Shown: positions 1 through 64,000 of the stretch, piece after piece | How positions within the stretch are numbered: the stretch's first letter is position 1 | How the letters are laid out: each line of letters begins with the position of its first letter | Source of the DNA: Linnemannia elongata | Lineage: Eukaryota > Mortierellomycota > Mortierellomycetes > Mortierellales > Mortierellaceae | Length of the DNA: 64,000 bases | Direction: 5' to 3' | NCBI GenBank assembly: GCA_036320915.1 | Contig: JAXBDG010000008.1 | Coordinates: 372,001-436,000, forward strand | The notes under the pieces: model-generated | What the model was told of the DNA's origin: nothing | Databases searched by the model: none | The model's input: the letters and a program-made list of their open reading frames with translations, nothing else | Program-made: the position numbers and the translations under genes

Positions 1-1304
1 CATCGACCACGACAACGTCACCTGTCTCAACGAGGCCGAGCCCAACTCTGGGCGGAGTGTTCTCAAACCTTGGCATGAGAAGATGGACGATACCAAGGTA
101 CCGTTTTTTTTGGGATCCTTTTCTATGGTTCTCCGTTGAAATTGACGGAGGTTTGATCATTGGATAACTTTGTGAGAATTCTGCCTCGTTGTACTGACAG
201 TGTGCTTCTTTTCTTCTTTTTGTATATGAGCTGCTGGTAGTTTGTGGAGAGTGACGCGGATGAACAACTCATTTTCAGAATCCCGTACGTGAACAACTCA
301 TGATATGAAGACACTTCCATAATTAAAGAAGAAGCAAAAGCAAGGCAGTTCTTTATTCATGGACGTCCTTGTTCAATCGGACTCAATGCACAATAACTAA
401 ATTGACAACCCCATCCTCTCGTTACCGATCCATTAGATTCACAGGGCTGGTGAAGCTGAAGTCAATTACACTCAGGAATGACTCTGGAGAGACCGCACCC
501 CGCAAGATGAAAGCGTATGTATATTGCCCAAGCATCGACACCCTGCCACGGCCTTAATCGCCTCCCACAACTCTCCCTGGGCAAATTATTACGTCATTTT
601 CAAGTCAGGATCATGATAAAGGGGTCAACTTGCGCTAAAAGGAACGTGTCAAGGCTAACACTCTAACACATATTGGATCACGTTCCCTTTTTTTTTTGTT
701 TCGACGGACTAGTTTCATAAACAAGGACGATTTGGATTTCGATAATGCAGAGTCAACCGTTCCGACTCAGGAATGGGATCTTGTCGAGGATACTCATGGA
801 CAAGTCGCAGAGTACTCCACAAGGTACTTTTTTCCCCTTTCCTTACTTGGAGTGATATCATACGACAAGGGCCATTATCAACTGGCACTCGTACTCACAC
901 CCATAACTGACAATTGGGCCTATTTTGGGCGGAACAAAATAACAATTAATAGGGTGGCAAAGTTCGCGAGCATCCGCAGCTTGACACTGTTCTTTAGTGA
1001 AAACTTTGGAGGTGATACCACCAAGATCAGCTTTATTGGACTTAAGGGCGAATTCTCCGAGGTAAGTTCCTCCTACTTTTCTATTAGCCTCACTGGCATC
1101 CTACGGAGGAAAAGAAACGAACCCATACAGTGCTTCAGGGACAGTAGAAACTAATCAAAGTTGTAATTATTTAACCTACTATATGAAAAAAAAATACCAT
1201 AGTTGAAGCGCGATCCGATTATTACGGTCTACGAGTTGCAGGCCAACCCCGCAGACCACAAGGTTCCAGGCATCAATGACGCCCTTCACCCCGAGTTTGA
1301 ATAA
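1..1304 (+). CDS. PITH-domain protein (PITHD1-like), 5' end outside window
   Basis: The 3' part of a gene for a PITH-domain protein, the beta-sandwich domain that binds proteasome-associated partners in TXNL1 and is the whole protein in PITHD1. Visible exons are about 1-97, 241-284, 437-514, 713-823, 953-1061 and 1203-1304 (stop TAA). All junctions are GT-AG and stay in frame. Landmarks in order: VTCLNEAEPNSGRSVLKPW, FVESDADEQLIFRIPFTG, EWDLVEDTHGQVAEYSTR, FGGDTTKISFIGLKGEF and NPADHK near the C-terminus. The VESDADE block and NPADHK ending resemble stand-alone PITHD1 more than TXNL1. A thioredoxin domain cannot be excluded because the N-terminus lies left of the window. Converges on the carrier gene at 1692. 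Confidence 0.9.
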
Positions 1305-1691
1305 GCCCCTTTCCCGCCCTTCCTCCACCTTACTCCAGTTTTTCAGGCCACGGACGTGGCTAGCTTGTCTCCCCCCAAGGTTATGGGGATGACAAACAAC
1401 GAATAGAGGAAAGGAGGACATTGCTCATTGACTTGAATAAAACACGAACGAACACAAGTTTTTGTGGGGTTGGGAGAACATGCAAAGGGGCTTACTCGAC
1501 GAAATAATTCGAAATTGATGTGAACAAAAAGGACGAGATGTGGCGGAGTTTGAGAGCAAAAAAAAAAAAAAAAATGTGTCTTTTACTGGCGAGTATAGTT
1601 TTGGTAATAATGAAAAAAAAATGCTTTTATGTGTATGTGCGTGTGAGAAAGATGGAATAATACTAGAAAGAAAAACGAACAAGAGTTACTT
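1305..1691. other. convergent intergenic region
   Basis: Shared 3' region of the PITH gene (+) and the carrier gene (-). It contains an A15 run near 1558 and a GTGTATGTGCGTGTG tract near 1630. No further gene is seen. Confidence 0.5.
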
Positions 1692-4049
1692 CTACTTGGC
1701 GGCGGCGGTGGCAAGTTTGAAGCGGTCAGAGTTCGAATCCAACCACGAAGAAACCCGCTCATAGACCGCAAACGTAACAGCCTGTCCAGGAGCAACACGC
1801 AACACACGAGGTGTAACACCCTTATAGAACGCCCTCCATCCCTCATTCTTCAAAATCGATCCGTTAACATCCTTGAACCTAGCCCAGCCGCTCAAACCCT
1901 CAGGGTTGGGCGTCTTTTGAATACGGGTCTTGACAATATCAATAGGGTTGTTCACAAGGGGTCCCATAGCTCCGGAAATAAGTCCAATGGTCGCCGACTG
2001 GTAGCCGGGCAACTCGGTGATATCCTGAAGGCGCTGGAGGTATCCCTTCAAGAAGTGGTATGTGGGGAAGTTGGCGGCCTGGTTGGTGGCTTGACGGAGG
2101 GAGGTGAGACCGACTCCGCGGTAAAGGGCGCCGAAGCCCTCTTCGCGGACGACGGTGAAGGCACAGTGGGCGGCGTTGCGGTACTTGGGAATGTCAAGGG
2201 GGTCGGCCATCGAGTGGCGCTGGGCTTGGAGACGGATCTTGACCACGTCCATGGGGGTCACGACCAGGACTGCCTCAGTCACACCAGCAAGCAGACCAGC
2301 TATGATGAGAAAGGAGGGAGGAGAAAAAATTATTAGTCTCAGGAGCTCAGGAGAAAGCGTGGGAAAGTTGAAGAGAGGGGGGGGGGGAGGGGACATAAAA
2401 ATAACGTTGCTTCTTTGCTCCTTTGCTTTTCTTGTTGTTGTTGTTGTCGTGGGGAACATTGATCGTGTGGTGTGTATGTTGGATGAATAGGCGTGGGCGT
2501 GGGCAACAGTGAGAAACGTGGGCGTGGGATGTGGGGGGTCGAATTGGTTCTTCCCGAAAGTAATAGAACTCGCATGTAGAGTGACCCACCTGAGTTTTTC
2601 CTACTTTCAACTCTTTCCCATCTTACTATTATCCCATCTGCTCATTTTCCCACTCTTCCATATGCCGAGTCCCTCTCTTGTACTCCCCTCACTCTCTGCT
2701 GCACCTTGGCCGTTTTTTATTTTCCCACTCCTGTAACTCGGCCGTTTCGTCTCCTCCACGTTTCGGCCCCTCTCTCCTCCACACCGAATATTCGCCATAT
2801 AAATTCTGATTATCAAGATCAAATATGAACTTACCCCAGAGATTGTTGAGCTTCCAGGGCTTGCCGTCCTTGTCGACCATGACGTCCTTATAGAACTGGA
2901 AGGTCGTGAATCGGATCGCCATCTTGGGCACAATACCAGCCGTCACGGCTCCGAGACCCTTGTAGAGAGCCAAGGGCGACTCGCGCTGCACGATCCTCAT
3001 ACCGACTCCCAAGAATGACAAGTTCTGGCCCTATTTGTTTTTGAAGGGAAATGGGAGAAGACAAGGTGCCGAGAAGTAGTTAGAAATCAATTGTGAATGG
3101 TACAGGATCATTGTTAACACAATCTGTAGGAAGGAAATGTAGTGAACATTCTTCATGATCAGCCAAGGTGTCGACTTCACGACTCCCTTGTGCACATTGC
3201 CAGTCCGGTCCTTCTTCAACCAACCCTTGTCGGCTCCAAGAGGATGGCAACCATACCAGATCCAACATCCACAAATGTCGCCATTTGGGCGCCCATGCGA
3301 CTGTTTTCTTCGTTCTCCAAATAACGTTTTCCGTTAAAGAAATAATGAACCAGAGAAGATGGTTTTGCTCCACTTCTCGCCCTCCCCTCCTTATTGTAAG
3401 TATTGTGTGAAAACGCTCTCCTTTTCTCTCATTTTTAGTGTGTGAATGAACCAGTAATTGTAAAAAGTAGCAACAGCCGAAAAAAAAAAGGCAAGAAAAG
3501 AAATAGGTTCTGCTGGCAGCTGAGCCCTGAATTCACATTCTTTCCCCAGATTTTTATGTTCCTGGTTCGCACATGTTGTGTCCACGGTTCGTCTGCGGGG
3601 TAAAATGTCGTAGGTCCAAGAACGTCATCTCCTCGAGTCGACTCATCACTCTCCATCTGTTCATCTCCTTTCATCCCGAAAACATAAAACTTCCAGCCAT
3701 CGCTTCGCTTGCTTCTGACAACCATCCAGTCGAAAGCAAGGGGGTCCATGATACTTTTATCCCGACAAAGAATAAAGCCCTCACTCATCCTCCGAAACTG
3801 CGCTGTCGTTCTTTTTGCACCAAAGGACCTCAAAATGTGACAGGCAAAAAGAGAAAAAAAAAAAAAAAAAAGCTGCTAGGGAACCAATGCAAAAAGTGAA
3901 CTTACGGAGGCGTTGCGGGCGACGTTCTTGGCGAGCTGCATGCGGACCTTGATGGTATCGAGGGGGTGGCAGATCAATGCCTCCATGAAACCGGCAGATC
4001 CTCCGGCAATCAGGTTCACCAATGGGGACTTCCTTTCTCTGGCAGCCAT
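1692..4049 (-). CDS. SFC1: mitochondrial succinate/fumarate carrier, Sfc1/Acr1 type
   Basis: Inner-membrane carrier expected to exchange cytosolic succinate for mitochondrial fumarate, linking the glyoxylate cycle to gluconeogenesis. Exons on the minus strand: 4049-3906, 3030-2835, 2299-1692; 315 aa, the usual carrier length. Three carrier signatures are present: HPLDTIKVRMQ, TPMDVVKIRLQ and NPIDIVKTRIQ. Sfc1-like stretches include ALYKGLGAV, GIVPKMAIRF, ATNQAANF, LGLISGA-like GLISGAMGP and VLRVAPGQAVTF. The start ATG opens MAARERKSPLVNLIAGG, as in yeast Sfc1. Intron 1 (875 nt) and intron 2 (535 nt) are unusually long for this window. Intron 1 carries a minus-strand open frame with no recognised product. 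Substrate is inferred from family resemblance. Confidence 0.9.
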
Positions 4050-6964
4050 TTTGTTGTAGTTGGTATATGTAGTTGGTGTTTGTTGAAGTAGTGAGAGGAG
4101 AAGACCAGCGAGGGAGGTTCCAATGGACTAGATCGAGTGTGTGAGAGAGGAGTGGAGAGGAGAGAAGAGTGGGGAGGGGGTGGTGATAGAACTGTACAGA
4201 GAGGGAGAGAGAGAAGGGAGAGTGAAAAGAGGGATGACGAAGTGTGAAGAAGAGAAGAGAGAAAAGAAAAAAAACGTGAAGCGGGTTGTGCCTGAACAGC
4301 ATATTTATATCGTGCACCCACAGGTGAGAGCCGAGGGCCGTGAAAAAAAAGAAAAATAAGAGTAAGAGTAAGAGTGAGTAGACCAAAGTAAAGTAGAGGT
4401 ACCTTCGTGCCTTCGATCTTGCTCGGTGACAAATAGGCAATTCGCCTTTGGTTTGACAAAGGGTGAATGCCATGCCGACCGACCAGCCACAGGCAACTCA
4501 TACCGAGCCCGACACCCCTTCATCTCATTCTCGTTTGTCGTCTGCCGACTTTACTTACTCATTCACTTACTCAATTCTCCTTTGTATTTTATTGCTAAGC
4601 TCTCCTTTTCATCGATCCCTGTTGCTCTTCTTCTTCTTCTCCATTGCTACTTCGATCTGTGTGTGTATACCTTTGTATCCCTCCTTCATCCACAAAAGAA
4701 TTAGCCGAACATAAAGGAGAGCAACCAGCCATCCATCGGACAGTCGTCCTGCTGGACGGACTTGCATTTCTCTCCCCTTTCTTCATATTTTCTGTATCCG
4801 TGGACCTCGGTTTCAATTCGTCTCCACTTTCACGCAGACGAACAACACACATCCTCAGTCCAGCCCATCCTCGTTCTCAACCGTTTGCTTGTTCACCAGA
4901 CCCCTTTGTTTATTACACACATTCGTAACTCATAAACAACAAAAACCCCTGCCTTTCACATCTTAATTGCCTTCATTCTTCCTCACTCCTTTCTTCTCTC
5001 AGTCGTTGTTCCCTTCTTCCTCACCGATCAATTGCTTAGAAAACAAGAAAAACCCAATGGGCCTATTTGTCGTTTCCTGTGAGCTTGAACCTGGAACTGA
5101 CCCCGCATTTTCATTTTTTTTTTTTTTTTGAGTTCAGTTCCACAGTCCCCCTCCCTCTGTTGCGTGTCCATCTGCACTCCACCACCGGGGGGCGGGAACC
5201 GATCTCTCCTCGAACCTGGGCGCGATGTGAACAACCATTGGCTAGAAAAATGAAATATTGGGCCATCGTCTATTTTTTAACGAAAGGGAAGGGCGAAAGA
5301 CCCCAGAGGGTAGTGAAAAAAACATGCCGACTCACCCACACCACATATAATTTCATCATTCGAACTACTCTTGCCTTTGCACTCTCTAACCCCCCTTCTG
5401 TTCAACTCATCATAGAAAACCGACAAACCTGACAGATATTGTAATAAAGACACTAGTGTGAATTGTCCCAAGGGTTAGAAAATGAGGGTTACGAATTCGA
5501 TGTGTCATCGACTTTTTTTTTTTCTATTGTGTTCACTCAATGACACCTGCTGCAGTGCTTCTATTTCCCCTTTTTTCCTTCTCACACCGTCTGTTTACAG
5601 TTGTGTTTGTTTGTTTGTTTGTGTTGCTCACTCACGCAAACAAGAACCTTGAGACCGTTGAGATGTGCTTGCCTGATTTGGAGCTTGCCCCGGACTCCTT
5701 AAGCGAACACCCCTCCCCCTCCCCCACCCCCCTGACGGCACAGGCACACGAAGCATCACGTTTTCTTTGTTCTTTTGTGGTGTGAATGTCTGTGTGGCAA
5801 CTTTTGCACGCTTTCACATGCTATGCGAATCTTTTTTTTGAATTTTTGAATATTTTTATTTCTCCTTGAATCAAGGGATCTCGGCCGTGCATCGCATCGA
5901 AGGTAAGGAGTGTGGCGTGGTATGTGTTGCTCATTGATCCAATGAGAATAGAAGGAAGAGGAGAAAGGAGGAGGGATAGAAAATGACGACAAGCAAGTAC
6001 AGTACTGCAAAATTGCATGATGTTGTAGAAAACCCACCACCTAGTTAAAAAAGAATGACCCATTCTTATTCCGTTTAGTCAATTGTTAGTCTTGGAATCC
6101 CCTTTTCAGCCTCATCGGATTCACCCTCGACAAACACATGGTCGTGTCCTTTTACTCTCCCGGAGTCGTCCTGTCTTCCTTCTTTTCTGTCCTGTTACTC
6201 TGTCTCACTTATAGAAAAAAAAAAAAAAAGACGCGATCCACAAAAGTCTCCTCCTCCCACATCCCCCCTCTAAACATCTCTCTCTCTCCGACCGGGCTTT
6301 CTTTTTCCTTTCTCCTTCTCCCTCTCTGAATCCTCCTCTCACTTCTTCCTTGTTACACCTCCCCCCTCTCTTTCTCTCCTTCCTCTCGCTCAAATCATCC
6401 AATGGCACTCGATCTTCGTCCCGTTCAACCCCATGGACACCCTTCGAACATTTCATTCCCCGAATTATCAGATCCGACTTTGTCCATCCCTCGCTTCGAC
6501 TATTGGTTACTTTTCTTTTTCTTTTTTCTCCTTTCGTGTAGAAAGTAGAAGAGTAAAGAACTGGGCAATTAAAAAAAAAAAATGAAAGGGCAAACGAGAA
6601 GAGGGAGCGAGAGTGAGAGAGAGAGAGGCAAACAAATAAATTGAGACACCTAGTAAGAGCAAAAAAAGACGCAATACATGCAGCAAGCAAGGCCCCGCAT
6701 CCACTTTTGGCTCACACAAACACACATACAGCCTTTCAATTGAACCCCCCCCCCCCCCCCCCCCCAACCTACACCACGCTTCAGAATGACTCCACTGCTT
6801 CTACCAGAATGTTATTTTTGGATACAGTACCTTACCAGTGCCGTCCCCAGATCGCATCTCTAGAAAAAAAAACGACATATTTATTTTCCTCAAAACCCAA
6901 TAAAAGGGTAACCAGAAATACCTCTCCCTCTCCAATGACTATTCACTAACGCACCACACCAACT
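4050..6964. other. long intergenic region, pyrimidine-rich, no gene seen
   Basis: About 2.9 kb between the carrier start and the twinfilin stop. It consists mostly of CT-rich or GA-rich low-complexity DNA, with T16 near 5114, A15 near 6215 and C20 around 6746-6765. Open frames here are short, low in complexity and unlike proteins. No tRNA B box was recognised. The part next to 4050 should hold the carrier promoter. Confidence 0.5.
6746..6765. repeat. poly-C homopolymer
   Basis: An uninterrupted run of about 20 C in an intergenic region downstream of twinfilin. Likely length-variable. Confidence 0.8.
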
Positions 6965-9097
6965 TTACATGACGCGACGAGCACCAGGACGAGCAGGTTT
7001 GCTGAATCCTCTTGGGCTATTAACTCCTGTAGTAGTACCAAACGCACTCTGGGTCTTGGGATGCAACTCTTCCAGGATAAACGCCTCCGTCAGATCAGAA
7101 ACATCCGTCGTCTCGAGCTTCTTGTCAACATTCAATCCCGCATCATCCTTGGCGCCTTGCAACACTCCCGCCCTGCACGACGAGTACAACATGCGTTCAC
7201 GGATCTTGGACTTGCTTGGGCATGTATACATAAACACTATCGTCCCATTGAAAGAACGACAATGATAGAAATCGTTAGCAAAGAGTAGGTATTTAGGTTT
7301 ATGACATTTCAATAACGAGTTCCGTTTTACGTCGGTTCTAGAGTTCAGTGAAAGAGTATCCTTACCAAGAGAGTCGTGGGCGGTGCCGTTGTGAGTGTGT
7401 TCGTAGGCAAAGAAGGTGAAGCGGGGTGCCTCCTCGTCAATGTTCTTATGGACTTCGTTCGCTCCCAACTTGGCCTCGCTCACCAAATCAATTGTCTCAT
7501 TCTCCGCGTCGATCGCCTATATGTTATGTCACACACGGTTAAATGATAGTTAGTATATATGTAACATCTCGTCGACAAACCAAAAACATGGAATAAACAA
7601 GAACGATAAGAAAACTTACGAGCTTGACAAAGTTGATGGTGCGCTCCTGCTTGGCAACAACCTCGGGTTCCTCCTCTTCCTCCTCTTCAACAGCAGCCTC
7701 AACCTCAGCTTCCTTCTCCTCCTCAGCCTCAGCAGCGGTCTCCTGTGCCTCAACGGCCTCCTCCTCCTCCTTCTTCTCTTCCTTAGCCTCATCATCATCC
7801 CACTCATCATCCTTAACACTAACCTCCTCCAAAGCCTTGATAGTACTGCTCTCCTGCGAGACAACAGGTGAGGCTGGCAAGGGCGTCGAAGCGGGGCTGC
7901 TAAACTTCTTTGGCACCGCCGACGCAACCGCAACCTTCTTCTTAGGAGCAACAGGAGCAGGAGCAGCGACAACAAGCTTCTTGAGGGCAGCAACAGCCTT
8001 ATCCGTAAGAGGGAAGCTCATTCCTGGAGCATGCGCCTTTCTGTAGGCGCCACCCTTCATGCTCTCGACAAGGGTCTTTTCATTCGCCCGAATCTCGGCC
8101 AATTGACGCTCACGCTCGGACAAGGGCTTGGGGGCTGCCAAACTGGCTCTATGTTTCTTGTAGCCCTCCAACGTAAAGTCACCCTAATTTTTGATTTGTA
8201 GAATATTTCAAATGCAATTAATATCCTGAACAATACTTCTTTCTCCTGCAACACACGCACACTCCATTTCATCAATAATCGTGATCCAGCAAAAAAAAAA
8301 ATATCAAGCAATTGTGAACGAGATAAAGGTACCTTGTTGGTGCCATAGATGGAATCGGTGAAATGCGAATCGCCCAGGTCCTTAGTCAAGCTGGCGCGCG
8401 TAGCAGCATAGATCATCTTTTGACGGATAGGGGCCACATCGGGGACATAGCACAAAAAGATCCACTCGGACGAGGCCTTGCTGTCGCCCAAACGAACCAA
8501 AAAGTATGCTGGCTGCTTCTCTGCCAAGTTCTCGTGCACGATCGCGAAATCTAGTTGTTGTTTTTTTTTAGTATGTTCACATACAGAGCATGAAGTTTGA
8601 GCGAAAGAGAAATTCCTTGTCAGTCGTCGTTTTCTTTTTCTCACTATGCGTGTCTTGTATGATTGCGTATCCCCCTTGTCCAATTGACAAAACACTCTAT
8701 CAACACCCAACACTCCAAAAACAAGGGAGGGTAAGGAAGGCAAATTGTCGAATTAAAAAAGAATTCAAAAATGTAATCTCCTCGAAGTTACCTTTCTCGA
8801 AGGCTCCCTGGATATCAAAGAGACCATCATCCTCCAGAGACTCATTAATGATCGACACCTTGACAGCACGCACATTGCTGCCGGGTGCTGTTGCCTGCTT
8901 CCATGCGTCCGAGAGCTTCTGCGAGACTAAGGGTGGTAAAGAAAAGGCAAAGGGAAGAAGACGTTAGTGTTGAGAAGTGGGAGAGGATATGAAGCAATTG
9001 GAACGGAACAAAAGCAACGTGTAGAACGTGGAGCAAGGTGGAAAGGCATTGACAGGTGGGTGCGTCCAAGTACCTTTGATTCCTGTCTGACTGGACA
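6965..9097 (-). CDS. twinfilin (two ADF-H domains) with an acidic insert
   Basis: Actin monomer-sequestering and capping protein of the ADF/cofilin family. Exons on the minus strand: 9097-9074, 8926-8792, 8550-8333, 8183-7620, 7516-7366, 7236-6965; 454 aa if the start is as inferred. The N-terminus SSQTGIK and the C-terminal RERMLYSSCRAGVLQG ... LTEAFILEELHPK are twinfilin hallmarks. The first ADF-H spans about residues 4-130. The second starts with FPLTDKAVAALKKL and resumes at TINFVKLAIDAENETIDL. Between these two pieces of one fold sits an insert of about 110 residues, first Ala/Pro/Lys-rich, then strongly Glu-rich. Usual twinfilins are about 330-350 aa. No in-frame ATG precedes TG-TCC-AGT at 9097, so the A of the start codon probably lies in an upstream exon (candidate donors after 9269 or 9258). 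Confidence 0.88.
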
Positions 9098-9729
9098 CTA
9101 TTTTTGTTTCATAAAGCAAAGTGCAAAGAGAAGAAGGAAGGACGCGTGAGAAAGTTAGCTCGTGTGTTTCCCTCGGACAGTCTGGCATGTAGACCATGGC
9201 AGTTGCTATTGTCCTTTACATTGCTTGAATGCGAGAAGCTAGAGTTGAATACGTTACTGTTGTATTACTTGTGACGAACGGAAAAATAAAGGGAGGAGGA
9301 GGGGGGAGTGGGTATTAATGGAGGAAAAGTGTGGTTGTTGAATGAAAAGGAAAAAAAGAAAAAGAAGAAACGAATGCCTTTGGTTCAGGGACGAGATGAC
9401 CGACTGTCACCACCCTCATTCGTTGTGGAGTGACGTTTTTTGAGCTTCAGCTGGCGGCTATTTCTGTTCCTGCTTTCCCTTTGGGCTTTGGGCGAAGATT
9501 TGCCCCTCTTGATCTCTCCATTAAGGGTCGACTATGGTTCAACAGCCGATGCAAGATCCATGTGCAGTTGGTAGGCACTGCAAACACGGATACACCTTTG
9601 GCACCCAAGATGGCTTCCCAATTGACCACCAAACCGCGCGAACAACATCAATTAGCTTTTTCACGAACACTTTATTATCATCCGCGAAACAACTACTACA
9701 AAAAAAAGCATCTCCTACTCCTTCACTCC
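9098..9729. other. upstream region of twinfilin / 3' region of VWA gene
   Basis: Contains the presumed 5' exon and intron of twinfilin (about 9100-9300) and then GA-rich DNA. No separate gene is recognised. Confidence 0.4.
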
Positions 9730-12700
9730 TTAACCCCGAGCTGCGCGTCCGGGGTGGAGTGCATTAAACACGTCCCTACACTCGCTCTGCTCCTCAGGTG
9801 TCAATTCATCCAGGCAGCCGTCTAACACATACCGGCACGAGATGTAATCCTCGTACCGGTTGGGGTGGAAATTCCGCCACTCGGATAACGAAAACTCGTC
9901 GTGGTGGTTCGTGAACAGCATGTAGAGTGTTTGTTTGCAGGGGTACCAGACGTTCTTGTCCCCTTCCTCCTCGCCCTCGTCTTCGGCTGATTGTTTGGTT
10001 GGAACGGAATGATAATGATACGTTAGCGAAAAGATCCACCAGAATTGCATAACACGAATACCCACATTCACAAGTAAAAGAAAGGAAAAGGAGGACCAAG
10101 ACTTACCAGAGACGTGGTCAGAGAACAACCTAACGCCCTCATAAACACCCCGCAACATCATTAGGATTTTCTCCCTCACACCGCCCACCATCTTCATCCT
10201 CGCACAAGCCGTCATCAACTTGCCTCCCGCACCACCTCTAGTCCTCGTTTCAATCAACACCCCTGCCGCAACTTCCAGGTCCAGCGTGTTCACAAACGTC
10301 GACGCCGCAAAGTTCTTCTTGGACTCCAGGTACGCCCCCTCGACTTGGGCGACAATCTCTTGGACGAGCATCGTCATCTTTGCCTGATACAGAGAGTGCA
10401 GGAACTGGATAGCTTCATCGGTCGCCTTGTCGTCGTCGGGGAGGGGTTTGCCGTCAGGTCCGAGGGGGAGGGGGCGTTCGAAGGGTGTCATGAGGTTCTC
10501 GACGGATCGGCGGTCAGAGTTTCGGGTATGTGCGTAGGCTTGTAACAGGGTCGCAAGGACGACCTTGCGCGAGTAGCGAGCAAAGAATTCGTCTGCCAGT
10601 GCACCATGTGGAGCAGCACCCAACCGCTTGGTCAAGACCTCAGGGAGATTTGCATCCAGGGGGGATTGGATGACGACCAGGAGTCGACGGATCTTGTCGA
10701 CGCATGTCGAGACAGCGTTCTGGATCAGTGACAAACGATCCAGGGCTGCTTCGGTCAACTCCCAGGCTACAGGATCAATCGTTGGCACCTTGAACTCGGG
10801 CGCCTCCAACTTCTGCGTTCCTGCTTGGCCCTCCTCTTCAGAAATCGACAATGAAGACGTGACAGCCGTAGGAGACGACGCTCCAGCAACAACAGCAGGT
10901 TCAACCTTCTCCTTGACAGGAACCTTCTGCTCAACCCTCGCCTGCTTCAACAGCTCTCGATACCCCTGCTCAACTTCCTCAGCCCCAGAGGTTTTCTCCA
11001 ATCCCCTAACGTAGGCATCATGCTGCTCCCTATACCTCTTTCCAGGTCCCACAACGTCCCTCTGCCGATTAACATCAAACCACTCCAAAACTCCACCCAT
11101 CAAATCCCCACTCACCCTCCACGACATATCCCTCCTGATCTGCTCCTCCACCATCGACGTCTCAAACCTCTCCCCCAACGCCTTCATCTCCTCCACCGAA
11201 ATATCTCCAGCCCTCACTGCGCAAATAACCTGTCCCAAAAAGACATAGTTGTTCGTAACCACATCAACCGTTCGCTGAGTATGGGATTCGCAGAACTGTT
11301 GGACCATGGTGCGTGTGGATTGACGGAGAGAGGTGGAGTGGATGTAGATCTGGTCGCAGGTTTCGAGGATGAGCTGGATCTGGCGTTGTTTGTACTCGGT
11401 CATGGGGTAGGATTCCAGGGCTTTTACAAGGACGAGGAAGGGGACTGTGGTGGATTGACTGTATGTGTATCCCGTCGCGTCCAGCGTCACCACATATCCC
11501 AGGATTGGCTGTTTTTGTGTACGGATGAATAAAAAGGGAATCTTGTCACTATGCATGCTCAACCACAATAATTGCATCAACAAATAAAAGCACAAGAAAT
11601 GCACATTAACATACCTTCATGCGCAAGCGGGCAACCTTCCAATGGTGCTCATTGATATAGAGGGGCATGACCGCAGTGATATTTTCGTGCGCAAGACCGG
11701 GCGCAATGCTGGCGTCGCTATCACGGTCAAACCCACCATGGACATCCTCGGGGTTGTTCTGGGCCAGCGAGTGACCCAATGCCATGGTGAACATGGACGA
11801 CGTCAGGTATGTTGGGAAGATGGACTTGATCACCAACTGACTGGGGTCCGCAATCGCTCCCGCTCCTCGCGACACTATTCCATATCAATGGAACAAGGCA
11901 GTCAAAAAGGTTAGCTGACCATACTTCACTCATAACATATCATTCATCTTGCACAAAAGAAAATGAAGAGAACGTACCATCAAGAGTCATGCAAAGACAA
12001 TCCCCATCCCTCAAAGCATCAACATAACTGTTCGTCGAAAACGCACACGACAACTCCCTCAACCTCCCAGTTTCCTCCTCCTCAGCTTCCAGCCGATCCA
12101 AATCCAACCCCTTCACAATTTCCTCCACCATCTGATCCAAACCCGCAAATAACGCTGTATTCTTTCCCACCCTCGAATCCAGCTTTGCCTTCAATTTCGC
12201 TTCCGTGATCTGTCCGTACGCTAAAGAGTTGAACGTTGCCAGGGAGGTGTTGGAAATTGACCCGCCCTGCTTATGAGCGTCGGCTTTGAGGGTGAGGAAG
12301 GACTGGAGGAGGGTTCGAGTTTGGGCACAGGCGATCATGCAGGGCTCTCGGGTGGCCTTGACCTTGATCCGCGCTGATGAGAAGCCGAGGGTTCCCAGGA
12401 CTTTTGCGTAGGCCTCGGTTTGAGCATCAATCTGGCCTAGTTTGGAACGCTTTTCGTCTGCGGATTCGCGAGAGGAGCCGATGGCGTTGATCTGTTCGAC
12501 CATTCGTAATAGCTCGTGCTGGATGAATGTCGTCATCCCCAGGATCCTGGCAACGTCGTCCTCTGCTAGCCAGTCGACGCTCATCTCCTGGACGCCATCA
12601 ACTCCTGCAACAGGCGCCGCCGAGGAAGTGGTGGTGACAGAAGTTCCATCCTCGGGGTCCGGAACATGCTCCCGCCAAAGTAACGTCGCTCCAGTAAAAT

Positions 12701-14098
12701 CCCTGTTCGTGGCAACTGTCGAACCCGTCACATCATCCGCCGCCAACTTGACCGTCACCCAATCGCTCTCATGGTTCTCTTCTGCACCAGGCAAGTAAAG
12801 GTCAACCTTGCGCTGAACCTTCATTGCCGAAGAATCCAACAAGCCCGCCGTCCGCTCCATAGCGCCCTGAATATCCTTTGACTCTTTGATATACTGAAAG
12901 CAGCCCAAATCCGTTCCCGTGCTCGTCAACCACGACAACAGCTTCGCATCATGTCCGCTCGTGAACCCGAAAGAATGAACAGTGGTCTCTAACCGAGCGG
13001 TGTCCTTGAGTAAGGGTTCGAGGATCTCTTTTTGGCGGCGGGTGAGTCCGTGGTCGCCGTCTGCGCCATCGGTGAAGAAGAACAGGGTTGAGGAGACGTC
13101 CAGTGGAGTAGTGGTGGTAGAGTTAGAGGTGACGGATTTGATCTGGCCTTTGATAGTTGCGATGAGTTGCTCGAAGACACTTCCGAAGCTTGTGCCTATT
13201 TTTGGTTTGTTGGTCAAGGAAAGAGCGTGTGAGAAATAAAAAGGCAGCGAGCAAGAGTACAGGGGATAAGGCGGTCAGCAACAGGGGTAAAAGAGACACC
13301 GACAGAGAGAAGGAGGGAGGGAGAGCGGGCGGTGCAAACGATAATCGAGCCATACACCCCCTTCCTTGTCTGTCATCCCCTGTTCATCTTTTTTTTTTTT
13401 TCCCTCTCATTTTTCAGCCCCCACAGTTAAACCTTCTTTCCTCTCAGTCCCCATTCCCCTCTTTCCCACTTTGCCCTGTGTCTACATTCACGAGCAACTC
13501 CAAAAACCAAAGCAACCAACACCTAACAAAACAACAACAACAACAACAACAATAACACAACTGTACCTCCACCGGCCTGGATAGAATCCATCCACCGCAA
13601 ATCATCCTCGAACACCCCCATCTGACGAACGGAACAACTCATCGAATACAAATACACTGAGATCCTCTCCGCAGGAATTCTACAATTGTGTACAAGGTGC
13701 GAGAACAGTTCCTTCATCGCCTCTTTTGCGCAGTTGATCCCCGACCCGGCCATGGACCCAGAAGTGTCCAGGCAGATATGGAAGAATGCCTCCTTTTGCA
13801 GGACTGCGGGGGTAGCGGTTTCGAGGGATTCATCCTGCTTGGGGATGATAGGGGCGGGAGGGAAGGTGAGAGAGAGAACAGTGACGGAGGGGTCGGTTTC
13901 TAGAGGGTGGAAGGCTTGAGCCTTTCCTCCACCTCTTCCCGTCCCTGCTCCTGCTCCAGTTCCGGTTCCCGCTCCTGCCTCTCCTGTTGCGATTGATGTA
14001 GCCTCGTTGGCATGGGTATTGTCATCGGTAGTGGTGTTTGAGGTGGCAGTGGTGCCAACAACGTCGATATCCTGCTTGGTGTCGTCGATAGAGCCCAT
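9730..14098 (-). CDS. large VWA-domain protein, function unknown
   Basis: Exons on the minus strand: 14098-13567, 13195-11978, 11874-11615, 11508-10107, 9986-9730; all phases close, giving 1222 aa. Residues 1-60 are low complexity (Thr, then Gly/Ala/Thr). A von Willebrand A domain follows: the MIDAS motif DTSGSM begins at about residue 111, the threonine position lies in GGGTSFGSVFEQL (spanning the exon 1/2 junction), and the third MIDAS acid lies in FFFTDGADGD. The remaining 900 residues are mainly helical-looking and unrecognised, with a Ser/Thr/Glu-rich linker around residue 850-890 and a compact C-terminus rich in Trp, Tyr and Cys. No signal peptide or membrane segment is seen, so it is probably intracellular. 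TTTAAAA lies about 135 bp upstream of the ATG. The family is not named here. Confidence 0.85.
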
Positions 14099-14834
14099 TT
14101 CGGTTTGTCGCTTTGCTTTTTTTGCTTGTGTTACTTGTGTGTGAGAGTGTGTGAAAAAAAAAGAAGAGAAGAGAAGAGATGTTTTGAGAAAGAAAAAAAA
14201 AGTGGGAAGAAAGAGAAATGGGTGTCCCTTTTAAAGGTACCGGCTCATACATACACACCACCATCTATCTGTTGACGCATAGACAGACGAGAAGAATGAG
14301 AATGTCGCATAAATGAATAAAGAAGGCAAAGGAAGGGAGGAGGAAGGCCTTGCTGCGGTCAGTCAAAGGGAGGGAAATCAATTGAAGGTACTACTGTTGT
14401 GTCTGTCTACGTGCGCGTGCTTATGTGAAATATGGAAAAAAAAAGTAGCTAAGCCTGGTGGCTGTCAATCTCGGACTGTTGACTCACCAAACTGCACTTT
14501 TCGTACAATTGCCAATTGATATGGAGACTTCGCCCCCGGTGGCGTTCAAGAAAGGAGGACTGTAGTCTTCCTTCTTACAGCATTCATGGTTCATGCATAC
14601 CTCCTTGTTCCATTCACGCCTCCTCTTTGAATCGTTATCTAGCCAGTGTGACGTTGAATGGGTTTAATGCAATAAAGGAGAGGGTGTTATTGTACAAGGA
14701 TTAGGGTGGGGGAAAGGAATGTGCTCTATGCTAGGATATGCCATGATATGTTAAAGCGTATCGTTATATGTGAAGGAGGAGTGTCGCGTCGTTGTCTGAA
14801 AAAGAGAACCAGTGCCTGCCAAACCGGTTTTTCA
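14099..14834. other. intergenic region upstream of VWA gene
   Basis: Promoter side of the VWA gene (TTTAAAA near 14232) and 3' side of the O-fucosyltransferase-like gene. A/G-rich, no gene seen. Confidence 0.45.
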
Positions 14835-16623
14835 CTAATCTTCTGGTGTCCAAGAGGTAGTGGTGCGTGGATAGAGGGGCTCGTGTCCATGCCAGGTCAA
14901 CTGTCGCCTGGCCGCGATCCGTGTCATCGTGCTCACTTCAGTTCCGATCATAAAGTCTGCCTCCGCAAGAATAGCCGCATCCACCATGGCAGGTCCAAAG
15001 ATGCCCAACTCCTGCTCGGTTGTGTACAGGTCATGATTCAGTCGTTTCCAGCCCAACCGGGCCATGGTCGAGAAATCCTCCTCGGACTCTGAATCTGTAG
15101 TGACCAAGACGGGCAATCTTTTGCCCTCTGTGTTCCTGGCCTGGTCGACTATCTCCGCGTAATGTCCCAGGGGCGGGACACAACCCATCATCTGCTCCGC
15201 TGACTTTGTCCGACACTTCATCCAAATGTCGCCTCGACGCAGATGCATCGCAATATATTTGCCCTCCGTCTCCGTGATGACCTCGGGCGCCCGGTGACGG
15301 ACGATCCTGCGAACATAATCCATCACCTTGTCGTTAAAGTACATATACTGTCCGATATCTTTCCATGACCGTGGGCCTCGGGGGTCCTTGAGTTTGTAAG
15401 TGTGGCTCAGAAACACAACTTGACCTTTGTACTCAGCAAAACGTTCCACAGCCTCATCCAGGAAGAAAATGTCATCCTTTTTGTTATCATCCTTTGACGA
15501 CGCCGCCTTTGTTCCACTCTGAGCCCGATTGCTAGCGCTGTCTCCCTCGCCCACCTCATCCTCAATGTACTCTTCCCCAAATCCTTCCTCCTGCTCTGCC
15601 GTAGCTGCTCGACGGGCTCGTGGTGGGCGCACATAGCGGGGGATCAACAGAAATTGGCGTAAAAAGGTTCGCTCCGTCGTATGGATGTTCTCAGAGTCGC
15701 CAAACCCATAGGTGACATGAATGGTCAAGGTCTCGGCCAACTTTGACCACCAGGGGTTATTCCTTCCATGGGACCGGACCTGTTTTTTGCCAATCTGGAC
15801 ATGTTCCGGAGAGAGCGGTCGGATGTCGTGGAACTCGACAACCTTGAGGCCACTGAGACGTGTGAATCGGTCGAGATCGAAGAAATCTGACCAGCGTTGG
15901 GTGTCGACCTGTTTGTCGTGGTTGGTGGTGATGAAAGGTGGGAGAATGAGTGTCCTGTTCAGCCTAAGTGCTACAAACGCCGCACTCTGGAAGGCGATGA
16001 ACTAAACCCATGCGTAAGTTATTCCGAGAGAGGGAGAAAGATAACAACAACAAAGGAAGAGAGATAGAAAGCGTCGGTTAGTTTAAAAGTGTGAGCGGCA
16101 AAGAACAAAACTTTAAAAATAAAAGTTTTTTTTCTCATCATTCCTATTGCGCCCTGAAGAGAGAAAAAAGTGGCCAAGAAACGGTATTGTTGTCCTCGCC
16201 TACAACTGAAAAATGAAAATAAACCGGTACCTGGTTGGTGAGGCCACCGTACATGAGGTACCCGAGGTACTTGACCTCAGGATCCAGAGTCGTCTTTGGC
16301 TTAGGGATCTCATTTGGCAAAATGGGTTCCTGTGGTTTCCGAGATCCATACTGTTGTGAAGAGGAGCGATCCTGGCTATGCTTGAGCACGCTCTCTGGGT
16401 CGGGCACGGGCTCCGGCATGGTGGGGCGTTGAGCCTCATGATGCTGTTGTTGTTGTTGATACTGATTTGATGGAGGGGGGCGGTGGTCGGAAGAGGAAGT
16501 GATATCGTTGAGACGGAGGTCGATCTCGAGGGGGTTACGTGTGGAGAAGAGCTGGACGAGGAGAACTCCTGAGAAGACGACAGCGCCCAGTGCAAGCAAC
16601 CTGCGTGTTCGCAGACCGGGCAT
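14835..16623 (-). CDS. O-fucosyltransferase-like type II membrane protein
   Basis: Two exons (16623-16231 and 16001-14835), 519 aa. A single membrane anchor near the N-terminus (LLALGAVVFSGVLLVQLF, about residues 9-26) is followed by a Gln/Pro/Ser-rich stem, which fits a Golgi or ER type II glycosyltransferase. Family motifs: GGLTNQ at the exon junction (about residue 126-131) followed by FIAFQSAAFVALRLNRTLI and a PPF motif; IAMHLRRGDIW in the middle; GTEVSTMTRIAARR near the C-terminus, the usual end of the PF10250 O-FucT fold. An acidic insert rich in Glu, Asp and Ser lies around residue 265-310. The donor is expected to be a GDP-sugar; the acceptor is unknown. It is unrelated in sequence to the GT23-like gene at 44972-46457. 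Confidence 0.85.
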
Positions 16624-19201
16624 TTTGATGTGGTTATCTTTTATGTAAATGCGAGGGAGGAAGGAGAGGTAGAAGAGGCAGTGGAGGAAGATATGTGAGA
16701 TACAAATGTTGAGTTGAATTGCCCCAGCCCTGTGTGCGTCTGCCTGGGATTGTTGGAGTCGAAGGAGTGGAAAAGAGATGAGGTAGTGTTGTGAATCAGA
16801 AGAAAGAGGGAATGAGTGAATGAGAGAAGTGAAGAGTGAAGGGAACAAAAGAGAGAAGGAGTAGAGACAGGACAGGGGTATTCAGACCAAAAGGAGAGAA
16901 AGAATGAAGAAACAAGAGGCGGTGTCGATATGATGCCACTGTCTCTCGTTCATACTTTTTTTTTTTTTTGTCTCCCATTATCGATAACAACAATGTCAAA
17001 CAAACACGCAGCACCCACCAGCAGACCACCAGGTACGAGCGATCAGGATTGTTGTTGATCCTCTTCCCCTGTCTGTCTGTCTGTCCGTCTGTTTGCCGCT
17101 CCTTTTGTCGGTCGAAGGGTCGACGCCCTTGACATTTTTATCATCTGTGCCTTGCCTTCGCCAGGTGCCTGCGTCTCGCTCTCCCTCTTTGCGTCAGAGT
17201 GTCTTGTGCACCTGTATACTTTTTTACTTCTTCCTCTTTCAGCTAAAAATAAACAGCCGCCCTTTTCCTTTTCTTTTCCGCCACAACGGTGACACCAACA
17301 TTATCTCAAGAATGACTTCCAACCAGTGTAAACTGAAAAACGTGCCCAAGACACACCAGCCAATCCGGCTGCTGCCTTTGAGTTGGTTTTTTTTTCCGCT
17401 TGTCTCTTCGTCTCCTGTCTGTTTGAGTGAGCACCAGACTAGTGCCCAGCTACCTAGAATAGCAAAATGTACGCCTATCGTCGTTTTTTTCCTTCCTTTT
17501 TCCCTCCTATCGTTACATCTATCTCTCCATGCGCACCCGGTTTTTCTTGTTTCCCTTGCTCCTTTCACTTTCTCCCCTTAAGCTCTAAGCTTGTCCACCT
17601 CGGCCCCACTTTGCTTCGGAGGGTTAGTGCTCTTTCTTCCCTATCCTTCCTCTCCGTTTATGATACCGTTTTGAGCGAACTAGAATAAAAAAACACGAAT
17701 TTGAACCTGACCTCGTCATCCTCATGCTGATCATCCTGAAGCAACACGTTCTTCGGTGCCTCTCCCTCACACACTCCAAACAGCTTACACCCCCCCCCTT
17801 CTTGTTTTCATCTTCAATCACGACTCCCCCTCCTTCAGACTCACCCATTGCGCCATCGGAGTGCAGGCATGGCGTAAAGAAGTTAATAAAAGGAAAAATG
17901 ACTAGGGTGAAGAGGAGCGGCGGCCGAGGAATTGATCCGCAGGTAGGTATACATGGACACTAACAAGCAAACAAACAATGAGTTGCATGCTCTTCGTCCT
18001 ATCTTTGACTTACGATCTTTGTCTTACCTATGTTTGTCCTACGGCGCCCTTTTTTTAGCCATACGCGCCCATCCATCCTCCTAAGCTCTATTTTCTCCCT
18101 AGAAGAATGCATCCGCGGGCGGGCGTACATGTATATTAGTCAACAAACATCCAATTGCATATTCCTATGTCTGCCTGTCTTATGCCTATGGTGTTTTGTC
18201 TTTACCACGCGCGCCCACTGATAGTAATTATTGACCTACCATTATTTTCCCTAGTAAGGAACACCCTTAGTCTTATTTCACCCCTTGCCACCATATTTTT
18301 TTATCCTTAGGTTAAGCAGAGTCATACACTAATTGTCCATCTGCCTGTACTGCGCCATTGTATAGCTACCCACGGTTAAAAAATTACGGATTGTGCATCG
18401 AAATTACCGAAATAACAAGTACGCGAAACAAAATAAGCGGGAACAACGAGAACAAAGAAGACCATCTAGTTTCCGACATATTCATGCTTATTACTCATGG
18501 CCCATCCTCCCCACCACCGACCCCAAAGATCATCAAAACGATGAACGAACAGCGCAGCCGCATATCGCATATTGTGCTGCCTTTTTTTTTTTTTTTCTTT
18601 TTTTTTTTTTTTTCCTAGGATGACCTGGGAACTTTGTTAAGAAATTAAGGTGTTTCTTTGTCCTTTTCTTTGGAGTCCGTGAGTCTGGGGAAGTCCGGGC
18701 GTGTGACTGATCGTGTGAAGTTGAGTGTGGTAGATACCTTTCGGGCTCGGTCAATTGCTTAGTGTTCCCTTTGTCCGTTTGTCTTTTGTCGTTCGTTTGT
18801 CGAAAAAGAGTCATCGACCTCTTTGCTTCTTCGTAACTACTTTCCCACCCGCTTTATTTTCGTGTTTTAGCAGTCGATGTTAAATGTTGTTGCAATGGTG
18901 GTACGTATCACAAGTAAAGGGTGTGAGTTAGCGTGTGGGAGAGAGGGGAGGGAAGAAGGTTGTAAAGGAAGAATAAGGAAGACAACCAAACAAAATAATT
19001 GATCGATCAGCTGGACCCCCTACCCTTTTCTCCTACTTCCCTCTTTCCCTTCAGGGTATAAAAAAGCCGAACTTTCTCACGAATTCCCCTTCTCTTATCT
19101 TCACTCTACCCAACAACAGCAACAACAATCATCTCAACTCCAGGACCAACACCTTCCAACAACCACAACTAAGGAACAAGCAAAGGAAACAAGCAACAAC
19201 G
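16624..19201. other. long intergenic region
   Basis: About 2.6 kb between divergent genes. Mostly T- and CT-rich DNA, with T13 and T15 runs at 18582-18614. No convincing open frame or RNA gene is seen. The right end holds the promoter of the PNPOx-like gene. Confidence 0.45.
19057..19065 (+). promoter_or_regulatory. TATA box of PNPOx-like gene
   Basis: TATAAAAAA, about 145 bp upstream of the ATG at 19202. It is followed by a CA-rich leader (CAACAACAGCAACAACAATC) typical of transcribed 5' UTRs in this window. Confidence 0.6.
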
Positions 19202-19732
19202 ATGACAGACTACACACCTACCTCGCACAAGGCCATCAACCAAGTCCACCGCCTCAAGGAGCGAGCCCACTACGACTCCGAGGCCATCAACTCTATCCTT
19301 GACAACAACATGCTTGCCCACGTCGGGTTCACTCTTCCCCCCGGGATTGCTGAGGAGGATGATTGGCCTTTTGTTATGCCCATGTGCTATGGGCGCATCG
19401 AGGATACTGTTTACATCCATGGGTATGTGTTCAGGGATTGTCAGGAGTTTCAGGAACATGCTCGGAGATTTTAAACCCCCCCTCCCCCCCCCCAGCGAGC
19501 CATGAAGAGAAAACTAACATCAATTGTTCTTAATTTGCTTCTTGTTTTATGTCCTTGCAGATATGTCAGTGGACGCATGATGAAGGCGCTTTCTTCGGAC
19601 AATCTCCCCAAAGTCTGCATCACCGTAAGCACGCCTTTACTCCCCCTCCCTTTTCTCTTTGCTTTCTTTCTTGCTCAAATCGTCCTTCCCCTCCACAATA
19701 TCCGGCAATTCGGAAATCTGAAAAAAAAGGTC

Positions 19733-19767
<35 letters not shown>

Positions 19768-20344
19768 GAGGGCACTGCGGCATGTGTCCCATCTGCCCAA
19801 TTGGGAGAAAAAAATACTCCCACAACCACCACAACTCTAACTTCCATTGACCTCTCTCCCCCCTCCCACCACCACCACCCTTTCGATCCTACAGGTCTCG
19901 CAAGTAGACGCCCTGGTAGTAGCCATGTCGCCCTTCCACAACTCCTTCAACTACTACTCCGCTGTCATTTTCGGTCACGGCCGACTCGTCACCGACCCCG
20001 AAGAAAAATCCCGGGCCCTCGAAGTCATCACCAACCAACCCTTCCGCCACGCCGACCGCTGGAACGATTCCCGACTTCCCAACAAAATCGACCTCCAGTC
20101 GACTAAAGTCATTGCGGTCCGGATTGAGAAGGCGAGTGCGAAGCACAGGATTGGTGGAGTGAATGATGATTTGAAGGAGACAAAGGATGAAGAGATGTGT
20201 AAGAAGCATTATTCGGGAATTGTGCCTTGTAAGATGGTTTTTGGGACACCTGTGGCTTCCAGCTACAACCAAGCACCGACGCCTGCTTATTTAGAGCCTG
20301 AGGTGTTGAACAAGGAGAGGGTTATGTATCAAGTCGATAAATGA
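19202..20344 (+). CDS. PNPOx-like flavin-binding split-barrel protein
   Basis: Exons 19202-19422, 19561-19624 and 19895-20344; 244 aa. It matches the pyridoxamine-phosphate-oxidase-like split barrel (NimA/Pyridox_ox_2 type). The N-terminal helix is followed by HVGFTLPPGI, then WPFVMPMCYGRIEDTVYIHG (strands that bind FMN), YVSGRMMKAL, and LVVAMSPFHNSFNYYSAVIFGHGRLV. The C-terminal half holds TKVIAVRIEKASAKHR and a Pro-rich tail. Such proteins bind FMN or F420-like cofactors and reduce small molecules; the substrate is unknown. Intron 2 (270 nt) contains an A25 run near 19735-19763. No signal peptide, so it is probably cytosolic. Confidence 0.88.
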
Positions 20345-20583
20345 GAGAGAGGAGATTGTGACGGGATAGTGGAATTCAGTTCTATACCAACAACAGCACC
20401 ATATATACAACCATCAACAACAAATACAAACATCAGCTGGAACAGCAACAACAAGTAGCAACATCAACAAATAAATTTTGCCTAGAATATCTGCTTTAAT
20501 AGCCTGACTGCAATGAATGGAAAAAAAAAAGTAAGAGTGAATGGTATATAGCAACATCGTCTGCCTACAAAAAAAAGAACAAT

Positions 20584-21469
20584 CTAGCAGACGACGCTGA
20601 GGGTGCGCCGGCTGGTGACGAGGAACTCGAAACGATCCTGTTCAGCAGCAGCGACGGCGGGCTGGTCGCGTTTGAGGTACTCTTCCAGATGTGCCTGCGA
20701 TTCGATCACGTAGTGGACCGTGATGTATGTCTTTGCGTTTCCTTCCTCCGACAACCAATGCAGTCCGTCTATTAGGGTTATGAAAAATGAAAAGAGGAGA
20801 AGGTGTTAAGTATGTACAGGGTGTGGATGTGAATTGGTCCGGGGAAGATTGAATGAACGCAAGTGCTGTGAAAAAGTGCGGGGCAAAAGGGTACGGTTCA
20901 CAACCGGAAGATGAAGTGGACCCAGGAACGAATCAAAAACTCTAATTTTGAGCTCATTACGAGGGCGATGGGATAAGACACCCATGTTCTTTTCTTCATC
21001 TCAGACGATATTGTTCATAACAACTTACAGGGTTTGGGCTGGCGGAAGACCATGGTGGACAGGAACCCAGGGATCTTCTTTACTTGTTCCTATTTATCCG
21101 AGTTGAAAGGGTTGTGCGGGGGAAGGTAAGGGAGGAAAGAATGAAGAAGTGCGTGAGTATAAAAGGCCGAACTTATTTCTTTCTTTGTTTCTCATACTCT
21201 TTCATTGTTTGCCGTGCCTTCACTGCTGACGGAAGATGACGAGTACGCGCGACAAAAGTACTTCCAAATGCTTCCTTTGTACACTCCTGTCTTGTTGTAT
21301 CATAGTTCCCTCAAAGTACCTTGGTGAAGCCACGAAGCCAGTCAATGTAATCCTCGGCTTTCTCGCGCGGGACGGACAGGTTGACTTCATACACCAGCGT
21401 GCCTGCGCTGTATGTGTGCACCTGGTTGTTGGCAGTATGGGCTGAATCAGAAGACTGTGTCATTGACAT
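20584..21469 (-). CDS. small DUF4286-family protein
   Basis: Three short exons (21469-21320, 21089-21029, 20768-20584) give 131 aa. All junctions are GT-AG and the phases close exactly. The protein contains LVYEVNLSVPREKAEDYIDWLRGFTK, joined to EQVKKIPGFLSTMVFRQ, then TYITVHYVIESQAHLEEYLKRD and a C-terminus ending RRTLSVVC. The order (strand, acid-rich helix with W-L, I-PGF, a second beta-strand with YV-E, helix with long acidic run) is that of the DUF4286 ferredoxin-like dimeric fold. Biochemical role is unknown for the family. No signal or membrane segment is seen. ATG at 21469 is preferred; a second Met follows two codons later. Confidence 0.8.
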
Positions 21470-22458
21470 GTTGAATGAGGATCAAGGAAGAGTTGGAGGA
21501 AGAATGAGTCCGAGGGATGACTTGACTGGCGGTTGTCAGTTCTGGTGAAGGAAGGTGGAAGGGGTTGTGAATCCAACCAAAAACCAGAACCAGAAACCAG
21601 ACCAAGAAAAAAAAACAAAAAGAAGAAAAAAAAAAAGTGAAAGCGAGTGAAAGGGGATGCTCTATTTATTCTGAGGAGGGAGCTTGTAAGAAGTGGGTGA
21701 GGTTACTGGGGTACACTTTTGCAAGTACGCTCACCCCCTGTGCAATATTGCTTTGCTGGGAATGGGAAGGACCCCCTGGTTTTTTTTTTCCCTTTGTTCG
21801 CACAAGTGTGGAATTGCAAAAGGGAGAGGGTCCAACCGCTCTTGTTCTTATCTCCGCCATCAAAACTGTTCTTACTCGTCAACAGATATCTCTAATCTCT
21901 TCTTAACCTCTCTGCATGGATCTGTTCGTCTGCTGTTCACCTTCATGTGGATGCAATTGCTTGCACCATTGTTGCACCATTCGAATTGCAAAGAGAGTGA
22001 AAGAGTGGTTAGTTGCCACCCTTGTACTATTTTTCCTTCTACGATCACTCTTTCTGCTTCCCTATGTGGTTTGATCACTCAAGGACACAGTGCACAGAGA
22101 TGGGCGAAGAGTCCACTGAAAGATCAGCGACAGAGAGAGGCGATGGTACCTGAAAAGAGGATTGAGAGTTCTAGTACCTATCGATCATCAATCCTTCTTT
22201 GGGTAAAACAGTAATAGAATGGGACACGCTTTGCGTTAGGACGAGGACCAGGTCGCGTATCCTATAGCAACAGGTGGGCTCCTACTGTATCATTGCTACC
22301 ATGTAACCTTGCGCACATTACTGGCCATAAGGAAGCTGTTCGTGACAAATGAAAAGTGGGCATTCGTCAAAAAATAGTATCGTTACTCTTCATACATATT
22401 GTTTATTTGCTCCTAAAAACACAGCGTTCGCAACCTCCCGCGTTTCAAGGAAGGAATA
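21470..22458. other. intergenic region
   Basis: Promoter of the DUF4286 gene on the left. The remainder is AT-balanced DNA with only short unconvincing frames; nothing further is recognised. Confidence 0.4.
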
Positions 22459-22659
22459 CTAGATAACAGTAGAAGGGAGAGGGACACCATTGCCACCAGT
22501 CCGCAAAAGTACGCGGATAACAGCCTCCCTTTGGGTCAGTTTGCCGCCAGTCTGACCGAGAGGTGGACCAATAGGCACGACGGGTGCGGGCTTCTGGCTT
22601 GTACTTGTCGTGGTAGGGGGGAGTAGGGAGATGGTCGAGAGAGACTGGAACTGGGGCAT
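22459..22659 (-). CDS. possible 66-aa small protein gene
   Basis: A single-exon frame from ATG 22659 to TAG at 22459. It is preceded by a good TATA box (TATAAAAA, 22785-22778 on the minus strand) and by a CA-rich leader of the kind found in front of other genes here. The product is Ser/Thr/Pro-rich in the first half and ends with a more ordered segment, KLTQREAVIRVLLRTGG. No family is recognised. Other frames in this stretch are also open, so the frame choice rests on the ATG position and composition only. It may have an additional spliced exon. Confidence 0.4.
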   Translation of the reverse strand: MPQFQSLSTISLLPPTTTSTSQKPAPVVPIGPPLGQTGGKLTQREAVIRVLLRTGGNGVPLPSTVI

Positions 22660-22777
22660 CGTAGTTGTGTAAGGTAGAGTTGAGGGATAGTGTGGTGGCT
22701 CGTTGGTAACGCTTGCTGGTAGGGCTTGTGGATGCTTGGTTGTTGGTTGATGGTTGATAGATCAAAGACCTCTTCTC

Positions 22778-22785
22778 TTTTTATA
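22778..22785 (-). promoter_or_regulatory. TATA box upstream of possible small gene
   Basis: TATAAAAA on the minus strand, about 120 bp ahead of the ATG at 22659, followed by a CAACCATCAACCAACAACC-type leader. Confidence 0.5.
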
Positions 22786-23605
22786 CTATTTTGCAAACAC
22801 CCTCTCGATCATGACAGAAAAGTCCAAGCATCACCAGCCATTCCCTAGTGTACTAGCACTTCGGCGATAATTCTTCCCGAGTTCAACGTCTGAGATTGTC
22901 GTCCCAAATGCAAGGGTAGGCAATCTGACCTAAACAATGAACAAGCGCATATCTGCTTACCTGCATTGAAACGGTAGACGGCAGTTTGGTTCGCCGGTGC
23001 CTTCTTCTCTGTGCATGTTACATTCTAGGTTTAGGGTTTTGCAAGCAGGGGCTACCCTTATTCTCACTCGGATAATTTTCATGCTGAGAAGGAGCAATGG
23101 CTGCCAAAGAAGGAAAGCAATCTTTTTCTTGACAGGGAACCTGGAATGCGGGTGTGGAGTGAGGACTTCCACAAAAAAGAAGGATCTCTAGAAGGAACGA
23201 AACACGGAGAATTCATATCCGATGCTACCATTTATCTCTTGTAATCAACAATCCCTGCTATCGCATGCAAGAAATAGTCAGAATTTGCCACCATCTAACC
23301 TTCACCAAAACGGCATCGCAACAAGCCTCGTCGTGTTTCCTAGTCCGTACCTCCCTTGAGCGAAAAAAAGCAACAGCAGTTATCTCCTACTTCCTATCCT
23401 TCAACATAAGACTGTATACTCCCTCTCCTCTTCTTCGTCCTCCTCCTCTGAGGCTATAACCTCCGACCTGGCACAGCAGTACTACTTTTGTCTCAAAACT
23501 TCAAATAAATCCCTCGTAGTAGTTTTACGCATCCATATCCTGATCCCAATTTTGTGGCTGCGTTCATTGTTGTTTAAAGCTTTTTTTTATATCTGAGATG
23601 CTGCG
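22786..23605. other. intergenic region
   Basis: Separates the possible small gene from the CCDC174 stop. No gene or RNA recognised. Confidence 0.4.
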
Positions 23606-24510
23606 CTAGGAAGCGACGGTGCTAGCGAGAGACTTTAGCCGTTTCTGTTGGATCAGGATCTTGCGTGCCTCGATCTCTTCCCGCCGTTTGTCTTTTAGTG
23701 TCCTGTGCTTTGACCTCGACGTCTCGGTCTATCATCCAAGGAACGAAAACAATATATGTAGTTAATAAGCACGGTACAATAAGACACACCCACAGCCCTA
23801 TCAAACCTCTGCAGCTCACCCATGTCATCCTTACCTGACTCCGCATCTCAAGTAGTTCACGCATCTGTTTCGCGCGCTCCTCCTCGTCCTGTGAAAAGGC
23901 ATAAAAGCCCACACCGCGTGCCCGTCGTTCTGTCGTGTTGTCGTAATGCCGCACTGAGTTGGCCTGTGAGTATCCTGGTCCTCCTCGTGCAGCTCTTCGA
24001 ATCATCTCTCCCGTAGCGTCCTTGATCCATTCTTCCTTATCGATCGCGTCCTGGTTCCGAAATACTGGGAATGGGTTTGCCGGGTTATGTATCCTGTTGA
24101 ATTGAATGCAAAAACAAAGTTGAATGATGATGAGTAAAAGCACGTTCATTGTCTCGTCGATCCACAGTCGACATTTCTGGCATTTGATAGCGGGCCATAC
24201 GTACCCTGGTGAGTCGTGATAGTTCCTGGAGGGCTCAGGTGCTGGCGGTGGTGGTGGGATCTCGGACTGTCGTACTAGTCTCGATCGCCCAAACTCGTCC
24301 ACATGTTCCACCCAAGGATCGTCCTATTTTATGAGGACAAAGACCAAAACAGCATAGATGAGTTTTGGTTTTCCTTCTCCAGAGTTCAATTCCTTGGCGA
24401 TTTGAGAAGAGTAAGTGATAAAGTGTACCTTGTAGTCCCTCGGGTCTCTGGCAACTCGTATAGACTCATCCCGATCCCAACCGTCACCACTCCTACTCCT
24501 AATCCTCCCA

Positions 24511-24562
<52 letters not shown>

Positions 24563-25281
24563 AACTTCTGCTTCTACTCCGCCTCCGTCCTCTCGAACCA
24601 AATCTCTCTCCCCTATACCCATCCTCATCCTCACTCCCGCTTCCATACCGACGGCCTCTACCTCTCCGGCGGTCGTCAAACTCAACCAGAAGCTCCTCCC
24701 GCAAACGATCTGGAATATCTTCCCCACCACCACGCTTCAGCATCTCGTACATCTTCGCCTTTCGTTCCAATGCTGCCTTCCGTGCCGACTGTGCCTCCTC
24801 GGGGTCGTCCGGGAAGGCTGTTGAAGTGTCGTGGTGTTTACTGCGTCCTGAGAGACCCTTATTCTGTCTCTGCCATACTGTTGGTTTCTATTTTTTGTGT
24901 TCGATTGGTCAATTGATACCGATATAGTTAGCAACATGGTTCTTTTCTTTCGGTGCAAGGGTGGAGACGGCTGTAGTCTATGGAAGAGGTAGTTGTCTTA
25001 CCTTGACAGATCGAGGCACTTTGATGCCTCCTTTTACACCCTTGACACGCTGGAACTTTTCGTCGTGCTTGGCGACCTCGGCTGCCAGGGCTATCAGCTA
25101 TTAGACAATAATTGGCGTTAGGAATTATTCGACTAAAAACAACCTTGCAAATGGTTTAATGCAACTATGCATTGCCAATGCCAAAACTAGCAATGTGTTG
25201 CGCGTGTGTGTTGCTTACTGAGGCCGAGTCTGCGCTGACGATAGCTCCCTTCTCGAATGTCTGCTTATCTGCCGATGCCAT
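23606..25281 (-). CDS. CCDC174-like nuclear protein with SR tract
   Basis: Six exons on the minus strand: 25281-25219, 25097-25002, 24887-24429, 24323-24205, 24093-23835, 23728-23606; 372 aa. CCDC174 landmarks: an N-terminal helical segment ending VPRSVK|KPTVWQRQNKGL, the central DDPWVEHVDEFGRSR, and RRARGVGFYAFSQDEEERAK near the C-terminus, followed by a basic coiled coil (DKRREEIEARKILIQQKR). Between residues about 150 and 190 lies an SR-dipeptide tract, as in splicing-associated proteins. CCDC174 is reported to associate with the exon junction complex factor EIF4A3; that role is inferred here. Transcribed divergently from the Ras-like gene across about 390 bp. Confidence 0.85.
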
Positions 25282-25668
25282 GTGAGCGATGCTAGTTGTG
25301 TGGGTGAAGAAATGCAGAAGGGAAAAGAGTGCAGGGAACCCAAAAGTCAGCTGGATGGCCAATTGGCAAGTAAAGAATAACCCTTAACAGTTATCGCGAA
25401 GGATCTCTCTTCACTTCGCCATCACGCCACCACTTGCCAATCGTCACTCTCTCAGTTCATCATTCACTCAATCGCATCACTCATCACCTCCTCCATTCCA
25501 TAAACATACTCCTGCGTTCACTTTTACTTTAGTGTTCACTCCTCCTCGTTGACTTTTTGCACCCTCCTATTTCTTTCTTGTCAATACACACCACTCAACT
25601 CTAATACCCCTCTCTCTCGTCTTCACCTCTCCCTGCCACAACACACAACACATACATATATCTTCAAG
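25282..25668. promoter_or_regulatory. divergent promoter between CCDC174-like and Ras-like genes
   Basis: A 387-bp region serving both start codons. The right half is a CA/CT-rich leader (ACACACAACACATACATATATC) in front of the Ras-like ATG. No clear TATA box. Confidence 0.4.
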
Positions 25669-26238
25669 ATGGTGCTGTTCTACAAGCTGGTCGTTCTCGG
25701 AGATAGAGGTGTCGGCAAAACAGCATTGACCACCTATTTGGTTTTAAACTACTTTGAAACATACGATGATGTCACTATCAGGGATGATACTTACAGGAAG
25801 TCGGCCGTCATTGATGACCAAAGCTGTCTCCTGGAGGTTCTCGATTACTCCTGTGGTGAAGAATACCTCGCTCTCAGAGATATGTATATCCGCGATGGAG
25901 AGGGATTCCTGTTGGTGTATTCGATCACAGCCCGTTCAACGTTCGACACGATAAAGCGATTCTACGACAGAATTGTGCGAGTCAAGGATTCGGAAAAAGT
26001 ACCAATGATACTTGTCGGCAACAAGTCGGACAAGTCGGCCGAGCGCGAGGTCACCCATGACGAGGGAGCGTTGATGGCCGCGTCGTTGGATTGTGGCTTT
26101 GTAGAAACGTCGGCCAAGGACGGTCTCAACGTCGAGCGGTCGTTTTACAATGTCGTCCGGATGATTCGTCAGGCCCGTGGTGCTGAGGTCCCCCGCCAGC
26201 CTAGGCGACGCAGAAGAAGGGTCTGCGCCATCCTGTAA
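25669..26238 (+). CDS. divergent Ras-family small GTPase with degenerate catalytic motifs
   Basis: Intronless, 189 aa from ATG 25669. G1 is GDRGVGKTAL (Arg at the Ras Gly12 position). Switch I reads YDDVTIRDDTYRK, two residues longer than Ras YDPTIEDSYRK. G3 reads LDYSCGEEY where Ras has LDTAGQEEY, so Gly60 is Cys and catalytic Gln61 is Gly. G4 (GNKSD) and G5 (ETSAK) are normal. The tail is polybasic (RRRRRR) and ends CAIL, a CAAX box predicting geranylgeranylation and membrane attachment. Otherwise the sequence is close to Ras proper (MYIRDGEGFLLVYSI, RVKDSEKVPMILVGNK). The changes predict poor GTP hydrolysis and altered effector binding; this is inference. A leader-side in-frame extension exists upstream but starts in the CA/CT-rich 5' UTR and is not used here. 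Confidence 0.88.
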   Translation: MVLFYKLVVLGDRGVGKTALTTYLVLNYFETYDDVTIRDDTYRKSAVIDDQSCLLEVLDYSCGEEYLALRDMYIRDGEGFLLVYSITARSTFDTIKRFYDRIVRVKDSEKVPMILVGNKSDKSAEREVTHDEGALMAASLDCGFVETSAKDGLNVERSFYNVVRMIRQARGAEVPRQPRRRRRRVCAIL

Positions 26239-27317
26239 ATCACCTTCCAGGATCGAGTGCTTCCCATTTAATCTCTCTTTTATTATCACGACCACCTGAT
26301 ACTTATACCACCACGCACCCACAGAGCTCTCTCTCTCTCTCTCGTTCTCGCTTTCTTCTTTTCCGTCCTCACAATACGCTTTATACCCACAAAAAAAAAG
26401 TTGAAAAGAAAGAAAAAAAATAAAATAAAAAAGAACAAAAAAAACTTCACATGTATTTATTTTGTTCATGCATCACAGGTGTTCAACTTGTTGATGTTTC
26501 TCTTCCGTCCATCTCTTATTCATTTTACTGCCAACCACCATAAAAACAACCCAGGTAGCAACCCAAAACGATAAAAGAGATCGGGCTGTACAATTCACTT
26601 GTAACTACGAAGAGATAGGAAGAAGGGTTCAGAAGTGTGCACCACGGGAAATGGTCAGGCTTGGTATGAGTGATTGACGCCAATGGGAGGCGCTGAGGAC
26701 CAATAATACTGCTTTCAACTTTGTTTTTCACGTCCATTCATGGTCATTTCATTATCTTTTCCTTGCATTTGCACCACGATTTCGTGGGGTTTTTAATGGG
26801 TTTTTTTTTCATGCCTTTTATTGCATGAGGCTACCGGAATAATCGTACTCTTAGTCCTCACAAAAGAAATATTAGGAACAAGAATGTGGTTTGGACAGGT
26901 ACATCGTGTTTCCTTCATACACAGAGCCGGGGACCACGGTGAGGACTTTCGAAAGTGGGGAGGTCCTGACATCTGTGAGGTAGAGGACGAGGACGATGGA
27001 GTTATTGCTGTTGCAAGTACAAGCAATACTGGGCGAGAGAGTGAGAATGGCGGAGAGTGTTGCTTGTTGTCGTTAGTGGTGATGCCGGTGGAATGTACGA
27101 AAGAAAGAGGTGAAAGAAGAAAGAGCCTATAACAAGGAACGCCAGGCCAATGCTTTAACGCCCACTCCAGTTTCATCAATTTTCCCGGGAGGGGGGGGGG
27201 GTTCTCTGATAAACAGAACAAAGGAGGCATTTAGAAGTAAAGGGGACTACAGACAAAGCTCTTCAGTGCATCATCCGCTAGTCCCAGTCCGGTCCGGAAC
27301 CTGGCTCTGCGCAACAA
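26239..27317. other. intergenic region
   Basis: 3' region of the Ras-like gene, including a CT dinucleotide run (26325-26343), then unassigned DNA up to the RNase H element. Short frames on both strands near 26800-27230 resemble no family. Confidence 0.4.
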
Positions 27318-27357
27318 TTGCAGCTGCTCTCCACAGCAATAACAGAAGAAAATAGAA

Positions 27358-29568
27358 CTAGATACAAATGAAGGAGATTCTTCCCATCCTCTCCATCAAT
27401 GATAACTTCCTCCTTCCCGACAAACTCTCCAACAGCCGCTCGTCAGCTGCGCGTGGTTCTTTGGTCGCTCCAGGGCATGTCCGATCCTCATGTGTGGCTA
27501 GCGAAGCGCCACACGGGCAGAAACCATCGTGCGTGATGTAACCATATCCTTGACTCCAGTCACCACGAGGACCTGTGTATTTGGATGTCTTGTCCTTCAC
27601 AGAGATGCCCTGGGTCTGCTCCCACTCGATAGTCGCGGAGCATCGGGGTTTCCAGATCCGCTCTGAGGCCTGCGTCTCCAGGTAGCCAACAAATTTGTGG
27701 AGGACCGTCTTGGCGATGGACTGTGGGGTTCTGAAGACCGCGCACCATTCGGTCAACATGCTCTTTGGGGTGATGCCGCGGAGTAGGTCCGATACGTTCC
27801 ACTTGGGGTTCTCATCGCGATCGGGAGCAGGACTACCGCTGTGCACGGCTCGAGCTCCACCGATAGAGGAGAATCCCCGCACATGATCTGCATCTCGGGG
27901 GGGTCGCCAGTGTATGAGTACTGGTCGCGGGGCTTGACGACCGTTATCCACCGCGCGTTGGTGTTCTCGCTTCCTGGCTGCATTGTAGTTGTTTGTCGCC
28001 TGTACACCCCAATCGTCGATCTTGCCCATAGCCTCCTTCCAGATCGTAGTGGTGGTCTCAGCTGCCGAGGAACAGTTCCAGACATGCTCGTTATCCTCCT
28101 TCTTAAGCTCGCATCGTCGGCAAAGGCATGTTGGGTACAGGTTGGGCTTGCGGGCCTGCATGGAGTTCAGGGTGGGCAACATTCCATGCAGCTTTTTGAC
28201 GTGATGTGTCCGTTGATGAGAGTCTTTGCTATTACTGTAAAAGGTGAAGACTGCTCGCCTGTCGTGAACATGAGCCAAGGTCGAGGTCCATTCCACATCG
28301 TCGATGTCAGGGATCGCCCTCTTCACCCGTCTCTGCGACGTCCAGGCCTGGTGGTGTCGGATTGTCGTTTGTTGTTTGAGGAGTTGTCGTAGGTCGATTT
28401 CAACAAGCGCACCATAACAATGTGCAAAGCTCGTGATATCCGCCTGCTGAGTGAGATCCACCTTCAAGGGTACTGTAGCGCTCTGTGCAGCCGCCTTTGC
28501 CGCCTGATCCGCCAGCTCGTTACCTTGGATGTTGCTGTGTCCTTTGATCCAGACAACCTCAACCCCTCCTGGCCGAGATTCCACAACCTGCCATAGTACC
28601 GCCCAAATACCCGCGTATGTGCTCCTGAATCGTTTCCTCGGTAAGGCATCCCGACGATTCTTCACTAGACGTTGGTACTGGTCCACCACCGACTCGTTGT
28701 CTAATTTGACCACAATGTCTTGTTCCGGAGGTGCTGACAAGACTGCGACTAGTAGACCTATGAGCTCTGACTTGGCCGAGGAAGCATGGCCATCCGTTCG
28801 TCCTTGTACTGTCAGGGGGTTCTCCAGAGCGAGATCCACTACTCCAAAAGCCAGTGACACTTCCGATGTTCCTGAATTCAGAAGAGATCCGTCAGAGTAT
28901 ATAGCTCGAGGGGTGGAGTTGTTGACTGGTGTGTCCTGGATCATGCGTATGGACGCCGCCTCTGTTGGGGACAAGCAAAGGGGGCCGATCTGTGTGGTAA
29001 GGGGACTTGCTATCGACGGTGGTTGAACTTGATAGCATTTTTTCAAGGGAAAACTGATACTTGTATCGAAGGCAGGTTTGTATCGTGATGTCGTGTCCTT
29101 GGGGCGGGACCGTATCTCCTTTGGGCGGGACCGTATCTCCTTTAAGCGTGAAACGACCGCTTGATGTTGTTGATGTAGTGCTTCTGTTTTCTGATGCTGT
29201 TGAAGGTTTCTGGTTTGAATGATTTCCTGCAGGCGTGAAACAACCTGGTGATGTTGTTGACGGAGTGATTCTGTTTCCTGCAGTTTCTCAGCTTGAAGGG
29301 ATTCCTGCAGGCGAGAGGTAACTAGATAGTGCTGTTGACGAAGTTGTAGAGCCCTGTCTTGAAGAGATTCCCGCAGACGAGAGTCTTCTGCTTTCCTAAT
29401 CAGTCTGGTCTCCAGGTCTTCGCGAAGTAAGGCGAGGCGACAAAGGCGGTACTCGTTGATGGCCTCGGTGGCCTGGCGACGTATCCCAAGGGCAACGGTT
29501 TTGAGGCGACTTGAGAGAGACTTGATGCGTGCAGCTGCATTGGCAGCCTGAGTATCGAGTGTTGACAT
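27358..29568 (-). CDS. RNase H-domain protein of retroelement
   Basis: From the first ATG (29568) to TAG (27358), 736 aa. The frame is open without an ATG up to 30060, adding a Pro/Ser-rich segment of about 164 codons after a TGA at 30061-30063. In order: a coiled-coil region built of repeats related to LRQQHxxVxSRLQE (about residues 60-150); an RNase H domain with AIYSDGSLL (first Asp), AKSELIGLL (Glu), VKLDNESVV (second Asp) and IKGHSNIQGNELAD (His/Asp), at about residues 220-355; then CLCRRCELKKEDNEHVWNC, a CCHC-like zinc segment typical after RNase H in LINE-type elements; finally a GFCPCGA segment and the tail SLMERMGR. Host function is not suggested; it looks like a mobile-element protein with intact catalytic residues. 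Confidence 0.75.
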   Translation of the reverse strand: MSTLDTQAANAAARIKSLSSRLKTVALGIRRQATEAINEYRLCRLALLREDLETRLIRKAEDSRLRESLQDRALQLRQQHYLVTSRLQESLQAEKLQETESLRQQHHQVVSRLQEIIQTRNLQQHQKTEALHQQHQAVVSRLKEIRSRPKEIRSRPKDTTSRYKPAFDTSISFPLKKCYQVQPPSIASPLTTQIGPLCLSPTEAASIRMIQDTPVNNSTPRAIYSDGSLLNSGTSEVSLAFGVVDLALENPLTVQGRTDGHASSAKSELIGLLVAVLSAPPEQDIVVKLDNESVVDQYQRLVKNRRDALPRKRFRSTYAGIWAVLWQVVESRPGGVEVVWIKGHSNIQGNELADQAAKAAAQSATVPLKVDLTQQADITSFAHCYGALVEIDLRQLLKQQTTIRHHQAWTSQRRVKRAIPDIDDVEWTSTLAHVHDRRAVFTFYSNSKDSHQRTHHVKKLHGMLPTLNSMQARKPNLYPTCLCRRCELKKEDNEHVWNCSSAAETTTTIWKEAMGKIDDWGVQATNNYNAARKREHQRAVDNGRQAPRPVLIHWRPPRDADHVRGFSSIGGARAVHSGSPAPDRDENPKWNVSDLLRGITPKSMLTEWCAVFRTPQSIAKTVLHKFVGYLETQASERIWKPRCSATIEWEQTQGISVKDKTSKYTGPRGDWSQGYGYITHDGFCPCGASLATHEDRTCPGATKEPRAADERLLESLSGRRKLSLMERMGRISFICI

Positions 29569-30115
29569 TGCGATGGCCAAGTTTTGAGGACTCTTGGCAA
29601 GTTGCTTCCGGTAGTACGTTTTGGACGTGGCATACCTTTTGTTCTCGGTCGTTTGTTTTTTCCTGGTCTCATTGGTGATGCGAAGGATCTCAGCATTGTA
29701 TTCTGCCGCCGGACGGAGGAGACGTTTTCTGCAGGTCTCGTCTAGGTTGTCGACTGCTCGCTCAAAGATACGATCGGTTGAGTCGGATGTAAGAGGTGAG
29801 GGAGTGATGGGAGTGTGGGTAAGTGCTGGAGTGTTGGGAGGAGTATCTGTTAGGTAGGGGAAAGGTGAAGGTCGAATCGGTGGGGTAGGAGGTGAGGGAC
29901 TCGAGGCTGGGACGGGAACGAGAACAGGTGAGAGGATTGGCGACGGAGCAAGGCTCGAGACGGGAGCAGGAACAATGTCATGAGAGAAAACCGGAGACGA
30001 TAATGAGGGGGGAGGGGTGGGTGAGAGTGAGGGAAGAGGAGGTTGAGAAGAGGGTGATAGTCAGGGGGTACTAGTCGCCACGGGGCCTCGTGTATTTTTG
30101 CACGCATTTTTAAGA

Positions 30116-30150
30116 CGCCACCAAATACAGCTACTATTAAATTGGTGGCG
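30116..30150. repeat. terminal hairpin of RNase H element, copy 1
   Basis: Inverted arms CGCCACCAA (30116-30124) and TTGGTGGCG (30142-30150) around a 17-nt AT-rich loop. The same structure occurs at 54232-54264. Confidence 0.7.
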
Positions 30151-30182
30151 TGTATTAAGTACTTATAACTCCTAAATTTAAA

Positions 30183-30186
30183 GTCA
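30183..30186. repeat. target-site duplication GTCA, left
   Basis: GTCA directly before the solo LTR and again directly after it (30590-30593). Confidence 0.7.
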
Positions 30187-30589
30187 TGAAAGAATAGGGG
30201 CCTAGGAGTACTGGGGGTGCTCCTTGGGGGTGATCCTCTATTGCTACGTATCAGCGGGGCTGAGTTGTTCCAAGGTGAAAAGGGGGGTTTAATAAGTAAT
30301 GAGTATATACGGTATGCTAGTGAACTAAGGGTAAGGATAGGTCTTGTACCTGAGTTGTTCCAAGGTGAAAAGGAAGGAACCACTCAGGTCAAGGGAAAGA
30401 GGCTAACTTAAGGTAGTGCTATTAAGGGCAGTATATCAAGGGCGCCGAGGGGGGTTCGAGGGAACCATAATAGGTATGCCTACTCGCTTGCCTGCCGGAG
30501 CAGGCAACGAGGGGGCAATCGGCATTCGGGTGCCGATCATGACATCTTGAGAGATGGGCTTAGAGCTTAAATTGCCCCTGTTTAGGACA
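30187..30589 (-). mobile_element. solo LTR of the Ty3-like family
   Basis: 403 bp, same orientation and nearly the same sequence as the two LTRs of the full element at 48208-54195. The one difference seen is a G-run where the others read GGAGG (near 30282-30287). On the minus strand it begins TGTCCTAAAC and ends TTTCA, the usual TG...CA termini. The 4-bp duplication GTCA shows that this is an independent insertion followed by LTR-LTR recombination. It lies 21 bp upstream of tRNA-Arg. Confidence 0.92.
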
Positions 30590-30593
30590 GTCA
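30590..30593. repeat. target-site duplication GTCA, right
   Basis: Right-hand copy of the duplication flanking the solo LTR; 17 bp then separate it from the tRNA. Confidence 0.7.
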
Positions 30594-30610
30594 CCATCAA
30601 GGAAAAGAGC

Positions 30611-30682
30611 GGTCTGCTGGCCCAATGGAAAGGCGTCTGACTACGAATCAGGAGATTGCAGGTTCGACCCCTGCGTAGATCA
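30611..30682 (+). tRNA. tRNA-Arg(ACG)
   Basis: A 72-nt cloverleaf: acceptor GGTCTGC paired with GTAGATC (two G-U pairs), D arm GCCC/AGGC, anticodon arm TCTGA-CTACGAA-TCAGG with anticodon ACG, variable AGATT, T arm GCAGG-TTCGACC-CCTGC, discriminator A. No intron. A T-rich terminator (CTTTTTTGTTTT) follows near 30705-30720. A solo LTR lies immediately upstream. Confidence 0.93.
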
Positions 30683-32019
30683 CTAAGAGCTTGTGCTCAT
30701 TCCTTCTTTTTTGTTTTGTTGCTCTCGGGTGCACTTTCTTTCTACAGTGCGTGAAAAAAGAAGTTTTTTTCGCCTTGCCACGCGAGAACAGAACCATGCG
30801 TGCAGATATGATGAGCGCCTGTTGAAGCATAGTTGGATTGATTGCAGACTCTTTTCTTTCTTCGAAGTAAGGCTCAGTTCCCCATACTTTATCTTTTTTT
30901 TTCTCGAGGCTCTCGTAGTGCGCATGGGCGGGTCATCAATGACAGGGCTGGGTAAACAAGGCCAGTGATGAATGAAGAGGTACGGGGCAATGGTGCAGCC
31001 GTAAAACGTTTATTTGCTCAAGCACACCATTTTTGCTTTCAAGCGTGTTTGTACCCGCCATTCTCAATTTTAACTTCGAATTCTTACTTTCAATGGCACC
31101 ATCCCCTCCTTCTTCCCGTCACCTTCAGTTCCCTCTGCTTCTCTCCTATTCCCTCACACACACACTCAATCGTCCTTTATCCTCACTCCCATCTTTTCCT
31201 CACCATGTGGAGCAGGAAGAGAGATTTTGCCGCCACCACAAGGAGGCCGGCAGCACTTTGTACATCTCTGCATCACACTCACCCTCTCTGACATGTTGAC
31301 AGCTACCATGCTGGTAGCTGTATCAACAATTGTATACAATTAGGCATAACTGAACCCCAGATTCTACCCGACCGCGGAAACCTCGCACTCCTTCCAAGGC
31401 CACTCATCATATCCATTGCTGAGAACATGGCAAAGGTATGCGTTGCTAGCATTGCTTCTCAAAGGGAAACAGAGACAAGCAAGTGATAGTTTCGAGTGGA
31501 AGAAGGGGTCAACGACATGTCAACTCCGAAGGGGCAAAAGAAAAGATCAATACCCTTCAGCTGATAAAGCGAAAGAAGGGAGGAGGAAGAGAACAGCATA
31601 GCAGGGACAAGGATAAGGACAAGGACGCTCTTATATCCCTGTATCTAGGTATGAAATGTCTGCATGCACATAATTTGCTAACATTGAAGAAACCAGCGCT
31701 CAGACTACACTCATGTTTCTATCTTGATGTCCTCCTTTCTCTCATCTCATCAGCTCTGGCTGCGCGCTCTCTCACCACTAACCCAAGTGTTGTGGAGTGA
31801 CCCGTGAATCAAGTCGTGTCTCGATAGGTGGAGGTAATACAATTTAGTTTTCGTACGCTCTTCTGGCGTAGTCGCACCATTCACCGAAGTGGAGCGCCTC
31901 ACTGCGCCTCGTTGAATAAAAAGACGGTCCCAGGGTGAACTTAAAATCACCTTTTTCATCCCGTTTTTCTTTGCAATTTCCATCAAACACATTCTTGCCT
32001 TCTCACGCCCATTCACGTC
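30683..32019. other. intergenic region before cassette copy A
   Basis: After the tRNA terminator, about 1.3 kb without a recognisable gene. It contains CT-rich DNA around 31100-31200 and a TATA-like AATAAAAAG at 31914-31922, about 100 bp before the F-box ATG. No similarity by eye to the region right of F-box copy B, so the duplication probably begins near the start codon. Confidence 0.45.
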
Positions 32020-34035
32020 ATGACAGACTCTTCCTTGGACGACACCGCCAGCATATCACCACCACCAACACTGGCACACTCTCACTCCGCGATGGGTCGC
32101 GCGCTAGACATCGCAGAAATCTCCTACCTCATCCGTCAAGACTTGCAAGGAACCCACCTAAAATCCGCCGTCCTCGTCTGTAAGCTTTGGTGGCGCCTCT
32201 TTGCTCCTTACCTCTGGGAACGAGTCTTCATCGACGCCAATCTGGACGAGAAGGATCGTGAAGTGTTGGTCAGGAATGGACTTGCGGCGAGGTCGTTGAC
32301 ATTGTCGATTTATGACCCGGAGGATCGGGAGGGAGTTGCGGGATATGTTGTGGACCGCTGTCGGAATGTCGAGGCTTTGCATTTGAAGTTATTTTCGCCA
32401 GACTTGGTGCTTGTTGATGGAGAGGTCATGGAGAGGCGGTTGCGGGAGGCGTGGGAGAACGATGGTGCAGAAGGCAAGGACGCCGATCAGGAACGACAGT
32501 TCGGCATCAGGAGTGAGTGTAAGACCGATCTCCTAGACTCGTTACTCTCTAAGCTGCCCTATGTCTCTGAGCTCACTCTGTCGATTGCGCACGAAGATCT
32601 GAGACCGGAAGTTCTCTGGTGTGTCCCCACCCTGACAAGCCTGAAGAGGCTGACTATCGTCGGTGGGCTTGGCAGTAACGGCTATATCGTCCACAAGAAC
32701 CGACTATGCAATTGGGATGTTATCCTGCGAACCAGTCGAGAGTGCAAGTATCTGAACTCACTGTCTGTCTCGTGGGAGTCGCACAAGACCCAAGACGCCA
32801 ACTTGGACGGACATATCAGCAAGGTCTCCGAGATGTTCGAGACCCTCGAGATTCAGGAGTCGTCGGCGACAGATCAGGCGCCACCACTAGTCCCCAAGAG
32901 CGAGCAGTTCCCAAGTCTGCGAACACTCGCCGTTTCCTCCTGTGAGATGCATCTCTTCCAAATGGACTTTTTCTACCGATCTTGTCCGAACCTGCGTGCG
33001 GTCGAGTTTAAAGTCACCGACACCAGCCCTCTCATTGTGGAGAAGAACCTTAAGGTCCTGGCTCAGTCCTGTCCAAATCTACACTCGTTCAAGTTCCTTG
33101 ACGCCTCAAAGAAGAATGACAGGATCGACTACTCAACATCTCTTCTGACCGGACCATCGACAAGCCTCCACTCGTTGACACTCTCGGTCACAGCACACAA
33201 CAGCCGCACGGTGTTTGGGAACAGCCCCACTGCCGATCGAGATCACACCGCCAACAACAAGGGTGACACGAAATGGACACCTCCAGGATCGATCACATCC
33301 CTCAACATCCGTGATGTCAGATACCCCCAGGTCCTCCTCGACACCATCGCCTCCACTCCCGCCGGGTTAACACACCTCACCATCGACGGGTATATTAGTA
33401 ACTCGTACGCGTTCCGCTATGCCATCTTTCAAACGTTCAACGACAATTCGTTCACGATCATCGATGGGATGTGTGAACGCGAGAAGGATCCTCTCCTGCG
33501 GATGCCGACGTTTGGGTGTCTGGACACATTGGAGTATCTGGATGTTTCGACGCTATATGTAGCTGATAGCAGGAAGCTGTTCAAGATCTTGTTTAGGAGA
33601 GTTCAGGATTTGAGGGTGTTGCGGTTCTTGAAGATGGCGAGAGCACATGTTTTGGCGGCGAATTTGGAGTTGAGCTGGTCGGATGATACTCTTGCCAGAC
33701 AAGACGATCAGCTGGAAGCGACAACCACGGAGTCAACTCTCGAGGCGGAAGAAGAAGAAGTAGTGCAAGACTGGGAGCCATCTGACGACCAAGACCGCGA
33801 AAAGGTCTTTGTGTGGTTCCCGACAGTTGAACACCTCTATCTTCTCGACACCGAGTCCCGTCGGTACCATTCCCGAAACCCGTTCCTGACAGAACATCAG
33901 GCCAGTGCGCTGGTGAGGATGATGCCACGATTGAAGGTCATGTCATTTAATCGTGAGGACGCCAAAGCTGGGTTGGAGGGTATCATTGAGGCGCGCCCAA
34001 AGGTTTCTTTCAACTTTATGATGCGCCAGAAATAA
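32020..34035 (+). CDS. F-box/LRR-like protein, cassette copy A
   Basis: Intronless, 671 aa. Residues about 28-70 (DIAEISYLIRQ ... VLVCKLWWRLFAPYLWERVF) fit a fungal F-box. The rest is a long run of irregular leucine-rich repeats (LTLSIYDPED, LHLKLFSPDL, LTLSIAHEDL, LRTLAVSSCE, LHSLTLSV, LTHLTIDG, LRFLKMARAH). An acidic low-complexity segment lies near residue 560-590, followed by a conserved end, MMPRLKVMSFNREDAKAGL. It would act as a substrate adaptor of an SCF ubiquitin ligase; substrate unknown. It has a full-length paralogue at 61139-63223 on the other strand. The channel gene follows in the same orientation. Confidence 0.82.
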   Translation: MTDSSLDDTASISPPPTLAHSHSAMGRALDIAEISYLIRQDLQGTHLKSAVLVCKLWWRLFAPYLWERVFIDANLDEKDREVLVRNGLAARSLTLSIYDPEDREGVAGYVVDRCRNVEALHLKLFSPDLVLVDGEVMERRLREAWENDGAEGKDADQERQFGIRSECKTDLLDSLLSKLPYVSELTLSIAHEDLRPEVLWCVPTLTSLKRLTIVGGLGSNGYIVHKNRLCNWDVILRTSRECKYLNSLSVSWESHKTQDANLDGHISKVSEMFETLEIQESSATDQAPPLVPKSEQFPSLRTLAVSSCEMHLFQMDFFYRSCPNLRAVEFKVTDTSPLIVEKNLKVLAQSCPNLHSFKFLDASKKNDRIDYSTSLLTGPSTSLHSLTLSVTAHNSRTVFGNSPTADRDHTANNKGDTKWTPPGSITSLNIRDVRYPQVLLDTIASTPAGLTHLTIDGYISNSYAFRYAIFQTFNDNSFTIIDGMCEREKDPLLRMPTFGCLDTLEYLDVSTLYVADSRKLFKILFRRVQDLRVLRFLKMARAHVLAANLELSWSDDTLARQDDQLEATTTESTLEAEEEEVVQDWEPSDDQDREKVFVWFPTVEHLYLLDTESRRYHSRNPFLTEHQASALVRMMPRLKVMSFNREDAKAGLEGIIEARPKVSFNFMMRQK

Positions 34036-34609
34036 ACCTTCGATTTGTTTTTGTTTTATGGGTGCGCTAGATCTGTGAATTGATGAGGGCATGGTTGGTA
34101 CATAAGTGAGGCAAGATGAAATAACACTTAGTGAGTAAAAAGATGCAATGTGAGGAGTTAGGAGGAAAGGGGGAAGAGGGGAAGGAGGGAAGGAATGAGG
34201 GATGCAACGACTATTTTTGCCCATCAGTTTGGAAATGTGAGTTGAGGAAGAAGGTTGAGCTTGTTGAAAAAGGGATACCATTTTGTGAAGGAAGAGCTGT
34301 AACAAATGGTAAAGGAAGTTGTCTGATACTTACATAATATTACTTGCCACCCACACTTACGTTTACAGGAGGCGGGGCTACACTAGGGCTACACAAGGGC
34401 TACACTGGGGCTACACAATATAACTGCGCGGTACGAGCGATGTTTATGCATTTTGTTTGCGGCGGTGTGGTGGGACGCTGGCGTGGTGATAGTGCCTTCC
34501 AGATTAACGAGGAAAAGCACAAAAAAAAAAGGATAAACCATATTCTTTGTGTCCCCTTTTTTCCCCCTGTCAAACGGATTCGAGTGGAGATTTTTTTTTT
34601 GTTTGTTCA

Positions 34610-34640
<31 letters not shown>

Positions 34641-34791
34641 GTTTCCTCGTATTTTTCTTTTGCTCATATTTCCTACCACCTCCAACATCTTTCCTCCATC
34701 TCTTTTTCCTCTTTCCTAGTTCCATCCGCAGCTAAAAAACAACCCGTCACCCCTTACCCTCTCTTCAACTACCAAAACAGTGTGAAAAAAA
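34036..34791. other. intergenic region between F-box and channel genes, copy A
   Basis: 3' region of the F-box gene and promoter of the channel gene. It contains four 11-bp GGGCTACACNN units (34375-34418) and a T22 run around 34611-34640. Partly conserved with 60436-61138. Confidence 0.5.
34375..34418 (+). repeat. tandem 11-bp repeat (4 x GGGCTACACNN), copy A
   Basis: Four consecutive units, GGGCTACACTA, GGGCTACACAA, GGGCTACACTG and GGGCTACACAA, about 375 bp before the channel start. A matching four-unit array lies at the equivalent place in copy B. Confidence 0.75.
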
Positions 34792-37700
34792 ATGAGAAAA
34801 AAAATGGATGATCTTGTTGTAATCGACATACCAGAGGAAAGACCAGCAGTGGAACATGGACAAGGTGACACGGTTGAAGACGATGTACTGGTTCTAGGAG
34901 TCCCGTCGCCTACTATCAACCAGAAGGACCAGGATGCAAGGAAGGATGCAATCAACGAAGAAGGAGCAGACAAGGCGTTACTCACCCCTGAGCCACGTAT
35001 GTGTTACCATCACTTCAATTCGCCTGTAATGTACCTCTTTGTGTATCCATGACCTTGCCACTCCAAACTAACCAATGCAATGCTGGGTTGCTGGTTGTAC
35101 AATTGCAATTGCACAATGCTGTTTAGGGTATCGGTCATACTTTGAGGTCCAAGAAGAAGACATGTTGGCGCATGAACTGATACTGCGACCTGTGGAGGAG
35201 TACGTTTCGTTACCCGGGTTGATCGTACCTTTTTTTGAGTGTTCTGATTGACAATCAGTTCGTGTTTCTTGTACTACAATATGACTGGACGGCGTCTAAG
35301 AGTCTCACTAACGGCACCTCTTTCTCCTTTTCATTCCTTCCATCACCAAAACTCTGAATCATCTCTTCGTGATTCATTCATGCAGGACACAACCACCCAT
35401 CGCCTTCAAAGCGACAACCGAATACCTCAAGGTACAAAAAAGGCTTCTTCCATTTTTATTTTTTATTTTTTCTTCTCATTGCACTGTTTTGCAATTGATT
35501 AGTGATTCGCACACAGCTGATTCGTGTACACCATTGACCTTTTTGAACTAAACAGTGGACCATCCCCGCACCGCCGCATGTAAAAAACACCCATTATGAC
35601 ATTGTGTTGGGGATATCGAGCAAGAACATGGACATGGACGCGGTCGAGGCCATAGTCGTTACCATCCACCATAGCCTTCCAGACTCGTTGGCTGTCAAGT
35701 CTGAGGTAAGCAGTAACACGAAAAATACTTTACCTAAACCCCGATAGCGTTAGTTTATCCAGCTGGATCAACTCATGTGTCCAATGCATTGCATCGCCTA
35801 TCCCGCACGCTTTGTTTACTCATATCCGATTGATGGTTTTTTTTTTTACTTTTTGCAATTGTTTTGTTATTTGCCACCATAGGTCATAACGTATCAGGAA
35901 ATCAAGAGGCTATGTTTCTCCGCGGGAAAAGACGATGATGTGTGTTTTCGATGGAAGCTACACGAGAAGTTGGTGCTGCTTGGCGAGGAAGTTGAACCGA
36001 CTCTTCTTGTGATGGATGTCAAGACCTGGCAGGGTGAACCAGATGACTATGGGTCAATTGAACTCCATTACACGGACATCCTCGCCGACTCCAGCGCCTA
36101 CTACAAGGATGGTAAGCAAGCTGTTGATAATTATATCACATATCTCTAAGACCTGCCATACGCGTTTCAACTAATTATTTACCGATTGTATTTGTATAGA
36201 TCCAATGTACAGAGAGCACAAGCCATTCTTCAGTTCAGTCGATGTCAACAGGACGGGACATCCTCAACTTGATATTGAACTACAAGAGCCCAAGACGATT
36301 GCTGGCTACACGATGTCGGGAGACGGATCACACATCTTGATCACGGTCCTTGCAGGAGAACATCGACTACTACAGCTGTGGAACTTCAGGGAGTCACCAC
36401 CGCCAACAGAGATACGGCAATCCAAGCAGGCATCCACTTCCTCACAGCAATCTACTCACTCTGCTGAATCGTCTCCAACCCATACTTTCCAACCGCAGCT
36501 GGTGGCTTGGATGCAGCTGCCGATGGCCGAAGAAAGTACATACGCACTTTGTCTTTCCTGGGATGGCTCACAGTTTGTCTACATCGACTTGGATCGTGTC
36601 GATGCAGGCTCGGAAACGGAGGAGGAACCCGTGAGCGAAAAATCTAGCCGCAAGAATGATACCAGGCCCGCCGAACCCTTAAGCAAGGACGACACGGCCT
36701 TCTACAGGGTGGACTCCGACCACACCCAAGCCCCACCTGGAGCGATTGCTGGCTCAGGATTCAGGAAGTTCGACGTTACGGAGCAGTGTCCTGGACTCGA
36801 TGGTTTCTTTGCCAAAGCCGCCTTTCACATTGTCGCCACTCAGGAGCAGGATGTCAAGGACGAGCTGTTTGTGACATGCGACGGCGTGACAATCGAGATT
36901 TATAGCGCCTTTGGGGACTGGGCTCACCTTCGATCGATCGCAATGGATCGAGCTTGGAACGAGCCAAGGTTTGCCGTCACCGTCTTTGGCGCTCAGCTCA
37001 AGCAGCTCCACGGTGCCTATGTAGTCATTGGAGACCCGGACATGTATGAGGTCTCGACATGGGACATTGAGCAAGGCATCCGCCTCTCGTCTTACATGGA
37101 TCTTACATACGACCAGTTCGAGGCAGTTCGCTTCTCTACGGCCATGTCCAAGGATGGGAGACTGATCGCGATCCCTGGGAAGCACCATGTCGACATCTTT
37201 TGGACCGCAACCTGGACCCGAGCTGCCAGTTACACCGTCCACGATATGAAGCATGACCCTTCGATCGGCTCCGTCCGGTTCATCCGCAATGATACCCAGA
37301 TCATGGTCGACTTCAAGTCCTGCGCGCCGTTCTGTCAAAGAAATCACGGATGTGTCTTCAGTGTCGACAACATGTCTCTGTTGGAACAATACGTCGTCGA
37401 CGGACACGACAACTTCGAGACGTCGTCCGATGACTTGGTCAGCCCGCAAACCATCTGTGTAGGTCTCTCCCAAGTGTCTCTCTTCAACATCGAGGACCGC
37501 ATCTTCCAGTCACCCTCCATCCGGAAGAGACTTTGTCAGGAGTCTTGCTTTGCTTATGATTCCTATATCTATGGCTACGCAGAGACACTCGCACCCACCG
37601 GTCTCACCTTCAAGGCGGAAAAATCGATGGTCCCTGTGCTCATTAATGGCCGCCGGGCAGACCAGCCGTATGTCACCGTGACCGTCTCCGATCAGAACAT

Positions 37701-40700
37701 GATACCTTTCCTAAAGATGCCGATCCCTCTACCCAAGGACCTGGACTTCACCATCCACCGTGTCAACTTCATAGGCAACTGCTCGCACTTGGTCCTGTCG
37801 CTCGATGGCCTGGTGTTGATCTGGAGCACCCCGACAACCCCTGAAGACAAGTTTACTCTTCGCCTGGTCCACACTTACAGCCTCAGGACGGACTGGGAGG
37901 TATGTATTCACGGACAGCTCTATGGACTCCTGCCCTACTACGAGACCGTCGATTTTACCAAGAGTCTCCATGACCCTATCCGTGGTACCGAGGCTGATTT
38001 CCTGGGAGGCGCCGGCTTCCTGTCCGAGATTTTCCAGAGCGCCGGCAAGGACGTTCAAGAGGATATCATACAATACATTGGGAAGTACATCAACCTCTAC
38101 ATCCCAGGAACCGAATGCGACAGCAACATTGTGCAGTATGTTTGCCATCATTGGGTGATTGGGACTCACAGTTCGACCGTCCGACTCTGGAGGGCGCTGC
38201 TTGCTCACCCAACCGGTCGCTGGATCCCAAGGCACGATATGGTCAGGAGCAACAACCCCATTTGGTGCCTCCTTTCCAAGACTTTTGAGCAACCCAAGGC
38301 TTTTGAGCTCGCCGAGGTCTTTATCGATTACTGCATCCGCCAAACCAAATTGGAAAAAGACCCACATTTCCTACTCCCAATTCGGCAATGTATGAAAGAG
38401 CTCACGGATCCCAAGAAGCCCTACTCGGAGGTCACGCTGGAGCTATTCCGAGAACTTGCTTATATACCAGTGCGCGACCGCGACTATATTGTTGATCACC
38501 ACAAGATTGCATACCCATACAAGTTCCATTGGCGGTTCTGGAAGAACAAACCGAGGGGACTCCACCAATATCAGGACCAGGTCTTGCAAGTCACTTCGAC
38601 GCCTACGGCCGACCCTCCCAAATATATCTTCTCGCGTGACATCTACCTAGCCACTTTTGACATGCTCTGGCTCAAGTCTGGCTCCGATCCATCGCGTTCA
38701 GAGGATCCAGAGAAGAGTAGCGAGGGTAAGGGCTTGTATTCATGGCCGTTCGCTTTCAGGGCGTTGCTTCGGCGCCGGTCTTGGTGGACCCCCAATCCCA
38801 CCGTCGAGTGCCATCCTTTTGAGACCGAGACCCTCGACAACCCCGCTATCGCCGCCCTTGTAGAGTACAAATGGTAAGCTTGTTTATTTTTATAACCGCT
38901 GATTTGCCATGGCAAGTTCATTTCGCCGGCCGAGCCCATCCTAACACTATTGTGATTTACATTTAATAGGAACACGATTGGGTTACAGTACTGGCTGCTG
39001 CGCTTCCTGGCGCAATGTGTTTACTATGTGCTTGTCCTCGTTGGCGTCGTCTTTCAGATTAACGGCTACGACAACATGGAAACCCTGAACGCCATCTTCA
39101 TCTCCATCATTGCCATGTCGACCATCTTTGTGTGGCTCGAGCTCTTCCAACTCATCGAAGATAAGAACCGATACTTCCAGTAAGTGTGAAAATGGATGGC
39201 CTTCTTTTTTTGGCCGCAGGTTTTCACTTCCTTTTGAATCGAAGTCTAATCCAACGTACGTTTTTTCAAACGCCGCATTCTCATGCCAGATCCATATACA
39301 ATTTGGTCGACCTACTCGCGTTCGTGTTCCCAATGGCAGGAAGTATCCTGCAACTTGTTCGATCCGATCCCAATATACAGAACTCGCTCTTCAGCTTCTC
39401 CGTCCTCTTCATCTTCTTGCACTTTGTAAGTACCCGTTGCCCTATCTCTTTTGCCATGCCAACCCCGACCGCCAACCAGTCACTAACTAATCATTATACA
39501 TTTCTTGTCGTACCCTATTAGTTGTTTGAGCTGCGAGTGACACGAAGTGTCTGCAAGTTCGTGTCTATCATCATCCATGCCATCGCCTCAATCCGCGTGT
39601 TTTTCTTTGTATTTGCAGGAGGAATCCTTGCCTTTTCCGTGGCGATCATGCACCTCCTTCATACGTGCACCAATTCTGAAGACTGCCCGTCGTACACAAA
39701 TGGCTTCTCACTTGGGTTCTTCCGGGTCATTTCTATGACCTACTTCATGATGGTAAGTGAATGCCTCTTGATATGAAGGCTGCTAGCCTGTTATTCTATT
39801 TTTTTTTAACCGTAGATTGCTGACAGATGATGGTACACACTATCATTTCGATGGCCAATTCATAGGGCGGCATGTATGACCCCGTCAGCAATGGGTTCAG
39901 CAACAACGATGTCGGATTCCATATCATGATGATGGTATTCTTCTTCTTCACCGTCATTCTCATGTTGAACGTCCTCATTGGTAAGCCAGGCAACGTTTTC
40001 TTTTGCTTTTGCTTTTCCATCTCCATCTTTTTTTTTTTTTTTGGTTACTCAGCATTGCTAACTCTTATTTACGCGTATTCTTTTCTTTTTTTTTTGCCCA
40101 GCTTTGATCAACCATGCGATTGACGACGGAGACAGGACCTGGGAACTGGACTGGTTGCATAACCGGATGCGGTATATCGAAAGCGCCGAGAACTTGACCT
40201 ACGACATTCCAGGTACCTGTCCTCCTCCGGTTTCTTTTTTCCTTGCCCTCTCTACCTCTGCCAATTCAGGATCTTGACACTGACAACCCCCAGATTTTCT
40301 AACTCTCTTTTTTTCCACTTTATTTTTTGTCACGATTGATGTAGGCTTCAGAGCAGCACACGACTGTTTCCCAGAAACGATCTACTACACTGCAACGCCC
40401 CTTCAAGTGCGCGAATACAAGAAAAAGACTCAACGCATCTTGGACGACAAAGTAACCTCCGCCGACCTCACCAACGCCGCAGAATTCAAGGTCCAACAAC
40501 CTATTGGGGGAAACATTGGTGGTACCGGTAGTGGTGGTGGGATTCAGGACTGGCAACAACAGCAGTCTCAACAACAGCAACAGCAGCAGGAGAGTGAGAG
40601 TGGTGGTACAGGTGCGGGTGATGCGGCGGTGTTGGCGTTGTTGAAACAGTTCCAGGAGGATCAGAGGCTGGCGAGGGAAGAGCAGCAAAAGGTTTTTGAA

Positions 40701-40790
40701 GAGTTGAGGCTTGCACATGAGGAGCAGAGACAGGCGGCTGCTGACTTGAGGAAGGAGTTGGCGCTTTTGAAGGAGCGCGTGGGACAATAG
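34792..40790 (+). CDS. beta-propeller plus TRP-like ion channel protein, copy A (intact)
   Basis: Twelve exons: 34792-34996, 35127-35199, 35386-35431, 35556-35705, 35883-36111, 36200-38873, 38970-39179, 39290-39425, 39522-39752, 39866-39980, 40102-40212, 40345-40790; 1541 aa, every junction in frame. The N-terminal part is acidic. A large soluble region (about 235-1126) has WD-like strands (SGDGSHILITVLAGE, LLQLWNF, SKDGRLIAIPG). The membrane part (about 1127-1370) has six or more hydrophobic segments, including FLAQCVYYVLVLVGVVFQI and LVDLLAFVFPMAGSILQLV. The final segment, MLNVLIALINHAIDD, is like S6 of TRP/voltage-gated-like channels. The C-terminal tail has a poly-Gln stretch and a Gln/Glu coiled coil (REEQQKVFEELRLAHEEQR). 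Probably a cation channel; ion and membrane are unknown. Start at 34792; a second Met four codons on is possible. Confidence 0.85.
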
Positions 40791-41158
40791 TGGGGCATTG
40801 GTGAGCAACATTAAACCCAAACAAAGGAATAGTCGATTGGATCGTATATAAACAAATTTCCACACCTCTTTACATGTTTGTCGAGCTGCCACTGCTCTAC
40901 CTGTCGTTTTCGTCGTCTCCTGCACTTACTTTTGCTATCAATCACTTCTCCTTTACCACGAACACTTTAAAAATAGTCAACAGGAAACTCTTGTTAATGT
41001 TTAGAAACAGATGAAAGCGATCTTGCATTAGGATTTATTTCAGAATATGACAGACAAATGTCCGAAGCTCCAGAGGACGGAACCAAGACCTGAGCGCACC
41101 ACACACTGAACCAACTCCAGCAGACACTCCCAACCATCCGCAGTAGCGCGCAAGCGCT
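40791..41158. other. convergent intergenic region
   Basis: 3' regions of the channel gene (+) and the eL15 gene (-). No other feature seen. Confidence 0.45.
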
Positions 41159-41886
41159 TTAACGGTAACGGCGGAGGCTAATAAAGAAGAAATAGAAAGA
41201 AAAAGAACACGTTAATGTCATGAATATCAAAATGTTCAAAATGCAAATTAAATATCCGGATACATCTTGAAGCTCAGCAATGACACTTACGAGAGAGTGT
41301 TGCGTCTCTTCCAGTTGGCACGACGACCAGATCCGATGGTCTTGTTGAAGCCGTGACCCTTGCCGTGACCGCGGTTCTTCTTGGTGGCAGAGGTAAGACC
41401 ACGGGCCTCACGGCGCTTGTGGACGGGGTTGACGATCCAGTTGATGCGGGCATCGCGGCGGATAGCCTTGTGCGAGGGATCGACGAGGATGACCTCGAAG
41501 TACTTGTAGGTCGAGTCCTGGTTAACCCAGTACGAGTTGAGGACGCGCAAGTTTCCGCACTTGCGGCCAACACGCTCCTCAGCGGTGGCCTGGAGGGAAC
41601 GCTGGTACTTGAGCTGGTTGACTCCGTGTCCACCGGGCTTACCGAAGGTGGCACCCTTGGCAACGGGCTTTTTGCGACCACCGCGGCGGACGCGGATACG
41701 GTAGATGACGTATCCCTGCTTGGCCTTGTATCCCAAACGACGGGCCTTATCGGGGCGCGAAGGGCGGGAAGCGCGGTGGATGACGTTCAACTGGCGGTAC
41801 TCCCAGCAGCGAACACGCAACAAGAAGCGCATGACATCAGACTGCTTCTTCTTAGCCAACTCCTCGAGATACTTGTAGGCTCCCAT
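41159..41886 (-). CDS. RPL15: 60S ribosomal protein eL15
   Basis: Exons 41886-41291 and 41177-41159; 204 aa, the standard length. It starts [17 protein letters not shown] and ends RRNTLS|LRRYR. The last six codons and the stop are on a 19-nt terminal exon whose phase fits exactly. Core motifs: [36 protein letters not shown] and [11 protein letters not shown]. It is a structural component of the large subunit near the exit tunnel. A pyrimidine tract plus AG (TTTTTTCTTTCAG) ends six bases before the ATG, suggesting a 5'-UTR intron. Strong C-ending codon bias fits high expression. Divergent from the CMC2 gene. Confidence 0.97.
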
Positions 41887-42938
41887 GTTTGTCTGAAAGA
41901 AAAAAGTTTGGAGATTGGAGCGCCAGGTTAGTACTCTTGCTTCTTCGAGGTTGATTGGTCTGTGCGGTAGTATCCTGGGAGGAAGCCAGTAGGGCTGTTG
42001 AAAAGGTGTAGACTGTTGGTTGAAGCTGCACTCGTTGGTGTGTCTCGATCTGTGTCTGTAGGCATGTATGTGCTGTAGGATCCTGAAGTTGATACGGTTG
42101 CTGTTGCTGTTTGAACAGTGCAAAACTACCGCCGGCCGGTGCGGCTGAAGAATTGAGCTCCCGGTGTTGCTCTGGGCGTAGTACTGACAAGTTATACTGT
42201 TGTTGACAGCCTGAACGGCAAAGCGGGTGATTCACTGCTGATCCTGATCCTGATCAGCACAGCGACCAGCAAAAAGCCTTGAGGCACTGCTTTCCTGAGC
42301 AAATGAAGGTCGATACGGTGCTCAGGACACGCCCAACCGGCGAACGCAACAACCAGCAGCCAAAAGAACCCGAAACTGAGTAGATCCCAGTGTCAGGCTG
42401 AGGGTCTGTCAAGAGAACACCATCAGATCTCTCTGACAGCATCACTTTTGCAGGTTGATGATGGGTTCCAGCTATGTCGATGACAATTTTTTTTTCCTGA
42501 CGATGTCGAATGGTTGCTGATAATGCCGATGGCTGATCCTAAGCGCTCTTGTGCTTGTGTGTCGATGTATCGATGGATGGATGGGTATCCGTTGATGATG
42601 GTTGTATCCTTCACCCTCCGCCTTATGGGGTGTCACATACTTCTTTTAGATGAAAAGGTTTTTGTAAAGATTATTGTCCCACCGTCTTTATTCTCCCCCT
42701 TGCCTCCTGTTCCCTCGACTATCACACTCCCCTTAATTGGAAACTTTCGCCCAGCCTATCGCACCTATCGCAACTTTCCCGGTCCCGGAAGGGAAGGAAC
42801 AAACAAGCCAAAGGGGAACAAGCGTCCTCTCTCGCAACCGTTGCTCAGCACTCCATCTCCCACACTTTCCCTCCACTCGACTCATTCGAAAAACCTTACT
42901 TCTCTTCCCTCTCCTTCCATTCAACACACAACAACACA
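41887..42938. promoter_or_regulatory. divergent region between eL15 and CMC2 genes
   Basis: About 1 kb holding the eL15 5' UTR (with a probable intron adjoining 41893) and both promoters. It includes (CTGATC)n-like CTGATCCTGATCCTGATCAG near 42237-42257 and a GATG-rich stretch near 42560-42600. No gene seen. Confidence 0.45.
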
Positions 42939-43301
42939 ATGCATTCAAAGCTCGACCTTCACAAGCACGTCTCCTGTGAGGACATCATTCTTCAACTCGA
43001 CCAGTGCCATAACGAGGGTATCCTCCACCGGTACCTGGGCGGCTGCAACAAGCTCAAGAACGCCATGAACGAGTGCCTTCAGGCCGAGGTAAAAGCCTTC
43101 CTTGCACTACTCCTACTCCTCTAGCTTTCGAGTGCTTCACTCATTGATAGTACTTGTCATCTAGTCCGATCTGCTCCTAACCGTTGTTTGCTATGATCTA
43201 TATTCCTATATTAGTTCGATGTAAACCGCAAGAAGCACTTTGAGAACGCCAAGGAGAAGAGAAAAAAGCTGGAGAAGGCATGGGAGGGCATGGACGAGTA
43301 A
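42939..43301 (+). CDS. CMC2: CMC2-like twin CX9C mitochondrial protein
   Basis: Exons 42939-43088 and 43215-43301; 78 aa. A CX9C pair CEDIILQLDQC is followed by a second CX9C pair CNKLKNAMNEC, then a basic helical tail (RKKHFENAKEKRKKLEKAWE). The start MHSKLDLHKHVSCEDI matches the Met-His-Pro/Ser-x-Leu opening of Cmc2. Family members are imported into the intermembrane space by Mia40 and are needed for cytochrome c oxidase assembly. No presequence is present, as expected. Small size and two exons fit the family. Confidence 0.9.
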
Positions 43302-44199
43302 ACTCAACAAGCAACCGTTGTACCAAATAGAACCCCCGTTAGTACCCGTAACCACTTCTTCATTTCTCTTTTAGTGTCTATCTTTTCATTAAACTACTCC
43401 CTTGCATTGTCAACATCGGTTTTAACTTATGTTAGGGTGGCGAAGACGATGAACAAAGATTCAAAAAGGATCAAACTTGGAAGAAATGTGGTCGAAGAAA
43501 ATGGCCCTTGAACACAAGAGTCTGTTGCGACCTTTTTTTATTTCGTTTCCAATGCGGATCTCAAACAATTCCCTCGGCATTTTTATTTTATTCATCGTGT
43601 GCGCAGTCCAAGGTCGATCTTGGCGATAGAAAGTACCCCTCCCCCCCTCCTCCAAGCTTTGGTTTTCCTCAATCTTAGCAAAGACTTTTGAACAACCCAA
43701 TCTCTTATTTCTCCTTTCGTCAACCACGTTCTGGCGCACCGATTGAAATGAAAATTATCAACGTCTGCGCTCTTTCACAACAGTAGGTCTGACCAGCGCT
43801 GATCTGTGTCTTTTTTGACTACGGGACATTGTTGTATGATCGAGCAGGCGTGCCTGAAGAAGCGTTTTTCGGAAATTGCTACTAAGAGGATCAGGTCGCA
43901 GGGCCAATGTAGAGTGGCACCAAAAGAATGCTTGGATAAATGGTGCACTTTTGACTTTGGCGTCAATCAATGGCATGAGTGGGCGCTAATGAGGACGGCA
44001 GCAACACTCCAAGGTTACCGCAATCAAAAGACCAGCTTGACTTTGTACAAGAAAACGCCCGGAAAAAAAAGGATTGTAGAAAACCCGAAAAGGGTAACCC
44101 GCGTCCGTTCGTCTACATAAAGGCGATATCCCTATCCATGCAGATAGGCGAAAGAAGTAAAATTGAGCGAGCCTTCTCTCTCAAACATCTCTCAAGTAC
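43302..44199. other. intergenic region
   Basis: No gene recognised. It leads into the diverged direct repeat that starts near 44200. Confidence 0.4.
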
Positions 44200-44514
44200 A
44201 AAAAAATCCACTATCCTCGAATCGCGCCAAGCACCACCCCGGCGAACAGACAAAGCACATTTTACAACGAGGACACCTTGGATTTGCCACGGGCATTCTG
44301 CTTAAGAGTGTCATATTTTAAAGCTGATTGGGAACGATTTTTCTTTTGTGCAGAGCCATCATGAATAAAAGGCATGGGACAAGGCAAAAAATCACACTAC
44401 TTGACTTTGAAAAAAGGACAACCATGGCTCTGTCATGGGCGTTCTGCTTGAGGCCTCCTTGGTGAGGCGATTTGACACAATCGATAATTGATCGGTCATT
44501 TGTTTGACGAACAG

Positions 44515-44558
<44 letters not shown>

Positions 44559-44742
44559 ATTATTGGTTTGCGCGTAACGCAGAGATGAAACTCACCGCGA
44601 GGGTTTAGCAAGTAAAGCGGATTCGACAATTGTGAAGCTTGGCGGCGACATCTCTAACGGAGCTTTTTTTTTGCGCTGCTTTAGTCTTGATCAAGGATTT
44701 AGCAAAAAATGAACCCGAAAAAATAGGATGAACAGGCGAACC
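44200..44742. repeat. diverged direct repeat, copy 1
   Basis: Non-coding block that matches 47565-48058 in the same orientation and order: GCCAAGC...CAAAGCACAT, TGCTTAAGAGTGTCATAT, AAAGCTGATTGGGA, AAGGACAACCATGG, CTCCTTGGTGAG, TTTGCGCGTAACG, GCGGATTCG and ending GCGAACCCAC. It contains an A43 run (44515-44557) where copy 2 has A7. Identity is perhaps 70-75% with indels, judged by eye. Confidence 0.7.
44515..44557. repeat. poly-A run of 43
   Basis: Uninterrupted A43 inside direct-repeat copy 1, the longest homopolymer in the window. Confidence 0.85.
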
Positions 44743-44971
44743 CACACTTTTGTTGTTAATAACATCACTGTCCTCCTTTTTGAGACCCATCATTTTTTAT
44801 TTTTTCATTTTCGTATGCACAAACACCTACATAGATAGTTTACTACAGGACACAACAATATGCCTGAAGGTATTGTTTGCAAGAGCTTTACTTTCGCAAC
44901 ACTACTGGGCAAGTTCAGGATTAGTCTTTCAAATATGTGATATAGTTTTTATTTCGCTTCTTCAGTCCACC

Positions 44972-46457
44972 TCAGGGCCACATCAACCACTCTTTATCTA
45001 GCGTTACCAAGGACGGCTCCTTGTTGCGTAAAGCGCAGGAGAGCTCGCCGATCAATCTGCCAACGTTACTTGAATAGGTGAGGATCTGATGCTCACATTG
45101 GACGGCAGCGTAAACATCCAGCAGGAAATCTCTCTCGAGCATATCCAATGGCATGCCTTGCGCCTCTTCGGTGTACCACGCTTCGTTCGGCCTAGGCATG
45201 TCCAAATACTGAAATTGGAAGTTCTTGTACTGCTCGGTAGACTTTATGACATTGCCGTCGTCCGTCATGAGGTAGATGTTTGAAACCCCAGTCTGGCTCT
45301 TGTACTCCTCAGCCTTGCTCATGTAATCGGGGAGCTCCAAAAGTGTGGCCTCCAAACGCTTGTCAGAGTGTCGCACATGAATAGACATGCAAGGAGTCCG
45401 GATCGGAGAATACTGTCGAAACTGCTCTCGCAACTGATAATTGGGTCGAGTGGCGTAGTAGACCACCATGGATCTTAACCAGAATAGGTCCTTATCCTCA
45501 AATCCAGGAGTTATCGTCTTGATGTATGACTGGCTAGCCAAATCATCGAGGTCATAGCCACCAACTGTCTGGAAATTGATGGTCGACGCGTTCCAGTTGG
45601 CGAATACGTGCTCTGGGGGGGATTCCTTAAACGCTCGCTTCATGTCTGCCTCGGTGCATGATGTCAGAGGTATAAAGTTGCTGAGAACTTCGGGGGTCAT
45701 CAGAGTGATGTTGTGGTACAGAGCGAAAGAGAGACCCAGAGCCACCGTGTGCCATTTGGATCCAAATCCGTTGGAGTTCATTGCTCCGTTGAAGAAGTTG
45801 GTGCATCGGTGTTGGATAAGATCGAGTTGTGACATAAAGGCGAGACGGCGGGGTTCTTCGAATGTCGTCAATAGCTCGTATCCATCGCCTTGCGTGATGT
45901 CAACTATCCATCGAGACCGTCTTTGGACAAACTTGTCGACGGCATCTCCGAGTTCCCTCCCTACTCCTTGAACAATGATCCTAAGGGTGTGTTCGCTGAC
46001 GTCGGCGATGTGGTCCTTGGTGGTGACGATAGATCCATAAAATTTGTCTTGGCAGCTGCCAATCGAAGCTGAGAAGTATCCACAAATGTCGACTAAGGCA
46101 GCCTTGCTTGCTTCTGAACGGACGCAGACTGTGGCATCTCGGGGCAAGGGGCATATAGAGGATTTCTCGAGAACCTTGAGATTCGTGTAGCCTTCGATCC
46201 TCCTGGCGATTGTCAGTCGATGGAGCGAGATGTTGTGTACACGGATCATTGAGACTATCCCGCAAGCAAGGGCGATTGCATATAACGACCGTCTGAGGAC
46301 CTAGAGTGATGGCAACAACCTTACAATTAGCTCATATGCGAGGGATCATCCATTTCAGTTGTGATTATCAGAAAATTTTCCTGGATGTTGGAAGGACGGT
46401 CCAAAGTGGCCTGTCGGGTGCAGTTGCTCTTACCCTCGTATTTGATAGCAATTTCAT
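44972..46457 (-). CDS. GT23-like (FUT8/NodZ-fold) glycosyltransferase, type II membrane
   Basis: Exon 1 is 46457-46434 (only eight codons, MKLLSNTR); exon 2 is 46300-44972; 450 aa. Joining them creates a short N-terminal anchor (LYAIALACGIVSMI after a basic RVLRR), giving type II topology. The C-terminal half fits the GT23 fold: SIHVRHSDKRLEATLL (compare HVRRTDK in FUT8), NIYLMTDDGNVI, then DVYAAVQCEHQILTYSSNVGRLIGELS (compare [22 protein letters not shown]). The donor is expected to be GDP-fucose; acceptor unknown. Flanked on both sides by the diverged direct repeat. Without exon 1 the protein could start at Met 46249 but would lose the anchor, so the two-exon model is preferred. Confidence 0.75.
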
Positions 46458-47564
46458 TTCCAGTCTTGTAAGTGATGAGATGTCTGCCAAGAGATGAGAT
46501 GAGATGATGTTAGAAAGAACAAAAAAAAAAAAAAAAAAGGAAAAGGGAGTAACGCACGTGTTCTGCACGAACATGTATAAAATGTACCAAGGTTTCACTT
46601 GAAATGTGGCTGAGATGACCGAAAGTCGACGATCAGTGACTGCCCAGGGCGGAGCCTAGCAGTGGTGTCTTCTGAGGAACAAAGTCAGAAGTCGTATCTT
46701 GGTGGGGTGATGGAAGGATGGGGAATTGTAGGACCATAACATGCTCTGACAATATGTACACATATCTCAGCTCTTTATCCTACATTCCATTATATCATCA
46801 TTCCTCACCAAAATAAATCAACAATCAAAAATCAAATATCTAACCTGCCCAGTGCAACAGTCAAAAATCAAAAATCTAACCTGCCCAGTGCAAAAAGCGC
46901 TCCCACATAGGCTTGGTTTTGTTTATTCGTTAGCTTTTCTTTTCAGTCGAGCGCACCAGCCACAACGTGGTTTTGTTTTTCTTTTTTTCGAGCGCAACGA
47001 ATAGTTTTGTTTTTTCCGTCTTTTTCTTTTTTTTTCCCTCCTCCTTTTCTTTGGGTACCTATATTTTTTTCATCCGAGTGGCAGAAAGAGAGAGTAGGAA
47101 AAAGAGTGTACAAAGGAACGATGATGCTGGGAACAGAAAGGGAATTGAGTTATTACAGACTGAAAAACAAGAGCAGGGGAGCAGGCGGGGGTTTATGTAT
47201 GCTAAGGACAGAATGAACAAGTTTGTGCTAAGGACGGGGTGAACAAGGGTAGCTCTTCACGGACCCCAGCCTGGACCAAGGAGAATAGAAGGATATAAAT
47301 ACAACTAAAACCTTTTTATCATCCGAATGCATTGGCCCCACAGATTTGCTTCACAACCGGCTTCTTATTAATTCTTAAGTCGTTGTGTCAGAGTACAAAC
47401 CGTGGATTGCGAGTTAACTTTCCTTTCCAACATCAGAGTGCCCTGGCCAGCAGTACTTGAAACATGTCTGCCATGAGATCAGCACCTTATCCAGGTGTCC
47501 CTAGCACTTAACTCTGGTTGCACATGGTTAAATCTAAACCCTTGACCAAGATCAAAGCGGCGCA
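46458..47564. other. intergenic region with low complexity
   Basis: Promoter side of the GT23-like gene, a 36-bp tandem repeat at 46822-46893 and T-rich stretches near 46960-47070. No gene recognised. Confidence 0.45.
46822..46893. repeat. 36-bp tandem duplication
   Basis: Two adjacent copies of a unit containing TCAAAAATCAAAxATCTAACC and TGCCCAGTGCAA, differing at only a few positions. Confidence 0.8.
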
Positions 47565-48058
47565 AAAAAAAAAAAAGAGGCACTCCAAATGCCGCCAAGC
47601 TTCTCAATTCACCCCATGCACCAACCCCGCGAAAATTCAAAGCACATATTTCAAGGAAGACGACAGTAGCTCTGCTTAAGAGTGTCATATTATAAAGCTG
47701 ATTGGGATAAAAAGCATGTCATATGGCAAAATAACTACAATGCTTTGGTTTTGAAGGAAGGACAACCATGGATCCGCCATGAACGTTTCTGCTTGAGACC
47801 TCCTTGGTGAGAAAGTAACTGGGCACAATTAACAATTCTTCAGTCATTTTTTTTGAGGAACTAAAAAAATAACACATATTGATTTGCGCGTAACGAAGGC
47901 ACTACAGTGATCTGCGTAGGTTTAACAAGTGAAACGGATTCGGCAATTGAGAAACTTGGCAGCATCCGGAGTGCAGTTTTTTTTCTTGCGCTGCTTTGGT
48001 CTTGGTCAAGGATTTGGATTTTAGCAAAAAAAGAACCGGATGATAAGCGAACCCACGG
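47565..48058. repeat. diverged direct repeat, copy 2
   Basis: Same-orientation relative of 44200-44742, about 3.4 kb away and ending about 60 bp from the 3' end of tRNA-Glu. No long open frame. Confidence 0.7.
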
Positions 48059-48118
48059 TGTCGCCGCTGAACACGCACTAGTTGTCATCGCGCAACGACC
48101 CCAAAAGGCAAAAGGTAA

Positions 48119-48190
48119 TTCCCAGTCCGGGGATCGAACCCGGGCCTTGTCGGTGAGAGCGACAAATCCTGACCACTGGACCAACTAGGA
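48119..48190 (-). tRNA. tRNA-Glu(CTC)
   Basis: A 72-nt cloverleaf on the minus strand: acceptor TCCTAGT paired with ACTGGGA, anticodon arm TGTCG-CTCTCAC-CGACA with anticodon CTC, T arm with GGTTCGATCC. It is close to the eukaryotic tRNA-Glu consensus (TCAGGATT, GGCCCGGGTTCGA). TTTT follows within about 10 bp of the 3' end as terminator. Its 5' end is 17 bp from the LTR at 48208. Confidence 0.92.
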
Positions 48191-48203
48191 ACTTGCTTGT
48201 TAA

Positions 48204-48207
48204 AAAG
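48204..48207. repeat. target-site duplication AAAG, left
   Basis: AAAG immediately left of the Ty3-like element; matched at 54196-54199. Confidence 0.65.
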
Positions 48208-48609
48208 TGAAAGAATAGGGGCCTAGGAGTACTGGGGGTGCTCCTTGGGGGTGATCCTCTATTGCTACGTATCAGCGGGGCTGAGTTGTTCCAAGGTGAA
48301 AAGGAGGTTTAATAAGTAATGAGTATATACGGTATGCTAGTGAACTAAGGGTAAGGATAGGTCTTGTACCTGAGTTGTTCCAAGGTGAAAAGGAAGGAAC
48401 CACTCAGGTCAAGGGAAAGAGGCTAACTTAAGGTAGTGCTATTAAGGGCAGTATATCAAGGGCGCCGAGGGGGGTTCGAGGGAACCATAATAGGTATGCC
48501 TACTCGCTTGCCTGCCGGAGCAGGCAACGAGGGGGCAATCGGCATTCGGGTGCCGATCATGACATCTTGAGAGATGGGCTTAGAGCTTAAATTGCCCCTG
48601 TTTAGGACA
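48208..48609 (-). repeat. 3' LTR of Ty3-like element
   Basis: 402 bp, TG...CA ends on the minus strand. It contains a 25-bp direct repeat CTGAGTTGTTCCAAGGTGAA... at 48281-48305 and 48370-48394, and two neighbouring hairpins, 48508-48527 (arms TTGCCTGC/GCAGGCAA) and 48538-48557 (arms ATCGGCA/TGCCGAT). The gag-pol frame ends inside it at 48456. Confidence 0.93.
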
Positions 48610-51600
48610 GACTCCCCACGTTGAATCCAAGCCGCCCCTGCGGCTGTCAGCTTTGGATTAGCACGGGCAGGGTGTCGAGCAGGGCGAGATGGGGGAGTTG
48701 AGTGCGCGTGGCTGGCCATGGGAGACGTGACCTGTTGATTTTTCTCTTGGGTATCGAAGTTCTCAACAGGTTCAGACTGTGGTCCTTCCTCGTCTTCTCT
48801 CCTAACTTCCTCCATTGGCACCGTCAGCTCATCCCTGTCGTTCCTGGTCCTGAACCACGCTCTCTTTGGCTCCTCATCTCCTTCCAACACTACCAACTTC
48901 AATCGGTCCTTGTGTACCAGATCGACCTTCACTCTCTCATCCGGCCAGACCAACTTGTAAGCGCCAAAGGGTGTGACCATATCGACTCTCAGGGGACCGT
49001 ACCAAGGGTATTCGAACTTCTGCTTGGATATGTTCTTGACTAACACCCAATCTCCAACCTCGTAGACCTTTCTTGGCGATTCCGGGTCGATGTCGTTTCG
49101 TAGGTTGTACTTCTCGACCATGTCCCGGGCCGCATCCTCCTGGCGTTGCTCCACAGTTAACCGTTCCTGCCGAAGCGCCTCCAGCGTCGCTTCTCTTGCT
49201 GCTTGAACCTCGGAGAACACGGAGTCGTCGAAAATGTAGGGGCGTGTGGCGTCTCCGGGGATTGCTGGCTCGACTCCGTAAAGCAAGTAGAAGGGCGATT
49301 TCTTGGTGACCGAGTGAACGCGGGTCCTGCAGGCGAATACAGCTTGATCCAGAAAGAGGTCCCATTTGTGTCGCATTTTGTTACCAACGTACTTGGTCAG
49401 TGCCCGTCCTAGGATTCCGTTGGTCCTCTCCGTCTTGCCGTTGGTTCGAGGGTGATATGCCGAGGTAAGCCGGTGTTTGGTCTTTAGCTTGTTGAGGTAC
49501 ACACGCAGGACTTCGGACATAAACTGGCTTCCTCGGTCTGATATTAATTCTGCTGGCACCCCGTGGTTCATCACGATCTCTTCATAGATAAAGTCGGCAA
49601 CGGTCTCTGCAGTGGCGTCGGGAGTGGCTTTGGCAATGGTCCAACTGGTGGCGTAGTCGACGGCTACTAGGATCCACTGATTTCCACGCTGGGTCTTGGG
49701 GCATTTTCCAACAAAGTCGATACCCCAGCGTTGAAAAGGCTTGACAATAGAGAGAGTGTGCAGGGGCTCGGTCACGGAGGCACCACCTTGAGTCAACTGG
49801 CACTCCCTGCAGGACCGACAGGCGGATAGGATATCTTTCCTCATGGAAGGCCACCAGAATCTCGGCTGGATCCTGTCAAAGAGACCTTGTCCTCCTGGAT
49901 GTCCGAGACTGGCATGCATCTTGGACATATAGTCAGCGCGGCTTGTATAAGGAAGGTACTCAACGCGGGCTCCATCCATCAGGCGGTACACCTTTCCATC
50001 CTCCACCTCGAATAGATCCTGCTCATTCTGTAGGGTTGCCAACAGTCCTTTATATCGAGGGTTGGAGAGGGTTCCCGTGGTCTTGAACTCAATCATCTTG
50101 AGGGGCCAGTCGAGGTCGTCTAGGGTCTCGTCGAATGTTGCGTCCTCCATGGCCAGCAATAACTCCTCCTCCAGTGTGGATCCTTCGGGGACTGTATCGC
50201 TGCAATCGTCTGACAGGAGCATCAATAGTGGGTCCCTGTCAGCCATGTCGCCATTGGCTATCTCCATAAAGCTACAGGTGATTTCGTCCGCGTTGCCGTT
50301 GGGTCGTGAGAGGGCGTCCGCCACCGGATTGTCGCGTCCTGGTCGGTATGTAATGAGATGGTCCGTTTGTTCCATATAACTGCACCACTTTGCCATGCGA
50401 CGGCTCATCTCCTTCTGACGCTTCAGGAATACTAGGCTGTGGTTGTCGGTTAGGATGTTGGCGGTTCGTCCTTGGATGTAAGTTCTCCACTCCTCACATG
50501 CCACTACGATTGCGTACATTTCCCGTTCATGTGTTGGCCATGCCTGCTGACTCGAATCCAGTTTCCTGGACATGTACGCAACAGGGTGTAACTCCCTCCT
50601 GCCATTAGAGCCGAAGTCCTGACTCAGGACTGCACCGATACCGATTAGGGAGGCGTCCGTCTCAATGAAGAAATCGCGGGTAAAGTCGGCTATGCGCAAG
50701 ACCGGGGCGTTGAGAAGGGCTTCCTTGAGGTCATCGAACGCGGCTTGTTCGACTGCGGTCCAGGGAGTTGGAAGCGGACGTGTCTTTGTAGTGTCGTTGG
50801 TTCCGGAAGACTTTGTAAGCTCGGTAAGGGGGGCAGCGCGCGAGGAGAAATTTTTGATGAACTTGCGGTAATAGCCAGTGATGCCTAAAAACCGTCTGAC
50901 TTCTTGAACGTTGGTAGGAGGCGCTATCGATTGTACTCCTTGCGTCTTGGCCGGGTCCACCTTGATCCCATCAGCACATATGACGTGACCCAGGAAGACA
51001 AGCTCGGGTTGGCCGAATTGACATTTCGACATTTTGGCTTTGAGTTTAAATCTGGCTAACCGTTTCAGGACCCATCGAAGGTGTTGACGGTGTTCTTGTA
51101 CTGTTCGACTGAAAACGAGGATATCGTCCATGAAGACCAGGCAAAAGTTGTCGATGCCGCCTTGGAGGACTTCGTTCATCATGCCTTGGAAGGTTGCCGG
51201 TGCGTTGGTAAGCCCAAAAGGCATGACGAGGTACTCATAGTGTCCGTACCGCGTGCCAAATGCCGTTTTCTCAACATCCTCTGGCTTCATCCTGATCTGG
51301 TTGAATCCTGACTGCAGGTCGAGTTTGGAGAAAATTTTGGCGCCGGACAGACGGTCGAAGAACTCATCGATTAACGGTAACGGGTATTTGTTCTTGATCG
51401 TCACCGAGTTTAGCGCTCGGTAATCCACACAAAGGCGTAGACTTCCATCGCTCTTGCGGACGAACAGGACAGGGGAAGACCAAGGGGAGATACTGGGGCG
51501 GATAAAACCCTTTTTTTCCATTTCGGCCAATTCTTCCCGGAGGGCATCCAGTTCTTGTGGGGACATCCTGCGCACCGGGAGGGCTGTGGGTAATGCTGAT

Positions 51601-53750
51601 CCTGTTTCGATCCGGTGGTCGACGTGGCGATGCGGTGGTAGCTCTTTCAGCTCTGAGAATACAGGTTCCTGGAACTCCCGAATAATGTCGCGATAGTCCT
51701 CGGGAATTGACTTGTCGTCCGGGCCTTTATCTACCACCATCGCATTCAACTCGGCCTTGCCTCCAACCTCGATCGGGAAACAGACACCGTACTCATGCCC
51801 GCTCTGGTTAAGGATACGTTTGAAGTGCTTGTGTCCAACTAAGCGCACATCCACCTTCTCCTCAGGCTTCTCCCCGGGCTCCTCCTCAGGCTTGTCCTCA
51901 ACGTTTTCCTTGCTCGGTTGCGGTGGGGTCATTTCCACATTGTTGGCCGCTATTGCTTGGTCGCGTAGGCTTTGGGCTTGCTGTATTGTCCATCTTCCCT
52001 TCCAACGGTACACACCTGTTTCCCAGTTGACGCTAGGATTCCAGTGCCTTAGCCATGTCTGCCCCAGGATCAGGTCGTAACGCAAGTTGTCAACGATTAT
52101 CCCGGTAACAGATGCATCCTCGGTATCCATTCGCAGGCTTAGCGAGGCGACATCTTTGGCTATGGACACCTGTCCACGAGCGAGGAGGATCTTTACGGGA
52201 GCACTCAGGGGTATCCGTCGGTATTGCAGCTTCCCTAGCTTGGAAAGCAGCTCGCTGCTCACAAAGTTGGCGGATGCACCAGAGTCGATCAGAACGCGTA
52301 GACTCCGGTCGCCAATATAGCCACGAACTTCATGAACTGGACGGTTGAGGCTGTTTACGACTTCGGGATTGTTGTCCTCATCCTTAAGGTGGTACGATTG
52401 CAGCAGGTAGGAGTAAGAAGTGGTCGACTTTTTATTCAAGGGACAGTACTGGTATACGTGGCCGGGCTTCCTACATATGCGACAGCCTCCCTTGACGGCG
52501 GGCTTGGTACAGTCTCGCTTGATGTGACCTTTCTCGAGACAGTTGTGGCAGGTGTAGTCCTCAAAGTGCTTCCGAGTTTCCAGCGCGGCAATCTCCAGTT
52601 CTTCGGCGGTAATGTTGTCAATCTCCATGGCATTATCGTCCTTGGGGGCGGCCTGCTCCGAGGTAGACGAGTGGTACGTGCCAAACGTCCTGTTTCCATG
52701 GTTTCCGCCGCGGTGAGGTCTCCTTCCGTTACGGTTGCCGTCTTGGTACTCGAAAGTCTGAATGGAGGCCTCCTTGGCCACAACCTTGTGAAGGAAGGCG
52801 TCGAGACGGTCGTCTTCGCTATGAAGATCGCTGATGCGGCCCTGGAGCCAAGAGGGCAGCTTACGCGCAAAGTCTAGCTTCTTGTCCTTGTCTGAGCGGT
52901 CGGGGATGCGGTTGGCTAGGGCGAGGTATCGGGCCGCAAAGGAGGCCAGAGCTTCGTTGGGACCGCGTCTCAAAGCCTCGATTTCAGCCCGAAGGTTGGT
53001 TGTCAAGTGGGTGACCCTCCAACGGGCTCGGAACGCAGCCTTGAACGGGGCCCATTCGATGGCCTGTGATGGGGAGAGCGGCTCCAGGTACTGCTCGGCC
53101 CATTGACGCGCACCTGACTTAAGCAGGCCAACGAATGACGAAACCTTCTTGTTTTCAGGACAGCTCTTGTTGATGAAGTGCAGTTCAATGTCCGACAGAT
53201 ACTCATCCAGGTCCAAGGTAAGCTGATTGCCGGTGAAGGACTCGATCCTGGATGGGAACTCGGGCGCGGGGCGGTTGGGATCCTCGAAGCGATCATAGGG
53301 ATGGTGGCCGGATGGATTTATGGTGGAGCGGGAAAACACGTCGGCTGCAGAGCGAGTTGGATGGTTGGATGGTTGTGGATGGATGGATGCAGGGGCGATT
53401 GGAGCGGAGTTTGTGGATTTCTGAACGGCGGCCATCGTTAGCTGGAGTTGTTGTTGTAGCTGTTTGACCAGATCGATTAAAACCGTGTTCTGTTGCTCCT
53501 GAAGCTCTAATCGTTTCTCATATTGCTGGAACACACTCGGGGGGATGGGATTCTGCTGCTGCAGCAGTTGTTCTTGCTGTTGTTGCTGTTGTTGCTGTTG
53601 TTGCTGTTGTTGCTGATGCTGTTGTTGAAGATACGCTTCCTGCTGCTGCAGCTGAGCCAGATGCTCATCGGGTCCGCCGCTGTGGGCCATGAAAAATTCT
53701 TGTTCGTCGTCTTCGTCGGATGTGCCGTCTGCTAATCCGAACCGTACCAT
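48456..53750 (-). CDS. Ty3/gypsy Gag-Pol polyprotein, single frame
   Basis: 1764 aa, ATG 53750 to stop 48456, no frameshift between gag and pol. In order: a poly-Gln tract (about 45-66); gag capsid-like region (FINKSCPENKKVSSFVGLLK ... about 190-320); two CCHC zinc knuckles, CHNCLEKGHIKRDC and CRICRKPGHVYQYC (about 400-433); protease with VLIDSGASANF (about 490); reverse transcriptase with LRLCVDYRALNSVT (about 773) and the catalytic VFMDDILVFS (about 870); RNase H with FIETDASLIGIGAV; integrase with an HHCC zinc site (HASLGHPG ... CRSCREC, about 1280-1320) and the DDE residues in GIDFVGK, LISDRGSQF and HPRTNGKTER. The C-terminus is Pro-rich and lacks a visible chromodomain. The last 51 codons or so lie in the 3' LTR. 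Confidence 0.95.
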   Translation of the reverse strand: MVRFGLADGTSDEDDEQEFFMAHSGGPDEHLAQLQQQEAYLQQQHQQQQQQQQQQQQQQEQLLQQQNPIPPSVFQQYEKRLELQEQQNTVLIDLVKQLQQQLQLTMAAVQKSTNSAPIAPASIHPQPSNHPTRSAADVFSRSTINPSGHHPYDRFEDPNRPAPEFPSRIESFTGNQLTLDLDEYLSDIELHFINKSCPENKKVSSFVGLLKSGARQWAEQYLEPLSPSQAIEWAPFKAAFRARWRVTHLTTNLRAEIEALRRGPNEALASFAARYLALANRIPDRSDKDKKLDFARKLPSWLQGRISDLHSEDDRLDAFLHKVVAKEASIQTFEYQDGNRNGRRPHRGGNHGNRTFGTYHSSTSEQAAPKDDNAMEIDNITAEELEIAALETRKHFEDYTCHNCLEKGHIKRDCTKPAVKGGCRICRKPGHVYQYCPLNKKSTTSYSYLLQSYHLKDEDNNPEVVNSLNRPVHEVRGYIGDRSLRVLIDSGASANFVSSELLSKLGKLQYRRIPLSAPVKILLARGQVSIAKDVASLSLRMDTEDASVTGIIVDNLRYDLILGQTWLRHWNPSVNWETGVYRWKGRWTIQQAQSLRDQAIAANNVEMTPPQPSKENVEDKPEEEPGEKPEEKVDVRLVGHKHFKRILNQSGHEYGVCFPIEVGGKAELNAMVVDKGPDDKSIPEDYRDIIREFQEPVFSELKELPPHRHVDHRIETGSALPTALPVRRMSPQELDALREELAEMEKKGFIRPSISPWSSPVLFVRKSDGSLRLCVDYRALNSVTIKNKYPLPLIDEFFDRLSGAKIFSKLDLQSGFNQIRMKPEDVEKTAFGTRYGHYEYLVMPFGLTNAPATFQGMMNEVLQGGIDNFCLVFMDDILVFSRTVQEHRQHLRWVLKRLARFKLKAKMSKCQFGQPELVFLGHVICADGIKVDPAKTQGVQSIAPPTNVQEVRRFLGITGYYRKFIKNFSSRAAPLTELTKSSGTNDTTKTRPLPTPWTAVEQAAFDDLKEALLNAPVLRIADFTRDFFIETDASLIGIGAVLSQDFGSNGRRELHPVAYMSRKLDSSQQAWPTHEREMYAIVVACEEWRTYIQGRTANILTDNHSLVFLKRQKEMSRRMAKWCSYMEQTDHLITYRPGRDNPVADALSRPNGNADEITCSFMEIANGDMADRDPLLMLLSDDCSDTVPEGSTLEEELLLAMEDATFDETLDDLDWPLKMIEFKTTGTLSNPRYKGLLATLQNEQDLFEVEDGKVYRLMDGARVEYLPYTSRADYMSKMHASLGHPGGQGLFDRIQPRFWWPSMRKDILSACRSCRECQLTQGGASVTEPLHTLSIVKPFQRWGIDFVGKCPKTQRGNQWILVAVDYATSWTIAKATPDATAETVADFIYEEIVMNHGVPAELISDRGSQFMSEVLRVYLNKLKTKHRLTSAYHPRTNGKTERTNGILGRALTKYVGNKMRHKWDLFLDQAVFACRTRVHSVTKKSPFYLLYGVEPAIPGDATRPYIFDDSVFSEVQAAREATLEALRQERLTVEQRQEDAARDMVEKYNLRNDIDPESPRKVYEVGDWVLVKNISKQKFEYPWYGPLRVDMVTPFGAYKLVWPDERVKVDLVHKDRLKLVVLEGDEEPKRAWFRTRNDRDELTVPMEEVRREDEEGPQSEPVENFDTQEKNQQVTSPMASHAHSTPPSRPARHPARANPKLTAAGAAWIQRGESVLNRGNLSSKPISQDVMIGTRMPIAPSLPAPAGKRVGIPIMVPSNPPRRP
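48610..48619 (-). other. polypurine tract of Ty3-like element
   Basis: GTGGGGAGTC directly upstream of the 3' LTR on the minus strand, the expected position of the plus-strand primer. Short and imperfect. Confidence 0.45.
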
Positions 53751-53780
53751 ATACGTGTGGGCTCGTTTAAGATCGTTAGA

Positions 53781-53792
53781 CCTTTGCTACCA
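53781..53792 (-). other. primer-binding site, initiator tRNA-Met type
   Basis: TGGTAGCAAAGG on the minus strand, one base inside the 5' LTR. It resembles the complement of the 3' end of initiator tRNA-Met (TGGTAGC...), as in Ty3. Confidence 0.65.
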
Positions 53793-53793
53793 T

Positions 53794-54195
53794 TGAAAGA
53801 ATAGGGGCCTAGGAGTACTGGGGGTGCTCCTTGGGGGTGATCCTCTATTGCTACGTATCAGCGGGGCTGAGTTGTTCCAAGGTGAAAAGGAGGTTTAATA
53901 AGTAATGAGTATATACGGTATGCTAGTGAACTAAGGGTAAGGATAGGTCTTGTACCTGAGTTGTTCCAAGGTGAAAAGGAAGGAACCACTCAGGTCAAGG
54001 GAAAGAGGCTAACTTAAGGTAGTGCTATTAAGGGCAGTATATCAAGGGCGCCGAGGGGGGTTCGAGGGAACCATAATAGGTATGCCTACTCGCTTGCCTG
54101 CCGGAGCAGGCAACGAGGGGGCAATCGGCATTCGGGTGCCGATCATGACATCTTGAGAGATGGGCTTAGAGCTTAAATTGCCCCTGTTTAGGACA
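53794..54195 (-). repeat. 5' LTR of Ty3-like element
   Basis: 402 bp, read as identical to 48208-48609. It should hold the promoter of the element. Confidence 0.93.
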
Positions 54196-54199
54196 AAAG
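54196..54199. repeat. target-site duplication AAAG, right
   Basis: Right-hand copy of the duplication of the Ty3-like element. Confidence 0.65.
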
Positions 54200-54231
54200 C
54201 TATAAAAAATATCTAATATCAACTCAGCTTA

Positions 54232-54264
54232 CGCCACCAAATTATTCTACTCAAGGTTGGTGGC
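54232..54264. repeat. terminal hairpin of RNase H element, copy 2
   Basis: Same arms as 30116-30150, with a different 16-nt loop. Confidence 0.7.
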
Positions 54265-54525
54265 AAAATTTTGAAAATGAAAAAAAAAATGCCCGCCAAA
54301 AAAAAAAAAAAAGAATCGCGTAGGAGCAGGCTACACCCGATAGCCACACATGAGGATCGGACATGCCCTGGAGCGACCAAGGAACCACGCGCAGCTGACG
54401 AACGGCTGTTGAAGTGTTTGTTGGGAAGGGGAGAGTTATCATTGATGGAGAGGATGGGAAGAACCCCCTTTATTTGTATCTAGTTTTAATTTTCTTCCAT
54501 TTTTTTTTGCTGTGAAGAGCAACGA
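54232..54525 (+). mobile_element. internally deleted copy of the RNase H element
   Basis: Starts with the hairpin CGCCACCAA (54232-54240) / TTGGTGGC (54257-54264). A poly-A-rich join follows, then the last 45 or so codons of the element's protein (THEDRTCPGATKEPRAADER ... SLMERMGR) and about 40 bp of its 3' region. An in-frame ATG at 54271 gives a 70-codon fusion frame ending at 54483, probably without function. Its 3' end stops almost at the stop codon of the channel copy B (54533), so it marks one edge of the inverted duplication. Confidence 0.75.
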
Positions 54526-54532
54526 AAATTCC

Positions 54533-57500
54533 CTATTGTCCCAGGCGCTCCTTCAAAAGCGCCAATTCCTTCCTCAACTCCTCAAGAGCCCTTTGCTGCT
54601 CGTCCCTCGCTAGCCTCTGATCCTCCTGAAACTTCGTCAACAACGCCAACACGGCCGCATTCCCCGTACCCTTTCCAGAACTCTCCCCTTCCTGCTGATG
54701 CTGAGACAGCTGCCAATCGTGGATCCCACCTAGGCTACCAGCACCACCAATTTTTCCACTAATAGATTTTTGGATCTTGAATCCTGCGGCGTTGGTGAGG
54801 TCGGCGGATGTGATTTTGTCATTTATGATGCGTTGCGTCTTTTTCTTGTATTCGCGCACTTGACGGGGCGTTGCGGTGTAGTAGATCGTTTCTGGGAACC
54901 AATCGTGCGCCGCCCTAAAGCCTACGTCAATTAAAAGAATACAACACGTTAAATAAGGTGAGCATTATATCATCTGCAATTGACATTGCCTCAAAACCAG
55001 AGTCGAAAAGAAGAGAAGCGAGAACGGGAAGGAAATGAAAGTGTACCTGGAATGTCGTAGGTCAAGTTCTCGGCGCTTTCGATATATCGCATCCGGTTGT
55101 GCAACCAGTCCAGTTCCCAGGTCCTGTCTCCGTCATCGATGGCGTGGTTGATCAAAGCAAACCAAAGAAAAAAAGAAAGTAAAGTAAACGCGTAAATAGG
55201 GGTCGGCGAGTTAGTGTACTAATAAAGTTAGAGATCGAAAGCAAAAGAAAAGTTTTCTTGGCTTACCAATGAGAACGTTCAACATGAAAATGACGGTGAA
55301 GAAGAAGAACACCATCATCATGATATGGAACCCGACATCGTTGTTGCTGAACCCATTGCTGACGGGGTCATAAATGCCGCCCTAAGAATTGGCCATCGAA
55401 ATGATAGAGTGTACCATCATCTGTCAGCAATCTACGGTTAAAAAAAAATAGAATAACAGGCTAGCAGCCTTCATATCAAGAGGCATTCACTTACCATCAT
55501 GAAATAGGTCATAGAAACGACGCGAAAGAACCCAAGTGAGAAGCCATCACTGTCCGACGGGCAGTCGTCAGAATTATTGCACGTATGAAGGAGGTGCATG
55601 ATCGCCACGGAAAAGGCAAGGATTCCTCCTGCAAATACAAAGAAAAACACGCGGATTGAGGCGATGGCATGGATGATGATAGACACGAACTTGCAGACAC
55701 TTCGTGTCACTCGCAGCTCAAACAACTAATAGGGTATGACAAGAATTGTGTAATGATTAGTTAGTGACTGGTTGGCGGTCGGGGTCGGCATGGCAAAAGA
55801 GATAGGGCAACGGGTACTTACAAAGTGCAAGAAGATGAAGAGGACGGAGAAGCTGAAGAGCGAGTTCTGTGTATTGGGATCGGATTGAACAAGTTGCAGG
55901 ATACTTCCTGCCATTGGGAACGTGAACGCGAGTAGGTCGACCAAATTGTATATGGATCTAGTATGAGAATGCGGCGTTTGAAACACATTACTTTGGATTA
56001 GACTTCGACTCAAAGGAAGCAAAATCATGGGGCGAAAAAAGAAGGCCATCCATTTTCACGCTTACTTGAAGTATCGCTTCTTGTCCTCGATGAGTTGGAA
56101 GAGCTCGAGCCACATAAAGATGGTCGTCATGGCAGTGATGGAAATGAAGATGGCGTTCAGGGTCGCCATGTTGTCGTAGCCGTTAATCTGAAAGACGACG
56201 CCAACGAGGACAAGCACATAGTAAACACATTGCGCCAGGAAGCGCAGCAGCCAGTACTGTAACCCAATCGTGTTCCTATTAAATGTAAATCACAATAGTG
56301 TTAGGATGGGCTCGGCCGGCGAAATGAACTTGCCATGGCAAATCAGCGATTATAAAGATAAACAAGCTTACCATTTGTACTCTACAAGAGCGGCGATAGC
56401 GGGGTTGTCGAGGGTCTCGATCTCAAAAAGATGGCACTGAACGGTTTGGTTGGGGGTCCACCAAGACCGGCGCCGAAGCAACGCCCTGAGAGCATACGGC
56501 CATGAATACAAGCCCTTACCCTCGCTATTCTTTTCTGAACGCGATGGGTCGGAGCCAGACTTGAGCCAGAGCATGTCAAAAGTGGCTTGGTAGATGTCAC
56601 GCGAGAAGATATATTTGGGAGGGTCGACCGTAGGCGTCGAAGTGGCTTGCAAGACCTGGTCCTTATACTGGTGGAGTCCCCTCGGTTTGTTCTTCCAGAA
56701 CCACCAATGGAACTTGTATGGGTATGCAATCTTGTGGTGATCAACAATATAGTCGCGGTCGCGCACTGGTATATAAGCAAGTTCTCGGAATAGCTCCAGC
56801 GTGATTTCCGAGTAGGGCTTCTTGGGATCCGTGAGCTCTTTCATACATTGCCGAATTGGGAGTAGGAAATGTGGGTCTTTTTCCAATTTGGTTTGGCGGA
56901 TGCAGTAATCGATAAAGACCTCGGCGAGCTCAAAAGCCTTGGGTTGCTCAAAAGTCTTGGAAAGGAGGCACCAAATGGGGTTGTTGCTCCTGACCATATC
57001 GTGCCTTGGGATCCAGCGACCGGTTGGGTGAGCAAGCAGCGCCCTCCAGAGTCGGACGGTCGAACTGTGAGTCCCAATCACCCAATGATGGCAAACATAC
57101 TGCACAATGTTGCTGTCGCATTCGGTTCCTGGGATGTAGAGGTTGATGTACTTCCCAATGTATTGTATGATATCCTCTTGAACGTCCTTGCCGGCGCTCT
57201 GGAAAATCTCGGACAGGAAGCCGGCGCCTCCCAGGAAATCAGCCTCGGTACCACGGATAGGGTCATGGAGACTCTTGGTAAAATCGACGGTCTCGTAGTA
57301 GGGCAGGAGTCCATAGAGCTGTCCGTGAATACATACCTCCCAGTCCGTCCTGAGGCTGTAAGTGTGGACCAGGCGAAGAGTAAACTTGTCTTCAGGGGTT
57401 GTCGGGGTGCTCCAGATCAACACCAGGCCATCGAGCGACAGGACCAAGTGCGAGCAGTTGCCTATGAAGTTGACACGGTGGATGGTGAAGTCCAGGTCCT

Positions 57501-60435
57501 TGGGTAGCGGGATCGGCATCTTTAGGAAAGGTATCATGTTCTGATCGGAGACGGTCACGGTGACATGTGGCTGGTCCGCTCGGCGGCCATGAACGAGTAC
57601 AGGGACAATCGATTTCACCGTCTTGAAGGTGAGACCGGTGGGTGCGAGTGTCTCTGCGTAGCCATAGACATAGGAATCATAAGCAAAGCAAGACTCCTGG
57701 CAAAGTCTCTTCCGGATGGAGGGCGATTGGAAGATGCGGTCCTCGATGTTGAAGAGAGACGCTTGGGAGAGACCTACACAGATGGTTTGCGGGCTGACCA
57801 AGTCATCGGACGACGTCTCGAAGTTGTCGTGTCCGTCGACGACGTATTGTTCCAACAGAGACATGTTGTCGACACTGAAGACACATCCGTGATTTCTTTG
57901 ACAGAACGGCGCGCAGGACTTGAAGTCGACCATGATCTGGGTATCATTGCGGATGAACCGGACGGAGCCGATCGAAGGGTCATGCTTCATATCGTGGACG
58001 GTGTAACTGGCAGCTCGGGTCCAGGTTGCGGTCCAAAAGATGTCGACATGGTGCTTCCCAGGGATCGCGATCAGTCTCCCATCCTTGGACATGGCCGTAG
58101 AGAAGCGAACCGCCTCGAACTGGTCGTATGTAAGATCCATGTAAGACGACAGGCGGATGCCTTGCTCAATGTCGCATGTCGAGACCTCATACATGTCCGG
58201 GTCTCCAATGACTACATAGGCACCGTGGAGCTGCTTGAGCTGAGCGCCAAAGACAGTGATGGCAAACCTTGGCTCGTTCCAAGCTCGATCCATTGCAATC
58301 GATCGAAGGTGAGCCCAGTTCCCAAAGGCGCTATAAATCTCGATTGTCACGCCGTCGCATGTCACAAACAGCTCGTCCTTGACATCCTGCTTCTGGGTGG
58401 CGACAATGTGAAAGGCGGCTTTGGCAAACAAACCATCGAGTCCAGGACACTGCCTCGTAACGTCGAACTTCCTGAATCCTGAGCCAACAATCGTCCCTGG
58501 TGGGGCTTGGGTGTGGTTGGAGACCACCCTGTAGAAGGCCGTGTCGTCCTTGCTTAAGGGTTCGGCGGGCCTGGTATCATTCTTGCGGCAAAACTTTTCG
58601 CTCATGCGTTTCTCCGTGTTTGAGCCTGCGTTGACACGATCCAAGTCGATGTAGACAAACTGTGAGCCATCCCAGGAAAGACAAAGTGCGTATGTACTTT
58701 CTTCGGCCATCGGCAGCTGCATCCAAGCCACCAGCTGCGGTTGGAAAGTATGGGTTGGAGACGATTCAGCAGAGTGAGTAGATTGCTGTGAGGAAGTGGA
58801 TGCCTGCTTGGATTGCCGTATCTCTGTTGGCGGTGGTGACTCCCTGAAGTTCCACAGCTGTAGTAGTCGATGTTCTCCTGCAAGGACCGTGATCAAGATG
58901 TGTGATCCGTCTCCCGACATCGTGTAGCCAGCAATCGTCTTGGGCTCTTGTAGTTCAATATCAAGTTGAGGATGTCCCGTCCTGTTGACATCGACTGAAC
59001 TGAAGAATGGCTTGTGCTCTCTGTACATTGGATCTATACAAATACAATCGGTAAATAATTCGTTTGAAACGCGTATGGCAGGTCTTAGAGATATGTGATA
59101 TAATTATCAACAGCTTGCTTACCATCCTTGTAGTAGGCGCTGGAGTCGGTGAGGATGTCCGTGTAATGGAGTTCAATTGACCCATAGTCATCTGGTTCAC
59201 CCTGCCAGGTCTTGACATCCATCACAAGAAGAGTCGGTTCAACTTCCTCGCCAAGCAGCACCAGTTTCTCGTGTAGCTTCCATCGAAAACACACATCATC
59301 GTCTTTTCCCGCGGAGAAACATAGCCTCTTGATTTCTTAGTAGGTTATAACCTATGGTGGCAAATAACAAAACAATTGCAAAAAGTAAAAAAAAAAACCA
59401 TCAATCGGGTATGAGTAAACAAAGCGTGCGGGATAGGCGATATAATGCATTGGACACATGAGAAGTTGATCCAGCTGGATAAACTAACGCTATCGGGGTT
59501 TAGGTAAAGTATTTTTCGTGTTACTGCTTACCTCAGACTTGACAGCCAACGAGTCTGGAAGGCTATGGTGGATGGTAACGACTATGGCCTCGACCGCGTC
59601 CATGTCCATGTTCTTGCTCGATATCCCCAACACAATGTCATAATGGGTGTTTTTTACATGCGGCGGTGCGGGGATGGTCCACTGTTTAGTTCAAAAAGGT
59701 CAACGGTGTATACGAATCAGCTATGTGCGAATCACTAATCAATTGCAAAACAGTGCAATGAGAAGAAAAAATAAAAAATAAAAATGGCAGAGCCTTTTTT
59801 GTACCTTGAGGTCTTCGGTTGTCGCTTTGAAGGCGATGGGTGGTTGTGTCCTGCATGAATGAATCACGAAGAGATGATTCAGAGTTTTGGTGATGGAAGG
59901 AATGAAAGGAGAAAGTAGGTGCCGTTGGTGAGACTTTTAGACGCCGTCCAGTCATATTGTAGTACAAGAAACACGAACTGATTGTCAATCAGAACACTCA
60001 AAAAAAGGAGCGATCAACCCAGGTAACGAAACATACTCCTCCACAGGTCGCAGTATCAGTTCACGCGCCGACATGTCTTCTTCTTGGACCTCAAAGTATG
60101 ACCGATACCCTAAACAGCATTTGTGCAATTGCAATTGTACAACCAGCATCCAGCATTGCATTGGTTAGTTTGGAGTGGCAAGGTCATGGATACACAAAGA
60201 GGTACATTACAGGCGAATTGAAGTGATGGTAACACATACGTGGCTCAGGGGTGAGTAACGCCTTGTCTGCTCCTTCTTCCTCGATTGCCTCCTTCTTTGC
60301 ATCCTGGTCCGTCTGGTAGATAGTTGGCGAGGATACCAATACATCATCTTCACTCGTGTCACTTTGTCCATGTTCCACTGCTGGTCTTTCCTCCGGTATG
60401 TCGATTACAACAAGATCGCCCACTTTTTTTACCAT
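54533..60435 (-). pseudogene. beta-propeller plus TRP-like channel, copy B, disrupted
   Basis: Inverted paralogue of 34792-40790 with all twelve exons at matching places: 60435-60240, 60109-60037, 59850-59805, 59681-59532, 59351-59123, 59033-56372, 56275-56066, 55957-55822, 55725-55495, 55381-55267, 55157-55047, 54921-54533. Two lesions are seen. Exon 5 reads GTT ATA ACC TAC TAA where copy A reads GTC ATA ACG TAT CAG, a stop at 59339-59337 after about 159 residues. The acceptor before exon 11 is TG at 55159-55158 instead of AG. Exon 6 is fully open (four codons shorter in total) and very close to copy A. The C-terminal exon is more diverged and lacks most of the poly-Gln and one coiled-coil repeat. 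A shortened product or downstream start cannot be excluded. Confidence 0.8.
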
Positions 60436-61138
60436 TTTTTTCCACACTGGGTTGTTGGTTGAAGATAATATGCGAGAGAGTAAGGGTTATTTGTTGGCTG
60501 CGGGTGGTGCGAGGAAAGAGAAAGAAGAGATGGATGGGAGATGTTGGATGTGGAAGTAAATATGAGTTTAGAAAAAAAAAAAACGAGGAAAAGAAAATGA
60601 TGCACAGCAACAACAACAAAAAAAAAAATAAGCTCGCATTCGAATCCGTTTGACAGGGGAAAAGAGGGACACAGAGAATCCCCTCCCCTTTTTTTGTGCT
60701 TTTCCTCGGGTCATTTTGAAAGGCACGATCACAACCGTTCTTACTGTGCAGTTCTATTGTGTAGCCGTTGTATAGTCCTGTGTAGCCCTTGTATAGCCCC
60801 CTGTAAATGTGAATGTGGGTGCCGAGTAATATTAAGTCAGTATCAGACGACTCCCTTTGCCCCTAGCCACAGCTCTTCCTTTACAAAATGGTTTCTCTTT
60901 TTCAAGAAAAACCGCAAGCTTCCTCAACTCAAGATTCCAAACCAACAAACCGATGGACAAAAATAGTCGTTGCCCCCCCCCTCATTTCTTTCCCCCTTTC
61001 CCCCTTTCCTCCTTGTTCCTTATATGCATCTTGTTACTCACCAAGCCTTATTCCACATCTTGCATCACTTATACACCTGTCATGCGCATATCAATTCACA
61101 GATCGAATTTACCCACAAAGCAAATCAAATCGAAAGTT
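60436..61138. other. intergenic region between F-box and channel genes, copy B
   Basis: Counterpart of 34036-34791. It holds a four-unit 11-bp array (60757-60800) matching the GGGCTACACNN repeat of copy A, and is otherwise diverged. Confidence 0.5.
60757..60800 (-). repeat. tandem 11-bp repeat, copy B
   Basis: On the minus strand GGGCTATACAA, GGGCTACACAG, GACTATACAAC and GGCTACACAA. More diverged than copy A but with four units in the same place. Confidence 0.65.
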
Positions 61139-63223
61139 TTATTTCTGGCGCATCATAAAGTTGAAAGAAACCTTTGGGCACGCCTCAATGATACCCTCCA
61201 ACCCAGCCTTAGCATCCTCGCGATTGAATGACATGACCTTCAATCGTGGCATCATCCTCACCAGCGCACTGGCCTGATGCTGTGTCAGGAATGGGTTCCG
61301 AGAATGATATCTACGGGATTCAGTATCAACGAGGGACAGGTGTTCGACGGTGGGGAACCAGATAAAGACCTTTTCGCCATCTTGGTCTTTTGGTGGTTCC
61401 CAATCCTCATCCTGTTCTACTTCAATGGTCTCGCTGTGGTTGTTGTTGTTGTTCTCGTCCTCACCCTCGTCTGGTACAGTCATCGCGGTCTCAGGTGTCT
61501 CCCCAGTTTGACCATCATCATCATCGACTCCCCCTTTACTGACCAAGGTATCATCCGACCAAGTCCACTCCAAATTCGCCGCCAAAACATGCTCCCTCCC
61601 CATCTTCAAGAACCTCAACCCCTTCAACTCCTGAATCCTCCAAAACAAAATCTTGTAAAGATTCCTACGCTCCGACACATCCAATGTTGAAATATCCAAA
61701 TATTCCAACGTGTTCCCGCACGCAAACGTCGGTAATCGCAAGGCAGGGTTCTTCTCAAGCTTGTAGAGCCGGTTGACGAGCGAAGAGGATTTCCTGAGGG
61801 GGGTGTTGTAGTAGTAGTATGGGTAGTTGTAGGGCTTGTCGGAGATGTATCCGTCGATGGTGAGGTGTGTGAGTCCTGCGGGGGTCGAGGTGATGATGTC
61901 GAGAAGGACGGTGGGGTGTTTGATGTCCCGGACGTTGAGAGATGTGACTGAAAGCGGAGGAGTCCATTTGGCATCGTCTTTGTAGTAGGTGTGGGCGTAG
62001 CCGTTGTCAGCGGGGGGGTCATTACCGAACACAGTGGCAGTGGCGTTGGCAATGACAGACAGTGTCAGCGAGTGGAGACTGGTCCTGGGAGAAGCCAGGA
62101 GGGACGTCGAGTAGTCGATCCGGTCGCTGGTCTTGCAGGCGTCTAGGAGCTTGAAAGAAAGTAGGTTTGGACACGACAGGGCAAGAGACTTCAAGTTCTT
62201 TTCCACGATGTGGGTACTGGCCTGCACAGACTTGAACTCAACCGCGCGCAGGTTCGGACAAGATCGGTAGAAAAAGTCCATTTGAAAGAGATGAATCTCA
62301 CAGGAGGAAACGGCGAGTGTTCGCAGACTTGGGAACTGCTCGCTCTTGGGGACTGGTGGCGGCGCTTCTTGATCTGTCGCCGACGACTCCTGAACCTCGA
62401 GGGTCTCGAACATCTCGGAGACCTTGCTGATATGTCCGTCCAAATTAGCGTCCTGGGTCTTGTGCGACTCCCACGAGACAGACAGCGAGTTCAGATACTT
62501 ACACTCTCGACTGGTTCGCAGGATAACATCCCAATCGCAGAGTCGGTTCTTGTGGACGATATAGCCGTTGCTGTCAAGCCCACCGACGATAGTCAGCCTC
62601 CTCAGTCTTGTCAAGGTGGGGACACACCAGAGAACTTCCGGTCTCAGATCTTCGTGCGCGATCGACAGAGTGAGCTCAGCGACATAAGGCAATTTGGAGA
62701 GTAACGAGTCCAGGAGATCGGTCTTCCACTCGTTCCTGATCCTGAACTGTCGTTCCTGATCGGCATCCTTGCCTCCTGCACCATCGTTTTCCCATGCCCC
62801 ACGCAACCGCCTCTCTATGACCTCTCCATCAGCGACCACCAAGTCTGGCGAAAACAACTTCAAATGCAAAGCCTCGACATTCTGACATCGGTCCACAACA
62901 TATCCCACAATTCCCTCCCGATCCTCCGGATCATAGATCGACAATGTCAACGACCTCGCCGCAAGTCCATTCCTGACCAACACTTCACGATCCTTCTCGT
63001 CCAGATTGGCATCGATGAAGACTCGTTCCCAGAGGTAAGGAGCAAAGAGGCGCCACCAAAGCTTACAGACGAGGACGGCGGATTTTAGGTGGGTTCCTTG
63101 CAGGCTTTGACGGATGAGGTAGGAGATTTCTGCCATGTCAAGGGCGCGATTCATGGCTGAGTAGGGGGATGCGAGTGTTGGTGGTTGTGGTAGTGTGGTA
63201 GTGTCATCTAAAGGGTCCGCCAT
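61139..63223 (-). CDS. F-box/LRR-like protein, cassette copy B
   Basis: Intronless, 694 aa, full-length paralogue of 32020-34035. The F-box (DMAEISYLIRQ ... VLVCKLWWRLFAPYLWERVF) and the leucine-rich repeats are conserved, and both end IIEAxPKVSFNFMMRQK. It has a longer acidic/Asn insert near residue 585-625 (DENNNNN). Identity is about 85-90% by eye, lower than in the neighbouring channel exon 6. Its frame is intact although the linked channel gene is broken, so it may still work as an SCF adaptor. Confidence 0.82.
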   Translation of the reverse strand: MADPLDDTTTLPQPPTLASPYSAMNRALDMAEISYLIRQSLQGTHLKSAVLVCKLWWRLFAPYLWERVFIDANLDEKDREVLVRNGLAARSLTLSIYDPEDREGIVGYVVDRCQNVEALHLKLFSPDLVVADGEVIERRLRGAWENDGAGGKDADQERQFRIRNEWKTDLLDSLLSKLPYVAELTLSIAHEDLRPEVLWCVPTLTRLRRLTIVGGLDSNGYIVHKNRLCDWDVILRTSRECKYLNSLSVSWESHKTQDANLDGHISKVSEMFETLEVQESSATDQEAPPPVPKSEQFPSLRTLAVSSCEIHLFQMDFFYRSCPNLRAVEFKSVQASTHIVEKNLKSLALSCPNLLSFKLLDACKTSDRIDYSTSLLASPRTSLHSLTLSVIANATATVFGNDPPADNGYAHTYYKDDAKWTPPLSVTSLNVRDIKHPTVLLDIITSTPAGLTHLTIDGYISDKPYNYPYYYYNTPLRKSSSLVNRLYKLEKNPALRLPTFACGNTLEYLDISTLDVSERRNLYKILFWRIQELKGLRFLKMGREHVLAANLEWTWSDDTLVSKGGVDDDDGQTGETPETAMTVPDEGEDENNNNNHSETIEVEQDEDWEPPKDQDGEKVFIWFPTVEHLSLVDTESRRYHSRNPFLTQHQASALVRMMPRLKVMSFNREDAKAGLEGIIEACPKVSFNFMMRQK

Positions 63224-63519
63224 TTTGTTCTGTTTCTTTCGACTGTAACTTGGAAAGTGAATGAGAGTGAGAAAGAAGAGTGATTGTTAACGAATGTAGC
63301 AAAAGGAATGAAAAGTGAATGTGGTCGTCCATTTTAAGTTTGTCGTAAGAGGCGCAGCCCCGTTGCCACTAATTACTTAATTTACGGGGTTGACTACGGC
63401 AGACGCAGTCAGGGCGCAAAACTGGAAATTGTTTTATCCTCTCTGTGTGATCAACAGGGCCTCGGCCATCCATGTTCCATAACTTGCTCCATAAAAATTG
63501 ATCAGGAAATATAGCGCGC

Positions 63520-63537
63520 GGGGGGGGGGGGGGGGGA
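63520..63537. repeat. poly-G homopolymer
   Basis: Run of about 18 G upstream of F-box copy B; probably length-variable. Confidence 0.7.
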
Positions 63538-63811
63538 GATGGGGTACAACCAACTTGACGTGATGGCGGAGTGGGCGTAAGGGTGCCGAAGTGGAAGTAT
63601 GGGAGGACCTGGAACTGGTTTTTGTTTTCTTTCGACATGCAAACAGGTCTGTCCTTCCTCCCATAAAAATGACTACGCGTCCTCTCGACCTAGCAATGAA
63701 CTTGTCTAAATATCTTTCGTGTTTTGCTGTCAGAGCTTGGCAACTTTTTATTGCTGGCGGCGAAATGTTGTGGCTAAGTGAGAAGGCAGGATGGTAGCAC
63801 GGAAGAACAAA

Positions 63812-63850
63812 CAAAACAACAAAAACAACAAAAACAACAAAAACAACATA
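63812..63850. repeat. (AAAACAAC)n microsatellite
   Basis: Several perfect AACAACAAA-type units in a row. Confidence 0.7.
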
Positions 63851-64000
63851 AAACAAATATAAACGTCAAATATTGATGAATTCTATACTATAATCTTTTA
63901 ATGTTTCTCAAAATAACAACCAAAGAAAAAAAAATGCAATTGTGACCCAGGCGCTCTATGACACCGATGGTCGCGCTTGGGGAGGTGAAGGAAAGGGGAG

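What the first reader, a model, noticed from the sequence alone, without database searches (positions are those of the whole stretch)
48119..54199. Ty3-like element inserted 17 bp upstream of tRNA-Glu with a 4-bp duplication
Seen: intact element 48208-54195, flanks AAAG on both sides, tRNA-Glu(CTC) 5' end at 48190. Known: yeast Ty3 integrates about 16-19 bp upstream of mature tRNA ends through Pol III factors, making 5-bp duplications. Here a fungal Metaviridae element with no visible chromodomain sits at the same distance but with a 4-bp duplication. With the solo LTR near 30.2 kb this suggests a tRNA-targeting lineage outside yeasts.
Basis: partly seen in the sequence, partly recalled or inferred. 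Interest (0 to 1): 0.88.

Follow-up and report, generated by a model that had tools for sequence, protein, structure and literature searches.

The report
Fungal retrotransposons parked before tRNA genes
In a soil fungus that is likely a Linnemannia, eight of the eleven places found to hold one mobile LTR element lie 9-21 bases in front of a tRNA gene, most likely because its predicted integrase is guided by the factors that start tRNA transcription, and a second, unrelated mobile element (a LINE) lies about 90-220 bases in front of most of the tRNA genes that were checked.

Summary
An intact Metaviridae (Ty3/Gypsy) element lies at 48208-54195, 17 bp upstream of tRNA-Glu, between AAAG repeats, with identical 402-bp LTRs. 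At 8 of 11 an LTR end lies 9, 12, 14, 17, 18, 19, 20 or 21 bp from a tRNA gene's mature 5' end (seven isotypes), with perfect 4-bp duplications in all 8. The other three are degraded, with no tRNA within 1.5 kb. Chance gives about 1.5e-4 per insertion. Other Metaviridae found (24 clusters) show no tRNA association. Targeting is well supported; the TFIIIB route is inferred from Ty3.

A LINE clade (endonuclease, RT, RNase H; one 10-kb copy) lies 88-224 bp upstream of 22 of 30 tRNA genes fetched before the LINE was known, always pointing away from the tRNA; nine insertions show 10-15 bp duplications. A related LINE clade (17 copies) shows none of this. A published table lists non-LTR tRNA targeters only in dictyostelids. 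The host is probably Linnemannia (Mortierellaceae), outside the ascomycete yeasts.

The parts
48119..48190 (-). tRNA-Glu(CTC), target gene
   Evidence: Infernal RF00005 58.2 bits; ARAGORN
48204..48207 (.). target-site duplication AAAG, tRNA side
   Evidence: sequence
48208..48609 (-). 3' LTR (402 bp)
   Evidence: identical to the 5' LTR
48610..48619 (-). candidate polypurine tract GTGGGGAGTC next to the 3' LTR
   Evidence: sequence; function inferred
48456..53750 (-). single gag-pol frame, 1764 aa: gag 206-290, CCHC 400-416, protease about 475-573, RT 764-924, RNase H 997-1127, integrase H2C2 1268-1320 and core 1337-1434
53781..53792 (-). primer-binding site TGGTAGCAAAGG: 12 nt complementary to the 3' end (plus CCA) of a tRNA-Met that looks like the initiator, one base after the 5' LTR
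   Evidence: initiator status inferred from the tRNA sequence
53794..54195 (-). 5' LTR (402 bp)
54196..54199 (.). target-site duplication AAAG, distal copy
   Evidence: sequence
30187..30589 (-). solo LTR of the same family between GTCA repeats (30183-30186, 30590-30593)
30611..30682 (+). tRNA-Arg(ACG), 21 bp from the solo LTR
   Evidence: Infernal
27201..30070 (-). 5'-truncated LINE of the tRNA-associated clade (RNase H frame 27358-29580), pointing away from tRNA-Arg; the exact 5' end (somewhere between about 29880 and 30130) is not resolved
54338..54521 (+). LINE fragment of the same clade, pointing away from tRNA-Glu; about 155 bp upstream of it once the LTR element and one duplication copy are subtracted

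Best explanation
This is an intact Metaviridae (Ty3/Gypsy) LTR retrotransposon whose family lies 9-21 bp upstream of tRNA genes at 8 of the 11 loci found in this genome, each time between 4-bp repeats, and its predicted integrase is likely steered there by binding the Pol III initiation factor TFIIIB near the start of transcription. Shown: anatomy, positions, duplications, a primer site matching a tRNA-Met, identical LTR pairs. Inferred: the integrase is the targeting protein; TFIIIB (TBP/Brf1) is the docking partner; the spread of 9-21 bp likely reflects differing start sites of the tRNA genes. In the same genome a LINE clade has, likely by a separate route, come to insert about 77-156 bp upstream of tRNA genes (tRNA-side edge of the duplication) in one orientation, with the 5' end of the LINE facing the tRNA. 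It would use its endonuclease for target-primed reverse transcription at a site set by the Pol III complex or by the chromatin edge next to it.
Against: 3 of 11 LTR loci have no tRNA within 1.5 kb; one of them abuts LINE copies that may have displaced it, the others are unexplained. None of the 7 5S rRNA matches of the genome (6 above the cut-off) lies near an LTR copy, so a preference for all Pol III genes is not shown. The Ty3 feature that contacts TFIIIB and the tRNA gene, a vestigial chromodomain after the CTD, is not seen in the models here; the tail is low-confidence. Only 8 insertions carry the LTR claim. In 7 of 8 the 4-bp duplication could be read as 5 bp. The Metaviridae control is measured from RT/integrase matches, several kb inside the elements, against an incomplete tRNA list. 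LINE: 8 of 30 tRNAs have no copy; 2 of the 22 nearest matches are short (27 and 34 bp, L007 and L006); 24 of 51 LINE clusters have no listed tRNA-like anchor within 3 kb.
Confidence: 0.87

Rival explanations
1. Selection, not targeting: insertions land anywhere, and those upstream of tRNA genes survive because they do little harm there.
For: tRNA genes are regarded as potentially safe integration sites in compact genomes (PMC5006619, abstract).
Against: LTR pairs of the 4 full-length copies are identical, leaving little time for sorting; the window is only 13 bp wide; 24 other Metaviridae clusters and 17 copies of a related LINE clade in the same genome are not at tRNA genes; LINE orientation is 22 of 22.
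Confidence: 0.06
2. Copies were spread by duplication of tRNA-plus-element blocks, not by separate insertions.
For: Some tRNA-Lys loci are inverted duplicates (L065/L066).
Against: The 8 LTR insertions lie at 7 tRNA isotypes, have 8 different duplications and differ in distance and orientation (6 divergent, 2 same); LINE copies have different truncation points and duplications.
Confidence: 0.02
3. The integrase reads a DNA motif common in tRNA leaders rather than a protein complex.
For: In 7 of 8 insertions the base after the 4-bp duplication is T, a mild sequence preference.
Against: The 8 duplications share no sequence; the common feature is distance to the tRNA 5' end.
Confidence: 0.04

Closest known systems
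Ty3 (Saccharomyces cerevisiae)
   Same: Metaviridae; the 2018 review's table gives insertion 1-4 bp upstream of the tRNA transcription start (PMC5911963, Table 1); integrase core and CTD align with 7q5b.
   Different: 5-bp duplication in Ty3 (PMC8632968, passage) against 4 bp here; vestigial chromodomain in Ty3, none modelled here; RT falls in a group with Entomortierella and Mucorales proteins, not beside Ty3.
DGLT-A (Dictyostelium)
   Different: Amoebozoan host; not compared by sequence here.
Tj1 (Schizosaccharomyces japonicus), Tyl3/Ylt1/Tyl6 (Yarrowia), Tca8 beta (Candida)
   Same: Ty3-like elements upstream of tRNA genes in fungi (PMC5911963 Table 1; PMC4600332, passages).
   Different: All in ascomycete yeasts; [quoted passage not shown] here 6 of 8 are divergent and 2 the same.
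TRE5 and NLTR-B (dictyostelid non-LTR elements), for the LINE
   Same: Non-LTR elements found upstream of tRNA genes; NLTR-B carries RNase H after RT (PMC5006619, section 9).
   Different: They lie 39-64 bp upstream (PMC5911963 Table 1); here about 77-156 bp (duplication edge) and in a fungus; ORF2 of 2461 aa. Of 9 protein matches to its first 1150 residues, 4 are metagenomic at 38-44% and the rest 22-26%, among them Geosiphon pyriformis.

Membership tests
Metaviridae (Ty3/Gypsy) | pol order protease-RT-RNase H-integrase | tested here: met
   Pfam order on the 1764-aa frame
Metaviridae (Ty3/Gypsy) | two LTRs with TG...CA ends, target duplication, primer site | tested here: met
Ty3 clade proper | RT groups with Ty3 RT | tested here: inconclusive
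   Ty3 falls outside the group of this element, but the forced joint clade is not rejected (p-AU 0.0598, 39 rows) and Ty3 is a long branch
Ty3-type targeting at Pol III genes | insertions within about 25 bp upstream of tRNA genes | tested here: met
   8 of 11 loci, 9-21 bp
Ty3-type targeting at Pol III genes | integrase binds TFIIIB | not testable with these tools
   needs binding experiments
Ty3-type targeting at Pol III genes | 5-bp target duplication, as in Ty3 | tested here: not met
   4 bp in 8 of 8 with TG...CA ends; 7 of 8 ambiguous by one base, the C4 copy is not
Ty3-type targeting at Pol III genes | vestigial chromodomain after the integrase CTD | tested here: inconclusive
   none in Pfam; tail low-confidence in two models
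chromovirus | recognisable chromodomain PF00385 at the integrase end | tested here: not met
   no hit at E up to 1 in the query or in P0001, P0005, P0022
non-LTR retrotransposon (LINE) with EEP-family endonuclease | endonuclease, RT, poly(A) end, variable 5' truncation, target duplication | tested here: met
dictyostelid TRE5/NLTR-B | RT belongs to those families | not tested

The most novel reading that the evidence does not exclude
One early-diverging fungus carries two unrelated retroelement lineages that each found tRNA genes on their own and divide the leader between them: a Ty3-like element at -9 to -21 and an orientation-locked LINE at about -77 to -156, inserting through LTR copies that got there first. 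This would be the first tRNA-targeting LINE in a fungus, and its two subfamilies would read different distances (about 77-94 and 121-156).
Probability: 0.8. Interest if true: 0.78.

Novelty: new variant of a known kind. Interest (0 to 1): 0.68.

Why it matters
A table of tRNA-adjacent retrotransposons (PMC5911963, Table 1) lists ascomycete yeasts and dictyostelids only; its non-LTR cases are dictyostelid only. A fungus of another phylum with both an LTR and a LINE lineage at tRNA leaders would be a further, separate host lineage for the same double solution, and gives two elements at different distances from one complex. That makes it testable whether the Pol III initiation complex is a general docking site, and whether a Ty3-type chromodomain is needed for it. 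My searches found no report of it in Mortierellaceae (listings only, openly licensed papers; most subscription papers and all bioRxiv preprints are not in that library).

Tried and rejected
Considered and rejected: a 5-bp duplication (excluded by the C4 copy only). Dispersal by segmental duplication (different isotypes, duplications and truncation points). LTR copies at 5S genes (none of 7 matches). Placement inside the Ty3 clade (marginal). A hidden chromodomain: two models show none, but the tail is poorly predicted, so this is open; no chromodomain chain stands in the 50 rows, which is no evidence. A search for a LINE endonuclease with PF14529 gave two hits below the cut-off; the LINE matches PF03372 instead. 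The exact 5' end and duplication of the window's own LINE copies were not found. Three apparent tRNA neighbours of other Metaviridae within 300 bp are a B-box-like word 94 bp past the integrase match in three copies with near-identical RT, and were not counted as tRNA genes; within 9 kb there is one more anchor (4 of 24). The related LINE clade has 0 of 17 within 3 kb and 2 of 17 within 9 kb. B-box anchors are noisy: for the first pattern the reversed control was nearly as frequent (272 against 220), and only its first 100 places were listed; for the last pattern the control was commoner (19 against 51). Of the 27 LINE clusters upstream within 3 kb, 11 rest on covariance-model or ARAGORN tRNAs and 16 on B-box words. 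Candidate lists are capped: one search scored 63 of 1419 tRNA candidates, 61 of 72, 83 of 333. Rows used: 53 of 120 listed relatives in the integrase alignment, 33 of 120 offered to the tree plus 12 of 30 own-genome loci, of which L035 (stops) and P0037 (short) fell out; for the AU test also five long own-genome rows and P0045 were left out. The Infernal checks of the tRNA ends were made after ARAGORN; the 5' end moved by one base in three of the 8 tRNAs.

Full report
WHAT IS THERE. The window lies at C31:372001-436000 of a 51.1-Mb, 32-contig genome. A window protein (36205-38877) has Linnemannia elongata as best named match (94%) and other Mortierellaceae below that, so the host is likely a Linnemannia. 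At 48208-54195 lies a 5988-bp LTR element on the minus strand: identical 402-bp LTRs, one 1764-codon frame with gag, protease, RT, RNase H and integrase, and a 12-nt primer site for a tRNA-Met, likely the initiator, one base after the 5' LTR. AAAG stands on both sides. The mature 5' end of tRNA-Glu(CTC) is at 48190, 17 bp away.

The LTR was searched in the whole genome: 19 pieces at 11 loci (the tool calls such counts lower bounds). Flanks and tRNAs were read in each, and the 8 tRNA ends were set with Infernal. At 8 of 11 loci an LTR end lies upstream of a tRNA gene: Tyr 9 bp, Lys 12, Pro 14, Glu(window) 17, Glu(C11) 18, Gly 19, Met 20, Arg 21. These are 4 full-length elements, 2 whole solo LTRs and 2 solo LTRs split by a later insertion. 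All 8 have perfect 4-bp duplications, all different. Six point away from the tRNA, two towards it. The three loci without a tRNA within 1.5 kb are a 91%-identical copy lacking the first 29 bases, 21 kb from the start of contig C2, fragments at C4:1070-1072k that abut LINE copies, and a 74% fragment on C27; Infernal found no RNA gene there. With 301 tRNA-like anchors the chance of falling within 25 bp upstream is 1.5e-4 per insertion, and at least 8 of 11 by chance is about 4e-29 (with 600 anchors 9e-27).

DUPLICATION LENGTH. With TG...CA ends it is 4 bp in 8 of 8. In 7 of 8 the next base also matches, because the LTR begins with T and the base after the duplication is T. The C4 copy (AAAC, preceded by T) fits 4 but not 5. 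A T preference and a 5-bp duplication cannot be told apart by sequence in the other seven. At C31:1847-1853k the element sits between two tRNA-Lys genes; the leader of the unfilled one has CCCG once where the filled site has it twice.

CONTROLS. 24 clusters of other Metaviridae, merged by hand from the remaining rows, show no association with a tRNA gene: three matches within 300 bp are one B-box-like word at the same offset inside one element family, and one further anchor lies within 9 kb. This control is measured from RT/integrase matches, not from LTR ends. None of the 7 5S matches (6 above the cut-off) is near an LTR copy.

THE SECOND ELEMENT. Two split solo LTRs (C11, C14) were cut by insertions with a poly(A) end, and the window has related sequence at 27201-30070 and 54338-54521. 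It is a LINE. I had fetched 28 loci with 30 tRNAs, the first 31 of the 63 tRNAs by score less one already in hand, before the LINE was known. With one LINE query 19 of 30 tRNAs have a copy within 1150 bp upstream; with two queries 22 of 30, whose nearest matching base lies 88-224 bp upstream; 22 of 22 point away from the tRNA, with the 5' side facing it. Two of the 22 nearest matches are short (27 bp at L007, 34 bp at L006), with longer matches farther out. Downstream matches occur at 2 of 30, and both are the upstream copy of a neighbouring tandem tRNA. L065 and L066 are duplicates of each other, so one of the 22 is not independent. Duplications of 10-15 bp were read at 9 insertions: 6 of the 22 (the others gave no clear repeat, or their 3' end lies outside the stretch), the full-length copy, and C11 and C14. 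From the tRNA-side edge of the duplication to the tRNA, copies of the full-length type lie at about 77-94 bp (3 insertions) and of the window type at about 121-156 bp (6 insertions).

The other way round, 51 clusters of this LINE clade (83 of 333 candidates scored) were set against 301 anchors: 27 lie within 3 kb upstream and divergent, none within 3 kb in the other three arrangements; 24 have no anchor within 3 kb; within 9 kb the counts are 29 and 1. 11 of the 27 rest on tRNAs called by covariance model or ARAGORN, 16 on B-box words, which contain many chance hits and are not a complete list. Seventeen copies of a LINE clade 39-42% identical over the RNase H and C-terminal region show 0 of 17 within 3 kb and 2 of 17 within 9 kb, an internal negative control. 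A 9998-bp copy with poly(A) begins 88 bp from tRNA-Lys on C1. Its ORF2 has 2461 aa: EEP endonuclease 29-265, RT 647-924, RNase H 1944-2084.

MECHANISM. Shown: positions, duplications, orientation. Inferred: the LTR element's integrase docks on TFIIIB as in Ty3; the LINE would be tethered by its ORF1 or ORF2 protein to the Pol III complex or to the chromatin edge. For TRE5-A of Dictyostelium an in vitro contact of ORF1 with TBP is reported (PMC5391098, passages).

KNOWN KINDS. Table 1 of PMC5911963 (abstract and section 11 read) lists LTR cases in Saccharomyces, Candida, Yarrowia, Schizosaccharomyces and Dictyostelium, and non-LTR cases only in dictyostelids. PMC5006619 (abstract, section 9, passages) describes at least six independent gains within dictyostelids. 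PMC4600332 (abstract and passages) gives Tj1: 5-bp duplication, one orientation relative to the gene. PMC7175516 was seen in passages. No paper on tRNA-targeting elements in Mortierellaceae or on a tRNA-targeting fungal LINE appeared in the listings.

VERDICT. The LTR element is a new member of the tRNA-targeting Ty3-like kind, in a new part of the fungal tree, with a 4-bp duplication and no visible chromodomain. The LINE is a new variant: same idea as TRE5/NLTR-B, but in a fungus, at another spacing, and in one orientation.

Noticed in passing
27201-30070 and 54338-54521; L061, L084 and 22 of 30 tRNA leaders: A LINE clade occupies tRNA leaders 88-224 bp upstream, always pointing away from the tRNA; described in the report.
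   Followed up: yes
leaders of 30 tRNAs in L001-L008 and L058-L077: CACGTG occurs at -58 to -106 in 15 of 30 tRNA leaders, in 0 of 30 downstream flanks, and once in the whole 64-kb window. It lies between the LTR and most LINE positions and may be an upstream element of tRNA genes.
   Followed up: partly
same leaders: A second group of words (TTAGAGAA and close variants, either strand) occurs at -64 to -116 in 10 of 30 leaders and 0 of 30 downstream flanks. The words were chosen by eye from these same leaders.
   Followed up: no
30115-30151 and 54231-54264: An inverted repeat ACGCCACCAA...TTGGTGGC stands upstream of the tRNA-Arg and tRNA-Glu targets at similar distance once the LTR insertions are subtracted; the word TTGGTGGC was found in only 1 of 30 other leaders (L061) and 9 times in the window.
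   Followed up: partly
36205-38877 (+) and 56368-59028 (-); [quoted passage not shown]
   Followed up: no
C4:1498k, tRNA-Met beside the C4 copy (L010): One copy sits beside the tRNA-Met gene whose 3' end matches the element's own primer site.
   Followed up: no
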